Positions 1 through 64,000 of a stretch of DNA of 64,000 nucleotides are shown piece after piece. Under the pieces are notes generated by a model. It saw only the letters and a program-made list of their open reading frames with translations, searched no databases and was not told where the DNA came from. The DNA comes from an uncultured Nitrospirota bacterium (lineage in GTDB: Bacteria > Nitrospirota > Nitrospiria > Nitrospirales > UBA8639). The position numbers and the translations under genes were made by a program. The first letter of the stretch is position 1, and the number at the start of each line of letters is the position of its first letter. The stretch is from NCBI GenBank assembly GCA_937139405.1, contig CAKZPV010000004.1:248001-312000 (forward strand), given 5' to 3'.

Positions 1-311
1 GTAATAGGCTGCGCAGCAGTCCCATTTGTGGCGCTGGCACCACAACGAATATCTGGATATCCACTGGTCAAGTTGTTGTATGTACCATCGGCAAGAACAA
101 GTGTATCGCCTGGCAACAGTTTTGGGATGGCAAAGTTAAACGTTTTCCAGGGTGAATCAGAAGTCGTCCCAGGACCTGTATCCACACCATACGGTGCTAA
201 ATAATAATTGGCAGCTTGAACTTCCCCACTGTGAAATGTGGCAATTAGAAACAAGGTAGCTATGATTCCGTATAGAGCCCTCATTAATCTATCTTGACGT
301 TGGATTTTCAT
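1..311 (-). CDS. Secreted right-handed beta-helix protein, N-terminal part (runs off the window)
   Basis: The ATG at 311-309 opens a frame that stays open to the window edge (about 103 codons). Residues 1-33 have a basic start, a hydrophobic stretch (ALYGIIATLFLIATF) and a small-residue cleavage region ending in QAA, which together look like a Sec signal peptide. The mature N-terminus has the pattern YYLAPYGVD, then GTTSDSPWKTF, then LLPGDTLVLADGTYN. That pattern is characteristic of the first turn of right-handed parallel beta-helix proteins such as polysaccharide lyases and C5-epimerases. The catalytic part is outside the window, so the activity is unknown. It lies at the distal end of the polysaccharide locus on the same strand, which would suit a glycan-modifying enzyme, but that is inference. 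Confidence 0.6.
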   Translation of the reverse strand, partial: MKIQRQDRLMRALYGIIATLFLIATFHSGEVQAANYYLAPYGVDTGPGTTSDSPWKTFNFAIPKLLPGDTLVLADGTYNNLTSGYPDIRCGASATNGTAAQPI

Positions 312-599
312 TTTTTACACCTTTTCAAGTTATTATACGCGTTTTTAAAACCTCTCGATAGCGAAAATTTCCATAATTCTGACTTTGGCTAATCCTCTCA
401 GTAAACGAAAATCTAAAACATCCATATCTATCATTTCATCATTCGGTGGATTCGAAAAAATCTTGAACTCAAATACTTAGACACTTTGCAGAATTCCCAA
501 GAGAATTAACCAACGGCACATATTTTAGCAGTGCGACTTTAAAAGGTTTTTCGCAAAGTGATCTTCCCTTGATTTAGTAGATGGGTTAATTGGAGAGTT

Positions 600-900
600 T
601 TTACTTTATGTCTGGGATAAGCTTCAGACAGCAAAAGATTAAGAGGAGGATTGCCGTAGCTGATGATCACAGAACAACTCAATATATAACTGGGTTTCGA
701 CCCGTGTCTCATATCATTGACAGTTCACGCCTTCTCATTTCATGCCTGCCAAGAAACTTTCGACCACCTCATTATCCTAACGATTACCTATTCTACTCGT
801 ATTATTGAACATCCCCTACGTATTGAAGAAGGTTTGAAGCTTGTGAATAGTGCATTCGTATCCCAGAATCTGAGCTTAAAACCACAGTCCTGAGATCATC
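600..900 (-). pseudogene. Relic of IS3-family transposase OrfB (C-terminal part)
   Basis: Read on the minus strand, about 780-620 gives DNEVVESF, then a stop where K-x-E is expected, then YETRVETQLYIELF and a degenerate C-terminus. This matches the C-terminal catalytic block of IS3-family OrfB: WDNAxxESF with the catalytic Glu, then YxTRxEAxxxIFxYIExFYN. Just upstream the frame reads TSRIGN-R-stop-DN, matching the usual SMSRKGNCWDN with the Trp codon turned into TAG. Several stops show it is long dead. The N-terminal two thirds are not recognisable. It is on the opposite strand from the next relic, so it comes from a separate insertion. Edges are approximate. Confidence 0.6.
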
Positions 901-984
901 CGTTGCCGCTCAATATAACTTCCCAAAATCTGAACAGGGGAAAATTGATCTTTTTCACACAATCCTATGATGTTCACGTACAAA

Positions 985-1970
985 CGTTTCGACTCAGCAA
1001 AACCTCAATCATCACAATGTTGAAGCAAGTCGATAGGGCATCAAAGTCAAAGACCCCTGCCAGGGGTATCACATTAGTGATGCCACCTTACTACAACTGG
1101 AAAACGAGGTACGGCAACCTGGATGGGTAGGATCTCTACCGTCTCGAGAAGACAGTAAGCGAACTGACGAAGCTCAAACGGATGTTGCTATCTCGCGTTA
1201 AAGGATCATGCACTTAAACATTCGATCGATAAAATCTCTAACACAATCTGACAAACGGATGGCAGGCAAAACCATGCGGAGACCCTAGATGTATCAGCTG
1301 TTCGGAGTTGTGCCACTGTTGGTCTTGCTTGCTCATCCTCTTATCAAGAACCACTTGATTCGTAGATCCGTGTTGCTGAGATAATTGACGCTCTCACCGA
1401 GTTGATCAACGTCAATTTCCGCTAGAGAGTGTGAAAATATAACTATCCCGGTGTTTGTGCCGGAAAACTGGTACGAGGTGTGGTCGGCTTATTTTATGAC
1501 AGATGCCTTGTATCATGGCACTCGTTTTCCCACATTCAATGTCATTAATAACTTTAATCAGAAAGTGGTGGCCATTGAGGTCGATACTTCACGGAGAGCT
1601 GAGCGGACCATTCAAATATTGGACCATCTCACGACAGCCCGGGAATTACCACTTATGTTGCGGGTAGATAACGGGCCTGAGCTTCTCGTCTAAAATCTCA
1701 AAAATTGGAGAAAGATGAATCGAGTGCTGCTTTACTACATCCAACCAGACAGTCAAACACATAATGTGTCTATTGAACGCTTCAAGCGCACGAATCGAAT
1801 TAAGTATGAGACATCTACCTGTATCGCGCTTGGCGGCAATGTGAGAGATGACGGTCCATTGAAAACTTTCGACAATGAGCAACACCCTCATCTTTCCCTT
1901 CAGGGCACTGCACCCTGTAGATCTGGCAAGAAACCACGAGAAAACTCTACATACCAACAATCCGATTAAC
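985..1970 (+). pseudogene. Decayed IS3-family element (orfA plus internally deleted orfB)
   Basis: About 985-1210 encodes an eroded OrfA helix-turn-helix: SIITMLKQ at the start, YYNWKTRYGNLD in place of the usual FYNWxxKYGGxD, then LEKTVSELTKLKRML from the leucine-zipper part, with a frameshift in the middle. About 1270-1440 resembles the OrfB N-terminus. From 1451 the frame gives EVWSAYFMTDALYHGTRF, NVINNFNQ and RVDNGPE, which are the first two catalytic Asp blocks. A TAA at 1691-1693 interrupts the frame. It continues in phase with YYIQPDSQTHNVSIERFKRT, the third (Glu) catalytic block. The stretch between the N-terminal part and the first Asp block looks deleted. I saw no clear terminal inverted repeats. 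Confidence 0.7.
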
Positions 1971-2113
1971 GGTAAACTAAAACTATCTCAAGTCTAGCAG
2001 AAACCTTTTGGTTCACCGGCTCAGAATACGGAAAGCCTGAAGAATGATATTTGCCCACAGATGACAGAATTATAGAAATCCTCAAATGGAATATATAGCG
2101 CAAAATTGACCAT

Positions 2114-3268
2114 TTAAGTATGGCGGGGTAAGTAACTACGGACATTCTTGGAGGAAGGGATCAGTCTCTTATAAAAATCTAGCAATTGTTCTGTCTCATT
2201 TGTCCAATTATACCGAGTTTGTATAGCTTGTAATCCACGAACTCCCATGGCTTTTGCTTCTTGAGGATGCCGCAGCAACCAATGAATAGCCTCAGCGATA
2301 GCCTCAGAATCCTGCGGATCAACTAAAATACCACAATTCGCCCCTTCAATAATTTCGCGAAATAAAACAAAATCTGAAGCGACCACCGGGATACCCGCAG
2401 CCATGTAATCAAATAACTTCGTAGGAAGCGAGTCTACATAAGAAGCAAGAGGGTGAAGCACGACTAAACCTATCCTTGCTCGAGCAATAAAACTTACGAT
2501 GGTTTCACCAGACTGCCAACCTGTAAAAGTAACACGTTCCCAGCCCGCGAGTTGACTCACTTCTCTCTCTAGCTCCGGGGGACTAAAGTTACCAGCTAAA
2601 ATTAGGTTGGCCTCGACATTATCAGGCAGGAATGCCATAGCCTCCACCATTTCTTTTATCCCTTTAGCAATTGTAATACCTCCAGCATAAACAACTAATG
2701 GACTACGCTCCATATACTCTTGCATCTCACTATGGCCATGTTTTTCAACAATAGGAAAATTCTTTACAACTACAGTCTTGCGCTTTGAAAATCGTTGGGC
2801 GATCGTTGGTGTAGCAGCTATCATACCATCAAAGAACATGGCCGCCAAAAGCTCTACCATTCCCGCTAATTTCCCCAGAAAACCTCTTAAAAAAATAGGG
2901 ATATACTCTCTAAGAAGAAAATGATCCGGTACATTCTCATGGACATCATAAACGACACGCTTGCCTCGCATTTTAAGTAGCATTCCAATCAAAATTAGTT
3001 CAGGATCATGAAAATGGTACACATAAGCATCCTCGTCCAGAGCAGTCTTGAGGATTTTCCATATCGTCAGGACCATCCGCTGGACAAGGGTCTGTGAGAT
3101 TGTGATCGGCACAATACGTACTCCATGGATAACTTCCTGGCGATCATGTTGAACAATCAACACCACTTCATACCCCGCTTGAACCAATGTTCTACATTCT
3201 TTGTAAAATATTCGATTATCGAAGGGTGGGTGGGCTGAGGTCATATGTACAATTTTAGGTAGAACCAT
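2114..3268 (-). CDS. Family 4 glycosyltransferase (GT-B fold)
   Basis: Predicted to transfer a sugar from a nucleotide donor during polysaccharide assembly at the cytoplasmic membrane face. The N-terminus carries VHMTSAHPPFDNRIFYKE, typical of one GT4 subgroup with an N-terminal acceptor Rossmann domain. The C-terminal donor domain has VVYAGGI near its start and SLPTKLFDYMAAGIPVVAS, the Glu/Asp-type nucleotide-sugar loop of GT4 enzymes. I start it at the ATG at 3268. A TTG five codons upstream (3283) is also possible. Length (384 aa) is normal for the family. It is the most distal intact gene of the locus and is bracketed by IS3-family relics, so it may mark the eroded edge of the cluster. 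Donor and acceptor cannot be read from sequence. Confidence 0.85.
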   Translation of the reverse strand: MVLPKIVHMTSAHPPFDNRIFYKECRTLVQAGYEVVLIVQHDRQEVIHGVRIVPITISQTLVQRMVLTIWKILKTALDEDAYVYHFHDPELILIGMLLKMRGKRVVYDVHENVPDHFLLREYIPIFLRGFLGKLAGMVELLAAMFFDGMIAATPTIAQRFSKRKTVVVKNFPIVEKHGHSEMQEYMERSPLVVYAGGITIAKGIKEMVEAMAFLPDNVEANLILAGNFSPPELEREVSQLAGWERVTFTGWQSGETIVSFIARARIGLVVLHPLASYVDSLPTKLFDYMAAGIPVVASDFVLFREIIEGANCGILVDPQDSEAIAEAIHWLLRHPQEAKAMGVRGLQAIQTRYNWTNETEQLLDFYKRLIPSSKNVRSYLPRHT

Positions 3269-3408
3269 TGAAATAGCTCTCAAAAAAAATATGAATTTAC
3301 ATTATTAAGGCACAGTTAGTGCCGAAACTCGAATTTTCACAAACTGAAATATATCAAGAGTGAAAATGCATGAGGGTATGAAGAATAGTTCTTAAATAGC
3401 GTACCACT

Positions 3409-4518
3409 TCAATTATAATATCGTTCAATAGATGTTACTTTTCCAAAATTCACGCCTGGCGTATCATCTTGGGCCTCCTTCATAGCGACAACGCCAAATC
3501 CCCAAGGGTTATCCCAATGAGTTAACGTTGAATGCGAGTACCCATTTTTGAAAAACCAGCAAGATACTTCAAGTGGCGTATGATAATGTCGCCAAAATGG
3601 AGTAAGACTATCGTAAGCTGCGACCACATATTCTTGCCACGATCTACCAGTACTTGCTCCCAATAATTTGTGTTTGATCATTAGAGACCTAGCATAGCAT
3701 TTAACAACAAATGCTTGAAGAAAAGGAGGAAGCCTTGAGACCAGTAGGCGCATAAAATCAAAAATGGGATAGAGAAATACCCGTCGCCCAAATGATTCCG
3801 GTTTGCGATAAAGCCAAAGATAAAACCGCCCGAATGGCTTTACCAATTCAGCAACTTTAATAAATGTCTTATACGTATCCTTAGTATGATGAATAACCCC
3901 ATTTGAGATCACAAGATCAAACACTTCAAACGCAAGGGGGGGAGCTTGCAGATCTCCTTGGACAAAATGAACATTTGGGGATTTTCTCCGCCGTGAAGCA
4001 CCCAAAACACTCGTAGAGTAGTCTAGAGCTACGATCGTAGCTCCCAATTTGCAAAGACCCTCTGAAAGCTGCCCATTACCACATCCAGCATCTAAGATCA
4101 TCTTACCTTTGCAATCTTCAGGACCAAGACCTGTTTCAAGAAAGAACTGCTGGACTCTCGCATCAATGGTCCACCCCCATGTTTTAAGAAGATCAGAATC
4201 AAAATGGTGATCCCACTCCGACGAAAAACTCCAAGATGTTTGCTCTGATGCAACTAGACCTAAACTATTGAGCACTTCATTGGCAGATATTTGTACAGCA
4301 TGCTTACTCAGAAAGTCTCTAGAAAATGAATCATCAAGCATAATGGGAACACCATGGATTATTGGATAGGCCTTTTTTGGGGTATGTTCACTCACTAAGA
4401 TCCCCTCAATCACGTCCTCTTCCTCACCTTCTGAAGAGCTCTCACTAAGAAGAACATATAGAATTAAAGGTTTCTTAGAATTTGGTGCACGCAATACTTC
4501 TAATAAAGATTTCTTCAT
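3409..4518 (-). CDS. Class I SAM methyltransferase with Trm112-like N-terminal domain
   Basis: A 369-residue protein. Residues 1-65 resemble the small Trm112-like domain often placed before methyltransferase domains in surface-glycan clusters (LEVLRAPNSKKPL at the start, then AYPIIHGVPIML). From about residue 135 comes a class I SAM-dependent methyltransferase: MILDAGCGNGQLSEGL is motif I, VALDYS the acidic loop after strand 2, and FDLVISNGVIHHT motif IV. The usual zinc-binding cysteines of Trm112 are absent from the N-terminal part. It probably methylates a sugar or lipid-linked glycan, but the substrate is unknown. A purine-rich AAGGGGG lies about 10 bases before the ATG. It is flanked by IS relics on its 5' side. 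Confidence 0.8.
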   Translation of the reverse strand: MKKSLLEVLRAPNSKKPLILYVLLSESSSEGEEEDVIEGILVSEHTPKKAYPIIHGVPIMLDDSFSRDFLSKHAVQISANEVLNSLGLVASEQTSWSFSSEWDHHFDSDLLKTWGWTIDARVQQFFLETGLGPEDCKGKMILDAGCGNGQLSEGLCKLGATIVALDYSTSVLGASRRRKSPNVHFVQGDLQAPPLAFEVFDLVISNGVIHHTKDTYKTFIKVAELVKPFGRFYLWLYRKPESFGRRVFLYPIFDFMRLLVSRLPPFLQAFVVKCYARSLMIKHKLLGASTGRSWQEYVVAAYDSLTPFWRHYHTPLEVSCWFFKNGYSHSTLTHWDNPWGFGVVAMKEAQDDTPGVNFGKVTSIERYYN

Positions 4519-4861
4519 TTCATGTATACCCCCTTAATTCATCTACGATAGTAATACTATGTATAAAAAATATTGTCTGTATCAGACGTGAAATATAAGG
4601 GGGAAGACGGCACTATGCTTTCATTTCATTCTTTCTCCTATCGTATCAAATCCCTCCTCTGCTGCATACCCACTAATTTCATAATGCAAATGTATATTTA
4701 TCTACCTTCATTGTACCCGTCAGCACAAGTTTGACTGATGACCGTGAATTGCTAAAGTGATGTTTTTGATTTATTGCGTCGACGAGGGAGACGAAGGGGA
4801 ACAAAAAATAGAATCTAAATATTGATCGCAAAATAGAAGCAGACAAGAGCGTCTGTAACAA
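4519..4861. other. Intergenic, no gene seen
   Basis: AT-rich spacer between the methyltransferase and the following IS3-family relic. It should hold the promoter or leader of the methyltransferase gene, if that gene has one of its own. I see no convincing open frame, RNA gene or repeat in it. Confidence 0.4.
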
Positions 4862-6143
4862 CAGACTCGCCGTACAATCAGCTCAGAAGAGAAGATCACA
4901 TTGGTCTGACCGATCTGCGTGGGGAAGACAGTGTTGCCGAACTCTGTGGCATGAAAGCATACATCAGAATTAATGCTCCATTTGAACCGCGATTTCCTGG
5001 ACGCTGCAAGAGGCGTCTAACGGGCGATACAGCGTGCTAGGCCAGCACACCCGAGGTTGCAAATATGCATAAAAAATCTGTCCAGCTTAAGGAGATGCTT
5101 GCAGAAACCATACTGGAGAGCCGACCCCTTCAAAAAAGCGTGATTCTGGGGTGGCAAGAGGATATATGAGATATTCTGCCTCAAGCAACCACGAAATTAT
5201 ACACAGTGCTGAAGACAGTGAGCCTTGGATCACCCACACATTGCGGCAATTGGTCAGCCCTAAATCGACGCTCTACAATTGGTATGCCCATTATCTGTGC
5301 GCCGGGCTTGATGCGCTAGAAGATAAAAATCTGCGTCCAACGTGTGTGTTGAGCAAGGTGGAAAAGGATACACGCCAACAGCTTTGTGCAAAATTGCATT
5401 GAGAGAATGGGAACTCTCCCCTACGGTAGCTGGCGGTATGCTTTAACACAGAACATGAGTCTATTATCTCCGAAACCACCGGTTATCGCATCTTGCAAGC
5501 CACTAATTTACTCACATCACTGGCGTGGATGATCATAAAGGGGTCCGAAAAGTTTCATCAGCCAGCCACAGCCATAAACCAGATCTGGCAAACGGACTTT
5601 ACTTACCTACATGTAACCTGCTGGGCCTAGGATTATCTCTCGACTGTCATAGATGACTATAGCCATTTTATCATTTCTTGGCTACTGAATACTGGCATAG
5701 CGACAAAGGATGTCCCTAACACACTTGTTACTACTTTGAAGATTGCGGGCTTACCTAACAAACAACGCCCCCAATTGCTCAGTGACCACGGCCTATGCGA
5801 CATCTCAGGAGTGCTAAAAACGTGGATTGAAGATCATCATATGGACGACACACGCGGCAAGCCCTATCATCCCATGGCCCAGGGCGAGATCGAGCGTGGC
5901 ACCGCACGATGGAAGACAAAATCCTACTTGAAACCTATTATCTGCCCGGTGATTTAGAGGAAAGAATTGCAGAGTTCGTAACTCACTACAGACACAAGAA
6001 GGGATCATGAAAACTTAAAAAATCTGACACCAGAAAACGTCTGGCTGGGAAGAGGACAATCCATCCTCAATCAGCGGCGCAAAATCAAAGAGCAAACTCT
6101 CAATTTACGAAAGCAGTTGTACGGAAAACAAAAGGCTGCTTAA
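4862..6143 (+). pseudogene. Decayed IS3-family element (orfA and orfB relics)
   Basis: OrfA: 4868-4906 reads RRTISSEEKITLV, then a frameshift leads to LTDLRGEDSVAELC and, near 5010, CKRRLTGDTA. This is the familiar EEKIxIVLxGLRGEDSIAELC helix-turn-helix of a common IS3-family group. OrfB: 5151 onward gives RYSASSNHEII and STLYNWYAHYL. IWQTDFTYLHV (5583-5615) holds the first catalytic Asp, followed by a TAG at 5628, and QLLSDHGL holds the second Asp. PYHPMAQGEIER holds the Glu block. A frameshift near 5905 leads to METYYLPGDLEE-type sequence, and the frame ends with LTPENVWLGRG...QRRKIKEQT and a TAA at 6141-6143. At least three frameshifts and several stops make it inactive. All three catalytic positions remain legible, so it is younger than the relics at 600-1970. 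Confidence 0.8.
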
Positions 6144-6488
6144 AATCAACAAAACAAAGGCCAGAAATACACCTTATTTTTTACAAGCTGAGTCCGAATT
6201 ACTCTGACGACGTACACTAGACCACTAGGTAAGAAGAAAAGCCTTTGAATTAGCTGATTACGCTCAAGATGTTTTTTATAGATTATATCCATTACTTTTC
6301 TCAACTAACGCTACGATCTTTTTTCATACCCTTCAAACACTACGTCTCAATATAACTTGAATTGATACTATAGAATTTTATGGAGATAAGAGCATTTAGT
6401 GCTAATTTGAAATATTTTGGCTTTTTTTCAGAAGATTCCGGCATCTCAGAAGAACAAACAGCATAAACTAGTGATTGAATGTTTTCAC
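6144..6488. other. Intergenic, no gene seen
   Basis: AT-rich spacer between the IS3-family relic and the stop of the next glycosyltransferase. It could contain the right end of the insertion sequence, but I could not find matching terminal inverted repeats by eye. Nothing else is supported. Confidence 0.35.
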
Positions 6489-7724
6489 TCAAGCACCCGA
6501 TACTCCTACTAACCGAGTTAAATGCTTATGGGCTTCCCCCATATTTTTATCCATCATAAATCGATTCATTACCTCAGTCTTTCCAATTTCTCCAATAGAG
6601 GTCCTTTCTTGAGGAGCCCCAGCCAAACGTAAAACGGCCTCTGAAAATAAAGTAGCATTGAAAGGAGGGATCAACAAAATCCCTCCATGCTCAGCTTCGA
6701 TCTCCACAACAGGCGGTATGGCAAAAGCAATCGCTGGAATTCCCATAGCCATAGCCTCCAAAAGGCTATTGGGCATCCCATCATGATGGCTGGTAAACGC
6801 GAAAATATCAGCTGCACATAAAAATTCCCACACTTTCTCTGGGCTGCAGGCAGGTATTACTTTCACGATATGCTTAAGGGTCTCCGAGTTATTAATTATT
6901 TTTTCCACTGTTGCCGTTTCATCAAAATCAGGCATGGCACCCAACAAGACGCACCGAACCCTTGGGTCACGTGCGCTTGCGTGGGCTATAGCGTCAAGCA
7001 GCTCGTACACCCCCTTATCTCGAACAACTCTGCCAATATTAAGGACCAGTATTTGCTCATCAGTGATACCCCATTGTTTCCGAATTTGCTTCCGCAACTC
7101 AGCCCGCGGCAACAATGGAGTAGGTGGGATTCCTCGGGCCAATACAATATGGCGATCATTGTTCAAACGACTGGGAGACAAACCTAAAAGAGATGCCCCT
7201 TCATTGAAACACTCCTGACTTTGGTAAAAAACCATATCAAATTGGCCAAGAGCCCGTGCAATTCCCTTTTTGAATGAGGAATGAGAAGGACTTAGACCTG
7301 TCACCCAACCCGCAGAGGGAATTCCTAAATATCTCCCGACCCTCCAAGCCATCATTCCTGTTCCACTTACATCGAAGGAAAGGATTAGATCAAACTGTTT
7401 CTTACGATGAATATTTTTGGTTAGTCGTCGACAGCAGATATAGGCTGCCCAATCCGTACAAAAAGCCCATCCAATTTTTGGAATCTGAGGGTAGATTGGT
7501 CGATTGATAGAAATTCCATTTTTTTGTTCATAACCAATTGCAGTGGAATAGGCCTTCCATTTTTCAGAAAAGAGGCCAAATAGAGGAGGAACAAATGGAC
7601 GAGGTGATAAAATCTCCACACTCTTACAAATATTGCGTAAGGCTGCGACAGATCGTTCATTAAAGGCCCCACGGAAGGGATAGCCGGGGAAAGGATATTG
7701 GGATGGTAAAACAAGAAGATTCAT
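6489..7724 (-). CDS. Family 4 glycosyltransferase
   Basis: A 411-residue GT-B glycosyltransferase. The N-terminus FPGYPFRGAFNERSVAAL is the acceptor-domain start seen in GT4 enzymes of exopolysaccharide clusters. The donor domain begins near residue 225 (ILVLNIGRVVRDKGVYELLDA). It has DIFAFTSHHDGMPNSLLEA followed by MGIPAIAFAIPPVVE, the EX7E-like nucleotide-sugar loop. It should act on a lipid-linked intermediate at the inner face of the cytoplasmic membrane. It lies 64 bases downstream of an asparagine-synthetase-like gene on the same strand, so the two are probably co-transcribed. Sugar specificity cannot be inferred. Confidence 0.87.
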   Translation of the reverse strand: MNLLVLPSQYPFPGYPFRGAFNERSVAALRNICKSVEILSPRPFVPPLFGLFSEKWKAYSTAIGYEQKNGISINRPIYPQIPKIGWAFCTDWAAYICCRRLTKNIHRKKQFDLILSFDVSGTGMMAWRVGRYLGIPSAGWVTGLSPSHSSFKKGIARALGQFDMVFYQSQECFNEGASLLGLSPSRLNNDRHIVLARGIPPTPLLPRAELRKQIRKQWGITDEQILVLNIGRVVRDKGVYELLDAIAHASARDPRVRCVLLGAMPDFDETATVEKIINNSETLKHIVKVIPACSPEKVWEFLCAADIFAFTSHHDGMPNSLLEAMAMGIPAIAFAIPPVVEIEAEHGGILLIPPFNATLFSEAVLRLAGAPQERTSIGEIGKTEVMNRFMMDKNMGEAHKHLTRLVGVSGA

Positions 7725-7788
7725 ATTTTGCTCTGAAACTATTGGGAACCTAGGGAGAACTTCTCACACTCTTCTACTCTCCTCCCCA

Positions 7789-9717
7789 TTACTCCACTCG
7801 GACGTTAAATTTCTTCACCCACAGAATGATATTAATCCAGCGCCAAACCTGAGAATCCGACCACGTCCCGCCTTGAAGAATTCCTTCCCACCTTTTAAGC
7901 ACCTCTACCACATTGAAGGCAGGAATAAGGCTGGCCGTCTCACTCGCCAACACTTCACTCACCCAACCTTTTTGGTTCAACAACCAGTCTTTTTCTGGTG
8001 TCGCAAAACCAATTTTATCCTTCCGGTCTAAGATTTGATTCGGCACTATACCTCGCATCGCTTCTCGAAATAATGCCTTCGTGGTTCCTTCTTGCGAAAC
8101 CGCATATTCTTCAGGTAATGAAAACATAAAGTCCACCAAATCAGGCGTAATAAATGGAACACGACTCTCGATAGAATATGCCATTGAATTACGATCTTCG
8201 TACCGCAAAAGGTGAGGCAAGCTTGATTCTATGAGATTGTCAAACAAGCATTCCTTCAGCACCTCTTTCCCGCCTGTATAGCCAAAGCTTTTTGGCATGA
8301 CTTCACGACTTCTGAACCATTGGGCATTGAGCCAAGAAGGCATAAGGTCTTTATTTATACAACGCCTCAAAGGCTCTTGAAGCTTCGTCGGCATAACAAA
8401 ATCCATTGCTCGAAACATTAGGCTCCACTTATTCATGCCCGGCAAACTCGATGCACTTTGCAATAATCTATAGGCATCTACCCACTTGCCTTGACGTACT
8501 AGTGACCCAAATCGCGCTGCGATAAAAAACGTATAACCTCCAAATATTTCATCTGCGCCTTGACCATCAAGCATTACTTTAATTCCTTTTTCACGCGCAT
8601 GTTGAAATATTTGCCGTTGGGCGTAGATACTTGTACTGCCAAAAGGTTCGCCTTGAAGGTACACCAATGCATCTAGGTCATTGACTAATTCTTCTGGGTT
8701 CGATTTGACCTTATGAACGAGTAGCTTTCCGTGATTTCCGACAATATCAATCCACCGCTCTTCACTTATTAATGTATTATCAGCCACATAACTAAACGCA
8801 TGGATATCTAGTCCCTGATGTAGATGGCGCATGGCCATAACAATTGAGGATGAATCAATTCCACCTGAAAGAGCGGCGCCTACAGGAACATCACTGCGAA
8901 GATGAAGAGCGACATTATTGACAAAATGGGTCCTTAACCGATCAGCCGCTTCCTTAAAGGATATATCAGCCTGTTGGTGTAAATTAATCTTCCAAAAGCG
9001 CGTGCACTGAGACCTTTGAGGATTATCTAAGAACACTTCTAAGTAATGTGCGGATGGAAGCTGTTTGATATCTAAAAAAAGAGTCTCACTCCCATGGTCA
9101 GTGATTCCAAAACGAAGATATTCATAGAGCCGTTGAGCATTAACTCGACGACCTGCTCCGGACAATTCCAACAAGGGAGGAATCTCAGAAGCGAATGCAA
9201 ACCCATTCTGAAGCCAGGTATAATAAAGTGGTTTTATGCCGAAAAAGTCCCTCGCAAGAAAAAGCTTCCGTTTCTGAACGTCCAGAAGAGCAAATGCAAA
9301 CATTCCCACCAGACGGGTCAGGACTTCTGCTCCCCATGCTCGGTAGGCTAAAAGTAAAACCTCTGTATCTGAGTCGGAGTAAAATTCATATCCCAAGGCC
9401 TTTAACTCGTCCCTAAGTTCAAGATAGTTATAAATTTCTCCGTTAAACACAAGAAAAAATTTCCTATCAGAAGTTCCCATGGGTTGCCAGCCAGCCTCAG
9501 AGAGGTCCAATATGGATAATCGTTGGTGAAGAAGCATGACTTCGAAGTCCTCATCTGGAAGAGTCTCTCTCCGATATAATGACGCCTGTCCTTTTTTATA
9601 GTACAGTATGCCAGCGTCATCTGGTCCTCGGTGTTCAAGTCCCCTTAGAACATTCCGCATTTTTGCTCGTTCAATAGTTCCAGACGAAGATTGCATCAAT
9701 CCTGCAATGCCACACAT
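7789..9717 (-). CDS. asnB: Glutamine-dependent asparagine synthetase-like amidotransferase (copy 1 of 4)
   Basis: A 642-residue two-domain class II amidotransferase. Cys2 of MCGIAG is the N-terminal nucleophile that releases ammonia from glutamine. FNGEIYNYLEL (about 92-101) keeps the glutamine-binding Asn and Glu. The synthetase domain has the pyrophosphate loop SGGIDSS at 284-290, which binds ATP and activates a carboxylate. Family members make asparagine. In polysaccharide loci, relatives are thought to amidate uronic acids or other carboxylates on the glycan or its precursor, and the surrounding glycosyltransferases favour that reading here. A ligase/polymerase gene lies upstream and a glycosyltransferase downstream. 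Both active sites look intact. Confidence 0.88.
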   Translation of the reverse strand: MCGIAGLMQSSSGTIERAKMRNVLRGLEHRGPDDAGILYYKKGQASLYRRETLPDEDFEVMLLHQRLSILDLSEAGWQPMGTSDRKFFLVFNGEIYNYLELRDELKALGYEFYSDSDTEVLLLAYRAWGAEVLTRLVGMFAFALLDVQKRKLFLARDFFGIKPLYYTWLQNGFAFASEIPPLLELSGAGRRVNAQRLYEYLRFGITDHGSETLFLDIKQLPSAHYLEVFLDNPQRSQCTRFWKINLHQQADISFKEAADRLRTHFVNNVALHLRSDVPVGAALSGGIDSSSIVMAMRHLHQGLDIHAFSYVADNTLISEERWIDIVGNHGKLLVHKVKSNPEELVNDLDALVYLQGEPFGSTSIYAQRQIFQHAREKGIKVMLDGQGADEIFGGYTFFIAARFGSLVRQGKWVDAYRLLQSASSLPGMNKWSLMFRAMDFVMPTKLQEPLRRCINKDLMPSWLNAQWFRSREVMPKSFGYTGGKEVLKECLFDNLIESSLPHLLRYEDRNSMAYSIESRVPFITPDLVDFMFSLPEEYAVSQEGTTKALFREAMRGIVPNQILDRKDKIGFATPEKDWLLNQKGWVSEVLASETASLIPAFNVVEVLKRWEGILQGGTWSDSQVWRWINIILWVKKFNVRVE

Positions 9718-9868
9718 AAATTCAACCTAATTCTTTGTAAATTAAAAAGACTGAGGAATGCCAATCTAAACCGTCATTGGCTCATGTGCTCTAAACCATG
9801 GAAGAATTCTTTAGCAGATACTTTGCGTTCTGAAATTCCCAAATTAATCTGATGCTGCCCCCATACCA

Positions 9869-11122
9869 CTAGGGGGATGCGGCAACAGAGGGCTTTGAGA
9901 ATCGTTTCACCCGTTCAGGTGAACGGACGAGGCTCTCACTAGCTACAGCGTACGCAAGAACCAACCAAAAAACTTTCCCTTGATGGTAAGAATGGTGAAA
10001 ACTAATGAGTAAAATGAAAAGTAGCATGGCCAATGGCTGTTGGCCATACACCCCAGATCTAGCCTTCCAGGCTCCGCGGAAAACCAGCGCTAGGCCTACA
10101 AAAAAAGGGATGGCTCCAAGAAGTCCAACCTCAAGCAAGACCCAAAAATAGATGGAATGAGGATCACGAGTCGGTTTGCCAACACGTGAACCCAATTCAA
10201 AATAATGCTTAGTCGGGCCCCATCCCTGCAGGGGTTTTTCTACAAACATATCCATGGCCCGTGAGTGAATTTTACCTCGCCCAGACGTGCCCCCTTCCAT
10301 GATAGTTCTTTCCCACCGCACACGAACTGCCTCAGATTGGTATATTACGGCGACAATAAAGCCTATTGCCAAGAGTAGCACCAACAGAACTTTCGGGTTT
10401 ACTTTCAAACCTCGTCCCTTAAACATCAATACACAAAACGCTACTAAGAGAGCAGCCATGCTACTCCGAGATCCACTTTGGACAATAGCGACAGCCAAAA
10501 CACTAAAAGAAAACCAGGCAAACCCGCGAATTTTATAATTAGTGATCCTTTGATTACCGGCAAGCCCTATAAGAGCAAGCAATCCCAAAGATAAAAGAGC
10601 AGCATAGCTATTTGCATTGAGACCAGCAGCCGTAACACGATTCTGAGCAATCTCGGTCCTTAATACTCCAGATAAAACCAACAGAGCTAGACAAAAACAG
10701 GAGATTCCAAATATTAATAAGGCTCTTTTGGTAATACCTTCATTAATCATCAAATTTTGTGAAACCCAAAATAATACAAGCAACTGGAGAAAGGTCACAA
10801 AATACAGAATGATCGATCTTTCAAATCTTTCCTCTTGAATCATTCCCAAAATGACGTACACCAATAGGTAAACTGCAAAATAAAAAAAAGCAGGCTTAGG
10901 CGGCTGAAAACAGACTCTGGGTTGCAAACAGGCTAGCCCCAAAAAAATGAACCCAAATAACTTAGAAAGGGTGAAATTTCCAAACCCTGGGCCTATATTC
11001 AGCGTTTCAAATGGGATAAAAAAAATAAAGACATAAAACGCAAAGCATAAAAAGGGATGAGCATCACGAACCAGAATACGGTTTTGATGTTGAAAAGAAT
11101 TGTTATTAGGAAGTCCACTCAT
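9869..11122 (-). CDS. O-antigen ligase / Wzy-like polymerase family membrane protein
   Basis: A 417-residue polytopic membrane protein with about ten to twelve hydrophobic segments (for example FAFYVFIFFIPF and VLLVLLLAIGFIVAVIY). A large outward loop is followed by RDPHSIYFWVLLEVGLLG, the conserved His and the ExGxxG-like pattern of the Wzy_C/WaaL family. It would join polymerised glycan to its acceptor lipid (ligase) or link repeat units (polymerase) at the periplasmic face. Because the locus also encodes a Wzm/Wzt exporter, which does not need Wzy, ligation to lipid A-core or another acceptor is the better guess. The two roles cannot be separated by sequence alone. Confidence 0.8.
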   Translation of the reverse strand: MSGLPNNNSFQHQNRILVRDAHPFLCFAFYVFIFFIPFETLNIGPGFGNFTLSKLFGFIFLGLACLQPRVCFQPPKPAFFYFAVYLLVYVILGMIQEERFERSIILYFVTFLQLLVLFWVSQNLMINEGITKRALLIFGISCFCLALLVLSGVLRTEIAQNRVTAAGLNANSYAALLSLGLLALIGLAGNQRITNYKIRGFAWFSFSVLAVAIVQSGSRSSMAALLVAFCVLMFKGRGLKVNPKVLLVLLLAIGFIVAVIYQSEAVRVRWERTIMEGGTSGRGKIHSRAMDMFVEKPLQGWGPTKHYFELGSRVGKPTRDPHSIYFWVLLEVGLLGAIPFFVGLALVFRGAWKARSGVYGQQPLAMLLFILLISFHHSYHQGKVFWLVLAYAVASESLVRSPERVKRFSKPSVAASP

Positions 11123-11493
11123 TTTTATAATAAGCTTGTGGCAAATTCACAAATGGTAGGTTCTTAGGGGGGTTTATGAGTACAGTACACTTTTTTTGAA
11201 AATTTATTACATCCCAAAGCTAGGCTAGTACCACAAAATTCAATTTTTCCTGGTTCAACAATGACTTTTACGAATGAACACGAAAGAAATGAACCTAGCT
11301 TCTCACATTCATCTTAGAAAATTACAGTAAATATTTTTCTTCGTGCAATATCTATCAAAGAATTTAGCGCACTCTTTCTACTTAAAAGAAAACATAGGGG
11401 CCTCGAAACTTAACAGCCCTGGCTAGGGAAAAGACAACTACTCAATATAAAGACTCTTTTCAGAACTCCAGGCTTCCTCTATCCATCTATTTA
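11123..11493. other. Intergenic, no gene seen
   Basis: A 371-base AT-rich spacer between the ligase/polymerase gene and the glycosyltransferase upstream of it. I saw no open frame with coding character, no strong hairpin followed by a T-run on the minus strand, and no repeat. Confidence 0.4.
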
Positions 11494-12420
11494 CTAGAGT
11501 CCAGGTATCACCATCTGCCGTCCCATTATCTTTCCCCAAAGGTATAACATCTTCCTAAAACCAAACGATCCCAGAAAAGACCCGACTAAGATGACATATG
11601 CCTTCGGATTCATAGGGTATCCTTTAATGACACCTAAAATAATTTCCCTACCTTTTGAAGTATCCCCATTCATGCAATACATCATTCCAAGGATATAATT
11701 TCGCCGACTGTATTCTTTCAAGTCCTCTTTGATAAATCGATCGTACTTCTCCAGCCAGGCTTCATATCCTCTAATCTGTAGTCCTAAATTTTTGCTCAGC
11801 GCGTTTTTGTGGATTCCATACTTTATCAGAGGTTGATTGATGCACTCGAACTGAAATTTTTGGGAAATTCGCAACCACATATCATAATCGAGGCCATATG
11901 GAATGCTACAATCAAATTCTCCAACCTGGGCAAAACATTTGGTTCGTAAAAGAACGCTTGAAAGTGTCAAAAAGTTTTCTTTGAGTAAACGAGAGAAGAG
12001 ATCACCGCTTTCTGGATACACTCTAACATTCAATACTTTACCAGTCTCCACATCGACATCCATTCGACCACAGTGAACCGCTCCAACCTCAAATGGGCTT
12101 TGGTTAAGACTTGCTACCTGTAGTTCAAGCTTCTCTGGAAGCCACTCATCGTCATCATCAAGATACCCGATATATTCGCCCATCGCCTTTTGCAGCCCAG
12201 TATTTCTACCTCCAGCCTCTCCTTTATTTTTTTCATGCCGGAAATATTTTATCCTTGCATCTGAAAAACTCTTCACAACCTGAGCAGTTTCGTCAGTAGA
12301 GCAATCATCGATCACAATTAATTCCAAATCCTGAAAAGTCTGATCCAAAACACTTTGAATCGCCCGCCTGAGGATTGGCGCCCGATTAAAGGTAAGAATC
12401 ACAACACTTACTTTTGGCAT
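11494..12420 (-). CDS. Family 2 glycosyltransferase (GT-A fold)
   Basis: A 308-residue GT2 enzyme. KVSVVILTFNRAPILRRAI starts the GT-A Rossmann-like domain, LIVIDDCSTDET is the first Asp region, and GYLDDDDEW (near residue 90) is the DXD-type metal- and nucleotide-sugar-binding site. The C-terminal part carries DYDMWLRISQKF, the common WxR element of this GT2 group. It has no membrane segments, so it is cytoplasmic or peripheral. It lies 31 bases after another GT2 gene with very similar layout, and the pair may be an ancient tandem duplication. Donor and acceptor are unknown. Confidence 0.88.
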   Translation of the reverse strand: MPKVSVVILTFNRAPILRRAIQSVLDQTFQDLELIVIDDCSTDETAQVVKSFSDARIKYFRHEKNKGEAGGRNTGLQKAMGEYIGYLDDDDEWLPEKLELQVASLNQSPFEVGAVHCGRMDVDVETGKVLNVRVYPESGDLFSRLLKENFLTLSSVLLRTKCFAQVGEFDCSIPYGLDYDMWLRISQKFQFECINQPLIKYGIHKNALSKNLGLQIRGYEAWLEKYDRFIKEDLKEYSRRNYILGMMYCMNGDTSKGREIILGVIKGYPMNPKAYVILVGSFLGSFGFRKMLYLWGKIMGRQMVIPGL

Positions 12421-12451
12421 AAGTTAATAGATCCCTTCTAACCTAATCAGC

Positions 12452-13369
12452 TCAATGACCGACACTGCCCGTAAACTTTTGTTTAAGCTCTTTTACCTTG
12501 GTCCAGGTGCCGTGCCCAACCAAGGACAATGCAAAATCAAGGTAATATCGAAGCGCATATGGATACAGTCTTATGGCTTCACGATATGCGAGACGTCCCT
12601 GCTTAAAGTCTCCCTTCCGACAATACATTTCTCCAACAGCTAACATGTGATGACTGAAATATTTTGGCAACTCACTTGGAAAAGTTTTATGCTTTTCCAA
12701 CATCAAGGCAATTCCTTTCATTATAGCCTGAGGATTCGTCCAAATTTTATGTTCATGCGTATAGTATTTAAGGAGAGGGAGAGATACACATTCGATATGA
12801 AATTTTGCAGCTAAGCGAATCCAAAGATCATAATCCTGAAAACTTGGCAATGTATGATCAAACACCCCAACTTCCTCAAAACATACTCTTTTCAAAACTG
12901 TTGATGATGTTGAGCCAATACAATTCTCACGCAGCATATCAGTTGACAGATCACCCCTTTGCGCAGGAGTTCTTTGTCCCAATACCTTTCCAGTTGCTCG
13001 ATCAATGGCTCGACATCCAGTATAGACAAGACCTACATTAGGAGCACTTCTCTTGAGCAAGTCCATTTGAAGTTCAAGCTTTGTTGGCTCCCACTCATCA
13101 TCATCATCAAGAAATGCAATGTACTCAGATTGACTCTTGGCAATTCCTGTATTCCGAGCAACGGAACCACCACGGTTTTCATCATGACGAACATATTGTA
13201 TTGACACAGCCTTGAACTCTTTGACAACACGACTCGTATCATCTGTAGATGCGTCATCAACAACAATGACCTCAAAATCAGTAAATGTCTGAGAGAGAAC
13301 ACTGTCCAGTGCCGTCCTAAGATAGGCTGCTCGATTACAAGTTGGAATAATGACAGAAACTGTAGCCAT
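12452..13369 (-). CDS. Family 2 glycosyltransferase (GT-A fold)
   Basis: A 305-residue GT2 enzyme. TVSVIIPTCNRAAYLRTAL opens the nucleotide-binding domain, VIVVDDASTDDT is the first acidic motif, AFLDDDDEWEPTKLELQ contains the DXD-type site, and DYDLWIRLAAKF is the C-terminal element. It is closest in plan to its downstream neighbour: both have SVxRxTGI/GGRNTGL-type segments and a C-terminal tail of about 60 residues. It should add one sugar to the growing lipid-linked glycan in the cytoplasm. The ATG at 13369 is the only reasonable start. Confidence 0.88.
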   Translation of the reverse strand: MATVSVIIPTCNRAAYLRTALDSVLSQTFTDFEVIVVDDASTDDTSRVVKEFKAVSIQYVRHDENRGGSVARNTGIAKSQSEYIAFLDDDDEWEPTKLELQMDLLKRSAPNVGLVYTGCRAIDRATGKVLGQRTPAQRGDLSTDMLRENCIGSTSSTVLKRVCFEEVGVFDHTLPSFQDYDLWIRLAAKFHIECVSLPLLKYYTHEHKIWTNPQAIMKGIALMLEKHKTFPSELPKYFSHHMLAVGEMYCRKGDFKQGRLAYREAIRLYPYALRYYLDFALSLVGHGTWTKVKELKQKFTGSVGH

Positions 13370-13514
13370 AAGAATTTCTTGTGTTATCGTTGTTTTTTGA
13401 CACTATAAATAGATGAAAGGGTTCAAAGAGTATTTATTGACTGCTCTGCTTAGAGGAAAACGCATACAAGAACATCTTTCTTATTAGTGAAGGGAACGTC
13501 ACGCAGAATCTTGC

Positions 13515-15398
13515 TCATAACGATCTACCAAGGAGTGTGCTAACCTTTTCCTGCCGCATCCAAAACTCTAAAATCAACAAATGCCACAGATGGTCGGGTG
13601 CCGTGCCATCCCTCACACTTTGATCTAATTGCCGCAAAGCCACGTCAGCATTTATCCATCCTTCCTTTTGAAGAATCGAGTCATGAAAAGCCGCTTTTGC
13701 TAACGGCAGCCAACGACCCACAATCCAACGCCGAACGGGAATTCCAAACCCTTTCTTGGGCCTATTAGCCACGGTCATTCCAATTTTCTTTTTAGCTAAG
13801 GCACGAAGAATAGCCTTCAAATTCCCCCTATACAGTCGCTGATCAAATGTAAGAGCCGAGGCAAACTCCCAAAGGATATGATCCAAAAAAGGACTCCGAG
13901 CTTCCAGTCCATAATACATGGTAGCCCCGTCAACTTTTGTCAAATACTCGCCTTCAAAACGATTAACACGATCATAATTCAAAACCTTGGACAAAATTTC
14001 ACTTCCCTTATTCTTTGAGTACAATCCTTTTTGATCTTTCGTTCCAACAGGTTGTGTATTCGTAAATCGACCACCCAGCAGGCTTCCTATTTCGTCTTCC
14101 GGTAAATATTCGACCGTCCGAGTGAAAGCGGTGAGGTCTCCAGATGCATAATCTAATAAGGCTGCAGCACGACGAAGAGGCCCAACTCGTGGGACGACTG
14201 ATCCAAACTTAAACCATTGATTGCACAAAGAAATTGGCAACACACCAGATAATTTTCCAGCCAGCCATAAGTGTCGATGTTGAGGATAGCCAAGAAACAC
14301 GTCATCTCCCCCATCACCAGTCAGCAGAACCTTTATGGAAGACGGAATCATCCGCGATACTCTTAACATCCCAAGAGCCGAAGCAGCCCCAAAGGGTTCA
14401 CCGTACGCTGAGATAAGATCATCAATCTCCGGTTCCTCAGCACCAGACATCTCCAAAATATGATGCTGGATTCCCAGAATTTTTGCCGTTTCGATCGCAT
14501 CAGTGGTTTCATCCCACTGATCACCAGGAGTTCCAATTGTATACGCAGTAACATCTGCTTTAAGCTGAGTGATTGCCCAACAAATCAGACTAGAATCAAT
14601 ACCTCCGCTTAATAATGCCGCAATAGGAACATCTGCCTGCAAACGGATCTCTACAGCCTGAAGAAAAATTCGTTCAACTTCTTCAACGATTTCATTAAAT
14701 GATGCACCTGACACTTTTTTTTGTTCGGGACAAACCCAAAACTTCCGTTGAGAAATGCGTCCATCAGACCATTCCACGATGGTACCTTGAGGCACTTTCA
14801 CGACCCCACGATAAATGCCGTGCTCCTGGGAAATAAATCCTAACTCAAGGAATTCTGTAATCGCGTTACCATCAACCTCCGAAAGAAAGCCTGCAACGCG
14901 AAGGGAACGAACTGTAGAGGCAAAAGCCAGAAATCCCTTACCGATAAAATACACTAAAGGTTTAACCCCTAATCGATCGCGCACGAGAAAGAGCTTTCTC
15001 AAACGATTGTCCCAGAGTCCAAAGGCAAACATTCCTCTCAACCTTGAAACAAGACTGTCCACCCCCCATTCGTGATATCCGTGGATCAAGATTTCAGTAT
15101 CAGTATGACTAAGAAATTTATATCCACAACGCTGAAGGTCTTTTCGCAATTCCCGATAATTGTATATCGCACCATTAAACACTACACCCAGGGAATGATC
15201 TTCAGATACGAAAGGTTGCCTTCCTGCATCACTGAGATCAAAGATTGCCAGTCGTCGGTGTCCAAGGATTGCTGTTTCCCAACATTCGATACCTTCACCA
15301 TCCGGTCCTCGTCGGGCAAGTGAATCAATCATCTCTTGAACCACTCCCTCTGTATTGCTCAACTTAATATCTCCAACAATACCGGCAATACCACACAT
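13515..15398 (-). CDS. asnB: Asparagine synthetase-like amidotransferase (copy 2 of 4), altered glutaminase site
   Basis: A 627-residue AsnB-family protein with Cys2 (MCGIAG) and the synthetase pyrophosphate loop SGGIDSS at 263-269. The glutaminase domain reads FNGAIYNYREL at 74-84. In the family this is FNGEIYN, and here the Glu that contacts substrate glutamine is Ala77 (codon GCG on the coding strand). Arg49 and the Asp of SHTDTE remain. This may weaken glutamine binding, shift the enzyme to free ammonia, or reflect a changed role. It is flanked by two GT2 genes downstream and a GT4 gene upstream, so a carboxylate on the glycan is the likely substrate. The remainder of the protein looks complete. 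Confidence 0.86.
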   Translation of the reverse strand: MCGIAGIVGDIKLSNTEGVVQEMIDSLARRGPDGEGIECWETAILGHRRLAIFDLSDAGRQPFVSEDHSLGVVFNGAIYNYRELRKDLQRCGYKFLSHTDTEILIHGYHEWGVDSLVSRLRGMFAFGLWDNRLRKLFLVRDRLGVKPLVYFIGKGFLAFASTVRSLRVAGFLSEVDGNAITEFLELGFISQEHGIYRGVVKVPQGTIVEWSDGRISQRKFWVCPEQKKVSGASFNEIVEEVERIFLQAVEIRLQADVPIAALLSGGIDSSLICWAITQLKADVTAYTIGTPGDQWDETTDAIETAKILGIQHHILEMSGAEEPEIDDLISAYGEPFGAASALGMLRVSRMIPSSIKVLLTGDGGDDVFLGYPQHRHLWLAGKLSGVLPISLCNQWFKFGSVVPRVGPLRRAAALLDYASGDLTAFTRTVEYLPEDEIGSLLGGRFTNTQPVGTKDQKGLYSKNKGSEILSKVLNYDRVNRFEGEYLTKVDGATMYYGLEARSPFLDHILWEFASALTFDQRLYRGNLKAILRALAKKKIGMTVANRPKKGFGIPVRRWIVGRWLPLAKAAFHDSILQKEGWINADVALRQLDQSVRDGTAPDHLWHLLILEFWMRQEKVSTLLGRSL

Positions 15399-15955
15399 TT
15401 ACAGCTCTTTTCTTTTAAGAAATGTCATATTTGATTGAACCGTTTTCTATCAAAGTAGCCGACGGTCAATAGGCTGGCAACGCAATTTAAGTACACCCAA
15501 TGCAAACCAGTCATGGGAAACAATGAGGACAACTAAAACACAGCAACTATTGAATATGAGAAGAGAGAAACACCTAATTAATCCAAATGAAATTCCAAGA
15601 AAATAGGGCCTCTGGAAAGGTAGAAAAAATTGAGACCAATAATAAATAATTAAGCCTAGAAACAGCAGCTCAGCCTGGAAAACGATTTTTCCTTATTTTC
15701 GAACGAAACCACAAGCAAGCTGAAGTTGTTAGAAAAGATTGAGCTCCATGAGGCTCCTCATTTCCTGTTACCGCGGTCGACGCACAATCACGCATCTGAA
15801 TAGTTATAAGGTATGTCGTCAATTGACACTAGGGGGTTCATCAATTCAGGTAGAAATCTATGGACAACTCTTAACGGTAACATACTTGGGTAATCAGACT
15901 TAACGTTTCACAAAATATTCATCGTACCTTATTATTGTTTTTCTGTACTCCATAC
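15399..15955. other. Intergenic, no gene seen
   Basis: A 557-base spacer, one of the longest in the locus, between the second amidotransferase gene and the GT4 gene. I saw no coding frame, transposase fragment or RNA gene. A separate promoter for the amidotransferase and the genes after it could lie here, but none can be pointed to. Confidence 0.35.
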
Positions 15956-17179
15956 TCATGATGTCGTTTCTAAATATAGCCTGATCAATTGGTCATTCAG
16001 TTTATTGATATCAAAGTAATTTTCCACATAGAAGCGCCCCGCTCTTCCCATCTTGGACCAGGACTCTGGGTGATCAATAAGATATGTCAACCGCTCCGCT
16101 AACGCATCGACATCGCGTTCCTTGACCAAAAAACCAGACACTCCATCTTTAACCAATTCCGGAATTCCGCTATGTAAAGTACTGAGGATCGGCAACCCCA
16201 TGGCCATAGCCTCTTTGATGACGTTGGGAATGCCTTCTTGATCGCCATCATTGGCAGTAATACTCGGAGCGATCAATATATGTGCACTCTGCAAATATTT
16301 CATCACTTCATCGGCATTTTTTCTTCCGACCAACTGCACATATCCTTTCAGGCCACGCATCTCAATCAACTGCTCCAACGTCTCACCTAACACCCCCTCC
16401 CCAATGATCACATAGTTCACTAGTCTTCCAGATTCAATAACGCGCGCGACCGCTTCAATCGCATAAACGATGCCTTTTTTTTCCACCAATCGAGCAATCG
16501 TTATTAGCTGAATCGAATCATTAGGAACCAACTCTTTCTGTGAATACGCAAACTTATCACAACGAATTCCTGAGGGTAGGACAACAATTTTATCTGCGGC
16601 ACAGCCTTGCTCAACAATTCGATCTTTCAGGGAATCACTAACGGGAAGAAAAAGATCCCCAGCGCCAAACAATTCATCATAAATATGAGGCGTACAGTGC
16701 ACCGCTTGAGTAGCATCATATCCTCTAAATGAAGTCACCAACTTTACCCTCCCATCCAGAATCTGCTTTATACATAATCCCTCAAGCCCTAATGACCCAA
16801 ATTGGCAATGGATAATGTCATAGGGGCCGTTTTCTAGAAAAGGAACAACCTGATAGAGCAAATCCAAAGAGCCAGCTCTCAATCCATATTTCAAAAAATT
16901 CAAAGATCGTATGATGGGCAAAGGATTTGTAGCAATAAATCGAATTATAATTTTCAGCGCTCTCGCAACACGAAAAATTTTGTTCTTGGGAATCTGAGGG
17001 TAAACCGTATAACTTAGTAAGTCATATTGCGTTAATTCTTTATTAACGTTAAGGTCTCTTCTTCCGCCACTCGCAAAAATAGACACATCATGGCCACGCT
17101 CGAGAACGCCAGTGATTTGGTTATGTATGAATGTCTCCGATAACGAGGGAAACTCATGAACCAGAAAAGCGATCTTCAT
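15956..17179 (-). CDS. Family 4 glycosyltransferase (exopolysaccharide type)
   Basis: A 407-residue GT-B enzyme. FLVHEFPSLSETFIHNQI at the N-terminus is the signature start of the WcaL/AmsK-like group of GT4 enzymes from colanic-acid-type and related clusters. IIHCQFGSLG and VTSFRGYDAT follow in the acceptor domain. The donor domain has LITIARLVEKKG and EGIPNVIKEAMAMGLPILST, then HSGIPELV, the nucleotide-sugar-binding loop. Members transfer galactose or other hexoses to lipid-linked oligosaccharides, but the sugar here is unknown. It lies 79 bases after a GT2 gene in the same direction. Confidence 0.88.
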   Translation of the reverse strand: MKIAFLVHEFPSLSETFIHNQITGVLERGHDVSIFASGGRRDLNVNKELTQYDLLSYTVYPQIPKNKIFRVARALKIIIRFIATNPLPIIRSLNFLKYGLRAGSLDLLYQVVPFLENGPYDIIHCQFGSLGLEGLCIKQILDGRVKLVTSFRGYDATQAVHCTPHIYDELFGAGDLFLPVSDSLKDRIVEQGCAADKIVVLPSGIRCDKFAYSQKELVPNDSIQLITIARLVEKKGIVYAIEAVARVIESGRLVNYVIIGEGVLGETLEQLIEMRGLKGYVQLVGRKNADEVMKYLQSAHILIAPSITANDGDQEGIPNVIKEAMAMGLPILSTLHSGIPELVKDGVSGFLVKERDVDALAERLTYLIDHPESWSKMGRAGRFYVENYFDINKLNDQLIRLYLETTS

Positions 17180-17258
17180 AACTATTTCTTCTTACCATAA
17201 TGGCAAGTCCATCTTCTCATCCATGCACAGCATACACAACAACTCAAAGTCTTCAGCA

Positions 17259-18245
17259 CTAATCTTTCAAAATTAGGGGCATAATGACACCAATAGCTAA
17301 CGCCTTAACCCTTCTAACCAATGATCGAAATTTTCCAAATAGGAAATTCCCCTCGGCTAGAAATGCAATTGGTGAAAACGCATAATTAAACTTTTTAAAA
17401 ACGGTAAAATAAAGACGATATTTCTGCCATGGCGATCGAACGGCCTTCACCATATGATAATTTATTCTAGAAAAGAATTTCATACCTTCATGTCTAATAA
17501 GATCCCTATTGGCAGGTACAATTTCACACAGCAAATCTAACACCTCCAGGGAATCTTCACACCAATCAATAACCTTCGCCGAAAAAGTTCGCTCCTCATC
17601 ATGCTGGCGAGCACTCGCTTTGATATCTTCAATATCAATGCGGCCAAATCCTATCGATAACCGCATTACAGCCGTCACATCGCAAAATAGATTATGTTTA
17701 GACTTGAGTCCTCCAATTCCCTGAAGTCTTTTTGTGTTCAAGAGGGTATTGCAAAGATATGGCCACATCCTTCCCTTCATCCAGGCCAAGACAAAATCAT
17801 CATTGGAAAGCCCTCTGACCAAATTAGCCTGCTGAGCAATGACTTTCCCTTGTGAATCAATTAACCGAAGACCAGTACGAATGGTGCCCACATCGACATT
17901 GCCTTTTACTGCCTTCATGCATACTTCAATAAAGCCAGGATCTATCATGTCATCATCCTGCAATAAAAGAAGATATACACCCCGTGCCTCGCTTATACAA
18001 AAATTCCAATTGTTAGGTGCGCCAATATTCTCGGCATGTCGAATATATCTGATTCGAGAATCTGAAAAACTCTTGAGAAATTGTTCTGTACTATCTGAGG
18101 AACAGTTATCTGAGACAATGATCTCAAGGTTCCGGTAGCTTTGATCTAATGCACTTTTAAGAGTAAATGGCAAATAAGAGCTAGCCCTGTTATAGGTGGG
18201 GATAGCAATCGTCACAAGTGGAGTTTCTTGATTGGTCATCATCAT
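17259..18245 (-). CDS. Family 2 glycosyltransferase
   Basis: A 328-residue GT2 enzyme. LVTIAIPTYNRASSYLPFTL starts the domain, IIVSDNCSSDST is the first acidic motif, and LLLQDDDMIDPGF contains the DXD-type metal site (near residue 95). The C-terminal third is more helical and basic and ends in a hydrophobic stretch (VRRVKALAIGVIMPLI) that might sit on the membrane. Three adjacent Met codons begin the frame (18245-18237), and any could be the start. It is likely co-transcribed with the GT4 gene that follows. No donor can be assigned. Confidence 0.85.
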   Translation of the reverse strand: MMMTNQETPLVTIAIPTYNRASSYLPFTLKSALDQSYRNLEIIVSDNCSSDSTEQFLKSFSDSRIRYIRHAENIGAPNNWNFCISEARGVYLLLLQDDDMIDPGFIEVCMKAVKGNVDVGTIRTGLRLIDSQGKVIAQQANLVRGLSNDDFVLAWMKGRMWPYLCNTLLNTKRLQGIGGLKSKHNLFCDVTAVMRLSIGFGRIDIEDIKASARQHDEERTFSAKVIDWCEDSLEVLDLLCEIVPANRDLIRHEGMKFFSRINYHMVKAVRSPWQKYRLYFTVFKKFNYAFSPIAFLAEGNFLFGKFRSLVRRVKALAIGVIMPLILKD

Positions 18246-18516
18246 GTCACCAGTTAGAAGGTTACTGAGTTAAACGAAAGCACAAAACGTCCGCTTTCCG
18301 GAACGCCAGACAACAAATAAATATCGTCATTTCTCATCCATTGTGACGATAAGAATATTGACTGGAAGCCTGGGAAGAACTATCAATGTTGAGACTTTTG
18401 TCATAAACCAAAGGATAGAACGACTAGAAACTGAAAGACCATAATCGAAGTTCATACTTTTTGTTAGTGTTCATTCAGTAGCATGCGGTAACTATAGTGA
18501 CCTTCATTCGCCTCCA

Positions 18517-20478
18517 TCATAAAGTAGCCCTTCGACATCCTACAGAATTTGACAGCAAACCCAGATCCTCTAACCAAAGCGCGGTCGAACAAAGTCTCCA
18601 CAATTTCATAGGATCTCTGTCGAGGAGATTACGATAGTCTCTATTTTCTCCATCTCTGATCCAGAAATTCCCTAGTTGACTCACGAGAGGCTGAAATAGA
18701 TTTCCATGTGCACTAAGAAATTTCTTATACGCAAAAGGGAAACCCATTTTAGTCTTTCGCCAAAGAATTTTTTCTGGCAAATAGGGCTCCATAGCCTTTC
18801 GTAAAATATATTTAGTCCAGCCGTCCTTGAATAAATAACTCACTGGCATCTGAAGCCCAACCTCCATCATGCGATAATCAAAAAATGGAAATCTGTGCTC
18901 AAGAGGAATCGCCATAGTAAAATGATCGTTACTTCTCAAGTAGTAGGGAATTAATCCAATGTTCCAGTGAAAAAAAGTCTGTTTGTGGAAACTCAGTTGA
19001 GGGTACTCCTGTCGATACTGTTCTGCAGTAGTGAGAGCTTCTTTCGATGGGGGCGTTAAGAGTCCCAGTTTACCTGCCAATGGACGCATGAGACTTTTAA
19101 CCCTACGACCTCCACCATACAAAAGGCCCTTCCATCCATCTCTTCGATAGTTTTTCACGAGGTCATAGAATTCTGCATGCCATGTTTGTCCGGATTGCTT
19201 AAGTTCAGCAAATGCCTGAAGCCAAAAATCTCCTTCGTACCCTCCAAGAAGTTCATCTCCCCCTGAACCAGTCAACACAACGGACACGCCAAGATCTTTC
19301 ATTTGCTGTCGCATTTTAAAATGTGTATAGATATTTGGAGAATGAAATGGCTCTTGCATAATCTTTGAAAAAAACTCTCTTTCGGATAAGAAAGAGTCTT
19401 CCGTGTCTAATAACACTCGGTAATCGATTCCAGGATATTTCTCGAGCATGGCTCTAGCATACGGTTCTTCATTTTCTTCTGGAACTTGAATGGTAAACGT
19501 GGTGATATCATTTTTTTTAAGGACTGCTGCAGCCGCGACAATCGAAGAACTATCAAGCCCTCCGCTTAGTTCAAAGGCTACCTTCACATCGGCCCGCAGC
19601 CGTATATCAACCGCATCAAAGAAGGTATCTCGGTACCAGGTCACAGCCTCCTCGAATGAAAGGTCCTTAGGAGTAAATCTTGTTGGAGACAAACACCAAT
19701 ACTGATGGCTTTTAGCATCTTTAACTCTACAGGTTTCTTGAGGAAGGGTTACCACTGTTGCTGGAGAAACACTTTTTATCTGATGATATAATGTAGAATC
19801 ATCAAAATCTTTCATGGAGGTTTGAATAAATCCAACCACTTTGTCCTCATCGACCTCAACGGTTTCTGGCTCAACATCAACAAGGGATTGAATCGAACTG
19901 GAAAAATATAGCCCTTCCTTTGTTTCCCGATAGTATAATGGTGCAACCCCAAGACGATCTCGAGACAAAGAAAAACTCTTGGTTGAAAAATCATAAAGAG
20001 CGATAGCCCAAAAACCATTGAGTTTTGGCCAAATTTGATGACCCCACATTCGATAGCCTTCAATTAACACCTCAGTATCACTTGAAGTTCGAAAAGTTAC
20101 GCCGAGATCAGATAAATCTTTGTGCAATTCAAGAAAATTATAAATTTCACCATTAAATACTATAACAACTGAGCCATCCAAACTCATAAATGGTTGATGG
20201 CCTCCTAAGGAAAGATCAATAATGGAATACCGCGTGTGAATCATGGCCAAATCATGAAGGAGACTTGAGGAACCAACTCTCAAAGGTTCAAGTGACGACT
20301 CAAGCACAGGCAACGTACGCTCCGTTCTATGAAATTTCGCGGTATTATTTTTCCTGGAAATGAGACATACACCTTCATCATCAGGCCCTCGTTCCCGAAT
20401 AGACTTCAACAAATCAGGAACTTGTCGTGAAGCCTCATTAGATGCTGTTTTCAGTAAATATCCAGCAATTCCACACAT
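18517..20478 (-). CDS. asnB: Asparagine synthetase-like amidotransferase (copy 3 of 4)
   Basis: A 653-residue AsnB-family enzyme. Cys2 in MCGIAG is the glutaminase nucleophile and FNGEIYNFLEL keeps the glutamine-binding residues. The synthetase loop is SGGLDSS at 305-311, and GSGGDELLGGYEGDFW is the later ATP-site region. It has a longer insertion (about residues 40-75) before the HTRYSIIDLS segment than the other three copies, and it diverges from them throughout. This argues for independent acquisition or old divergence, not recent duplication. It probably amidates a carboxyl group on a sugar or peptide-like substituent of the polysaccharide. Another copy lies only 126 bases upstream in the same direction. 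Confidence 0.87.
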   Translation of the reverse strand: MCGIAGYLLKTASNEASRQVPDLLKSIRERGPDDEGVCLISRKNNTAKFHRTERTLPVLESSLEPLRVGSSSLLHDLAMIHTRYSIIDLSLGGHQPFMSLDGSVVIVFNGEIYNFLELHKDLSDLGVTFRTSSDTEVLIEGYRMWGHQIWPKLNGFWAIALYDFSTKSFSLSRDRLGVAPLYYRETKEGLYFSSSIQSLVDVEPETVEVDEDKVVGFIQTSMKDFDDSTLYHQIKSVSPATVVTLPQETCRVKDAKSHQYWCLSPTRFTPKDLSFEEAVTWYRDTFFDAVDIRLRADVKVAFELSGGLDSSSIVAAAAVLKKNDITTFTIQVPEENEEPYARAMLEKYPGIDYRVLLDTEDSFLSEREFFSKIMQEPFHSPNIYTHFKMRQQMKDLGVSVVLTGSGGDELLGGYEGDFWLQAFAELKQSGQTWHAEFYDLVKNYRRDGWKGLLYGGGRRVKSLMRPLAGKLGLLTPPSKEALTTAEQYRQEYPQLSFHKQTFFHWNIGLIPYYLRSNDHFTMAIPLEHRFPFFDYRMMEVGLQMPVSYLFKDGWTKYILRKAMEPYLPEKILWRKTKMGFPFAYKKFLSAHGNLFQPLVSQLGNFWIRDGENRDYRNLLDRDPMKLWRLCSTALWLEDLGLLSNSVGCRRATL

Positions 20479-20604
20479 TAAATCACCTACAAACCCTACT
20501 GTACGTTACTAAGTGAACAGATCACCGTGGGTAATCTAAAAAAGTCTCCCATTCGACAAACGAAAAAATTACATGTCACTACTTTAGGTGGAGACAGCTT
20601 GATC

Positions 20605-22479
20605 TCAAAGATGTTCCATTGATTGTGCTTTCAACGGATGATAATGCTTATCAACCCACAACGCCAAACTCAGGAGCGGCCAAAGGCCCCAAGCAAAATC
20701 ACCTTGCCCACTGAGGTGTAAAGCAAACAGTTTTCGCAACCCGTTTTTGTCTATTCCCAGGCCTAAAAGCTCATCTCGTTTCATCAAAGATTCTTCAATC
20801 ATTTCTCGAAGCGACGTCCTCAGCCATGTTCCCATTGGAACTTCAAAGCCTCGTTTCACCTGTGTTTGATGCGTGGCATACCGTGCGAGAACTCTCCGCA
20901 AGGGAATCTTCCCTATCCCCTGCGGTATATCAAGGCATTCCTTCCAGTCAATTTGCGCTGCGACTTCAATTACTTCACGATCCAATAAAGGCACCCGAAC
21001 CTCTAAAGAATGGTACATACTTGCTCGGTCAACTTTCATCAAGACATAAGGCAGGTGACCAACAAACTCTGTTAATCGAGACTGTTCCGCGGCACGACGC
21101 GATTCACAATTATCATTCTGAAATACTGTATAATCGGTAGGCCATGCCGCCAAGGAAGGAAACACTTGTTTCAACCAAAATTCAGGCAAGTGTGTCAGCA
21201 TACTTCGATGCCAGTCTCCAAGTGAGCTATGAGTAAGATAAGGATTTGACAGTCTTTTCCTGGAAAATTTTTGAAAAGCCCTTCCTAACCATCGATACCA
21301 TAGGGGAGTCCGAAATTCTTCAGCCCTTCCTACAAGTGGCCCAAATCGGCTCAAGTATCCCCAAAATAATTCATCACCGCCATCACCCGATAACATCACC
21401 TTGTATTTCTGACTTGCCATTCGTGAAACCATCATGGTTGGAAACATGGAATAATCTCCAAATGGCTCTCCACACGCATCAATTACATCGTCAATAAAAT
21501 CAAGAGATTGGGACGGCATCATGGTTTCAATAGTATGCTTGACACCCAATTCTCTTGCAAAAGCCCCAGCATCACCTGTCTCATCAGTCGCTTCTTCACC
21601 CGTTCCTATTGTAAAAGCTTCGATGACCGAGCTTTTCGCCGCACGCATCTTGGCCACAACTAAAGGGGAGTCGACTCCACCTGAGAGAAATGTACCAACC
21701 GGCACATCACTGACCATGTGTCGCTTCACTGCCGCCGATGTAACCGCATCAACAGCATCAATGGCATCACGACCTTTCAGCCTCGTCATTTCATATTGAG
21801 GAAATTGATAAAAGATCCCTTCCTGTAATTTCCTCTCTGCATTACATCTTATCCATGTTCCTGGTTTAAGCATGTACGAATCTTCTAATATGCCATATGG
21901 TGCAGGAACATAAGCCAAACGCAAGTAGAGGCCTAAAGCCTCTTGGGAAATATCAAGATCATGACTGAGAGGGTGGGCTAATAATTGATTATATTGTGAA
22001 GCAAACACGATTCCCTTTGGTCTTATCAGGTAATACAGAGGTTTGATGCCTGCATGATCACGTGCCAGCAATAATCGTCTTTCCACAGAATCATAAAAAG
22101 CCAAGGCAAACATGCCATTAAAACGTTCCAGTGCCTTGTTTCCCCATTCAATTAATGCATGTAATACCACTTCACTGTCACTGGTCGAACGAAACTGTAC
22201 CCCCCGGCTTTCTAATTCATGACGCAATTCTTGAAAGTTATACACCTCACCATTAAACACCAGTACAAAACGACCGTTACCAACAGTCATTGGCTGATGC
22301 CCCATAGGGCTCAAGTCAATAATGGCCAATCGACGAAACACTAACGTACAACCTTTATCATCCGTCCAGATACCTGAATCATCAGGTCCACGACGAGCCA
22401 TCAACGCGCTAATTGAATCCCAGTCCGCCTTGCGTCCTGCTGGGCTTGTAAATAATAATTCTCCGGCTATTCCGCACAT
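20605..22479 (-). CDS. asnB: Asparagine synthetase-like amidotransferase (copy 4 of 4)
   Basis: A 624-residue AsnB-family protein. Cys2 (MCGIAG), the Arg49-Arg50 pair and FNGEVYNFQEL give an intact glutaminase site. The synthetase loop is SGGVDSP at 266-272, where the last Ser of the usual SGGxDSS is Pro, a variant seen in amidotransferases outside primary asparagine metabolism. LSGDGGDELFWGY follows in the second ATP-binding region. It stands between a phosphonopyruvate-decarboxylase-like gene upstream and another AsnB copy downstream. Amidation of a glycan carboxylate is the likely role, but free asparagine synthesis by one of the four copies cannot be excluded. Confidence 0.87.
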   Translation of the reverse strand: MCGIAGELLFTSPAGRKADWDSISALMARRGPDDSGIWTDDKGCTLVFRRLAIIDLSPMGHQPMTVGNGRFVLVFNGEVYNFQELRHELESRGVQFRSTSDSEVVLHALIEWGNKALERFNGMFALAFYDSVERRLLLARDHAGIKPLYYLIRPKGIVFASQYNQLLAHPLSHDLDISQEALGLYLRLAYVPAPYGILEDSYMLKPGTWIRCNAERKLQEGIFYQFPQYEMTRLKGRDAIDAVDAVTSAAVKRHMVSDVPVGTFLSGGVDSPLVVAKMRAAKSSVIEAFTIGTGEEATDETGDAGAFARELGVKHTIETMMPSQSLDFIDDVIDACGEPFGDYSMFPTMMVSRMASQKYKVMLSGDGGDELFWGYLSRFGPLVGRAEEFRTPLWYRWLGRAFQKFSRKRLSNPYLTHSSLGDWHRSMLTHLPEFWLKQVFPSLAAWPTDYTVFQNDNCESRRAAEQSRLTEFVGHLPYVLMKVDRASMYHSLEVRVPLLDREVIEVAAQIDWKECLDIPQGIGKIPLRRVLARYATHQTQVKRGFEVPMGTWLRTSLREMIEESLMKRDELLGLGIDKNGLRKLFALHLSGQGDFAWGLWPLLSLALWVDKHYHPLKAQSMEHL

Positions 22480-22665
22480 ATTATGTTCTCTTGCCTCTGA
22501 AAAATTGAGATTCTATGACTTTGAGTCAATCGCAAGGAAGCGATTGCACGTTTACAAATAGTTACTGTGAGCTATTTGATTGGAATTAAAAAAAGATAAA
22601 TGAGAAGTGCGTTTCGAGGAAATAAGATATTTCAGGCTGTCAATATGAATCCATCGAGTCATTAA

Positions 22666-23814
22666 TTACGACGTCCCGAGAAACGACATAAAGCGAGCCT
22701 TTACTTCATGAGGCTTCAATGTTGGTCTGGGAAGAGAGCTTGGAACCCCTGGCATGATACGTACATGAATAAAGGTTGGACCATTTTCTGACGTGGCAAC
22801 GCAGAGGGCCTGTTCAAGCGCTAATGGCGAGAAAACTGATTGGCTTCTCTTATACCCACAAGCTTGGGCGACACGGTCGAAAGCAATGGTATTGGACAAT
22901 GTACCTTGCCCTCCAGTCGACTCATGAACTTGGTTGTCCAGTACGACATGGATAAGATTAGAAGGCCGAAAGTGTCCAATAGAGGCCATCGCTTCCATTC
23001 TCATGAGTGCGGCTCCATCTCCATCCAAGACAATCACTTTCCGTGTGTCAGGCAAATGAGACGCCAACCCCAATCCCACTGATGAGGCTCCTCCCATGGC
23101 CCCAACTATATAGAGATGGTTGGGAGAATCTCGATAGGCGAATAATTCTCGATTGGTGAAACCGGTCGTGCCAACAATGATAACGTCTTCTCCCAACATA
23201 TCACAGATAAGGCGAATCACATCCCCTCGTTGCATGAGGGCAGACCCGAACTCCCGTTCCTCTAACTGACCGTCTGGTGAACGTGCTGGCAAAGTTTTAC
23301 TGATTAAGGCATAGGACTCCACGATATCTTTTGGCATAATCAACGCGTACGGGAGGCTACTCTCCTGGCTTTTCATTACGGCTCGATCCAACAACAGCCG
23401 TATGGCTTTTGGATCCTCCGGCATAATTTCATTCTCCACTTCCATCAAGGAAAACATATTGAGGGTGATCGGACCCATGAGTTCATGTTGCGGTTCATCG
23501 GAAATACCCGGTTGTGCACGCCATGTACAGACGATCAATAACGGGATTCGCAGAGGATAGGCTAGTGAAACCAACGGATTGACTGCATTCCCAAGTCCTG
23601 AATTTTGAAACATGACCACCGGTCGCTTGCCAGCCAAATACGCTCCACATGCATATGCGATAGCTTCTCCTTCATTGGTGAGGGGGACATAAAACACGCT
23701 CTCATCATCAATCACATAATTGATAAAAGGTTTCAAAAACGAGCAAGGAACCCCCGTGTAAAGATCGAGACCTAACTGTCTGCCATGCTCAATAAAAATT
23801 GAAGGATGAAACAT
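22666..23814 (-). CDS. aepY: Phosphonopyruvate decarboxylase-like ThDP enzyme
   Basis: A 382-residue thiamine-diphosphate enzyme with both ThDP domains. The Pyr half has YTGVPCSFLKPFIN and VPLTNEGEAIAYACGAYLAG with the activating Glu. The PP half has VLDGDGAALMRMEAMASIG and, about 27 residues on, LDNQVHESTGGQGT, the GDG...N motif that binds Mg-diphosphate. GVPCSxLK and the NxxHESxGGQ pattern are typical of phosphonopyruvate decarboxylase, which turns phosphonopyruvate into phosphonoacetaldehyde. The related sulfopyruvate decarboxylase is the main alternative. No PEP mutase or aminoethylphosphonate transaminase is present in this window, so the substrate must come from elsewhere or differ. A methyltransferase gene lies 76 bases upstream. 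Confidence 0.8.
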   Translation of the reverse strand: MFHPSIFIEHGRQLGLDLYTGVPCSFLKPFINYVIDDESVFYVPLTNEGEAIAYACGAYLAGKRPVVMFQNSGLGNAVNPLVSLAYPLRIPLLIVCTWRAQPGISDEPQHELMGPITLNMFSLMEVENEIMPEDPKAIRLLLDRAVMKSQESSLPYALIMPKDIVESYALISKTLPARSPDGQLEEREFGSALMQRGDVIRLICDMLGEDVIIVGTTGFTNRELFAYRDSPNHLYIVGAMGGASSVGLGLASHLPDTRKVIVLDGDGAALMRMEAMASIGHFRPSNLIHVVLDNQVHESTGGQGTLSNTIAFDRVAQACGYKRSQSVFSPLALEQALCVATSENGPTFIHVRIMPGVPSSLPRPTLKPHEVKARFMSFLGTS

Positions 23815-23890
23815 AAATTAAAGCTCCAGACATTCTGATTACAGCATTTTCTTAAATTGCACAGTCTTTTTCAAGCTGATTACTTTTCAA

Positions 23891-24718
23891 TTAAGAAACC
23901 TTCAAAGTTTTTGTAAGGGAAAGCATCAACCATATGCCATCGTTAGCAACGCCACCTTTTTGTGCCTTATACATCCATCGACCCATCATTGACTTTTCAT
24001 GGTCAAAGCAAATCAAAGACTCAATGCCGTAGGCGAGCAACTCGGCTGATGATATATCAAAAAACTCAGCCGCGACGCTCAATAATTCAATAAAGGTATG
24101 AAAAGAAGCTAAGGGAACCCTCAACCAAATTACAAGCTGTCCACCCGGCTTCAAGACTCTTCCTGAATCGGCAATTATCTGACTAATGAGATTAGAAGGC
24201 CTAAAAATACCAGATTCGAATGTGTCAGAATCTACTTGTTTCCCTTCTTCAACCACGAGTCCCGGAGGAAGCACGAGGATAGTGTCATAGCTCAAATCTG
24301 GAACATCGACCAAAGAATTTTGAACCTGCCATTCATCACATCCTCGATAAAGAGGATGTTTCTGTATCCCCTCAATATGGGAATTGATGTCAGTAAAAAG
24401 AACTTTCTTCGCCTTCTTAATAATGGCGCAAAGACCAACAACCCCACAACCACAACCCAAATCAATAACGTTTTTATCAGCGACTTGAATCTTCTCAGAA
24501 AGGACAAGATCAATCAGCTTGTGGCCAACGATACTCTCACTTGGATTAAAGACATGAGCGTTAACCTTGAAAGCCAATCGCCTCTTCTCCTGCCAAAACA
24601 ATTCGAGGTCTACAGCCTTAGAGCTCATTTCCTTGTGTTTTCCAACATAATCCAAATGCGAAGGGCCCAGACCGGCGTTTTTCCCTTTCATTTGTACTGG
24701 AGGCTTAGGCCAATTCAT
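23891..24718 (-). CDS. Class I SAM-dependent methyltransferase, small-domain type
   Basis: A 275-residue protein. VIDLGCGCGVVGLCAI is motif I, VLFTDINSH the strand-2 acidic loop, and YDTILVLPPGL stands where N6/RNA-type small-domain methyltransferases have NPP(Y/F). The plan (residues 60-220) resembles MTS/PrmA-like enzymes. However, the Asn of the NPP motif is Leu, which argues against amide or base-amine methylation. HVFNPSESIVGHKLIDLVL before motif I resembles the segment found in PrmC-like proteins. Its place beside the ThDP enzyme suggests a small metabolite or sugar-phosphate substrate. A plus-strand frame overlapping this gene has no family character. Confidence 0.7.
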   Translation of the reverse strand: MNWPKPPVQMKGKNAGLGPSHLDYVGKHKEMSSKAVDLELFWQEKRRLAFKVNAHVFNPSESIVGHKLIDLVLSEKIQVADKNVIDLGCGCGVVGLCAIIKKAKKVLFTDINSHIEGIQKHPLYRGCDEWQVQNSLVDVPDLSYDTILVLPPGLVVEEGKQVDSDTFESGIFRPSNLISQIIADSGRVLKPGGQLVIWLRVPLASFHTFIELLSVAAEFFDISSAELLAYGIESLICFDHEKSMMGRWMYKAQKGGVANDGIWLMLSLTKTLKVS

Positions 24719-25014
24719 AGCGCTTCCTTTTTCCTAGTTCAGATTTTTTCAATTGAGTGCGGCATTTTCAAAACACCAGGAAACTACTCAGTCAATGCAC
24801 CTACCAAAATATTTAATGCCAGATTCTCATATCATGAGTTTAGACAACATGTTTTGGTTGTCCCTCGAGAGGGAAAGGTCAGGTAAAACCAACATAAACA
24901 TCAAGAAGAACAATGCAGCAATTATTCTCTCTCCTTGAAGAAAGCATAATCCGCTCGAAGAGAAGGAATCCATCTATTCGCAAGTCTTCGTGTAAAATAT
25001 AAATATGCCATCAT
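24719..25014. other. Intergenic, no gene seen
   Basis: A 296-base spacer between the methyltransferase and the CDP-glycerol-phosphotransferase-like gene. A plus-strand open frame entering from the methyltransferase gene covers part of it but has no recognisable product. Nothing else is supported. Confidence 0.4.
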
Positions 25015-26307
25015 CTATGTATGTTGAATTTCGTCACGGATACGCAACAATTCGTTTGCCGAAGAGTTCGCCGCACGTGAAAAATTAGCGATGGACTTAT
25101 CTCGCAATTGACGGATCGTTTCTCTTTTGTCTTTTTTGCCAATTTCTTGGTGAATGATTTCTGAAATTTTATCCAAATCACTCTCACAAATTTGTTGCCC
25201 AATTGTATTAAGCACTGATAATTCCCAAGGATCCCATGGCAAATCCGAACCATCCATCCCAACCCAGTTGAAATCATATTTCATCGTAATGACAGGTTTC
25301 TCAAAGAGGAAGGCAAAATCAAAAATGACACCTGATAGGTCAGACACCATCACATCAGCCCTTGCCATAGATTGTACTCCATCACTTTCATCGTCCCATT
25401 CAAGGTTAGAATAAGCTTTAGTCTCTTCACGAAGATTGTTCAACATATCTTTTTCCGAGATAGAACTTTGTGGGTGAGGCCGCAAAATTACCTTCCATTC
25501 CTTCTCCAATAAGGGAATGAGCACTCTGGACCCAAATTTCTTCAGTAGTCCGTTCATCCCCCAAGTTGGCGCAACCAGTACGATCGTCTGGTTTTCAGGT
25601 TTTGGAGTAGACTCTAGTTCCTTTAATCGACTTGCCATATCATCATAATAGAGACACCCCGTTTTCAGAAGGAGCTTTTGAGGTGTGTCTCTTAGTTCCT
25701 CAAGCTTTCTAATTGATTTATCTTGGTGATCTCCGCTGGTGAAAATCGAATCGAAGTAATCGAACGAGTATTGCTTGTACGTGGCCATATCGGTAGGGGC
25801 ATGCATCAAATAGGCGTAATGTTTCACACCTTTTGAGCGTTTAATTTGTAGCACATCCAGGCCAGGGGTTGTCATCACACACATATCAGCTTCCAAAATT
25901 GTCAGATAGGCATAGGCCTTTGTACCTGAACCAATGTACTTTGTGGTCACAAGCTCAGAAGAATACAAGAGCCCTGGATCTTCCTCATCGGAAGACAAAT
26001 AGACGCATTCTGCTCCACGACTGACGAGCTCATCAATTATTGGTTTAAAGGTATTCCAGTAGAATCGGCCCTCCGAATAGAACACCAGAGCTTGCCCCAT
26101 CTGGTCATCCTCGACTGTTCTTCCAAACAATCCGAATACACCACTTCTGATTTTGTAGTAAAGGCCTTTGAAGAAAAAGAGCAGTGTTGCTAATAAACCC
26201 ACCAGGGCGGAAACGAGCATACTCCCTGAACCCGGATCCAAGTATGCAAACGCCGTCCCAGAAAATATGGTGAGAAGCAAACACCAAACAAGCAATATCA
26301 TTTTCAT
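25015..26307 (-). CDS. Membrane-anchored CDP-glycerol glycerophosphotransferase-like protein
   Basis: A 430-residue protein. Residues 1-25 are a signal or anchor sequence followed by YLDPGSGSMLVSALVGLL and a transmembrane segment to about residue 52. This YLDPGxGS opening recurs in small membrane proteins of polysaccharide clusters. The cytoplasmic part has the Glyphos_transf (TagB/TagF) fold: HAPTDMATY, a VAPTWG segment, RPHPQSS, and VSDLSGVIFDFAFLFEKPVI near residue 335. Family members transfer glycerol- or ribitol-phosphate from CDP-alditol to a lipid-linked acceptor. A similar polyol-phosphate transfer to the glycan is plausible. No CDP-glycerol synthase is visible in the window. The YidC/sulfatase-like fusion gene lies 341 bases upstream. 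Confidence 0.8.
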   Translation of the reverse strand: MKMILLVWCLLLTIFSGTAFAYLDPGSGSMLVSALVGLLATLLFFFKGLYYKIRSGVFGLFGRTVEDDQMGQALVFYSEGRFYWNTFKPIIDELVSRGAECVYLSSDEEDPGLLYSSELVTTKYIGSGTKAYAYLTILEADMCVMTTPGLDVLQIKRSKGVKHYAYLMHAPTDMATYKQYSFDYFDSIFTSGDHQDKSIRKLEELRDTPQKLLLKTGCLYYDDMASRLKELESTPKPENQTIVLVAPTWGMNGLLKKFGSRVLIPLLEKEWKVILRPHPQSSISEKDMLNNLREETKAYSNLEWDDESDGVQSMARADVMVSDLSGVIFDFAFLFEKPVITMKYDFNWVGMDGSDLPWDPWELSVLNTIGQQICESDLDKISEIIHQEIGKKDKRETIRQLRDKSIANFSRAANSSANELLRIRDEIQHT

Positions 26308-26648
26308 CTTAATACTCTCCAGCGTAGAAATTTGAAGACGTCTTTATTTCGTTTATCTGACTGTTTTCGCTTTCTCAGTTGGCTTTTCTATCTATCAGAA
26401 ATTCTAAGTAGACAATTACTCTATGTCCTCAGTCTGTTTGACACAGTGCGTCTCTTTGCGTGCTTGTAGAAGTGTACCAATCATTTTCTCGCCATTCTCT
26501 CTTTGATAAAATATCGATCTCATATCCAAACTTTAAGGCCAACAACGCTGCTTCTTAATATTAAGCGAGAATAATCTAAGTGAACTAAACACGATTCCAA
26601 GATGGATGAGAATCCTGCAAACGCCGAAAAAATAGACCTAATGCCTTT
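26308..26648. other. Intergenic, no gene seen
   Basis: A 341-base spacer between the YidC/sulfatase-like fusion gene and the glycerophosphotransferase-like gene. There is no coding frame of substance, and I could not make out a convincing promoter or terminator. Confidence 0.35.
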
Positions 26649-28982
26649 TCAATGAATGAAACCCTTCTCAATCATAGGTGACAGGATTGTTCCGTCATGC
26701 ACCGCCTCAACCAAAATACTCCCCTCGCCTCCGCCCTTAGTCAAATAGCCATCATCAGGAACTTTTGTTTCCAGGATTGCTTCGCTTTCACTTAAATAAG
26801 AAAAAATGTATCGAAATAAATTTATATTGGTTCGTATTTTTTGATCATATTTGGGGATATCATTTGGCCACCGGATGGCTAATAAAACTCCTAGATGATC
26901 CAATGCAATCAACTCTTCAGGTACATTTTTAAATGTTGTCTTGTCAAAGTATTTATAGGCACCGTACCCCCACGCCCCATGATCACCGTTGATAATAATC
27001 AAAGCCTGAGGATCCTTGCTTAGGATTCGTTGAATAATCTTCGTTAATTCTTCATTTGCAGTTTTGACTTTCTTGCCATAATTTTTACGGAAAGTAGCCA
27101 ATTCCTCGACTGTTTGCTTCAACGTATGACTATGATTGGGAAATGCCATATGAGCATACACAACATGAGGTATCTCCTGCTCCGCTATCAAATCGATGTG
27201 ACTAAGAAACCTTTCCATGAGTCCAGGATGGAAACGTTCTTTCATCGTTGCAAAGACAGATGATGATTGCACCCTCCCGGGAAGCAAGATATCCATGAAT
27301 TCGCCTAAAAAAACACTAGGGGAACATAGATCAACAAAACACCCTGAAGTAAAGAGCCATTCATCATCGTGCACATAATGAACTTGATAACCATTGTTCT
27401 TAAAAATACGCATGACCGGATTTTGATTACTCACAATAAATTCTCTTGAATATAATAACTCAAAATTTCCAACACTCCCTCGGTAAAAATGATGTTGCAT
27501 GCCAAACATTGCGCTCATTGATGACAGCGTACTTCTATAGTTGCTAAAAACAGATGGATATTTCGTAAAATTCCATGAATCCAATTGACGGTCAAAGTCG
27601 ATGTTCGCAATATGAAATATTTTGTCTAATGCTTCTTGATTGGGGTATCCATCCGGGACAATATAGTAAACGTTGGGCTTTTTTATAAATTTTATCTGAT
27701 CATACAAGGCCTGGCGTAATTCATCTTCTCCTTTATCGACCAGAGTCGTCGCCTTTGCAGTCATGCTCGATACCAAGCCATTACCCAGAAGAAAGACACA
27801 CATGATCACCAAAACAATATTCACCCTAACTATTTGTATTTTATGAATAAACCAGGCCAACATAATTGCCGCGAGCATAACGAGACCAGCAAAAACGAGG
27901 TACTGATTCTCTAGCATTTCCAAAAAAGTATGCCTCAGCAGATACGCCAGGACTACAGTGGCAACCAAGACAAAAAGCCTCTGTATGATTATCACTGGAT
28001 TATTCGTAATATACTTTTTAATCAACCAGGAGAGCCCGACATAATAGAGGCTCAGACTAATGAGTACGACAAAGGTAAAGATACAGAAAATGAGGACTCC
28101 TTGAGAGGCTTTGAACATAAACCAATTATTACTAATATAAAATAACGCAGGGTATGCTCCAACCAATAGGGCCAAGGTATAGGGGCTCTCAAAGATCTTC
28201 TGAAACAATGCCTGAGACATGACTTGAGCATGATAAGGGGCCGCTATCACTTGCGATTGTGGCCCTTTTCGCTTCTGAAACACTGAGGCCTTCAACTCTT
28301 TTGACCGAAGTTCTATTTTCTGTAATAAATTGAGTTGATCGTAAGCCATGATCCGAAGCAACGAAAAAACACTATTTAAGGTCCAGTAAAGAAGAAGTCC
28401 CGCTGGTGAGTTATAAAGCAAAATCAGGAAGCATAAGGAAATCAACAAAGGTTGCAACTGATCGACAAGACTAAATTTTTTAGTATAGACAAATGCAGCA
28501 GCCAAATTTGCAGCTGTCATCGCAAAGGGCAGTACATTAATTCCCCATAGAATGCTGTCAGGCTTACCGAGATCTTCAATAAGTAAAAAAGAATGTCCCT
28601 GCAATGGTTGATAATGAGAGAGAAATTGGTAAGCCGCTATCCAGAAAGGAAGTTGCAAGAGAAGCCCAACACTGCTTCTCATAGCATAAATTGGGTGGTA
28701 GCCCATTTGACGATATAAGGTCTGCACCATGCTATGGCGCTCTTCTCCAGAAAACGCCTTTCGGAATTCTTGGAGTTTTGGCTTCAAGATACTCTGGACC
28801 TGTCGTTCAGCTTCTTGCCAACGTTCAGCAATATGAAAGAGCGGGAGAAGGACTAAATTAAGGAGAAAACTGAGGAGAAAAATAGAAATGCCATAATCCC
28901 CACTGACAGAATAAGTTGCTGACAAGACAACTTGCATGACAGCTTCTATGGGAGAAATAAAAATTTGGTAAAGTATACTCAT
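26649..28982 (-). CDS. YidC/Oxa1-like membrane domain fused to a sulfatase/phosphoglycerol-transferase-like domain
   Basis: A 777-residue protein. Residues 1-215 match the YidC/Oxa1/Alb3 core: SIFLLSFLLNLVLLPL aligns with its first core helix, followed by the cytoplasmic helical hairpin (about 50-95), LQLPFWIAAYQFL, and NSPAGLLLYWTLNSVFSLL for the last helix. In true insertases an Arg sits in the first core helix; here the aligned residue is Asn42. Residues about 265-410 add four or five more membrane segments. From about 435 comes an alkaline-phosphatase-superfamily domain: NVYYIVPDGY (metal-binding Asp444), SNYRSTLSSMSAMF (likely nucleophile Thr485) and INGDHGAWG (metal ligands Asp667, His668). 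The superfamily includes lipoteichoic-acid synthase and phosphoethanolamine transferases. A periplasm-facing phospho-substituent transferase on a repurposed YidC scaffold is the best guess. Confidence 0.82.
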   Translation of the reverse strand: MSILYQIFISPIEAVMQVVLSATYSVSGDYGISIFLLSFLLNLVLLPLFHIAERWQEAERQVQSILKPKLQEFRKAFSGEERHSMVQTLYRQMGYHPIYAMRSSVGLLLQLPFWIAAYQFLSHYQPLQGHSFLLIEDLGKPDSILWGINVLPFAMTAANLAAAFVYTKKFSLVDQLQPLLISLCFLILLYNSPAGLLLYWTLNSVFSLLRIMAYDQLNLLQKIELRSKELKASVFQKRKGPQSQVIAAPYHAQVMSQALFQKIFESPYTLALLVGAYPALFYISNNWFMFKASQGVLIFCIFTFVVLISLSLYYVGLSWLIKKYITNNPVIIIQRLFVLVATVVLAYLLRHTFLEMLENQYLVFAGLVMLAAIMLAWFIHKIQIVRVNIVLVIMCVFLLGNGLVSSMTAKATTLVDKGEDELRQALYDQIKFIKKPNVYYIVPDGYPNQEALDKIFHIANIDFDRQLDSWNFTKYPSVFSNYRSTLSSMSAMFGMQHHFYRGSVGNFELLYSREFIVSNQNPVMRIFKNNGYQVHYVHDDEWLFTSGCFVDLCSPSVFLGEFMDILLPGRVQSSSVFATMKERFHPGLMERFLSHIDLIAEQEIPHVVYAHMAFPNHSHTLKQTVEELATFRKNYGKKVKTANEELTKIIQRILSKDPQALIIINGDHGAWGYGAYKYFDKTTFKNVPEELIALDHLGVLLAIRWPNDIPKYDQKIRTNINLFRYIFSYLSESEAILETKVPDDGYLTKGGGEGSILVEAVHDGTILSPMIEKGFIH

Positions 28983-29310
28983 ATGCTATTGAGTCAAAAA
29001 CAAATACTGTGTTCCGATAATTATGAAGGGGGGACGAGGCTTTGCAAGTTAGGGAGTGAGGGAACAGTCAGAACAGATTCCTGCCAGCAGTTGCCCTGTT
29101 CTTTTTTCTTCTGAAGTTAGCTATTCAAGGCAATCAACCAAATCAAAGGAAAACCATTATTTGATTGTGTCGATAACACCATTAAGTTTAGTACACTATG
29201 ACGCAATTCCTCGGAGAAAATTCTCTACGTATATGGGCTTTTCCTCTAAAATTAGAGATGCACCCTTTCTATACTAAATTCAGGTGTGCCCTGAAGGAAC
29301 GTATCAGAAA
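28983..29310. other. Intergenic, no gene seen
   Basis: A 328-base spacer. On the plus strand GAACAG near 29060 and CTGTTC near 29097 could pair across a loop of about 30 bases just before a T-run, but no plus-strand gene precedes it, so I do not call a terminator. Otherwise I see nothing. Confidence 0.3.
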
Positions 29311-30186
29311 CTAACCTTTCAGTTCTAGTTCTGGACCATCCATTGGTGTTAACTCATCAAACTCTCCATATTTATCGTGATCAAACATGTGTGCTAGGAA
29401 AACTTTTTTTACCCACACTTGATCAAAGTGATTTTTTGGCAATGCCCAGGGTAATCCAGGAATCGACGAGATTTTTCTCATCTCATGAGATGCATTGAAG
29501 TCTGCTATGGCTAATCGTTCACCCGTAAAATCACACTTGGTGGGACCCATAATATCGTCAAAATAACACCAAATTCTGGGAAGTAACATATCCTGCGCAC
29601 CATCAAAAATCTTAAATGCATCCATTGATGCCGTATAATAATCTAGATCATCGGACATAAAAGCGATTGGGGCAGGCTTGGAGCGAATAAAATCATCAAT
29701 GGTATTTTCCACTAACCCGAGAATAAGCTGTGCTTTCTGCAAACGTTTTCGTAGTTTCTCAATATCCATTCCACATTGAGATTCGCCATAAACATTTGGC
29801 AAGTCACGATACCCATCTGGCGCAGGAAGACCCATCCCAGTATCAAATCCATAGATATCCACTTCCACGCCAAAAACCGGCTCAATAACTTTGACAATCT
29901 CTTCCAACGCCACCAAACCATTTCCCCCAGCCACACCAAACTCAATGGCTGAAACACGTTTAATACCAAGCGCTCTAGCCAAATTGACTCCTTGCATGAC
30001 TCCCCAAGTGTAATGAGGCCTCCAATCACTTCCTAGAATCTTTGGGAACAACACATGATTTAACCATTGATAACTATACTCCTTGGGGAGCGGACCCTTT
30101 TGAGCAGCGACGCCATTATTCTCTTCCTGCAACCAATTTCGCGTTGCATGTGCAACTTTTCTGACAATTTTTTTCACCATCACCAT
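29311..30186 (-). CDS. TylF/macrocin-O-methyltransferase-like protein
   Basis: A 291-residue class I methyltransferase-fold protein. VSAIEFGVAGGNGLVALEE is the SAM motif I region (about residue 83), YGFDTGMGLPAPDGYRDLP carries the acidic loop of the next strand, and FMSDDLDYYTASMDAFKIF is the metal- and substrate-binding block. This pattern occurs in TylF-like O-methyltransferases and in similar proteins next to glycan genes. It should O-methylate a sugar hydroxyl, perhaps as a chain-capping step, but the substrate is not known. The gene for an APH-like kinase ends 182 bases upstream in the same direction. Confidence 0.7.
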   Translation of the reverse strand: MVMVKKIVRKVAHATRNWLQEENNGVAAQKGPLPKEYSYQWLNHVLFPKILGSDWRPHYTWGVMQGVNLARALGIKRVSAIEFGVAGGNGLVALEEIVKVIEPVFGVEVDIYGFDTGMGLPAPDGYRDLPNVYGESQCGMDIEKLRKRLQKAQLILGLVENTIDDFIRSKPAPIAFMSDDLDYYTASMDAFKIFDGAQDMLLPRIWCYFDDIMGPTKCDFTGERLAIADFNASHEMRKISSIPGLPWALPKNHFDQVWVKKVFLAHMFDHDKYGEFDELTPMDGPELELKG

Positions 30187-30368
30187 TCCCTCCTATGTAA
30201 TAAACCTTGCCTCTACTCTAATGGTCATCGTCAAGATAATGACCCTGTACAACCCCTAACATTGCTTTGCAATGTAGAAGTCATTCAACTCTTCTGAACC
30301 ACTCTTCCACATCTCTCTGAATCATCGCTTTCTTCTACAAGCCTATACATATCTACTCCAGACCACGG

Positions 30369-31571
30369 CTAGCCATAACTATCGTGCCGAGTAGACTGAA
30401 TAGACAATTGTTCAAACTCATTAAAGACTGCAATATAACTTAAAATATAATTCATCACATTTAAATTCTTATCGGACATTTCCCGATGAAGCAACCGCAC
30501 AATCATCTCAACAAAGAAAATCCAACGGTAGACTTTTAGTCCTTGGCTTACGCTCTTGAAAACATTCGGCACATTTTCAGCTAATCCTGCTTGAAAGATT
30601 GACAAAGCTTGCTCAATGTCAGCAACGACATCAGGAACGGGAACCTTTCTCGAAATAGACCGATAGAAAAAATAACTATAAAAATCAAATAATGCACTAC
30701 GGCTTCCTGCATGTTCCCAATCAATAATTTTCAATCCGTGCTGAGTATTGACCATATTGGCAGGGACAAAATCACCATGTGTAAATGTTAGAAAAATCAA
30801 ACATTCCCCTTCCTTCTCCAGGCGGGCAGCCATCACATTCAAAAAGTTATTTATAGCATCAAAATACTGAACAGTTGATTTCCTGCTCAACAATCGATCG
30901 ATATTTGCACCACCGATTAGGCTATTCGCATATTGTCTAACATTGCTCGTAGTGGGTGGTTGGAACAGAATCAACTGATACAAAAACTCTGAAACGTTTC
31001 CCTGAAACGTTTTCAGTAAAGTTGCAGAATCCACTGGATCATAAGCGGCATCCAATGGACCATTCAGAAATTCTTCTTCATACCACCTTTCCTCGATGTT
31101 CCATTTTACGAAAGAAGGGGAAAAATCCATGCAAGAGACCTTCTGTAGCAATTCAATTTCTTGTTGAATGACGGATTCATGAACCTCACAGTCAAAGACT
31201 TTTATCGCTACGCCTCGCCTGAGATCAAATATTTTATGCCCTTGATGAACGGACAAACAAAGTTGCCCATACCTGGGCAATTCCAAAATCAGACCAATAC
31301 GCCGCCATTGATATTTATTGATGGCAAAAATAATGAGAGACTTGGTATGCCACCTCAACAGTCCCACATAATTCCGAATCCATTTAATCGACGACCCGAA
31401 AGACCATGATTTCTGAGGAGAACGCTCAATTGGAGAGAATACATCAGATTGAAAATATAATATCCAGGCGGCAATATAGAGACTTTGCTGTAAACAAAAA
31501 TATCGTTGGCCTTCATTGGGGAGCTGAACATATTGAAACTTTCTCGATCCACCCTCTATTTCTTCACGCAT
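30369..31571 (-). CDS. Aminoglycoside/choline-kinase-fold phosphotransferase
   Basis: A 400-residue protein with a protein-kinase-like fold of the APH family. The C-terminal lobe has FTHGDFVPANMV, with catalytic Asp in HGD and the metal-binding Asn, then GLKIIDWEHAG, the DFG-equivalent Asp, followed by SALFDFYSYFF. The N-lobe is less clear, although VAIKVFDCEVHESVIQQEIELL probably supplies the ATP-binding Lys and the helix-C Glu. The first 120 residues match nothing I recognise. Relatives phosphorylate small alcohols (choline, ethanolamine, sugars, aminoglycosides) or lipid-linked glycan ends. Next to an O-methyltransferase and near phosphotransferases, it may place a phosphate on the glycan or a substituent. 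Antibiotic resistance is unlikely in this context. Confidence 0.68.
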   Translation of the reverse strand: MREEIEGGSRKFQYVQLPNEGQRYFCLQQSLYIAAWILYFQSDVFSPIERSPQKSWSFGSSIKWIRNYVGLLRWHTKSLIIFAINKYQWRRIGLILELPRYGQLCLSVHQGHKIFDLRRGVAIKVFDCEVHESVIQQEIELLQKVSCMDFSPSFVKWNIEERWYEEEFLNGPLDAAYDPVDSATLLKTFQGNVSEFLYQLILFQPPTTSNVRQYANSLIGGANIDRLLSRKSTVQYFDAINNFLNVMAARLEKEGECLIFLTFTHGDFVPANMVNTQHGLKIIDWEHAGSRSALFDFYSYFFYRSISRKVPVPDVVADIEQALSIFQAGLAENVPNVFKSVSQGLKVYRWIFFVEMIVRLLHREMSDKNLNVMNYILSYIAVFNEFEQLSIQSTRHDSYG

Positions 31572-31949
31572 TCGATTCTTTTCTACCCATACCTAACACA
31601 AGAGAATGGATCTCCTCCCCTGGTATAAAGAATAATCATGAACATTTTTGAGTTACACAAGAGCTAGCAGCTAAAGAAAAATGGCAACAAACTCAGCAGC
31701 ATACTCTGAAAAGACACCTGCTAAACGTGCATGACCTCTATGCTCCCCCAACCAACCTAAGGTTCCCCAAAACCCTTTCTGTTAAAAATAAAGCCTGAGG
31801 CCAAACGCTAGAAGCTTAAATGCCAATAGTTAAGTGAAGGAATTTTTGATTCAGAAGACTTGACTAAAGATAGACAAGAATATTCTCGCGACAAAGTTGC
31901 AAGCCCATTCTGAAGGAGAGCTCCAGTTTCACATACCAAACCCACTTTT
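31572..31949. other. Intergenic, no gene seen
   Basis: A 378-base spacer between wzt and the kinase-like gene. A plus-strand frame enters its first 80 bases from the kinase gene but is antisense to it and has no family character. I see no RNA gene or repeat here. Confidence 0.35.
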
Positions 31950-33329
31950 TTAGGATTTCATCCCCTTATCAGTGGTGACAGAACCTACTACTGAAGAAGG
32001 CTCCATTGGAGTTACTTGGGTCTCCCATTTTAATAGAGGCCTGATTATCCCAGGGAAATCTCCAGTAAAATCGACCCGTGCACCCTGCCCGTCCATGCTA
32101 TCAACGACTTGCATACCCACGATCTCATTCACACTGAACCGTTTCAACTCCGGATTGAGAGTTCTAATTCCAGCACCAACAAAATGCATCCCCTCCGAAA
32201 GCAAATTTCCAGGAATCCACGCGGTACTCACATAACGACCAGGAGGACGAATTCTCTTTCGCCAAGCCTGATCATTATCAAGAGATGTAAACACTTCTAT
32301 CCCTTCTTCGTTTATGAGATGGAAGTAAATTTTAAATTCATATCCATTCTGTAACACCAAATATTCTATTTCAAGACCAACGGGGCCACTGATATCTACT
32401 GCTTCAGTAACAAGCTTATCCCTTGTCCTAACACGAACGGAAGAGAGTCTAACCACCTCATCACCAGGAGCCTCCAATGGCTCAGGCCATATTCGTTCTC
32501 CCTTTGTCGCCTTTCCAGCCTGCAAATAGGCACTCACAACTCGATGCGAGACATCATCGATTTCTACTCTACCTCCATTTAGAAGAATGACCCTCGGACA
32601 CAATCGAGTGACCGCTGGCATGCTATGAGATACAAAAAGTACAGTGCGTCCGTTTCTCCCAACATCTTGCATTTTTTCAATACATTTCTTCTGAAATTGA
32701 GCGTCCCCCACGGCCAGCACTTCATCGACGAGCAATATTTCTGGTTCTAAATGAGCCGCGACAGCAAACGCTAAGCGTACTCTCATGCCGCTTGAATAGC
32801 GTTTTACTGGTGTTTCAAGAAATTTTTCTACACCTGAAAAATCAACGATTTCGTCGAACTTCTGATCGATCTCATTCTTTCTCATCCCTAAGATGGTCCC
32901 GTTGAGATACACATTTTCCCGGCCCGTCAGTTCAGGATGAAACCCGGTACCAACCTCTAAGAGGCTGGAAACTCTTCCCCGAATGCCAATTCTTCCACTA
33001 GTTGGGACGGTAATTTTGGACAATACCTTCAGAAGAGTAGATTTTCCAGCACCATTGAGGCCAATAATGCCAACCACCTCACCTTTCTGTATATCAAAAG
33101 AAACATCTTTTAAAGCCCACAGGATATCCGAGCGATCATCACTTTGGTCAAAATTGACATCATCAAATTTATAGAGAGATCGATGAGTACGAAAATTCTT
33201 GAATGGGCTTTTCATAAAGTTGAGTAATGTGCCACAAAGATTATCGTGCATTTGTTCTTTGAAACCAATGCGATAGCATTTGGAGATATGCTCTACTTTA
33301 ATGGCAAGATCTTTGTTATTCATTGTCAC
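31950..33329 (-). CDS. wzt: Polysaccharide ABC exporter ATPase with C-terminal glycan-binding domain
   Basis: A 459-residue ABC ATPase of the Wzt/TagH type. Residues 1-270 carry the nucleotide-binding domain: Walker A GLNGAGKST (90-98), signature YSSGMRVRLAF (about 178-188) and Walker B ILLVDEVLAVGD (198-209), with the extended N-terminus typical of O-antigen exporters. Residues about 285-440 form a beta-rich Wzt_C-like domain (VGLEIEYLVL, FKIYFHLINEEG, ISGPVG). In several systems this domain binds the modified non-reducing end of the finished glycan before export. Its presence suggests that export depends on a terminal cap, which the nearby methyltransferase and kinase could make. The permease gene lies 153 bases upstream. 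Confidence 0.92.
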   Translation of the reverse strand: MTMNNKDLAIKVEHISKCYRIGFKEQMHDNLCGTLLNFMKSPFKNFRTHRSLYKFDDVNFDQSDDRSDILWALKDVSFDIQKGEVVGIIGLNGAGKSTLLKVLSKITVPTSGRIGIRGRVSSLLEVGTGFHPELTGRENVYLNGTILGMRKNEIDQKFDEIVDFSGVEKFLETPVKRYSSGMRVRLAFAVAAHLEPEILLVDEVLAVGDAQFQKKCIEKMQDVGRNGRTVLFVSHSMPAVTRLCPRVILLNGGRVEIDDVSHRVVSAYLQAGKATKGERIWPEPLEAPGDEVVRLSSVRVRTRDKLVTEAVDISGPVGLEIEYLVLQNGYEFKIYFHLINEEGIEVFTSLDNDQAWRKRIRPPGRYVSTAWIPGNLLSEGMHFVGAGIRTLNPELKRFSVNEIVGMQVVDSMDGQGARVDFTGDFPGIIRPLLKWETQVTPMEPSSVVGSVTTDKGMKS

Positions 33330-33482
33330 TTCCTAGCAGAATAAAAATGTCCAACAACGGTATTTCAGTTTTTTACTAGAAGCTTCTACTACTGCCTATA
33401 CCCCAATTTACTAGTTGCAGGAAGAAGGCGAGAAACGTTTTTTCCTTCGAAATATTTTTTAATGCCCTGTCTATGTTGGCAT

Positions 33483-34358
33483 TTAAATAACATCTACGAT
33501 AAGACGTTCCATGCGTTTAAAATAGAACGCCCCACTAACCAGAAGAAACAGAGCTGTGAATATGCCAGGACAGACATACATCCAGGGTATAGGGGTTCCA
33601 AGTAAACAGGATCGGAACCCTTCAATGACGCCTACAATCGGGTTCAGTGAGTAAACAATACGATATATTCCTGGCACCGATGATGCTGAATAAACAATCG
33701 GTGCACTATACATGAGCATTTGAATAAAAAACGGCATTGCGTGCTTAACATCACGAAACCGAATGGCTAGCGAAGATAACCATAAGCCTATCCCTAGCGG
33801 AATTGACATCATCAAAATAAAAAACATGGGGAGAAACAATAAATTCCATGTAGGAGAAATTCGATAGTACACCATGAGACACATGATTATGCCCATGGCA
33901 ATCCCAAAATCAACCAACTTGGATAAAATTGGAGAAACAGGGTACAGCAATCTCGGAAAATAAATTTTTCCAAGCATACTCGAGCCCTGAATAAGACTTT
34001 GACTAGCTTGGGTCATACTTTGAGACATATACGTCCAAGGGATAATAGCCACGCTGGAAAATAAAATATAGGGGATACCATCTGTATTCACTTTGGCAAT
34101 GGCCCCAAAAATGATCGAGAATAAAACAATTTGAATCAGTGGCAAAAGGACCGCCCAGGAAAACCCCAAAATGGTCTGGGCATATAACACTTTAATATCA
34201 CGCCAAACTAAAAAGAAAAAGAGATCTCGATATTGAATCAACTCCTTGAAATCAATCATTTGCCATCCGTTATTCGGCTGAATAATGGATAATGAATCCG
34301 CTGGAGAAGCCGCGACAGTCGTCTCACTCATTGCTGTGTCCATCATTTCGTTTGCCAT
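33483..34358 (-). CDS. wzm: Polysaccharide ABC exporter permease
   Basis: A 291-residue ABC-2-type permease. After a cytoplasmic N-terminus (about 50 residues) come six predicted membrane segments, including FSWAVLLPLIQIVLFSIIFGA, IAMGIIMCLMVYY, FFILMMSIPLGIGLWLSSL and ICPGIFTALFLLVSGAFYF-like stretches. The element SLNPIVGVIEGFRSCLLG before the last helix is the conserved Wzm/KpsM/TagG signature. With the ATPase encoded next to it, it would flip the undecaprenyl-linked glycan across the cytoplasmic membrane. It lies 64 bases after an FAD-dependent oxidoreductase gene. Confidence 0.92.
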   Translation of the reverse strand: MANEMMDTAMSETTVAASPADSLSIIQPNNGWQMIDFKELIQYRDLFFFLVWRDIKVLYAQTILGFSWAVLLPLIQIVLFSIIFGAIAKVNTDGIPYILFSSVAIIPWTYMSQSMTQASQSLIQGSSMLGKIYFPRLLYPVSPILSKLVDFGIAMGIIMCLMVYYRISPTWNLLFLPMFFILMMSIPLGIGLWLSSLAIRFRDVKHAMPFFIQMLMYSAPIVYSASSVPGIYRIVYSLNPIVGVIEGFRSCLLGTPIPWMYVCPGIFTALFLLVSGAFYFKRMERLIVDVI

Positions 34359-34422
34359 AGGTCTTTCACCACCTCATTTACCATTACAATGCTATGAAAC
34401 TTGTAGCAATTAGTTCTAATGC

Positions 34423-35727
34423 TCAAGACTCAAGTATCTTCTGCGCTGCGTTTTCACCACTTTTGAATGCCTCATCTGTCCAATGATATCCCCACTCACC
34501 ATAACGCCCACAATATGCAACTTTTATCTCATCAAGATACCCGTGAACACATGTGAGCGCAGCAGGACGGTCAAGATCAAAAATGACATTCGCATAGGGA
34601 AGAAGGCGGGCATGGGAAGATACAATCTCATCGTCTTCAGAAAGAAGACCGCAACGCCTTAGGTCATCAATAACGGGTTGAATACAATCCTCTGGTCTTC
34701 TATCCAAAGGGCGATACTTTTTTGAAAAATAGACTTCAGCTTGTATGCTTCCCATCCCAGATGGAGCATTATGAGGTGACTGCATGTGTGGGTAGCTCAC
34801 TCTCGTAAAAAAGATGTCATGGTCATAAAAATATGTCCAATGTGATTCAGAAATATCACGACGATTCACACCTATATTCACCGTTACACAATTGGTACAG
34901 GCTAATTGCTTTGTTGCTTCAATAACTTCTTGGGGAACTCCAACAATCATGGGGATGAGTTCCGGTAGAGCTAAAGAAGAGATAACATGATCATACTGAA
35001 CGATCGTTCCGTCTGTGAAATGAAGCTCATGAGTTTTCGGGTCGAGCTTTACTAGCTCATGAGATAATTTAATATCACTCCAATGGAGAAATTTATTGAA
35101 ATACGAGACGAAGCCATTCTTTGAGGGATACCGAAAATGACTCACGTAATGCACATCTGGAGAATACGGCGTGAGCGCTCCTTGCAATACTTCTTCAATT
35201 TTCGGTTGGTAGAATCTAGGGCCAAGCCAATCCGTTGTCATATTTCCAGCCTGGGTCGTATGATATTTCAGGCCATATTCCATAGGAAACGTCTTCGCAA
35301 AGGTCAAGCCGTAGGTTGCAATGAGCCAATCCTCATAATTATTGATTTCTCCATAGGGCCGATACTGAACATCAATTAAATCTCGCAGGATACGTACCAC
35401 AAGATCTGTAGGCAATCCATATAGATTGCAGGGTGCAGGATGCTTTATCCAATATTGCCCATTCCAATAATTATTAACCTTGGCATTGATTGTTTCATAT
35501 TCCTGGTTAATACTTTCTGCAAAAATTTTCTGAATTCGTTCATCCTTGGTAAAGGAAATATGTGGCCCTTCATCAAAAACAAACCCAAACTCATCCCGAT
35601 GAGACATGGTGTGGCCACCATGATAAGCGTTTTTCTCAAAAATGATTGAGGATGCACCTTCACTGTAAAGTCGGTGTGCCGCCCCGTATCCTGCCATTCC
35701 TCCACCTAATATTGCGATTTGAGTCAT
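34423..35727 (-). CDS. FAD-dependent oxidoreductase, UDP-galactopyranose-mutase/protoporphyrinogen-oxidase-like
   Basis: A 434-residue flavoprotein. IAILGGGMAGYGAA is the dinucleotide-binding GxGxxG, and FEKNAYHGGHTMS supplies the ribose-binding acidic residue and the GG motif of the amine-oxidase/UGM superfamily. Near the C-terminus, GRYGEWGYHWTDEAFKSGENAA is the second FAD-binding block. In sugar clusters such proteins are often annotated as mutase-like or as oxidoreductases of unclear function. UDP-galactopyranose mutases, which make the furanose donor, share this plan but are usually shorter (about 370-390 aa). It begins 2 bases after the upstream epimerase gene, so it belongs to the CDP-sugar operon and probably acts on a nucleotide sugar. 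Confidence 0.75.
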   Translation of the reverse strand: MTQIAILGGGMAGYGAAHRLYSEGASSIIFEKNAYHGGHTMSHRDEFGFVFDEGPHISFTKDERIQKIFAESINQEYETINAKVNNYWNGQYWIKHPAPCNLYGLPTDLVVRILRDLIDVQYRPYGEINNYEDWLIATYGLTFAKTFPMEYGLKYHTTQAGNMTTDWLGPRFYQPKIEEVLQGALTPYSPDVHYVSHFRYPSKNGFVSYFNKFLHWSDIKLSHELVKLDPKTHELHFTDGTIVQYDHVISSLALPELIPMIVGVPQEVIEATKQLACTNCVTVNIGVNRRDISESHWTYFYDHDIFFTRVSYPHMQSPHNAPSGMGSIQAEVYFSKKYRPLDRRPEDCIQPVIDDLRRCGLLSEDDEIVSSHARLLPYANVIFDLDRPAALTCVHGYLDEIKVAYCGRYGEWGYHWTDEAFKSGENAAQKILES

Positions 35728-35729
35728 TC

Positions 35730-36671
35730 CTATTTCTGAACTCCTTTTTCCTTGGAACCTTGCTGAATATTAAGACGTTGCTTCCACCAATTCACCGTTT
35801 GCTCTAAGCCTTGCTCCAATTCATGCTTGGGAACCCAACCCACTTCTTTCGTTAACCGTGTCACATCGGCAACAAGTAAATTGGGATCATCTGGGGGTGT
35901 TGATCTCGCCCCCAACTTAATCAAGTCATGGCCACCCAGCTTATCGGCGATTTCATAGATCATGCTTTTTAAAGAAACTGCACAACCAGAGCCAATATTT
36001 ACAGGACCTCTAACCTCACTGTTTAATAGCGAGATGAATGCTTCCGCGACATCTTTGACAAAGAGATAATCACGAATTTGGTTTCCATGAGAACAAGGAA
36101 CCTGATCGCCACAAATCACTGATCGAATCACAAAAGGAATCAATCGATTGGCATGTTCATCTGGTCCATATAGAAAAAAAATACGCCCCCAGGCGGTGCT
36201 GAGTCCGGCTTGCTTCCCAAATGCCTCTAACATTTCCTGTAGCGCTTTCTTACAGATACCATACGGAGTCGAAGGCATAAGCGGCGTTACAGTTTCGGAA
36301 CAATATCCGTATCGCCAATCATACTCAGCACAGGTTCCAGCCATAACCACCCGCTGACCTCCTGATTCGGCAAAGGCGTGAAGCAAGAATAGACTCGCTT
36401 GAACCCATCGAAAATTGTCTTTGGAGGTCCAGAACTCCCCCGGAACTACAGTCCACGCCAAATGAAGAAGATGAGTTGGCTTGACCGTACGAATCAGCTC
36501 TGAAGTCTGAGCCCAATCCAACAAATCAGCCTGGTGCCAAGAAACCTCTGAGCATTCTTGCGGTTTTGATCTCAAGGAAACAGCATGAACCTCCGCACCA
36601 CTTGCTGAAAGAAAAGGCAAACATTGCCGACCGATGAAACCTGTCGCACCAGTCAGTAAAACTCTTTTCAT
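35730..36671 (-). CDS. NAD-dependent epimerase/reductase (extended SDR) of the CDP-sugar operon
   Basis: A 313-residue extended short-chain dehydrogenase. VLLTGATGFIGRQCL is the Rossmann GxxGxxG, and TPYGICKKALQEML has the catalytic Tyr-x-x-x-Lys. IRDYLFVKDVAEAFI and VNIGSG are conserved further on, and EVGWVPKHELEQGLEQTV is the typical C-terminal substrate domain. Its start codon overlaps the stop of the RfbC-like gene by 4 bases and its stop is 2 bases before the next start, so it is tightly coupled in the operon. The expected role is 4-ketoreduction or epimerisation of the CDP-4-keto-6-deoxy sugar made by RfbF/RfbG. Confidence 0.83.
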   Translation of the reverse strand: MKRVLLTGATGFIGRQCLPFLSASGAEVHAVSLRSKPQECSEVSWHQADLLDWAQTSELIRTVKPTHLLHLAWTVVPGEFWTSKDNFRWVQASLFLLHAFAESGGQRVVMAGTCAEYDWRYGYCSETVTPLMPSTPYGICKKALQEMLEAFGKQAGLSTAWGRIFFLYGPDEHANRLIPFVIRSVICGDQVPCSHGNQIRDYLFVKDVAEAFISLLNSEVRGPVNIGSGCAVSLKSMIYEIADKLGGHDLIKLGARSTPPDDPNLLVADVTRLTKEVGWVPKHELEQGLEQTVNWWKQRLNIQQGSKEKGVQK

Positions 36672-37201
36672 AACACACAGTCAGAATAATTTTGATCTCT
36701 TGAAGACATGACTCGCGAATGAATGGACGGCCATTCAATACCAAATGCTGGGTCATTCCACCTTACGCCGCTCGCACAATCGGGAACATACGAATCAGAA
36801 ATTTGATAAAAAACCTCAGTATTGGGCTCGAGAGTCTGAAAGCCATGTGCAAAGCCTTCAGGAACATACATCATCTTATGATTTTCACACGTTAAAGTTT
36901 CCCCAATCCAAAGTTTTACAGTCGGTGAATGTTGGCGAAGATCAATAATCACATCATAAATTGCGCCCTGAGTACAGCGAACCAACTTTGCCTCTTCGTG
37001 AGGGGAAAGTTGGAAATGCATTCCACGAAGCGTGCCAATAGTGGAATTAAAAGAAATGCTGCATTGCACTAAATTGGGATTCAGGCCGTGCGCCTTAAAC
37101 TCCTCCTGACACCACATTCGCGCAAAATATCCTCGAGAATCTTCGCGTTTTTCTGGCTCAATAATAAAGGAGCCTTTGAGTTTCGTCTCATGAAAAATCA
37201 T
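36668..37201 (-). CDS. rfbC: dTDP-4-dehydrorhamnose 3,5-epimerase-like cupin
   Basis: A 177-residue RmlC-fold epimerase. LRGMHFQLSPHEEAKLV contains the catalytic His, GAIYDVIIDLRQHSPT the conserved strand, MMYVPEGFAHGFQTL the GFAHGF signature, and VFYQISDSYVP the catalytic Tyr region. In this operon the substrate should be a CDP-, not dTDP-, 4-keto-6-deoxyhexose, because glucose-1-phosphate cytidylyltransferase and CDP-glucose dehydratase are encoded just upstream. It would epimerise C3 and/or C5. It overlaps the C-methyltransferase stop and the SDR start by 4 bases each (ATGA), which indicates translational coupling. Confidence 0.88.
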   Translation of the reverse strand: MIFHETKLKGSFIIEPEKREDSRGYFARMWCQEEFKAHGLNPNLVQCSISFNSTIGTLRGMHFQLSPHEEAKLVRCTQGAIYDVIIDLRQHSPTVKLWIGETLTCENHKMMYVPEGFAHGFQTLEPNTEVFYQISDSYVPDCASGVRWNDPAFGIEWPSIHSRVMSSRDQNYSDCVL

Positions 37202-38436
37202 TCGTACACTTTCACATCAGGAATGGGAACAATGAATTTTCCGCCCCATTCCCGCACATACTTCATTTGTTCCATCACCTCCTCTTTAATATTCCATGGC
37301 AGAATCAACACATAATCTGGTCGTGTTTCTTTGATCGCATTCGGCTCGCAAATGGGAATATGGGTACCCGGTAGGAAATGATTTTGTTTATGGGGGCTTC
37401 GATCAACGGTATAGTCAAGAAAATCAGTTCCAATGCCACAGTAATTTAAGAGCGTGTTCCCTTTTGCCGGAGCTCCATATCCCACAATCGATTTCCCTTG
37501 TTCTTTTGCTCCAATTAAGAAGGACAAAAGTTGCCATTTCGTGCGATGAACAGTTTCGGCAAACGAAAGATAGGAGTCTAAGGCTGTGAGTCCAGTAGCC
37601 GCTTCCTTTTGCTGAAGCTCCTGAACGCTTGATTCGACTTGTCTTGAATTATCTGCAGCATGACGAGCATAGATCCGCAGAGAACCACCATGCGTCGTAA
37701 TTTCTTCCACATCAAAAATCGTTAAACCATGATGGCGGAAAATCTGTTCAGCAGCCCAAAAAGAGAAATATGAAAAATGTTCATGATAAATCGTGTCAAA
37801 CTGGTTTTCAGCCATCAACCGCATCAAATGAGGAAACTCAATCGTGATTGTGCCCTCAGGGGCAAGTAGAACTTTAAGCCCGCTGACAAAATCATTTAAG
37901 TCAGGCACATGAGCCAAAACATTGTTGCCAATTAGCAAATCCGCATGAATACCCTCCTCTACTAGGACTTGGGCATAGCGTTCCCCAAAAAATGAAACCC
38001 GTGTAGGAACCCCTTTATCTTGAGCCACCTTTGCGACATTTTCCGCCGGCTCAATACCCAAAACGGAAATGTTTTTCTTCATAAAATATTGCAGTAAGTA
38101 TCCATCATTACTAGCAATTTCTATGACAAGACTGTGGCTATCCAATTTTGTACGAGATGTAATCATATCTGAGTACACAGACGCATGTTGTAGCCAAATA
38201 TCGGAATAGGAAGAAAAATATGCATAGTCGCTGAAAATCCGATCAGGAGTCGAACAGTCCTTGAGCTGAACCAAAAAACACTGATCACAGACAAAAACAT
38301 ACAATGGGAAAAATGGCTCCATATCCCCTAAGTTCTCGGCCTTCACATAAGAATTTGCAAAAGGGGATGTGCCAAGATCAAGAAACGTGTGGGTCAGTAA
38401 CGTACCGCAAAAACGACAAGTTTGAGAACAGTTCAT
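37198..38436 (-). CDS. Nucleotide-sugar C-methyltransferase (TylCIII/NovU-like)
   Basis: A 412-residue enzyme with the three-part layout of sugar C-methyltransferases. There is an N-terminal zinc-binding domain (CRFC near residues 7-10, CDQC near 52-55), then a SAM domain (VIEIASNDGYLLQYF as motif I, GIEPAENVAKVA). The C-terminal domain has EITTHGGSLRIYA, GYGAPAKGNTLLNY and YTVDRSPHKQNHFLPG. Characterised relatives such as TylCIII add a methyl group to C3 of a 4-keto-6-deoxyhexose. Here it is followed by an epimerase and a reductase and preceded by the CDP-glucose pathway genes, which predicts a C-methyl-branched CDP-6-deoxyhexose. A GGTAGGA ribosome-binding site lies just before the ATG. Confidence 0.87.
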   Translation of the reverse strand: MNCSQTCRFCGTLLTHTFLDLGTSPFANSYVKAENLGDMEPFFPLYVFVCDQCFLVQLKDCSTPDRIFSDYAYFSSYSDIWLQHASVYSDMITSRTKLDSHSLVIEIASNDGYLLQYFMKKNISVLGIEPAENVAKVAQDKGVPTRVSFFGERYAQVLVEEGIHADLLIGNNVLAHVPDLNDFVSGLKVLLAPEGTITIEFPHLMRLMAENQFDTIYHEHFSYFSFWAAEQIFRHHGLTIFDVEEITTHGGSLRIYARHAADNSRQVESSVQELQQKEAATGLTALDSYLSFAETVHRTKWQLLSFLIGAKEQGKSIVGYGAPAKGNTLLNYCGIGTDFLDYTVDRSPHKQNHFLPGTHIPICEPNAIKETRPDYVLILPWNIKEEVMEQMKYVREWGGKFIVPIPDVKVYE

Positions 38437-38551
38437 AATCCTACCTTATGATAATGGGTTTTGTTTGTACGATCAGATTTTCGACTGGGAAAAAGTTGAT
38501 TGGGATATTGAACCATAAATGCGAAGGATAGAAAAATACAATCGACTCCTG

Positions 38552-39547
38552 TTAATGCTTCTCTAAACTTGTTCTTGTCATGAAATCTTTATACCATTCA
38601 ATCGTGTGCACAAGTCCCTTTTCCAAGCTAAACAATGGAGCCCATTTAAGAAGTCGCTTGGCCTTACTAGAATCAAGGTATTGATCTCTGATTTCTGCGC
38701 TAGCCTGATTTAAAATAGTTGGCTCTATGTGCTCACATTTCATTAACTTTTGAATATTTCCAACAATCTCCAATACAGTCCAAGCTTGTTCGCCGCTAAA
38801 ATTAAAAGCTTCTCCCCGAATATGTTTGTCTTGAGAATGCGAGGCAAGGAGTAGGTAGGCTTCCACAACGTCCTGAACAAAGATGTAGTCCCGAGTAAAT
38901 TTCCCATCACTTCGAATGATCGGCTTCTCATTATTAAAAAAACTTCGAATAGTACCGGGGACAATACGGCTCCAATTAAGATCACCCTCACCATAAATAT
39001 TACCGCATCTGGCTATCGTGACGGGCAAATCATATGTTTGGCTATAGGAACGCGCAAGCAAATCCGTACAGCTCTTACTTACATCATATGGAAATCGCCC
39101 CAGAGGGGCCATATCTTCTGTGTAGGGAAGAATATCCACGTCACCATAAGCCTTATCACTACTTGCAATAACGATTCGCTTGACTAACTTTTCATGAATC
39201 CGACAAGCTTCTAATACGTTGTAGGTCCCACGAATATTCGCTTCGAATGTGGGAAGTGGACTTCGGAGGGCAACACCAACCAAAGGTTGGGCACCAAGAT
39301 GAAAAACAGTATCTACATCATTCTCACTAATCGCACGTTCGAGAGTATGAAAATTTTCCAGTTCTCCAGAGACAACCGTCGTACCTTGAACATCTCCGCT
39401 ACGAATTAATTCACTGTGAGGATTCCAATCACGAATGAGCGTCACCACAAAAGCTCCCTCATGAAGTAATTTCTCAACAAGGGACGACCCGACGATGCCG
39501 GTAGCACCGGTAACAAGGATACGGCTTTCTTTCCAATTCATCATCAT
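38552..39547 (-). CDS. rfbG: CDP-glucose 4,6-dehydratase
   Basis: A 331-residue extended SDR. ILVTGATGIVGSSLV is the NAD-binding motif, FHLGAQPLVGVALRSP and IASSDKAYGDVD are characteristic of RfbG, and FPYDVSKSCTDLLARSY contains the Tyr-x-x-x-Lys pair. RCGNIYGEGDLNWSRIVPG is another family block. It converts CDP-glucose to CDP-4-keto-6-deoxyglucose. I start it at 39547, where the ATG overlaps the TGA of rfbF by the usual 4 bases. A frame opening 12 codons upstream would overlap rfbF more deeply. RfbH (the 3-dehydrase that follows in dideoxysugar pathways) is not in the window. Confidence 0.9.
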   Translation of the reverse strand: MMMNWKESRILVTGATGIVGSSLVEKLLHEGAFVVTLIRDWNPHSELIRSGDVQGTTVVSGELENFHTLERAISENDVDTVFHLGAQPLVGVALRSPLPTFEANIRGTYNVLEACRIHEKLVKRIVIASSDKAYGDVDILPYTEDMAPLGRFPYDVSKSCTDLLARSYSQTYDLPVTIARCGNIYGEGDLNWSRIVPGTIRSFFNNEKPIIRSDGKFTRDYIFVQDVVEAYLLLASHSQDKHIRGEAFNFSGEQAWTVLEIVGNIQKLMKCEHIEPTILNQASAEIRDQYLDSSKAKRLLKWAPLFSLEKGLVHTIEWYKDFMTRTSLEKH

Positions 39548-40320
39548 TTCCAAACCTTCCAAGGAGGATTGCCCGAAGCACATAATTCTTCTAGATGCAT
39601 TTTATCACGAAGCGAGTCCATTGAATGCCAAAAGCCCTTATGGGGAAAAGCAGAAAGCCTTCCCTCAAGCGCAAGACTCTCTAACGGCCCATGTTCCCAA
39701 ACTGTCAGATCATCCGAAATATAATCCATCACTCCAGGCTCTAATACGAAAAATCCGCCGTTTATCCAGGCATTGTCTCCTGGTGGCTTTTCAGTGAAAC
39801 AAGGAACTTTTGTCGCACCTTTCTCTAAAAGAAATGACCCAAAACGCCCAGCTGGTTGAATGGCCGTAACAGTAGCCAAGTTCTTTTGTTCTTTATGAAA
39901 CGCAATTAATTCTGTAACATTGACGTCACTTACCCCATCCCCGTACGTAAAACAAAAGGTTTCATCGCCAATATAATCTTGAACACGCTTCAGACGCCCT
40001 CCGGTCAATGTTCGCTCTCCTGTATCGACTAAAGTCACTTTCCATGGTTCTGCGCTGTTTTGATGGACATGCATCTTATTGTTTTTTATGTCAAAGGTCA
40101 TATCGGACGTGTGGAGGAAATAGTTAGCAAAAAATTCTTTGATCATATAACTTTTGTATCCGCAACAAATAATAAAATCATTGACACCATAGGCAGAATA
40201 AATTTTCATGATATGCCATAGGATCGGCTTGCCTCCAATCTCAACCATTGGCTTGGGGCGCGAAGTGGTTTCTTCAGAAAGTCGAGTACCAAACCCGCCA
40301 GCTAGGATAATTGCTTTCAT
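39544..40320 (-). CDS. rfbF: Glucose-1-phosphate cytidylyltransferase
   Basis: A 258-residue nucleotidyltransferase of the RfbF family, with the family's usual length. MKAIILAGGFGTRLSEET is the CTP-binding start, RPKPMVEIGGKPILWHIM the sugar-phosphate-binding block, and FCFTYGDGVSDVN holds the metal-binding Asp. INGGFFVLEPGV is the conserved C-terminal element. It makes CDP-glucose from CTP and glucose 1-phosphate and opens the CDP-sugar pathway. A strong GAGGAG ribosome-binding site lies about 5 bases before the ATG. The 436-base leader upstream suggests it is the first gene of this sub-operon. Confidence 0.93.
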   Translation of the reverse strand: MKAIILAGGFGTRLSEETTSRPKPMVEIGGKPILWHIMKIYSAYGVNDFIICCGYKSYMIKEFFANYFLHTSDMTFDIKNNKMHVHQNSAEPWKVTLVDTGERTLTGGRLKRVQDYIGDETFCFTYGDGVSDVNVTELIAFHKEQKNLATVTAIQPAGRFGSFLLEKGATKVPCFTEKPPGDNAWINGGFFVLEPGVMDYISDDLTVWEHGPLESLALEGRLSAFPHKGFWHSMDSLRDKMHLEELCASGNPPWKVWK

Positions 40321-40756
40321 AATTCTCCTCTATCTTCAAGTAAGCGTGAGCTCAAAAAATTTGCCGTAAAATTAAAATGAGTGAACAGCCGTTTTAGCGG
40401 GCCTAGGTGTGATATAAGGGTAAATTCTTATACTCATCAACCAAGGCGATTTTGACAAATCGTAGACCGACAGGCAGTAGAAACTAATGTCGAACAATTC
40501 AAGGGAAAAATCTAAAAGAAAAAACCTATTGAGGGAACGCCGCACACGGTCAAATACATACGCCCGGCGAGAGGAAATAGCGCCTAGTTTAAAATACTAT
40601 GGCTAGTATGCCATGAACATAAAAAAAATCAACTATTATTTCAATTCCTGAAATAAGAGTGAAAGTTTCTCCCTATAGTTTTGTCAACTTCAATGTAGTT
40701 TAACGCCAATTATCGTATTGTATAACCATCTTTATTTATAAAACGGTCTCACATTA
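40321..40756. other. Intergenic leader upstream of rfbF
   Basis: A 436-base AT-rich stretch between the stop of the exophosphatase gene and rfbF. It is the likely place for a promoter or antitermination site of the CDP-sugar operon. I looked for an ops-type element (core GGTAGC followed by GT) on the minus strand and did not find one. Confidence 0.35.
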
Positions 40757-43700
40757 TTAAGTGGGATACGTGTAGTCGACAAAGAACCATGTACTACCCG
40801 AACCTGCGCGATACCACAGGCGCACGTACACCGGATTCCCATTGATGGGAATGCCCGTCACTAATTGAGAAGTATTCGCGCCCACGTTTAGGGAAAAGAT
40901 ATCACCCCACGGCGAATTCGCCACCGAGGCTTGACTTGTCCCAACTCCAAGATAAAACTCACCCCATCCCACCCCGGGATCCCATTGAAAAGTCACGGAC
41001 GAGGTCGTGATTGGAGTGCTGGGGACTGGAGTGGTCATACTCGGAATCCCACTCCCACCACCACCAACCGTAATCATCACTGTCGCTGGCGTCGGATCGG
41101 CCAGCGGCGGGCTAGCTGCATCCGTCACCGTATAGGTCACGGTAAACGTCCCTGCCGTATTAAACTGCACTGGCCCAGGATCTTCTTGCGTCGAATTGGC
41201 CACGCCCGAGCCGGCCCCAAAGGTCCATAAATGGGTCAGCGGCAAATTATTATCTGGATCCGTCCCCGTGCCGTTAAAGGTCACCGAGTCGCCGGCATTA
41301 ATCGTCTGCGGACCCGCCGGCAGATCGATCACTCCATTCGGGGCTTGATTACCCGTCCCGGTGGGGTACGTGTAGTCGATAAAGAACCACGGATTGCCGG
41401 ATCCTGCCACGCGATACCACAGGCGCACATACACCGGATTCCCATTGATGGGAATACCCGTCACCAATTGGGAGGTATTCGCGCCCGTGGAATTGGCAAA
41501 GATATCCCCATAGGGCGAATTCGCTACCGAGGCCTGGCTCGTTCCGACCCCTAACCAATATTCTCCCCACCCGACCCCGGGCGTCCAGTCAAAGGTCACC
41601 GAAGAGGTCGTGATCGGAGTGCTGGGGACCGGAGTGGTCATACTCGGGATTCCACTCCCACCACCAACCGTAATCTCCACTGTCGCTGGCGTCGGATCGG
41701 CCAACGGCGGGCTAGCTGCATCCGTCACCGTATAGGTCACGGTAAACGTCCCTGCCGTGTTAAACTGCACCGGCCCAGGATCTTCCTGCGTCGAATTGGC
41801 CACGCCCGAGCCGGCCCCAAAGGTCCATAAATGGGTCAGTGGCAAATTATTATCTGGATCCGTCCCCGTGCCGTTAAAGGTCACCGAGTCGCCGGCATTG
41901 ATCGTCTGCGGACCCGCCGGCAGATCAATCACTCCATTCGGGGCTTGATTAGCAGGACCGCCTCCATCACTTTCCTGCAACCGCACAGCACTGCCATATT
42001 TTCCTCTGAATTCCTCGCCTGCAGCCCCGTTAAAACTGATAGTCAGCACGACATCGCCATCGGGACCAGGATCAATAGCATTAAAGCGGGCGACATATCC
42101 GTTATTATTATCTGAAGGCAGACGCGTAGAGGTATCGGTTGGCCCAGTAAAGAGCACCCCGTTTGTTTCATCAGGATTGTCATTTGCGAAGGAACTGACA
42201 TTCGAAAAGGCATCATGATCAGAGATTGTTACTAAGGAAGCACGATCCCAATCGTCAACGGGAGCAACAACACGGTCACGATCGGAGAAAAATGTCACAT
42301 CATAAACCTTATTCGGATTCATACCCGAAAAAGTCAGCACTAAATTATTGGCGGCTGAATCGACATAACTGATGACGCCTTGGCCAGTAACAATCTGATC
42401 AAAAATAGCCAGAGCATCTCCGGATGTTGGGTTGACACCCTGTGCAGCATTAGCAACTCCATCATAGGTTCCACCCGTTATCGACAACATTACAGAAGTC
42501 GTCAGACCAGTCGCAAAATCAACCAGTAGTCCACTTGAATTTAATCCTGAATTCCCCACGGGCGACGTAAGCGTCGTGATCCTCGTGCTCAATTGCGTCG
42601 CTTCCCATGCTAGATCATTGTATGCCGTAAAATTTTCTATCGTGCCTTGCTGCGTGGGATATGTGTAGTCGACAAAGAACCATGTACTACCCGAACCTGC
42701 GCGATACCACAGGCGCACGTACACCGGATTCCCATTGATGGGAATGCCCGTCACTAATTGAGAAGTATTCGCGCCCACGTTTAGGGAAAAGATATCACCC
42801 CACGGCGAATTCGCCACCGAGGCTTGACTTGTCCCAACTCCAAGATAAAACTCACCCCATCCCACCCCGGGATCCCATTGAAAAGTCACGGACGAGGTCG
42901 TGATTGGAGTGCTGGGGACTGGAGTGGTCATACTCGGAATCCCACTCCCACCACCACCAACCGTAATCATCACTGTCGCTGGCGTCGGATCGGCCAGCGG
43001 CGGGCTAGCTGCATCCGTCACCGTATAGGTCACGGTAAACGTCCCTGCCGTATTAAACTGCACTGGCCCAGGATCTTCTTGCGTCGAATTGGCCACGCCC
43101 GAGCCGGCCCCAAAGGTCCATAAATGGGTCAGCGGCAAATTATTATCTGGATCCGTCCCCGTGCCGTTAAAGGTCACCGAGTCGCCGGCATTAATCGTCT
43201 GCGGACCCGCCGGCAGATCGATCACTCCATTCGGGGCTTGATTACCCGTCCCGGTGGGGTACGTGTAGTCGATAAAGAACCACGGATTGCCGGATCCTGC
43301 CACGCGATACCACAGGCGCACATACACCGGATTCCCATTGATGGGAATACCCGTCACCAATTGGGAGGTATTCGCGCCCGTGGAATTGGCAAAGATATCC
43401 CCATAGGGCGAATTCGCTACCGAGGCCTGGCTCGTTCCGACCCCTAACCAATATTCTCCCCACCCGACCCCGGGCGTCCAGTCAAAGGTCACCGAAGAGG
43501 TCGTGATCGGAGTGCTGGGGACCGGAGTGGTCATACTCGGGATATTTGACGTATCTTGAACCGTAATGTTGACGGTATCATTGCCCATCAGGACAGAGTC
43601 ATTCGCTTCCAACTGCAGCACATAATTCCCCTCAAGACTAAAACTTACTGTCGTATCCACAACACTTGGATCTGCAAAGGTTACTGTCCCAGGTCCAGAC

Positions 43701-45274
43701 CCGGTCCATGTTGTCGTCACCGTACCAGGTGGCACCGGATCCCCATCATCACTGACTGTTCCGTTTAAAGTGGTCGTCGCCCCAACCGAGGTCGTTTGAT
43801 CGGAGCCAGCAGAAACGATGGGGGCTTGATTACCTACAGGATGATTTATGGCAAAGGTGTCGGTGAATAGTCCGTTATCAGCTCGAAGATTTCGTAGGGT
43901 AAGCGTGGTCCCAGCACTGTCCATATCCATCAACACCGATCCGAACTGAGCCTCGGAGAAGAACATGACGGGATGCGGTCCCGCAGGGTTAGCCCCGATA
44001 CTTCTTCCTCCATGACCCGCAACGACATAGACCGTGCCATTTTGGTATGCCCCATTACCAGAAGGATCCCCATCTCCCGAATCAAGGATATTCCCACTTG
44101 CTTGCAAAGTAGCAAAGTCAGGTGTCGCGAAATTTGGACTCGTGCCATATCCATAAGCTCCTAGCAAGGGATATGAACGTTCGTAGATATGTGAATGCCC
44201 ACCCATGACAAGATCAACATTTCCGGCTTCCAATATTGGAAGAATAGTCTCACGCATATCAGTAAGACGACCACCACTATCAAAATTAGCGTCAGAGTCA
44301 TGCGTTCCTTTGGTGTAGGGTGGATGGTGAAAGAACACAATCACCCATTCCTGACCTGTCCCAGCAAGATCGTTTTGGAGCCATGTCAACATCGTCGAAC
44401 CTGGCGACCGGCTACTATCCATGGAATCAAGAACAATGAAATGCACATTCGCATAATCAAAGGAATAATACGCTTCTGTCCCAGAAGCAAATCCCCCGAT
44501 TTCAGCAGCAGTCGGTAAGACATGAGCTTCATAATATGGACCCGTCTGTAAGGACGTATTCACCGAACCAGCTTCATGGTTCCCTAAGGTCGGCCACAGA
44601 GGTGTATGTCGTAGAATCCCCCCACCACCCACATTATTATAAATATTGAAATGATTGGCCGTGAACTCCCCATCCAACCCATCATCATAGGCTATGTCTC
44701 CAGCATGAAGAATAATATTCGGTGGTGTCGAGGCTGTCGCAGTCAGCATCGAATTCCGAACAGCTATTTGATCAGAGCCACCATCACCAGAATCCCCAAG
44801 AATCCATGCAGAAAAAGCTGCTGGTGCCCCGACAACGGGCGCAGCATTAAAGTAATGATCAACAGTAGCGCCTCCTTCACAATCTGCTGACAACCCTCCA
44901 CCAGAAACGGTTCCCACGTTATAAAAATAGGTTGTCCCAGCATTCAATCCAGTTATAGTAACGGTGTGATCCTTGACGTTGGAGTTTGATTGAGGAATAA
45001 CTGCAGCTCCGGTTGCAGTCAGGTTCAGACTGCCAGATGTCGTTCCATACTGTACCCGACTATCATTAGAACAGGTCAGATTCGTCCGCCATACAATAGT
45101 CATCGAGGAAGGCGACGGAGATTGTAGGTAGGGCTCACGCACAAGCGCTGCGAGAGAAGGGACAACAGACCCCAAGAATACTGAGAACATACAACAAATA
45201 AGCACCGCACCTCGGACTGTTCGGCGTAAAGATTCGGTCATGATGAAAAGGGAATAAGGACTCGGATTTCTCAT
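40757..45274 (-). CDS. Secreted purple-acid-phosphatase-like metallophosphoesterase with repeated PKD/Ig-like modules
   Basis: A 1505-residue exoprotein. A signal peptide (about 1-43) is followed by an FN3-like domain opening with VREPYLQSPSP (45-140), as in purple acid phosphatases. The calcineurin-like core has all metal ligands: GDSGD (Asp161), HAGDIAYDD (Asp193), LGNHE (Asn232, His233), HHPPYT (His316/317) and GGHSHIYER (His360, His362). A PKD/Ig-like domain (480-575) is followed by module A (IPSMTTPVPSTP to YTYPT) at 578-674, 778-874, 1209-1304 and 1409-1505. Module B (NQAPNGVIDLPAG) occurs at 678, 1109 and 1308. A different domain occupies about 878-1105. The start is supported by GGAAGG eight bases before the ATG. 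It probably hydrolyses phosphoesters at the cell surface. Confidence 0.85.
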   Translation of the reverse strand: MRNPSPYSLFIMTESLRRTVRGAVLICCMFSVFLGSVVPSLAALVREPYLQSPSPSSMTIVWRTNLTCSNDSRVQYGTTSGSLNLTATGAAVIPQSNSNVKDHTVTITGLNAGTTYFYNVGTVSGGGLSADCEGGATVDHYFNAAPVVGAPAAFSAWILGDSGDGGSDQIAVRNSMLTATASTPPNIILHAGDIAYDDGLDGEFTANHFNIYNNVGGGGILRHTPLWPTLGNHEAGSVNTSLQTGPYYEAHVLPTAAEIGGFASGTEAYYSFDYANVHFIVLDSMDSSRSPGSTMLTWLQNDLAGTGQEWVIVFFHHPPYTKGTHDSDANFDSGGRLTDMRETILPILEAGNVDLVMGGHSHIYERSYPLLGAYGYGTSPNFATPDFATLQASGNILDSGDGDPSGNGAYQNGTVYVVAGHGGRSIGANPAGPHPVMFFSEAQFGSVLMDMDSAGTTLTLRNLRADNGLFTDTFAINHPVGNQAPIVSAGSDQTTSVGATTTLNGTVSDDGDPVPPGTVTTTWTGSGPGTVTFADPSVVDTTVSFSLEGNYVLQLEANDSVLMGNDTVNITVQDTSNIPSMTTPVPSTPITTSSVTFDWTPGVGWGEYWLGVGTSQASVANSPYGDIFANSTGANTSQLVTGIPINGNPVYVRLWYRVAGSGNPWFFIDYTYPTGTGNQAPNGVIDLPAGPQTINAGDSVTFNGTGTDPDNNLPLTHLWTFGAGSGVANSTQEDPGPVQFNTAGTFTVTYTVTDAASPPLADPTPATVMITVGGGGSGIPSMTTPVPSTPITTSSVTFQWDPGVGWGEFYLGVGTSQASVANSPWGDIFSLNVGANTSQLVTGIPINGNPVYVRLWYRAGSGSTWFFVDYTYPTQQGTIENFTAYNDLAWEATQLSTRITTLTSPVGNSGLNSSGLLVDFATGLTTSVMLSITGGTYDGVANAAQGVNPTSGDALAIFDQIVTGQGVISYVDSAANNLVLTFSGMNPNKVYDVTFFSDRDRVVAPVDDWDRASLVTISDHDAFSNVSSFANDNPDETNGVLFTGPTDTSTRLPSDNNNGYVARFNAIDPGPDGDVVLTISFNGAAGEEFRGKYGSAVRLQESDGGGPANQAPNGVIDLPAGPQTINAGDSVTFNGTGTDPDNNLPLTHLWTFGAGSGVANSTQEDPGPVQFNTAGTFTVTYTVTDAASPPLADPTPATVEITVGGGSGIPSMTTPVPSTPITTSSVTFDWTPGVGWGEYWLGVGTSQASVANSPYGDIFANSTGANTSQLVTGIPINGNPVYVRLWYRVAGSGNPWFFIDYTYPTGTGNQAPNGVIDLPAGPQTINAGDSVTFNGTGTDPDNNLPLTHLWTFGAGSGVANSTQEDPGPVQFNTAGTFTVTYTVTDAASPPLADPTPATVMITVGGGGSGIPSMTTPVPSTPITTSSVTFQWDPGVGWGEFYLGVGTSQASVANSPWGDIFSLNVGANTSQLVTGIPINGNPVYVRLWYRAGSGSTWFFVDYTYPT
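40760..41650 (-). repeat. Near-identical direct repeat inside the exophosphatase gene, distal copy
   Basis: An 891-base block encoding modules A-B-A (residues 1209-1505). It lies exactly 1893 bases from its partner at 42653-43543, so the reading frame is kept. In the stretches I compared, the only difference I found is C at 40769 against T at 42662. Even third-codon positions match, which means a recent duplication or ongoing gene conversion. Confidence 0.9.
42653..43543 (-). repeat. Near-identical direct repeat inside the exophosphatase gene, proximal copy
   Basis: Partner of the block at 40760-41650, encoding residues 578-874. The match ends sharply near 43540, where this copy runs into a unique linker (DTSN before IPSMTT) and the other into a Gly-Ser linker. 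A third, shorter copy of module B (about 41651-41950) differs at scattered silent positions, so it comes from an older duplication. Confidence 0.9.
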
Positions 45275-45275
45275 G

Positions 45276-46319
45276 TTAGTTACCTTCCAATTTTCCTAAC
45301 AAATCTCTAGTTCCAGTAAAATTTGGAGCCATTTTAATGGCTAACCGGAGATCATCCTTGGCCTCCTTTAACCGACCCAAAGCAACATAAACTTTCGCAC
45401 GAGAAAAGCGATGCATGGCTGTCACTCGCTTTTTCATTGTTTGATTAACTGCAGCTAATGCTTGTTCACGTGCAACTCCCGCTGCTTCAGCATTCCCCAT
45501 AGCAGAAAGCACCTCTGCCCGACGAAGATACCCCTCGGTTTTAATAGGCGCGCGTACCAATTCTTCATCAATGAGTGCTAGAGCCTGGTTAAAGTGATTA
45601 CGAGCTATTTCAACCCTGATGAGACTTTCTTTCAATAAAATTGCGTGCGGCAGCCGAGCAAGCCCTTCGCGATATCCTGATGCTGCCTCAGCTAGCTTCC
45701 CTTCTGATTCCAGAAAATCCCCGCGAGCCTGGTACACACCAACAACCGGAAGAATCTGGGTCGCAGAATTGAAGTCGGCGAGAGCAAGCTCTGATTTCCC
45801 CATTTTGGCTCTAATCTGAGCACGTTCTGCCAATGCAATGGCATTTTTGCTTACATTTTTACCTGAGGAATTGTTTGACCCATTTCCTTTAAGATTTTCG
45901 CTTTCAAGAAATTTACCTAAATCTACCTCGGCATCGACATCACGCCCAAGGGCCGCTAATGTAAGGCCTCGTTGAAAAAATATTTCCGGATTACCACTTT
46001 CTAATTGCCCTGCCCTCTCAAAATCACTTAAAGATTTGATATGATCTTTATTAGAACGGTAAAGTTCCCCACGCTTAATGAGAAAATCCACGTTATTTGG
46101 ATTGTTTTCGATCTTGTGTGTGATTTCATCAATCTCAGGTGCAACACCAGGATGGGATGCAGCAGCCTCAATAAAAACTAGTGGTAGCACAGCCATGGAG
46201 AAGAAACAGAGTGGAAAGACCAAAGATCGAAAACAAGCTATTCCTAGATAGCACTTGCGCTCTGAGCGTTGCCATCCAATCCTCTTTCCTTTATTTATAC
46301 TTTGTAACATCCATTTCAT
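45276..46319 (-). CDS. Exported TPR-repeat protein coupled to the exophosphatase
   Basis: A 347-residue protein that starts at the ATG at 46319, where GGAGG lies six bases upstream; an earlier TTG in frame is less likely. Residues about 30-55 (SLVFPLCFFSMAVLPLVFIEAAAS) form a signal peptide or anchor after a basic N-terminus. The rest is tetratricopeptide repeats: DFLIKRGELYRSNKDHIKSL, IFFQRGLTLAALGRDVDAE, LALADFNSATQILP, GYLRRAEVLSAMGNAEAA and KVYVALGRLKEAKDDL. It probably acts in the periplasm as a scaffold, perhaps for secretion or assembly of the phosphatase encoded one base downstream. The partner is inferred only from gene order. Confidence 0.78.
   Translation of the reverse strand: MKWMLQSINKGKRIGWQRSERKCYLGIACFRSLVFPLCFFSMAVLPLVFIEAAASHPGVAPEIDEITHKIENNPNNVDFLIKRGELYRSNKDHIKSLSDFERAGQLESGNPEIFFQRGLTLAALGRDVDAEVDLGKFLESENLKGNGSNNSSGKNVSKNAIALAERAQIRAKMGKSELALADFNSATQILPVVGVYQARGDFLESEGKLAEAASGYREGLARLPHAILLKESLIRVEIARNHFNQALALIDEELVRAPIKTEGYLRRAEVLSAMGNAEAAGVAREQALAAVNQTMKKRVTAMHRFSRAKVYVALGRLKEAKDDLRLAIKMAPNFTGTRDLLGKLEGN
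45283..45288 (-). promoter_or_regulatory. Ribosome-binding site of the exophosphatase gene inside the TPR gene
   Basis: GGAAGG on the minus strand, eight bases before the ATG at 45274. It overlaps the last sense codons of the TPR gene, whose TAA (45278-45276) ends one base before that ATG. This decides the start and implies translational coupling of the two genes. Confidence 0.75.
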
Positions 46320-46355
46320 CTCCAACCTCCAATCCCGAATAATTGTCCCACTCAA

Positions 46356-47066
46356 CTGATTGACACCAAGGTCTTCTTCATTGAGGCTTCTTCAGTACCT
46401 CATCTGCCCCCACAGGTACAGGAATGAGTAAACCTAACGACCTTACACTTTGAAACAGTCAAATTCTATTAATCAAAAGCACTACTGAAATTTATTGCTG
46501 AGTAAAAATTCCAAGCAACGTAGGGGGAAACCCCATCATCCCTGAGTTTCCACTACAAAATATCTGGTTAATCTGCCATCTGATAACCAAATAAGTCAAT
46601 TCACAAAAAATTCTAACTTAGACGGAATACAAAGAAACGACCTTCATCGGCCTCATGGGGAGACTAAACGAGAAACTCCATGACTTACCAGAAACATGCG
46701 AAAACCCCGATGATCCTGCCAAATTTTGCATGAAACCAAGAAGGATTCCACGAATTAAATTAGGAAGTACGCTCTTACAATGCAGGCGAGTAAGGACACA
46801 AATGGCTTGATTCAGAAATTTCTCTTGAAAAAGATGGTAGCCGCAAGGGGACTCAATATAAATTCAGGACCATCAAAGATTCCTTCAAATCAATAGAAAA
46901 CTGAAAAGTGCCTGGACTTACGATCAAAAACATAAGAAGATTTTATTACAAAATTTCATGTTTAGTTTATAGAAGGCGTGCTGCCGCCATAAACGGGCAA
47001 ACCGTTTTGGCAGTTCAACAAGATCTCATCAGCTACACAAATATTGTCAAGCGAAAACTGAATTCC
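46356..47066. other. Long intergenic leader, small inverted repeat only
   Basis: A 711-base spacer between the NusG-like gene and the TPR gene. GTACCT (46395-46400) and AGGTAC (46414-46419) could form a six-base stem with a 13-base loop about 75 bases before the TPR start. It has no T-run and is only weakly supported as a leader structure. No coding frame or RNA gene is recognisable. Confidence 0.3.
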
Positions 47067-47567
47067 TTACACCGCAAGACAGTTTCGATCGACAACTATC
47101 CGCCCTTGATATGTCACCGTTTTCAAAAGAAGTGCGACACGCTCCATCCCATTTAGCGCTTGTTCAAAAATGGCTTCAAAGCCACGGAACGGACCCTGGG
47201 CAATATGTACAATTTGCCCTGACTTGAGGGAAGAAGAAGATGAAAGAACGACCAAACCATTATCATCTCTAGCTCTAATAGAATGGATGATTTTCTCCTC
47301 CACCACTACTGGTACCGATCCAAACTTCACTACCCTTAACACCCCGTGAGCATGAGTGACCTTCCGAAACTCATTCGATATATCCATTCTGACAAAAAGA
47401 TATCCAGGAAATAATGGCCTCTTCCCGTCTATTTGATTTTTCCGTCGATTCGATTTTGATGATTGAAAGCGCGGACAAAATGTCTCCGCTCCCAATCGCT
47501 GAATGCTGGATTCCGCCAAATTTTCTTGCCTAGTTTTAGCTTGAATGAGATACCAACTAACACTCAT
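47067..47567 (-). CDS. NusG-family specialised antiterminator (RfaH/LoaP-like)
   Basis: A 166-residue NusG paralogue. The NGN domain runs from SWYLIQAKTRQENLAESS through FPGYLFVRMD to HGVLRVVKFG (residues 3-95). The C-terminal KOW-like part contains LKSGQIVHIAQGPFRGFEAIFEQAL. RfaH-type proteins recruit to RNA polymerase at long surface-glycan operons and let transcription run through many genes. Its place at the promoter-proximal end of a 45-kb same-strand polysaccharide locus fits that role. It is not the housekeeping NusG, which would normally lie beside secE and ribosomal-protein genes. An AGAGG ribosome-binding site lies just before the ATG. Confidence 0.87.
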   Translation of the reverse strand: MSVSWYLIQAKTRQENLAESSIQRLGAETFCPRFQSSKSNRRKNQIDGKRPLFPGYLFVRMDISNEFRKVTHAHGVLRVVKFGSVPVVVEEKIIHSIRARDDNGLVVLSSSSSLKSGQIVHIAQGPFRGFEAIFEQALNGMERVALLLKTVTYQGRIVVDRNCLAV

Positions 47568-48245
47568 GATACCTCTATGAGATTTTGGCTGGCTGAACGT
47601 ACTTTACAGTCTTTTTTAGGAACATTCATATCTCAATCAGTCACTTACCTTAATCAATTCTTTAGTAGTTAGGTTGGAGTTACATGAACTTATCGGCATG
47701 AAAATGTCAAAAATGAGCACAATATCAAAGAAATATCCTCGCTCACTGTATGCGAGATTACTAGAACGATAAGATAAAGGGCAGGTAAGAGATAAATGGT
47801 TTTGTATAACGAAACAGTCAATCTAGGAGAAGAGAAGGTTGGCAGCAGAATGAATTCAGAAGGCTTGTTCTAAGAACCATTCCTCATTCATGGCATTCCA
47901 GACAGGCTTTAATACATTGAGATACGACTGACTACAAAATCTACCATTCTACAGACAAACGGCACGGAATCAATCCACTCGTTTCACCTTTCATGTTAAT
48001 TGAAATTGGGACTTCTATCTTACCGCACCTTTCAATTTCACTTTTCTCCCGTAATCCCATTCAGAATACATCAATAAAATCAGAATATTTTTATGGCCAC
48101 ATTGTTTAAAGAATGCTGTTTTTGAACTGAACTAAAAAATTCTATCCAATGTCAATCAAGAAGTTATCAACTAACTCATCAGGATAGCATCTATAAGCTA
48201 TCAAAAATTTAAAGAAGCTAATGAGTAGGCCATCCTCAAATTAAT
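47568..48245. other. Intergenic, probable promoter region of the locus
   Basis: A 678-base AT-rich spacer between the outer-membrane protein gene and the NusG-like gene. By position it should contain the main promoter of the polysaccharide locus. I could not identify a specific -35/-10 pair, sigma-54 site or operator with any confidence, and no gene is visible. Confidence 0.35.
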
Positions 48246-49604
48246 CTACAGAAACACTTGGACAGAAACGCTTACCGTATTACTATGAGTGTCAAAAACT
48301 TTTTCGCTTGAATATCTTTTTGCAAAAATATATGCAAACCGGAAACCTAGCCATTTGACCGTGCGATAGTCTAACCCTGCTAACCAAGAAAATCGGTTAT
48401 CTTCCCTACCCTGCGAAAAATCATCGTTTGAATAATAGAAGCTACCTAGCAAAATCAACCGCCTCCTGAGCACTTGACTTGCAGAAAGAGACACACCCGT
48501 CTGAATAAATGTCGAGGTATCAAAAGCCCCTGATTGCCCAATCCTTCGATAAGGACTCATAGTGAGACTAAAGTTCGACGTAGGATACCAATAAACATCT
48601 CCTTCTATAGTAATTCGTCTCTGTTGTTTTCCTCCAAGATTTAACCCTTGAGTCAAAAGTTGAGTGGCTTGATTATTCGGGTCTGGGGGATTGGCTAGGT
48701 CAGGCGGAATGGGAGCACGATCAAAATTCAATATTGAGTACCCGACCGTCACTTCTCCTGATAGCCGCTGACTCGGTGCTAGTTCAAAACCTGTAAAAAC
48801 TCCGTATGCAAAATTATCAAGCTGCTTATTTTCATCATAAGTATTATTACTAATATTCGCGCCTAACAATCCAGAAATTGATTTAGTGGCAACTGCAAAC
48901 CCTGTTATAGCCGCATTAATATTTTTCCTATCACGACTCGTATCTTGCCCGTTGTTTTTAAAATGCCATCGCGTATATCGCGTACTAACTCGAATACCAC
49001 CACGAGAACCTTTCATCCTGGCCTTGCCCGAAAAGGTTGTTGCACGCCACTTTGTAATATCCGTCGCCTGTATATCTAATGCATCCCCTCTCCCATCAAA
49101 TCCATCTACAGACTCTCCCTGGAAGTTAAATTTTAGTCCACCTGGAAATTTTAACGTCAAATGTCCGGCACCATGTTGAGTAAAAACATTATTTTCATTA
49201 AATTTAGCATAGAGAAATTGAGCTGCTCGGTAATCAAGAAGAAACGAATGTTGCCCTCCAAACGGCAGGTAAGCTTGGATACCAGGAGCTATGGTCGTAA
49301 GAAAATCACTTCGCCGTTGAGTGTTTGTCGCAAATACATTGTCTGTAAATACTTCAGCGACTCCCAAAAACGGATGGATCTGCGCCCGACCAACTTTCAA
49401 ACCGTCCCCAGGTAGAAATTCTCGTAAGATCGGGCTACGTAGAGGGTTGTGGCTACCGGTAAAAGTGAAAGATCCGGTGTCCTGAAAGGATTGAGCCCAT
49501 CCTGTTATCGGAAAAAATATCTCGCAACAAAGAAAAAATACTAAAATAAAACTATAGCTGCTCTTCAATTGGTTTTTTATTGCAATAAGAAAGGAATAAT
49601 TCAC
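48246..49604 (-). CDS. Outer-membrane beta-barrel protein
   Basis: A 452-residue exported protein. The start is a GTG at 49604 preceded by GGGGAG at good spacing. The signal peptide (about 1-38) ends in GWAQ. An N-terminal segment (LREFLPGDGLKVGRAQIHPFLGVAEVFTDNVFAT split over about 60-95) and alternating amphipathic strands follow to a C-terminus of TVSVSVQVFL. A terminal Phe/Leu strand of this type is a beta-barrel assembly signal. This layout matches the outer-membrane beta-barrel (BBP2-like) proteins found beside exopolysaccharide clusters, where they may form the outer-membrane export channel. That role is inference; it could also be a general porin. Confidence 0.75.
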   Translation of the reverse strand: MNYSFLIAIKNQLKSSYSFILVFFLCCEIFFPITGWAQSFQDTGSFTFTGSHNPLRSPILREFLPGDGLKVGRAQIHPFLGVAEVFTDNVFATNTQRRSDFLTTIAPGIQAYLPFGGQHSFLLDYRAAQFLYAKFNENNVFTQHGAGHLTLKFPGGLKFNFQGESVDGFDGRGDALDIQATDITKWRATTFSGKARMKGSRGGIRVSTRYTRWHFKNNGQDTSRDRKNINAAITGFAVATKSISGLLGANISNNTYDENKQLDNFAYGVFTGFELAPSQRLSGEVTVGYSILNFDRAPIPPDLANPPDPNNQATQLLTQGLNLGGKQQRRITIEGDVYWYPTSNFSLTMSPYRRIGQSGAFDTSTFIQTGVSLSASQVLRRRLILLGSFYYSNDDFSQGREDNRFSWLAGLDYRTVKWLGFRFAYIFAKRYSSEKVFDTHSNTVSVSVQVFL

Positions 49605-50000
49605 AACACGCTCCCCAAAATATTAAACATGAAATCAGGAAAACAACAATCCATTCTTGTCGAACTCCATAAAATTAACACCACACTATATTTTGAAAAA
49701 CCATTTTTGTCTGTGATGCAATAAGGAATCTGAGAGGTGGAATTTGAGAAGACGGAAAAATTCTTGACGGATACATCCCTGCAATGAAGTTCATTTTACA
49801 GCATTCGGAACTAGTCGTCTTTCAATAGCTTCCTCAAAAGGAAAAACATCTAAAACTAAAAAACATTTTCAATCATGAGGAGCATACAAGCCATATCCTA
49901 AAAGACAAGCCCGGCTATCGACTGATTATTGAATCTTAGTTCTAGCCCGCCAGATTTTTCTCCATTTGCAAACTGAAACATAAGTATAGCCATAAACAAA
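49605..50000. other. Intergenic, no gene seen
   Basis: A 396-base AT-rich spacer between the MoaD-like gene and the outer-membrane protein gene. I see no coding frame or RNA gene, and no repeat. Confidence 0.35.
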
Positions 50001-50282
50001 CTACGGATTATGCCATCTGGCTCCATCCGCAAATTGATCCCCGCCTTGATGGGTAATCTTCACTGTGTCCCCGTTTTGCACTAGAGCATCCAAGGTAGAA
50101 ATTTTTTGATTAATAGTAAACATAAGCTCCTGCGATTGCAGAAATGGCATAATTTCTCGAAAGTGCTCTTGATAGGTTTCCAATAATTGGTGAAGTGAAA
50201 TCGATTCTTCTAAAGAAATTTCAACCTCAGGATCTTCAATCACTTCTCTCAGAGCATGTCCAAACATGAGAATTTTTACCAT
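50001..50282 (-). CDS. MoaD/ThiS-fold small protein with a tail beyond Gly-Gly
   Basis: A 93-residue protein when started at the ATG at 50282; a GTG at 50303 would add seven residues. VKILMFGHALREVI at the start, the central SLHQLLETYQE helix and TINQKISTLDALVQNGDTVKI at the end follow the beta-grasp pattern of MoaD/ThiS sulfur carriers. In those proteins a C-terminal Gly-Gly is adenylated. Here the Gly-Gly (about residues 80-81) is followed by 12 further residues (DQFADGARWHNP), so it could not be activated without cleavage. It may be a processed precursor, a degenerate family member used as a binding domain, or a beta-grasp protein of other function. Confidence 0.62.
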   Translation of the reverse strand: MVKILMFGHALREVIEDPEVEISLEESISLHQLLETYQEHFREIMPFLQSQELMFTINQKISTLDALVQNGDTVKITHQGGDQFADGARWHNP

Positions 50283-50402
50283 CGTGTTTTCTTCATTCTT
50301 CACACCACCTCATGGTTTTCTATCATTTAATTTTCACTTCTCGCAGAAAAGAAAATGGGCGAACAGCCAAGCGGGGGGTAGAATTTCCCAATCACTTTAG
50401 TT

Positions 50403-51158
50403 CTAAGCGGAAAGATCCGCAACACGAGATTCTTCGGGAGCCTCTTGAGAATCAAAAGGGAGCTCTAAGGAGAGCGATTCAGAATCACCGAGCTCTTTCA
50501 ATTCTTTTAACGGGGGAAGGTCACGTAAATCACGAAGTCCAAAGCGCTGTAAAAATTGTTTCCCTGTTCCGTACAACATAGGACGACCTGGGACCTCTTG
50601 GCGCCCGACAATTCGAATCATTTTTTGATCCAACAGCGTTCGCAACACACCCGAGGTTTCCACGCCTCGAATTTTTTCAATTTCACCACGAGTAATCGGT
50701 TGTTTGTAGCCAACGATCGCCAAAGCCTCTAAGGCCGAGCGCGAAAGTTTCGTCAAGGTTTTAGCTTTAGAAAGGCGTTTAATCGCGTCGCTCTGCTCAG
50801 GCCGTGTCGCCATCACAAACCCGCCCGCCACTTCTGCGATGTGCAAACCTCGCCCAACCTGATCATATTCGGCTTGAAGAGTTTGCATAGTCGTTCTGAG
50901 GGTCGCTTTTGGAACGCCCTCCAGCACTGAGGCCAGCTTCTCCATCGTGAGTGGATCATGGGAAACAAACAACAAAGCTTCAAACGTGGCTTTGATATCT
51001 TCCAGATCCCATTGAACGTCTTGGATAGATTCATCGGGTACCATATGCTCAGCAATCCCATTCCCATTCACTTCGAGTTCAGACGATGCTTGGCTTTCAG
51101 ACGATTCCACTTCAACAACCTCTGGGGAGACACGTCCATTCGTTACGGCATGCGTCAT
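50403..51158 (-). CDS. scpB: Segregation and condensation protein B
   Basis: A 251-residue kleisin-interacting subunit of the SMC-ScpAB condensin that organises and segregates the chromosome. The start is the ATG at 51158, which has GGAGG at seven bases. DIKATFEALLFVSHDPLTM begins the first winged helix, and RSALEALAIVGYKQPITRGEIEKIRG is the most conserved ScpB block, in the second winged helix. An N-terminal extension of about 45 residues and a C-terminal tail of about 50 (rich in Glu and Ser) exceed the usual ScpB core and are probably disordered. scpA lies 54 bases upstream. Confidence 0.92.
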   Translation of the reverse strand: MTHAVTNGRVSPEVVEVESSESQASSELEVNGNGIAEHMVPDESIQDVQWDLEDIKATFEALLFVSHDPLTMEKLASVLEGVPKATLRTTMQTLQAEYDQVGRGLHIAEVAGGFVMATRPEQSDAIKRLSKAKTLTKLSRSALEALAIVGYKQPITRGEIEKIRGVETSGVLRTLLDQKMIRIVGRQEVPGRPMLYGTGKQFLQRFGLRDLRDLPPLKELKELGDSESLSLELPFDSQEAPEESRVADLSA

Positions 51159-51165
51159 TATGATT

Positions 51166-51170
51166 CCTCC
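51166..51170 (-). promoter_or_regulatory. Ribosome-binding site deciding the scpB start
   Basis: GGAGG on the minus strand (within AGAGGGAGGA), seven bases before the ATG at 51158. It favours this start over a frame opening 16 codons upstream at 51206, which has no such site. Confidence 0.75.
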
Positions 51171-51212
51171 CTCTGTGGACGGAGTAGCCCATCCCACAAT
51201 AGCCACCCATTT

Positions 51213-52040
51213 TTACAAATCTTCCGGTAGAGCAGAGCCAGGAGTATTTTCCTCACCAGCAGGAACGAATCGCCGGGTCACATGAATTGGGCCAAACCAG
51301 TCGCTCTGAAATAACCGAACCAAATTCATACGGACGAGTTCCAATAATCCTAAAAACGTCACAATAATTAACGGACGCGACCACTGTTTCTCAAAAAGCT
51401 CATCAAAAGGGATCGTCGCTTCAGTCTCTAATCGTTCCATCACCGCTTGAATACGTTCTTCAACCGTCCAGTTTTCTCGTGAGACCTCAACATACGTATC
51501 CGTAGGAGCTTGATCAAGCACACCTTGCAAGGCGCTCAACAGGTCAAAAATCTGTAAATCTTCGGTCCATACTTCGTCAATTTCGTCAGGTTTCTTAGAA
51601 ACCGGAAGTGGGTCACGAACATAAGAATCCTGCCAGATCCGCTCTCGAGCCACCAAGCTCCCTGCTGCGTCTTTAAAACGTTCATACTCGATGAGCTGGC
51701 GAATCAACTCACTCCGAGGGTCAATGACTTCCTCATCCTCAGACTCAATGGTTTCCTCTTTAGGAAGTAATGTCCGAGACTTGATGTAAAGAAGCGTTGA
51801 GGCCATAACTAAAAATTCTCCTGCCAAAGACAAATTCAGCGTCTTCATCAAGGAGAGATACTCCAAATATTGACGCGCGATTAAGGCAATCGGAATATCG
51901 TAGATATTAATTTTTTGTCTTCGAATCAAATGAAGGAGGAGGTCCATAGGACCAGTAAAAGCCTCAAGCTTTACTTCATAGGCCTGATCGTCATCAAGAT
52001 CGGAAAGAACGGGAAAATCGAGGGAAGGAGCAGAATCCAA
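51213..52040 (-). CDS. scpA: Segregation and condensation protein A (kleisin)
   Basis: A 275-residue kleisin that bridges the SMC head domains. FTGPMDLLLHLIRRQKINIYDIPI (read from about residues 28-51 in two blocks, FTGPMDLLLHLI and RRQKINIYDIPI) is the N-terminal SMC-neck-binding helix region. LAGEFLVMASTLLYIKSRTLLP is also highly conserved, and the C-terminal winged helix runs from about 195 (TFLGLLELVRMNLVRLFQ). The frame begins with a TTG at 52040 preceded by AAAGG at seven bases, so a non-ATG start is likely. It is followed directly by scpB in the usual order. Confidence 0.92.
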   Translation of the reverse strand: MDSAPSLDFPVLSDLDDDQAYEVKLEAFTGPMDLLLHLIRRQKINIYDIPIALIARQYLEYLSLMKTLNLSLAGEFLVMASTLLYIKSRTLLPKEETIESEDEEVIDPRSELIRQLIEYERFKDAAGSLVARERIWQDSYVRDPLPVSKKPDEIDEVWTEDLQIFDLLSALQGVLDQAPTDTYVEVSRENWTVEERIQAVMERLETEATIPFDELFEKQWSRPLIIVTFLGLLELVRMNLVRLFQSDWFGPIHVTRRFVPAGEENTPGSALPEDL

Positions 52041-52135
52041 TCACAAGCCTTTCTGCAAGGACCAAGATAGCGGAATATAAAACTGGTATACCATCTTTTG
52101 TGGGAAGCTGCAACACTCTATCAAAATATAGTGGT

Positions 52136-53257
52136 TTAAGCTGAAGGACTCCATGTTTTCCTCTTGAATATCCACAGGCAAATACCTACCAATAAAAGCA
52201 ACCCACCGAAGAGTAGCCATTGAGATTGTTGATTGACCTTCCGATTTGAAACTGAGACATCCACAGAAATATTACTCGCCGTAAAATCTGGTTGAACCGC
52301 AAACTCGCCCTTTGAAAAATCGTGCGCTCCTTCAAAGCGAGAATTGGAAAAATCGACCACGTTTTGAAATTGCCCACGTCGAAAAGACACGCGGTCCTTA
52401 AACTCCGAAAATCGAAAATAGGTTTCCCGCTTAGCCTTCACAGCTAGAAAATCCACAGGCCCATGAAAGACAGACCCGGAAAACCCCGTTCCACTCATAA
52501 AATTTGCCCGGGAAAAATTCACAGTCTGCAGAAATTCTACTTCCAGAAATTCCGCCACCCCTTGAAACTCCACGTCAGAAAAATTGACGGGGCTCCGAAA
52601 CATGGCCTTATGAAATCGGGAATGTGTGCCAAATTTGGTATGAGAAAAGTCTACGGTATCTTCAAATTGTGCCTGAATAAAAAAACCCTCATGTTCCACA
52701 TTCACATTCGTCATAATGACTGGCTTAGCAAAGATAATATTGGAAAAATCGACAGACTGCAGAAATGTCGTGCCAGACACATCTACCGTTCCTAAGATAA
52801 CCAAGAAATCGTTCACTAAATTGGTCGCAAGAACTTTTTCAATTTGACTATCTCGAATGGTGAGAGCACCTGGAATAACACGGATTTTTTCAATGCCTTG
52901 TTGCATAAGACGATCGTGAATACGTTGAGGGATACGTGGAATTTCCGCAGTAGACTGAATTGGCAATTGATCCAACATCACATCGTCCTCCACGAGTATT
53001 CCCTGAAGATCAAGGCTCTTACCAGCTTTCAACGCTTCAAGGATATCAGCTCCCTTAACAGCCCATTCACGTTGATCTGCAGAAAAACACAATCCTTCAA
53101 GATGAACCCAAAGAACATCAGTTGCAGGGACGGGAGGCTCAAGGAGACGACAAGCCCAAACCGTAGAAGTGAATCCGCTTAATAGGAACAGCAGGACACA
53201 AAGTAAAAGCCGAGCTGTACTTGCAGATCTTGGCTCTTTCACCATGACAACATCCAA
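52136..53257 (-). CDS. Exported, membrane-anchored pentapeptide-repeat protein
   Basis: A 373-residue protein. The signal peptide is LLLCVLLFLLSGFTSTVWA (about 17-35). Residues about 150-330 form a run of five-residue repeats with Phe at the centre (VDFSN, FLQS, VNFSD, AEFLE, VNFSR, VDFLA, VSFRR, VDFSN, HDFSK). These should fold into a right-handed quadrilateral beta-helix. A C-terminal membrane segment (WLLFGGLLLLVGICLWIF) and a short basic tail follow, so the repeats face the periplasm. The ATG at 53257 has AAGGA five bases upstream. The function of such exported pentapeptide proteins is generally unknown; a binding or structural role is likely. It precedes scpA by 95 bases. Confidence 0.8.
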   Translation of the reverse strand: MDVVMVKEPRSASTARLLLCVLLFLLSGFTSTVWACRLLEPPVPATDVLWVHLEGLCFSADQREWAVKGADILEALKAGKSLDLQGILVEDDVMLDQLPIQSTAEIPRIPQRIHDRLMQQGIEKIRVIPGALTIRDSQIEKVLATNLVNDFLVILGTVDVSGTTFLQSVDFSNIIFAKPVIMTNVNVEHEGFFIQAQFEDTVDFSHTKFGTHSRFHKAMFRSPVNFSDVEFQGVAEFLEVEFLQTVNFSRANFMSGTGFSGSVFHGPVDFLAVKAKRETYFRFSEFKDRVSFRRGQFQNVVDFSNSRFEGAHDFSKGEFAVQPDFTASNISVDVSVSNRKVNQQSQWLLFGGLLLLVGICLWIFKRKTWSPSA

Positions 53258-53403
53258 TTCCTTGTGTGGAAGATAACCGGCAAAAAACGCGGATATTAAT
53301 AAAAAAAAGGTAGGAGAGTCCCAGCAAGCCTCAGGGGCTTAGGACTTACAAAATTTTGGAACCTCAAGCAGCGTTAGTCCCGCAGACAAAAAAACCACCC
53401 TTG

Positions 53404-54198
53404 TTATGCAGGAGGGGCAGCTTCAGCAGCGGAAGCCCCATTCCCGTCGGCAGGCTTTGGAGGTGCCTCAGAGGATTTCTGGCTCTCCTCTTCAGGAGAT
53501 TTGGAGACATCGGATGTCGTTGATGTGGGAGCAATTGTCTCAGAAGGTTGCGAAACATCCTTCAGCGCTAAATAAAAATCCTGATGATCGTAAGTCGTTT
53601 GAGCCAAAGACTCCTCAACTTCTTGGAGCGTTTTGGGTGGCGGAACGACCACCTTGTCCCCGTCTTGCCAATTCACTGGCGTGGCACAGGCAAAACGTTG
53701 TGTTGTCTGTAAGGCTGTTACCAATCGGAGAATTTCATCAACGTTTCGTCCAGCATTCAAAGGATAATACACTAAGGCCCGCACGACACGCTTAGGATCA
53801 ATAATAAACACCGCACGGACGGTAGCCGTGGAACTCGCATTAGGATGAATCATCCCATAGAGCTTCGCGATCTTCATGTTGACATCTGCGATCATCGGAA
53901 ATGGAATACTGACATTCATCTTTTCTTGAATATTACGCACCCATGCCAAGTGTGAATGAATGCTATCAACACTCAATCCAATAAGCTTGACGTTTCGTTG
54001 ACGAAAGAGATCGTATTGACGAGCAAACCCTATCAACTCCGTCGTACAGACTGGAGTGAAATCTGCCGGGTGTGAAAACAGGACTACCCAATCCTGCTCT
54101 TGCCATGCACTAAAATTAAATTCAGTATGTTGAGTAGTTACCGCCGAAAAGTCCGGCGCAGGATCTCCAATGCGAGGTAATCCGTGATCTTCCGACAT
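53404..54198 (-). CDS. 1-Cys/Prx6-type peroxiredoxin with low-complexity tail
   Basis: A 264-residue thiol peroxidase. FSHPADFTPVCTTEL contains the peroxidatic Cys51 and the P-x-x-x-T/S-x-x-C signature. RAVFIIDPKRVVRALVYYP and GRNVDEILRLVTALQTT are the Prx6-group elements, and CATPVNWQDGD is the C-terminal dimerisation region, with another Cys. It reduces H2O2 and alkyl hydroperoxides. Residues about 222-264 form a Ser/Thr/Pro/Glu/Ala-rich tail (for example ASAAEAAPPA) absent from typical members of about 215-220 aa. It is probably disordered and may serve as a linker or localisation tail. A run of seven T follows the stop on the minus strand. Confidence 0.92.
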   Translation of the reverse strand: MSEDHGLPRIGDPAPDFSAVTTQHTEFNFSAWQEQDWVVLFSHPADFTPVCTTELIGFARQYDLFRQRNVKLIGLSVDSIHSHLAWVRNIQEKMNVSIPFPMIADVNMKIAKLYGMIHPNASSTATVRAVFIIDPKRVVRALVYYPLNAGRNVDEILRLVTALQTTQRFACATPVNWQDGDKVVVPPPKTLQEVEESLAQTTYDHQDFYLALKDVSQPSETIAPTSTTSDVSKSPEEESQKSSEAPPKPADGNGASAAEAAPPA

Positions 54199-54369
54199 GA
54201 ATTCTCCTTCTAGTCAGTAGCTAAGCGAAACGGAACGGACATGTTCTTTGTAGCAAGAAGAGCCATCAGGGAACAAGAACGTCCCGAATGATGAACGATG
54301 ATGGCATTCATAACGGTGTCAGAGCGTATTAAAAAAACCTCAATGAGACTCTTGATCCATGCCTAATCT

Positions 54370-55323
54370 TCACCAGGAACGTGGGATCTCATCTTCATCA
54401 TCTCCGGTATTCCCTTCAGTCTCTCGAATAAACTTTCCCGGGCCCAATTCTTCCGCTAAATCTTCTGTTAAATCTAAATCTTCATCAGCCTCATCGGCTA
54501 AATCTTCCGCAAAATCATCATCGGCAAAATCATCATCAAGATCATCGACATCTAAATCATCTGAATCATCAGCAAGATCAGAGGTCAAAGATTCAAGTGT
54601 AACCTCTGTATCCGTATTTGTATCTGCATCATTTTCAACTTCAACGCCCAATTCGGCATCAATATTATCAGGGATCACTGGTTCCGCCACATCAGCCACA
54701 CCTTTTGAAGAACGCACTTTCTTGCTCGGAGAAATTTCAATAGCGGGTGAAGCCACAGCATGAGAAGAGTCTTTTATTTTTCCCTTTTTCACAGCAGACT
54801 TCTTCGTGGCCGCCAAGACTTTTTTGGCGGGAGTCACTGACTTCTTGGTCTTTAGTACGGCCTTTTTGGCCTTAGAATTTTTTGCCGCATTCGAAGTCTT
54901 GCTTGTCGATTTAGCTTTTGTACGAGCACTTGCCCCAACAGTCTTCTTCGCGTTAGCGCGTGTGGCTTTGACAGTCGTTGCCTTTTTCCTCGTTTGAGTT
55001 TTCTTAGAAACTGACTTGGTCTTTTTCGCACCTGTTTTTGATCGAGTCGTCTTCGTCGCCTTGGTGGTCAATGTCTTCGCTTTCCTTTTTGCCGCTTTTT
55101 TCGGCGCGGCTTTTGAGCCTCTGGAAGCTTTGGTCGCTCCCTTTGATCTTGGTTGAGATTTAGTAACGAGCTTGGCCTTCTTAGGTTCAGCCTTAGCCTT
55201 TTTGGTCACTACTTTTTTGGTTTTTACGGGTTTTTTTGACACAGCCTTAGATTTTGTTGCCACCTTCTTCTTTGATTTAGGTTGGGGCTTGGCCTTTGAC
55301 TTGGGCTTAGCCTTAGCAGCCAT
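54370..55323 (-). CDS. Histone-H1-like lysine/alanine-rich protein with acidic C-terminal tail
   Basis: A 317-residue low-complexity protein. Residues 1-195 are made almost entirely of Lys, Ala, Ser and Thr with many KKA, AKK, PKK and TKK steps, as in histone H1 tails and bacterial AlgP/Hc1-type nucleoid proteins. Residues about 225-300 switch to Asp/Glu-rich sequence (DDLDVDDLDDDFADDDFAED). The basic part should bind DNA or RNA without sequence preference, and the acidic part could mask it or recruit basic partners. AGGAGGGTG lies five bases before the ATG, a strong site. It is divergent from the DHH-CBS-nucleotidyltransferase gene. The same region is open in other frames because of its repetitive composition. 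Confidence 0.75.
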   Translation of the reverse strand: MAAKAKPKSKAKPQPKSKKKVATKSKAVSKKPVKTKKVVTKKAKAEPKKAKLVTKSQPRSKGATKASRGSKAAPKKAAKRKAKTLTTKATKTTRSKTGAKKTKSVSKKTQTRKKATTVKATRANAKKTVGASARTKAKSTSKTSNAAKNSKAKKAVLKTKKSVTPAKKVLAATKKSAVKKGKIKDSSHAVASPAIEISPSKKVRSSKGVADVAEPVIPDNIDAELGVEVENDADTNTDTEVTLESLTSDLADDSDDLDVDDLDDDFADDDFAEDLADEADEDLDLTEDLAEELGPGKFIRETEGNTGDDEDEIPRSW

Positions 55324-55499
55324 GTGTCACCCTCCTGATAGTATGATCGACAACAGACCCGTAAACGGATCGCCTCTTGAACGGACCCCATCTACCATGG
55401 AGAGGGCCTTGCAATCAACAAAATATTTACAGAAAGAAAAATCTTGCCTGTTTTGCTAACTTCCGAGGATTCAAGATCCCTGCTAAAGTACATGCACCA

Positions 55500-58208
55500 A
55501 TGGAGATAATCACCACGCATTTGGAAGCGGATTTTGACGGAATTGCCTCGATGGTGGCAGCCAGCAAACTGTATCCCAAAGGTCATTTGGTCCTTCCAGG
55601 AGGAGCCCAATCTCGGGAACGGGCCTATCTAGCCAATCATCCAGTTCCTTTGACATCAATTGCCGACCTTCCTCTATCAGATATTACCCGGGTTATTCTG
55701 GTTGATGCCGACCACCAAGATCGCTTAGGCCTCCTGGAAACAATTATTGAACGTGAATCCATGTCCATCCACATTTGGGATCATCACCCTCTGGAACCAA
55801 TAAATTCTCTGGCCAAGCGTGCTGAATTTCTCAAAGTTGAGCCCGTGGGTGCGAGTATTACCCTGCTGGTTGAGGCACTGCAAGAACAATCAATGACCTG
55901 GTCACCGGAAGAGGCCACGCTCTTTGCCATTGCCCTCTATGAAGAAACCGGCCACTTCACCTATTTACAGACGACGCCTCGAGACCTACAAGTCGGTGCG
56001 CGATTACTTGAAACGGGAGCAAATCTTACGGTCGTCACGGATGTCCTTCAACGCAAATGGACCGACCCGCAAGCCACGCTCTTCAATGAGCTGTTGCAAG
56101 CCACGCAACTCCTAACTTTGGGAAGACGCCGCGTCGCTCTGGCGACAGGAGCCTGGCCGGAGTATGTCGCCGATCTCGCACCCGTGACTCAACAACTGGG
56201 TCAGATCTATAACGCGGATGCCGTCCTCACGGCCGTGGCCATGGAGGGAAAAGTCCAATTAGTCGGACGGAGCCGGCACACGGACATGAATATGAACCAG
56301 ATTGCCCAAGTATTTGGAGGGGCGGGGCACACGATGGCGGCCGCCGCCAGCATCAAAGGACTGACCCTGGCCGAGGTGGATCAACGATTACACGAATTGC
56401 TTCAGGAACAGTCTAAAACCTGGCTCCCCATTCGCCGACTCATGACTGCCCCAGTGCGAATGGTCGAACAAGGCACGCCAATTAAACAGACAGAACGGCT
56501 CATGACCCAATATGAGGTGAATACCCTGCCAGTGGTGGATGCTCAGGGAACATTCATCGGCTTAGTCACGCGCGAAGCCATTCAAAAAGGTCTCTATCAC
56601 AAATTAGCGAGTCAACCGGTCGACCGCATCATGCTGCAAGATATTTTCTTGGCAAATCCCAATACGCCATTTGAAGACGTTCAACTGCAAATGGTGGAAC
56701 GCAATCAGCGGATTGTCCCAATCCTCGAGGATGGATACGTCATCGGCATTTTCAGCCGAACTGATCTATTGCGCGTGCTCCACCAGGAACCAGGGCAGGG
56801 ATCAACACCGGAACTGCCTTCAGAGGTGGCGCCCACCATCCCGACCCCCTCCTCCTCAGTACCGTTGCATACGTGGAACGTCAATCACCTGCTCACCAAA
56901 CACTTACCGCCGCCTCTCCTTTCTTTACTGAAAAAAGTTGAGAAATTAGCAGACAGGCTGGACGTCTCGACCTTTCTAGCCGGCGGGTTCGTTCGAGACC
57001 TATTACTCGGTATCGCCAACTTTGATTTGGATTTCGTCGTCGAAGGGGACGGCATACAATTTGGAAAAACGCTCGCCAAGGAATTATCCGCAGAATGCAC
57101 GACTCACGAACGCTTTGGCACAGTCTCGATACAGCTACCTCAAGCACTCCATCTCCCACACATGCATCATCTCGATGTGGCCACTGCCCGGACGGAATAT
57201 TACGAATACCCCACAGCCCTCCCCACGGTGGAACGGAGCTCCATTAAAAAGGACCTCTATCGGAGAGACTTTACGATCAACGCCCTGGCCATCCGCCTCA
57301 ATCGCACGCCTGGGGAACTCTTGGACTACTTCGGGGGACGGCGAGATCTGAAAGACAAAGTCATTCGCGTCCTTCACAGTTTAAGTTTTGTTGAAGATCC
57401 TACACGCGTCTTTCGGGCCATCCGCTTCGAACAGCGATTCGGATTCCGCATCAGCAAAGAAACCGAATCGTTCATTCAACAAGCTCAAACGATGGAACTC
57501 TTTCAACGATTGTCTGGTTCACGATTAGGCAATGAATTGATTCATATGCTAGAGGAGCCGGATCCTACCAAAGGTATTCGACGACTAGAAGAATTTCGTC
57601 TTGTGCCGTTCATTCATCCACAATTGCATACAAAAGCCACGGTGCAAAAAACGTTTGAGTCAGTCGAAAAAATATGTACCTGGTTCACCGTAGAAAATCC
57701 CAGCACTCCGATTAAGCAATGGCTGGCATATGGATTAGCCTGGTTCGAATCGTTAGGAAACACCGAGCTCACAAAAACCTGGAAACGACTCGGCTTCCCA
57801 CAAGGACAGATCAAAACGGTCGGGAATTATGTGGTTGCCCAATCCACACTCCTCCGAACCTTAAATAGACAAAACCTGGCCCCATCAGAGGCATTTGCCT
57901 TACTGTCATCTTGGCCAAACGAAATTCTCTTATTCTTGATGGCCAAAGTTCAACTCAAAGCAACCACTCAGAGGGCCATGGAACGAGTTCGCGAATACTT
58001 CACCACATGGCAGCATATTTCGATTGTCACAACAGGCCACGATTTAGAAGACATGGGCCTGCCCAAAGGCCCGGCGTTCCGGCGGGTCTTAGATAAAATT
58101 TTCAATGCCAAGCTGGACGGCATGGTGGGTACAGAGGAAGACGAATACCGCCTGGCGAAAACACTCATCGAGCAAGAGACACGTTCACACAAATCATTTC
58201 GTGCATAA
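55500..58208 (+). CDS. DHH-CBS-tRNA nucleotidyltransferase (A-adding type) fusion
   Basis: A 902-residue protein when started at the ATG at 55500, where the family pattern begins (MEIITTHLEADFDGIASM); an in-frame extension of 41 codons upstream looks non-coding. Residues 1-300 form a DHH/DHHA1 phosphoesterase domain (VDADHQDR, WDHHP at 93-97, GGAGHTMAAAAS). Two CBS domains occupy about 312-425. A class II nucleotidyltransferase follows: FLAGGFVRDLLLG, FDLDFVVEGDG (metal Asp509, Asp511) and RRDFTINALAIRLN. In Aquifex and others, proteins of this layout add the final A of the tRNA CCA end, with a separate enzyme adding CC. The CBS pair may sense adenine nucleotides. Confidence 0.9.
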   Translation: MEIITTHLEADFDGIASMVAASKLYPKGHLVLPGGAQSRERAYLANHPVPLTSIADLPLSDITRVILVDADHQDRLGLLETIIERESMSIHIWDHHPLEPINSLAKRAEFLKVEPVGASITLLVEALQEQSMTWSPEEATLFAIALYEETGHFTYLQTTPRDLQVGARLLETGANLTVVTDVLQRKWTDPQATLFNELLQATQLLTLGRRRVALATGAWPEYVADLAPVTQQLGQIYNADAVLTAVAMEGKVQLVGRSRHTDMNMNQIAQVFGGAGHTMAAAASIKGLTLAEVDQRLHELLQEQSKTWLPIRRLMTAPVRMVEQGTPIKQTERLMTQYEVNTLPVVDAQGTFIGLVTREAIQKGLYHKLASQPVDRIMLQDIFLANPNTPFEDVQLQMVERNQRIVPILEDGYVIGIFSRTDLLRVLHQEPGQGSTPELPSEVAPTIPTPSSSVPLHTWNVNHLLTKHLPPPLLSLLKKVEKLADRLDVSTFLAGGFVRDLLLGIANFDLDFVVEGDGIQFGKTLAKELSAECTTHERFGTVSIQLPQALHLPHMHHLDVATARTEYYEYPTALPTVERSSIKKDLYRRDFTINALAIRLNRTPGELLDYFGGRRDLKDKVIRVLHSLSFVEDPTRVFRAIRFEQRFGFRISKETESFIQQAQTMELFQRLSGSRLGNELIHMLEEPDPTKGIRRLEEFRLVPFIHPQLHTKATVQKTFESVEKICTWFTVENPSTPIKQWLAYGLAWFESLGNTELTKTWKRLGFPQGQIKTVGNYVVAQSTLLRTLNRQNLAPSEAFALLSSWPNEILLFLMAKVQLKATTQRAMERVREYFTTWQHISIVTTGHDLEDMGLPKGPAFRRVLDKIFNAKLDGMVGTEEDEYRLAKTLIEQETRSHKSFRA

Positions 58209-58224
58209 AATCGGGATCCCGATT
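58209..58224. promoter_or_regulatory. Perfect 16-base palindrome before the MFS gene
   Basis: AATCGGGATCCCGATT starts one base after the nucleotidyltransferase stop codon and ends 11 bases before the MFS start. A perfect eight-base half-site repeat with no spacer suits a dimeric repressor operator better than a terminator, as there is no loop and no clean T-run. Its function is not known. Confidence 0.4.
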
Positions 58225-58235
58225 CTCTCTCTTTC

Positions 58236-59543
58236 ATGACGCTCACGCCCTCCCAATCAACCCAACCCACGGGCGTCCGCTGGCGAATTCTTTTTCTCCT
58301 CCTCCTCATCAGCATCGTCACCTACATTGATCGCGTGAACATTTCCGTCACCGCCCGTCACATGATGCCCGCATTGGGCCTCACCGATATCCAAATGGGG
58401 TGGATCTTTTCAGCATTCGTGTTGGGCTACGCACTCTTTCAAGTGCCGGGCGGCTGGATGGGCGACCGATGGGGACCTCGACGAGTGCTAACCTTTGCCG
58501 TCATCTGGTGGTCAATCTTCACAGCGCTGACCGCTATTGCGCCAACCCTTCCTTTGGTTAATCTCATCGGCATCATGGGCTCCCTAGTGGTCGTGCGGTT
58601 TCTTATCGGCATCGGCGAAGCAGCCGCACTACCCAACTTCAATCGATCAATTGCAAACTGGCATCCACCACAGGAACGCGGGCTAGGCATTGGCATCACG
58701 ATCGGCGGCATTGGAATTGGGTCAGCCCTCACCCCGCCCGTCACTGCCTGGATCATGGTGAACTATGGCTGGCAAACCGCCTTCTATGCCGCCGGACTAC
58801 TGGGCCTCATCATTGCGCTTCTATGGTATTGGTATGCCACAGACCTTCCCCGGCAACATCCCCATGTCAACGATGCCGAAGCCGACATCATTGAAGGGAA
58901 GAACCAAAGGAAGAAAGATATTAAAAATTCAGAACACGTTCCCTGGAAGGCCATCCTCACCACCCCGACGGTCTGGTGGCTGATCCTCAGCTATACCTGC
59001 CTGGGTTACGTAGCATACATCTACATGTCCTGGTTCTATTTGTATCTCGTCAATGTCAGAGGCTTCGCCATTCTTCAAGGCGCCTTCTTTGCCTCAGCCC
59101 CATTTATTGCCATGACAATCTTTTGCCCCTTGGGTGGCTGGGTCACAGACCGATTGGTAGAAAAATACGAGATCAATTGGGGACGGGCCAGCGTAGGTGG
59201 AACGGGGATGATCCTGGCAGCGTTGTGTATCATCATCGGGGCCAACGTGGAAGCACCCTATGTGGCCATCGGCTTCCTATCCTTAGGCGCAGGTTGGCTC
59301 TACTTTACCGTCGGCCCGTTCTGGTCTTCCACTACTGATCTGTCCAAAGCTTACGCAGGCACACTCTCCGGCCTCATGAACACCGGGGCCAATCTAGGCG
59401 GCACACTGTCACCCATACTCACCCCCTGGATAGCAGACTCCTACGGCTGGCCCGTCGCCCTCGGCCTCGCCGCCGCCATGGCATGTATAGGTAGTCTCTG
59501 TTGGCTCTTCATTAAACCAGGTCTTGGGCTGAAACATGAATAA
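58236..59543 (+). CDS. Major facilitator superfamily transporter (anion:cation symporter type)
   Basis: A 435-residue, 12-helix transporter. TYIDRVNISVTARHMMP after the first helix is typical of the ACS family (hexuronate, phthalate, sialate and related anions). GWMGDRWGPRRVL is MFS motif A between helices 2 and 3, with a degenerate copy GGWVTDRLVEKY between helices 8 and 9. RFLIGIGEAAALPNFNRSIANW marks helix 4-5 of the same family. It probably imports a small organic anion by proton symport, but the substrate cannot be named. It starts 27 bases after the preceding gene. Codon and base composition match the housekeeping block around it. Confidence 0.88.
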   Translation: MTLTPSQSTQPTGVRWRILFLLLLISIVTYIDRVNISVTARHMMPALGLTDIQMGWIFSAFVLGYALFQVPGGWMGDRWGPRRVLTFAVIWWSIFTALTAIAPTLPLVNLIGIMGSLVVVRFLIGIGEAAALPNFNRSIANWHPPQERGLGIGITIGGIGIGSALTPPVTAWIMVNYGWQTAFYAAGLLGLIIALLWYWYATDLPRQHPHVNDAEADIIEGKNQRKKDIKNSEHVPWKAILTTPTVWWLILSYTCLGYVAYIYMSWFYLYLVNVRGFAILQGAFFASAPFIAMTIFCPLGGWVTDRLVEKYEINWGRASVGGTGMILAALCIIIGANVEAPYVAIGFLSLGAGWLYFTVGPFWSSTTDLSKAYAGTLSGLMNTGANLGGTLSPILTPWIADSYGWPVALGLAAAMACIGSLCWLFIKPGLGLKHE

Positions 59544-59676
59544 AGAAATCTCATCATGAGTGATCGTGTGCATGGTAAACTTAAACGCTGAACGTCAACA
59601 CGGAAAAGCAGACGGCCGCAGGACCGGCATAGATCGGCTCCACGCATCAGAGAAAGACGACCAAATTCTTAGCGAG

Positions 59677-59685
59677 AAAGGAGGG
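59677..59685 (+). promoter_or_regulatory. Near-ideal ribosome-binding site of a microprotein
   Basis: AAAGGAGGG, five bases before the ATG at 59691. It is the strongest site I noticed in the window and the main evidence that the very short frame is translated. Confidence 0.7.
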
Positions 59686-59690
59686 ATACC

Positions 59691-59777
59691 ATGGGAGATA
59701 AAGGGGGGAAAAAGGACAAAGACAAAGCGCAAAAACAGAAAGCCGCCCAACAGAAAAAAAAGGAAAAAAAGAAATAG
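59691..59777 (+). CDS. 28-residue lysine-rich microprotein
   Basis: A short frame of 28 codons starting MGDKGGKKDKDKAQKQKAA and ending in KKKEKKK before a TAG at 59775. About half the residues are Lys, with Gln and Ala between them, so it would be a highly basic, probably helical or disordered peptide able to bind RNA or DNA. Small Lys-rich proteins with an MGDKG-type start occur in other bacteria as uncharacterised proteins; that is from memory and unverified. It has its own excellent ribosome-binding site and is followed by a strong hairpin at 59804-59829. A longer frame over the same bases in another phase has no family character. Confidence 0.6.
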   Translation: MGDKGGKKDKDKAQKQKAAQQKKKEKKK

Positions 59778-59803
59778 CTCTGACGCTTTCTTCAATGGAG
59801 GTG

Positions 59804-59829
59804 GTGGGCTTCGCATGGGCGAAGCCCAC
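59804..59829 (+). terminator. Perfect 11-bp hairpin, probable terminator
   Basis: GTGGGCTTCGC pairs perfectly with GCGAAGCCCAC around an ATGG loop, 26 bases after the microprotein stop. No T-run follows directly, so termination may be inefficient or factor-dependent. It separates the GC-richer block from the AT-rich gene that follows. Confidence 0.55.
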
Positions 59830-59903
59830 ACTTGACGAAAATCTCGTTCATATTATCTTCATCTGTGTGGAGACAAGAGAAATTTTTACCCATTTTTATT
59901 AGC

Positions 59904-62048
59904 ATGGCTGAACGAGATACTTCATACATAAAACTCTCAAGAGAGGAACTGAAATCCTTATTGCTTGAGCATGAAAAATGGTTGACTTCAAATGGCAGAA
60001 AAGGCTCACGAGCTATTCTGCAACACCTTGACCTCAGTAAAAATCACCTAGCATATGTTTCATATTCTTTGAATGAAATAAACCTCTCTAAGGCAATAAT
60101 TAAAGAGGTTCATTTCGGTAACAGCTATCTTGAAAACCTAAATTTGAGTGGCGCAATTCTCAATAGTGTAATTTTTAATGATGCCATTTTAAATAAGTCA
60201 AATTTTGTGAAGGCAGAATGCTTCGACTGCTCCTTCGACTGCACATTCATACTTGACGCTGAACTTAGTAATTCAACTTTTGAGAAATGTCGATTTACAA
60301 AGGCAAGACTTGACGGAAGCGATCTAAGGAATTCGGAGTTTTCCCAGTGTAATTTCGAAGAAGCCTCTTTGCTAAGGGCAAAGCTTAATGAATCCAATTT
60401 TCAAGACTCAAATTTTGAAAAAGTTACTGGCCTTCTTGGTAGCCAATTGGCTGGAGCAAACGTTTCTGGTGCCAACATTCCCGAGGATATCAGGAAATTT
60501 GAAGGTCTCACTCAAGTTGAAGAAATCTCTAAAAAAGCTGGAAAACTTTTCATCTTAATGTTGGTAGGTTGTTTGTATTCTTGGTTAACTTTAGTAACCA
60601 CTACGGACTCGCAACTGTTCCTTAACTCTGCAAAGTACCCTCTTCCAATCATTCAGACAAATATTTCCATCACTCCATTTTTCTACGCGGCACCTCTAAT
60701 TTTATTAGGCATTTACATTTGGTTTCATTTGTATTTACAACGCTTATGGGAAGAAATGGCTCTTCTTCCAGCTATCTTCCCTGATGGAAAACCCTTGGAT
60801 CAAAAGGCATTCCCATGGCTCCTTAGTGGCTTCATTCGCGCCTATATCCCTCTATTAAAGAGAAACCTCCCGGATTTGTTTGTTCTGCAATTTATCTCTT
60901 CTTTCTTCCTTGCATGGTGCCTTATTCCTTTTACTCTTAGTCAGTTTTGGATCAGAGTCCTTCCAACACATGATGGGATTTTCATATCTTTTTTGGCGTG
61001 TATATTTTCTATTACTCTGGGTATTGGGATTTACTTCTTTTCTCTAACCCGATTAACTCTTAACAAAACTCCCAAAAGACCTAAAATTTTTCTTATAAGT
61101 TTAGCCATAGGAATTTGTTTCATTATTTTTACTGACCAAATCAATTTGGCTACCATGGGGATAACAAAAACCCAACCGTGGCCGACTCTTCTTTTGAAAC
61201 CCGAGGAGTATTACGCAAGACAAAATACGCCTCTAACTCCAGATTATCCTGAAAATTTTCTCTGGCTTGCGAGTATTGGTAATAAAGTTTTAAAAATTAC
61301 TGAAAATCTTGGACTTAGAACCCATGCGGAATTTAAATATGAAGAACTTTCCAAAATCCCAGAATATTTGAACGGTGACCTAGAGGATATTTCAAAGGTT
61401 AGGGGTACATATTGGGGAGGGGCAAACCTTCGGTTTGCTAGAGCAGAAGGAGTCTTTTGGGTTAACTCTAATTTTACAGCTGTAAATTTAAACCATGCCT
61501 ATTTATTTATTGCAGATCTAAGAGGATCCGATTTCGAAAGGGCCAATTTAACTGAAGCTTTTCTAGGCGTTAACCTTGAAGAAGGAAAATTATTAGGGGC
61601 GGATCTTACAAATGCATATTTAAATATAGGGAAGTATAAGAAGGTCGATTTTCGAGGAGCAAATTTAGAAAAGACAATTATTAGGGGTTCGAAAATGCAA
61701 CAAACTCTTTTTGCAGGTGCAAATTTCCAATCTGCAATTGTCGAGTTTGTTGACTTTGAAGAAGCCAACTTTACAGGTCCTTATCCTTTATTTAAAGATC
61801 CCAAGAATTTTCCTAATTTTGGCCATTTTGAACCTATCGAGGGAGCTGCTAATTTTTCATATGCCACTCTTCAGTCCGTGAGCTTCAAAAAGGCTAGCTT
61901 ACAGGGAGTTGAATTTATAAAAACCGAATTTTTTGATGTAGATCTAAGCGAGGCTACGGGGCTCACACAAGCACAAATTGATGAAGCCTGTGTCGATGAA
62001 AAGACCAAGTTGCCAGTAGGCCTTAAGCGCCCAGACCCTTGTCCTTGA
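59904..62048 (+). CDS. Membrane protein with pentapeptide-repeat domains on both sides of a five-helix core
   Basis: A 714-residue protein starting at the ATG at 59904 (MAERDTSYIKLSREELKSL). Residues about 40-195 and 500-690 are pentapeptide repeats of the A(D/N)LxxA type (for example LDGSDLRNSEFSQCNFEEAS; GADLTNAYLN; VDFRGANLEKT). Between them lie about five membrane segments: LFILMLVGCLYSWLTLV, FFYAAPLILLGIYIWFHLYL, FVLQFISSFFLAWCLIPF, ISFLACIFSITLGIGIYFF and IFLISLAIGICFIIFT. With five segments the two repeat domains would face opposite sides; with an even number, the same side. The gene is visibly more AT-rich than its neighbours, which suggests transfer. Its function is unknown. The upstream in-frame extension (59832) lacks coding character. 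Confidence 0.82.
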   Translation: MAERDTSYIKLSREELKSLLLEHEKWLTSNGRKGSRAILQHLDLSKNHLAYVSYSLNEINLSKAIIKEVHFGNSYLENLNLSGAILNSVIFNDAILNKSNFVKAECFDCSFDCTFILDAELSNSTFEKCRFTKARLDGSDLRNSEFSQCNFEEASLLRAKLNESNFQDSNFEKVTGLLGSQLAGANVSGANIPEDIRKFEGLTQVEEISKKAGKLFILMLVGCLYSWLTLVTTTDSQLFLNSAKYPLPIIQTNISITPFFYAAPLILLGIYIWFHLYLQRLWEEMALLPAIFPDGKPLDQKAFPWLLSGFIRAYIPLLKRNLPDLFVLQFISSFFLAWCLIPFTLSQFWIRVLPTHDGIFISFLACIFSITLGIGIYFFSLTRLTLNKTPKRPKIFLISLAIGICFIIFTDQINLATMGITKTQPWPTLLLKPEEYYARQNTPLTPDYPENFLWLASIGNKVLKITENLGLRTHAEFKYEELSKIPEYLNGDLEDISKVRGTYWGGANLRFARAEGVFWVNSNFTAVNLNHAYLFIADLRGSDFERANLTEAFLGVNLEEGKLLGADLTNAYLNIGKYKKVDFRGANLEKTIIRGSKMQQTLFAGANFQSAIVEFVDFEEANFTGPYPLFKDPKNFPNFGHFEPIEGAANFSYATLQSVSFKKASLQGVEFIKTEFFDVDLSEATGLTQAQIDEACVDEKTKLPVGLKRPDPCP

Positions 62049-62198
62049 GCCAAAAAACTAATAATAGGGCTCCAGAAGGTCCGACAGTCCCTTGGGTTGA
62101 AAACTTTCAATTAGAACTCTCTAACTCCTTTGGCGTTCCTTAATCATAATTTAAAACAAATTCATTAATGCCGTTGAAATTTCAGAATAGGATGCATT

Positions 62199-63053
62199 AT
62201 GCAGCGCTATAAAATTCTTCATCGCACCTATTATAATTTTTCGGGTGCAGTGACGCTCGGACCACACTACTTGCGCCTGCGCCCGAGGGAAGACTATGAC
62301 CTGCACATTGAGTCTTCAACTCTGACCATCACCCCACCCGCGACGCTGCTGTGGCACCGTGACGTGGAAGGCAATTCGGTGGCCACCGCAACGTTTGATG
62401 TGCCCGCCACTCAGCTTGCCATTGAGAGCGAAGTGGTCATTCAACAATTTAATGAGGCTCCACTCGACTTTCTGGTCGCCGACTACGCGGTCGCCTACCC
62501 GTTTCCCTATCAACCCGATGACCGGATCATGTTGTTACCCCATATGGCTTTCCCCGAAGAAGAGACCAAAGCCCAACTGACTGAATGGATAAGGGGTTTA
62601 TGGCAATCAGGCGAACCCATTCAAACCTACACCCTCCTGCAACGCCTGGCCTCCCACATCAACCAGACGTTGTCATATAAAATACGGGAAGAACCTGGCG
62701 TACAAACTGTGAAACAAACATTGGAATATGGCACCGGCTCATGCCGTGACTTTGCGTTGCTCTTTATGGAAACCGCTCGGTGCTTAGGGCTTGCCTCGCG
62801 CTTTGTGAGCGGGTATCTTCATGCCCCGCCATCAGCAACCGACTACGGTGCCACTCATGCCTGGGCCGAAGTGTACCTGCCAGGCGCAGGTTGGAAGGGG
62901 TTCGATCCCACGGTCGGCGCCATTGCCGGGCCTGATCATTTTGCGGTGGCAGTAGCTAGATTGCCAGAATCCGTCCCGCCGGTAGAGGGCTCCTTCGTCG
63001 GCCCTCCAGGATCGACTCTTCATGTCGGCGTCTGGGTCACCGAATGTGAGTGA
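62199..63053 (+). CDS. Transglutaminase-like cysteine protease family protein
   Basis: A 284-residue protein. The N-terminal beta-domain (about 1-115; RYKILHRTYYNFSGAVTLG, HYLRLRPREDYDL) precedes a transglutaminase core. GTGSCRDFALLFMETARCLG carries the catalytic Cys, ATHAWAEVYLPGAGWKGFDPTVG the catalytic His and Asp. Bacterial members of this two-domain group are probably peptidases or amidases on peptide cross-links, not protein cross-linkers. They often sit with circularly permuted ATP-grasp and alpha-E proteins, which are not seen here. AGGAT lies six bases before the ATG. No signal peptide is present, so it is likely cytoplasmic. Confidence 0.88.
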   Translation: MQRYKILHRTYYNFSGAVTLGPHYLRLRPREDYDLHIESSTLTITPPATLLWHRDVEGNSVATATFDVPATQLAIESEVVIQQFNEAPLDFLVADYAVAYPFPYQPDDRIMLLPHMAFPEEETKAQLTEWIRGLWQSGEPIQTYTLLQRLASHINQTLSYKIREEPGVQTVKQTLEYGTGSCRDFALLFMETARCLGLASRFVSGYLHAPPSATDYGATHAWAEVYLPGAGWKGFDPTVGAIAGPDHFAVAVARLPESVPPVEGSFVGPPGSTLHVGVWVTECE

Positions 63054-63164
63054 AGGAATTACTCCAAAGCGGGAAATACGATCACACCTCTTTTTATTTT
63101 TTTCGATCTGAAGCCGTGTTAGAAATTCCTTAAAAAAGCTCACGAAGCTTCACAAAGGGTTAGA

Positions 63165-63632
63165 ATGTCCATTTGGGTTGATGCTGATGCCTGTCCCAAG
63201 GTGATTAAGGAAATTTTGTTTCGTGCGGCGGAACGGACGACTGTACAGGTCACGCTTGTCGCAAATCGCCTGCTCTACACCCCATCTTCACCCTACATTT
63301 CTGCCATCCAAGTCGCCGATGGCTTCGATGTCGCTGATTCTGAAATCGTAAAAAGAGTAGAAGTCGGGGACTTGGTGATCACCGCTGATATTCCGCTTGC
63401 CGCAGAGGTCATCACGAAGGGCGGGCATGCGCTTGATCCACGCGGTGAAATGCATTCCTCCGACACCATTCAAGCCAAGCTGACCATGCGAGATTTCATG
63501 GAAACCCTCCGCGCCAGTGGCGTTGAGACCGGTGGACCTTCTGCGTTGAGCCAACGGGATCGCCAACTATTTGCCAAACACCTCGATCACTATCTCACAC
63601 ACCTCGCCAAACCAAAGAATAAAACAGATTAA
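63165..63632 (+). CDS. YaiI/YqxD family protein (DUF188)
   Basis: A 155-residue protein of the usual length for this family. [20 protein letters not shown] is the hallmark N-terminus, [20 protein letters not shown] a PIN-like acidic region, and [11 protein letters not shown] another conserved segment. The fold is expected to be PIN-like with clustered acidic residues, which suggests nuclease activity, but no function is established. AAAGGG lies five bases before the ATG. It stands alone between the transglutaminase-like gene and a YchJ-like gene on the same strand. Confidence 0.9.
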
Positions 63633-63716
63633 AACTGGATAGAGGAGTTTTGACTTTGTTGTCACAGACACAGTACAAGAACACGACCATATCCGAATTA
63701 CCTTAAAGGAGTATGT

Positions 63717-64000
63717 ATGCAATGCCCGTGTGAAAGTGGAAAAACCTTCAAGAAATGTTGTGAGCCATTCATTACCGGCGCGAAAGAAGCTGAGACAGCG
63801 GAGCTACTCATGCGCGCCCGATACACGGCCTATACGCAAGTGGAGATGGATTATATCGAGAGGACACACGATCCCAAGACACGCGACCAAACCGATATGG
63901 AGGCCAATCAAAAATGGGCTGAGTCGACAAAGTGGACGGGCTTAGAAATCCTTGAAACTCAACAAGGTGGCGTGGACGACGAGGTTGGCACGGTTGCCTT
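63717..64000 (+). CDS. YchJ-family SEC-C motif protein, N-terminal part (runs off the window)
   Basis: The ATG at 63717 begins MQCPCESGKTFKKCCEPFI, the SEC-C zinc motif (CPCESGxxxxxCC) that opens YchJ proteins, followed by AELLMRARYTAYTQVEMDYIERTHD, read in two blocks (AELLMRARYTAY and TQVEMDYIERTHD), the conserved start of the YchJ NTF2-like domain. AAAGGAG five bases upstream supports this start; another ATG four bases earlier is out of frame and stops at once. The gene is open to the window end (94 codons). YchJ proteins are uncharacterised and may bind partners through the zinc motif, as in SecA. Confidence 0.85.
   Translation, partial: MQCPCESGKTFKKCCEPFITGAKEAETAELLMRARYTAYTQVEMDYIERTHDPKTRDQTDMEANQKWAESTKWTGLEILETQQGGVDDEVGTVA

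Follow-up and report, generated by a model that had tools for sequence, protein, structure and literature searches.

A rare three-gene envelope module in Nitrospirales containing a YidC-like domain fused to an alkaline-phosphatase-superfamily domain

The fusion gene and its domains

The window (the whole stretch of 64,000 nucleotides analysed here) carries a surface-polysaccharide island with a Wzt/Wzm-like exporter, glycosyltransferases, four AsnB-like amidotransferases, sugar nucleotide genes, and a phosphonopyruvate decarboxylase. A gene in this island, P0001, codes for a protein in which a YidC/Oxa1-like domain is followed by additional membrane helices and by a domain of the alkaline-phosphatase superfamily (Table 1). 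A sequence-only reading had described it as one uninterrupted frame of 777 codons. The frame indeed contains no stop, and it runs from 28982 to 26649, on the minus strand, which the sequence-only reading did not mention. The residue numbers given there (N42, D444, T485, D667, and H668) are all correct in the translated frame.

Pfam profile PF02096 matched residues 30-210 of the fusion (E 3e-20, 73 bits; Pfam cut-off 35), and the best matches by sequence among solved structures were two entries for B. halodurans YidC2 (3wo6/3wo7; E 5e-10, fusion residues 11-210). These matches bear out the YidC/Oxa1 core previously placed at about residues 1-215. The score with the NCBIfam YidC core profile, TIGR03592, was 76.4 bits, below the cut-off of 84.3. 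The assignment of the second half to the alkaline-phosphatase superfamily was upheld by a match to PF00884 over residues 475-729 (E 2e-8, 34.5 bits; Pfam cut-off 25). Hydropathy analysis revealed the YidC helices and then about five more at residues 264-410, in agreement with the extra membrane helices proposed earlier. Since an odd number of helices follows a cytosolic end, the catalytic half is predicted to face outward, and a tally of loop charges agrees. An AlphaFold2 model of the full fusion, built from the single sequence, had a pLDDT of 39, too low for the model to be used. A model of residues 1-217 built from a three-row alignment had a pLDDT of 55, and its best seven Foldseek matches were all YidC, a result that is partly circular because the alignment held two canonical YidCs.

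Table 1. Coordinates of the genes, domains and residues discussed (window positions unless a locus is named)
Feature	Position	Strand	Evidence or remark
Phosphonopyruvate decarboxylase, outside the conserved module	22666..23814	-	TIGR03297, 412 bits (cut-off 312.5); not next to the module in G041 and G183
Partner 2, class I SAM methyltransferase, 275 aa	23891..24718	-	PF05175, E 3.5e-9
Partner 1, PF04464 (CDP-glycerol glycerophosphotransferase family), 430 aa, N-terminal membrane hairpin with YLDPGSGS	25015..26307	-	PF04464, E 4e-11, partial
Fusion gene P0001, YidC-like domain, membrane helices and alkaline-phosphatase-superfamily domain, 777 aa	26649..28982	-	Open frame; Pfam matches to both domains; same fusion in G183 and G041
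Alkaline-phosphatase-superfamily domain, predicted extracytoplasmic, residues 434-777	26652..27683	-	PF00884; invariant D444, T485, D667 and H668
Asp667-His668 codons, putative metal ligands	26979..26984	-	Invariant in ten homologues
Thr485 codon, putative nucleophile	27528..27530	-	Invariant in ten homologues
Asp444 codon, putative metal ligand	27651..27653	-	Invariant in ten homologues
Extra membrane helices, about five, residues 264-410	27753..28193	-	Hydropathy and loop charges, prediction only
YidC/Oxa1-like domain, residues 1-217	28332..28982	-	PF02096, 3wo7, identity among four copies
Asn42 codon, groove position that is Arg/Lys in YidC	28857..28859	-	Asn in four of four YidC-like copies
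Wzt/Wzm-like polysaccharide ABC exporter, two genes (31950-33329 and 33483-34358), outside the conserved module	31950..34358	-	NCBIfam matches below equivalog cut-offs
About 460-aa protein next to free-standing catalytic relatives	L064 5824-7203; L065 7620-9029; L067 10782-12176; L025 5938-7641		46-66% identity

Occurrence of the fusion and its partner genes

Of 236 genomes surveyed in the same order, three carry the YidC-like domain, and 396 genomes sampled from the phylum contained no further carriers. One of the other two carriers, G183, is a one-contig chromosome from another family of the order and codes for a full-length fusion (47-48% identity, query residues 1-770). In the other, G041, a YidC-like domain 75% identical over residues 1-217 is fused to a catalytic half of another, more distantly related type. 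G183 also contains a second YidC-like gene, the end of which overlaps by GTGA with a distinct catalytic gene; the product of the latter and the G041 half are 53% identical. A profile comparison (E 2e-9), which runs co-linearly across the D, T, and DH sites, shows the two catalytic types to be related. While the split pair in G183 could conceivably be a frameshift of one gene, the finding of the two parts joined in some cases and encoded by overlapping genes in another strongly indicates that they work jointly.

The sequence-only reading named as a possible refutation the joining of two genes through an error of assembly or sequencing. The window does come from a draft assembly (51 contigs, another of which is eukaryotic contamination), but the same fusion runs end to end in the single-contig chromosome of G183, and in G041 the YidC-like domain is joined to the other catalytic type. 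These independent fusions rule out a misjoining, to which we assign a negligible probability. The contaminating contig was recognised by its rRNA: the sole small-subunit rRNA found in the window's assembly (G000 contig C21, 3395-5300) is eukaryotic and has 5.8S and large-subunit rRNA alongside. The window's own contig is bacterial in appearance.

Across G041 and G183, the only constant neighbours of the fusion were a PF04464 protein and a SAM methyltransferase, and no other obvious glycan genes were seen beside them in either genome. The PF04464 partner (63-66% identical in G041 and G183) was present in three of 236 genomes, namely those with the YidC-like domain, and the methyltransferase partner (68-73% identical) in the same three of 396; the genes of the module lie adjacent every time. 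Partner 1 is akin to the TagB/TagF-like PF04464 transferases in that it matches part of the family, and differs from them in that the match is partial and an N-terminal membrane hairpin is added. We conclude that the fusion and its two partners are a real, rare three-gene envelope module, which provides a unit for study. The module, the split gene pair, and the second catalytic type are all new relative to the sequence-only reading.

Only one of the 21 genomes searched from the window organism's own genus carries the module, which suggests that it is accessory and probably mobile. No relative of the YidC-sulfatase protein was found in the viral contigs scanned. The sole match of the contig scan (L004) was rejected as a false positive, a large unrelated protein with the common peptide WPNDIPKY. 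As the scan used peptides of one sequence and missed known relatives, carriers may exist in other phyla. A search of the open-access literature found no YidC-sulfatase or YidC-LtaS protein.

Conservation of the two halves

The YidC-like domain is homologous to the YidC/Oxa1/Alb3 insertases over the five-helix core and the cytosolic hairpin, and is unlike them in its groove residue, its sub-cut-off NCBI core score, and its attached enzyme. A domain usually deemed specific to insertases can thus form part of an enzyme, and automatic labels that read "membrane protein insertase YidC" would be misleading for such genes. Each of the three genomes codes for one separate canonical YidC, to which the YidC-like domain is only 23-26% identical. 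Among the four copies, the YidC-like domain is 67-77% identical, about the same conservation as that of the canonical YidC core in the same three genomes (71-82%), whereas the catalytic halves are 42-53% identical. Invariant residues extend over much of the domain and include the cytosolic hairpin region (residues ca. 50-100) and polar sites that line the groove, such as Asn42.

Alignment to E. coli YidC confirmed that Asn42 takes the place of the insertase Arg. The groove residue is Asn in each of the four YidC-like copies; it is Lys in the canonical YidCs that these genomes encode and Arg in E. coli YidC. The sequence-only reading had argued from the missing Arg that insertase function was lost, and this argument is unsupported. 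Trp200 of the fusion corresponds to position 517 of E. coli YidC, so the copies pair Asn with Trp, and E. coli YidC carrying R366N or R366A complements fully if Trp or Phe occupies that position (PMC8920935). Streptococcus mutans YidC2 also has Trp at this position, yet requires its Arg (PMC8920935). Asn42 therefore marks the domain as unusual but does not settle its role.

In the catalytic half, Asp444, Thr485, Asp667, and His668 were invariant in ten aligned homologues, among them the two fused types as well as free-standing relatives from Chloroflexota, Gemmatimonadota, and the order to which the window belongs. Their invariance suggests that the catalytic half is probably an active enzyme. 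The formylglycine sulfatase motif Cys/Ser-x-Pro-x-Arg is absent at the nucleophile site, which reads SNYRSTLSSMSAM. When profiles were compared with those of 17 E. coli proteins, OpgB alone gave a signal, which was weak but co-linear (probability 44%, P 2e-4); the remaining sixteen gave P values of 0.06 or worse. OpgB is a phosphoglycerol transferase. As in OpgB and LtaS, an outward domain of the alkaline-phosphatase superfamily is predicted to come after membrane helices; unlike them, the fusion carries an additional YidC-like domain. The first metal ligand, Glu in LtaS and OpgB, is Asp in our alignment of the fusion. E. coli EptA has the superfamily and the overall layout in common with the fusion, and the profile comparison with EptA gave no similarity outside the DHG motif (P 0.17 over 29 columns). 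Judged by these comparisons, the catalytic half is probably a phosphotransferase or phosphodiesterase of the alkaline-phosphatase superfamily, and we assign it to none of the LtaS, OpgB, or EptA groups. In general terms, the envelope phosphotransferase or phosphatase proposed earlier is supported, and the gene context fits it; the platform that would feed a lipid or glycolipid to the enzyme, also proposed there, is a conjecture.

The free-standing relatives of the catalytic half (Leptolinea BCY19513.1, Gemmatirosa, G024, G026, and G031) are membrane "sulfatase-like" proteins of 519-598 residues. They share a homologous catalytic half with identical D, T, and DH residues, but lack the YidC domain, which indicates that in general the chemistry can proceed without it. 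At four loci (G024, G026, G031, and Gemmatirosa), the relative adjoins a conserved protein of about 460 residues with a methyltransferase-like C-terminal domain, whose Pfam score is weak and under the cut-off; such a neighbour was not among the annotated genes next to the Leptolinea relative. The recurrence of a methyltransferase through two unrelated-looking proteins suggests a methylated substrate in the pathway. By our guess, the first half of the 460-residue protein contains a kinase-like motif, and the protein may be a kinase-methyltransferase of the WbdD kind.

A possible pathway and its alternatives

We tentatively favour a reading, to which we give somewhat less than even weight, in which the fusion acts as a phosphotransferase on a glycan or lipid of the envelope, with the YidC-fold domain presenting or moving its lipid substrate. 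The fusion, the PF04464 transferase, and the SAM methyltransferase would belong to a single pathway. On the inner face of the membrane, the two partners would make a methylated, lipid-linked polyol-phosphate or sugar unit. The groove of the YidC-fold domain, its general insertase role lost, would let the lipid head group cross to, or reach, the outer leaflet. The enzyme would reside in the inner membrane and act beyond the cytoplasmic membrane, as a phosphotransferase or a phosphodiesterase, and its catalytic domain would then hand the unit to an acceptor by means of Thr485 and a metal site. We infer the topology, the substrate, the direction of flow, and the role of the groove in transport.

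Several observations favour this reading. The fusion is found in independent genomes, and in one of them the two parts also occur as an overlapping pair. The catalytic residues are invariant, and the partner genes are confined to the same three genomes, where the module genes lie adjacent. A separate canonical YidC is present in all three, and conservation of the YidC-like domain is on a par with that of the canonical core and higher than that of the catalytic halves. The likeness to OpgB, weak as it is, and the methyltransferase-like neighbours of the free-standing relatives at four loci point the same way. The weakness of the OpgB match, groove residues that still permit insertase function, the existence of catalytic relatives without the YidC domain, and the sub-cut-off score of the methyltransferase domain in the partners of the free-standing relatives all count against it.

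The transport step taken by itself is more doubtful, and we think it rather unlikely. It is suggested by the ability of E. coli YidC, yeast Oxa1, and other insertases to scramble lipids in vitro (PMC10491306), together with the lack of any other flippase within the three-gene module. With a YidC-fold domain fused to, or encoded in a gene overlapping that of, a predicted outward lipid- or glycan-modifying enzyme, the relevance in cells of scrambling observed in vitro becomes a question that can be tested in a small three-gene system. That a fold of the Oxa1 superfamily has left protein insertion, and now moves a lipid-linked methylated envelope precursor across the membrane for the extracytoplasmic transferase to which it is directly linked in the same polypeptide, is in our view unlikely. 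If true, lipid scrambling, an ability of insertases, would here be the physiological function in nature.

The conservation of the YidC core would also be expected of a dedicated insertase or chaperone that inserts or folds the fused catalytic membrane half or the PF04464 partner and has no role with lipids. In E. coli YidC, the combination of Asn and Trp still permits insertase function (PMC8920935), and the co-encoded PF04464 partner bears a membrane hairpin at its N-terminus. However, related catalytic halves occur without a YidC-like domain, each genome already has a canonical YidC, the score lies under the NCBI YidC core cut-off, and S. mutans YidC2 requires its Arg in the presence of Trp (PMC8920935); we consider a dedicated insertase unlikely, with an appreciable chance of being correct. 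Were the domain a mere docking or dimerising platform that keeps the enzyme by its partners, with no transport, the wide spread of invariant residues would be accounted for, the cytosolic hairpin being a possible docking surface, but a simple anchor would not need invariant polar sites in the groove such as Asn42, and this explanation appears improbable. The direction of the chemistry may also be the reverse of that in the favoured reading. The alkaline-phosphatase superfamily includes hydrolases and the likeness to OpgB is weak, both consistent with a phosphatase or phosphodiesterase that removes a group, trimming or recycling a lipid carrier or an envelope phosphoester. The enzyme travels, however, with genes of a biosynthetic type (PF04464 and methyltransferase), and we assign group removal a low probability.

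Other features of the window and its surroundings were also recorded. The four AsnB-like glutamine amidotransferases (7789-9717, 13515-15398, 18517-20478, and 20605-22479) are an unusual number for one glycan island and suggest a polymer in which several sugars or amino acids are amidated. Immediately upstream of the fusion, a protein of 291 residues (29311-30186) has by eye the look of a TylF-type methyltransferase, and gave no Pfam or NCBIfam match. A protein of 1505 residues (40757-45274) with purple-acid-phosphatase and PKD domains is probably a large secreted metallophosphatase. The adjoining phosphonopyruvate decarboxylase prompted us to consider a link between the module and phosphonate synthesis. 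This link was rejected as not specific, since PEP mutase is widespread in the order (over the cut-off in 143 of 236 genomes) and the module stands elsewhere without these genes. From the same count, phosphonate synthesis seems to be common among members of the order. About 10 kb past the end of the window, a PEP mutase is fused to a MobA-like nucleotidyltransferase domain (L052, 9697-11397).
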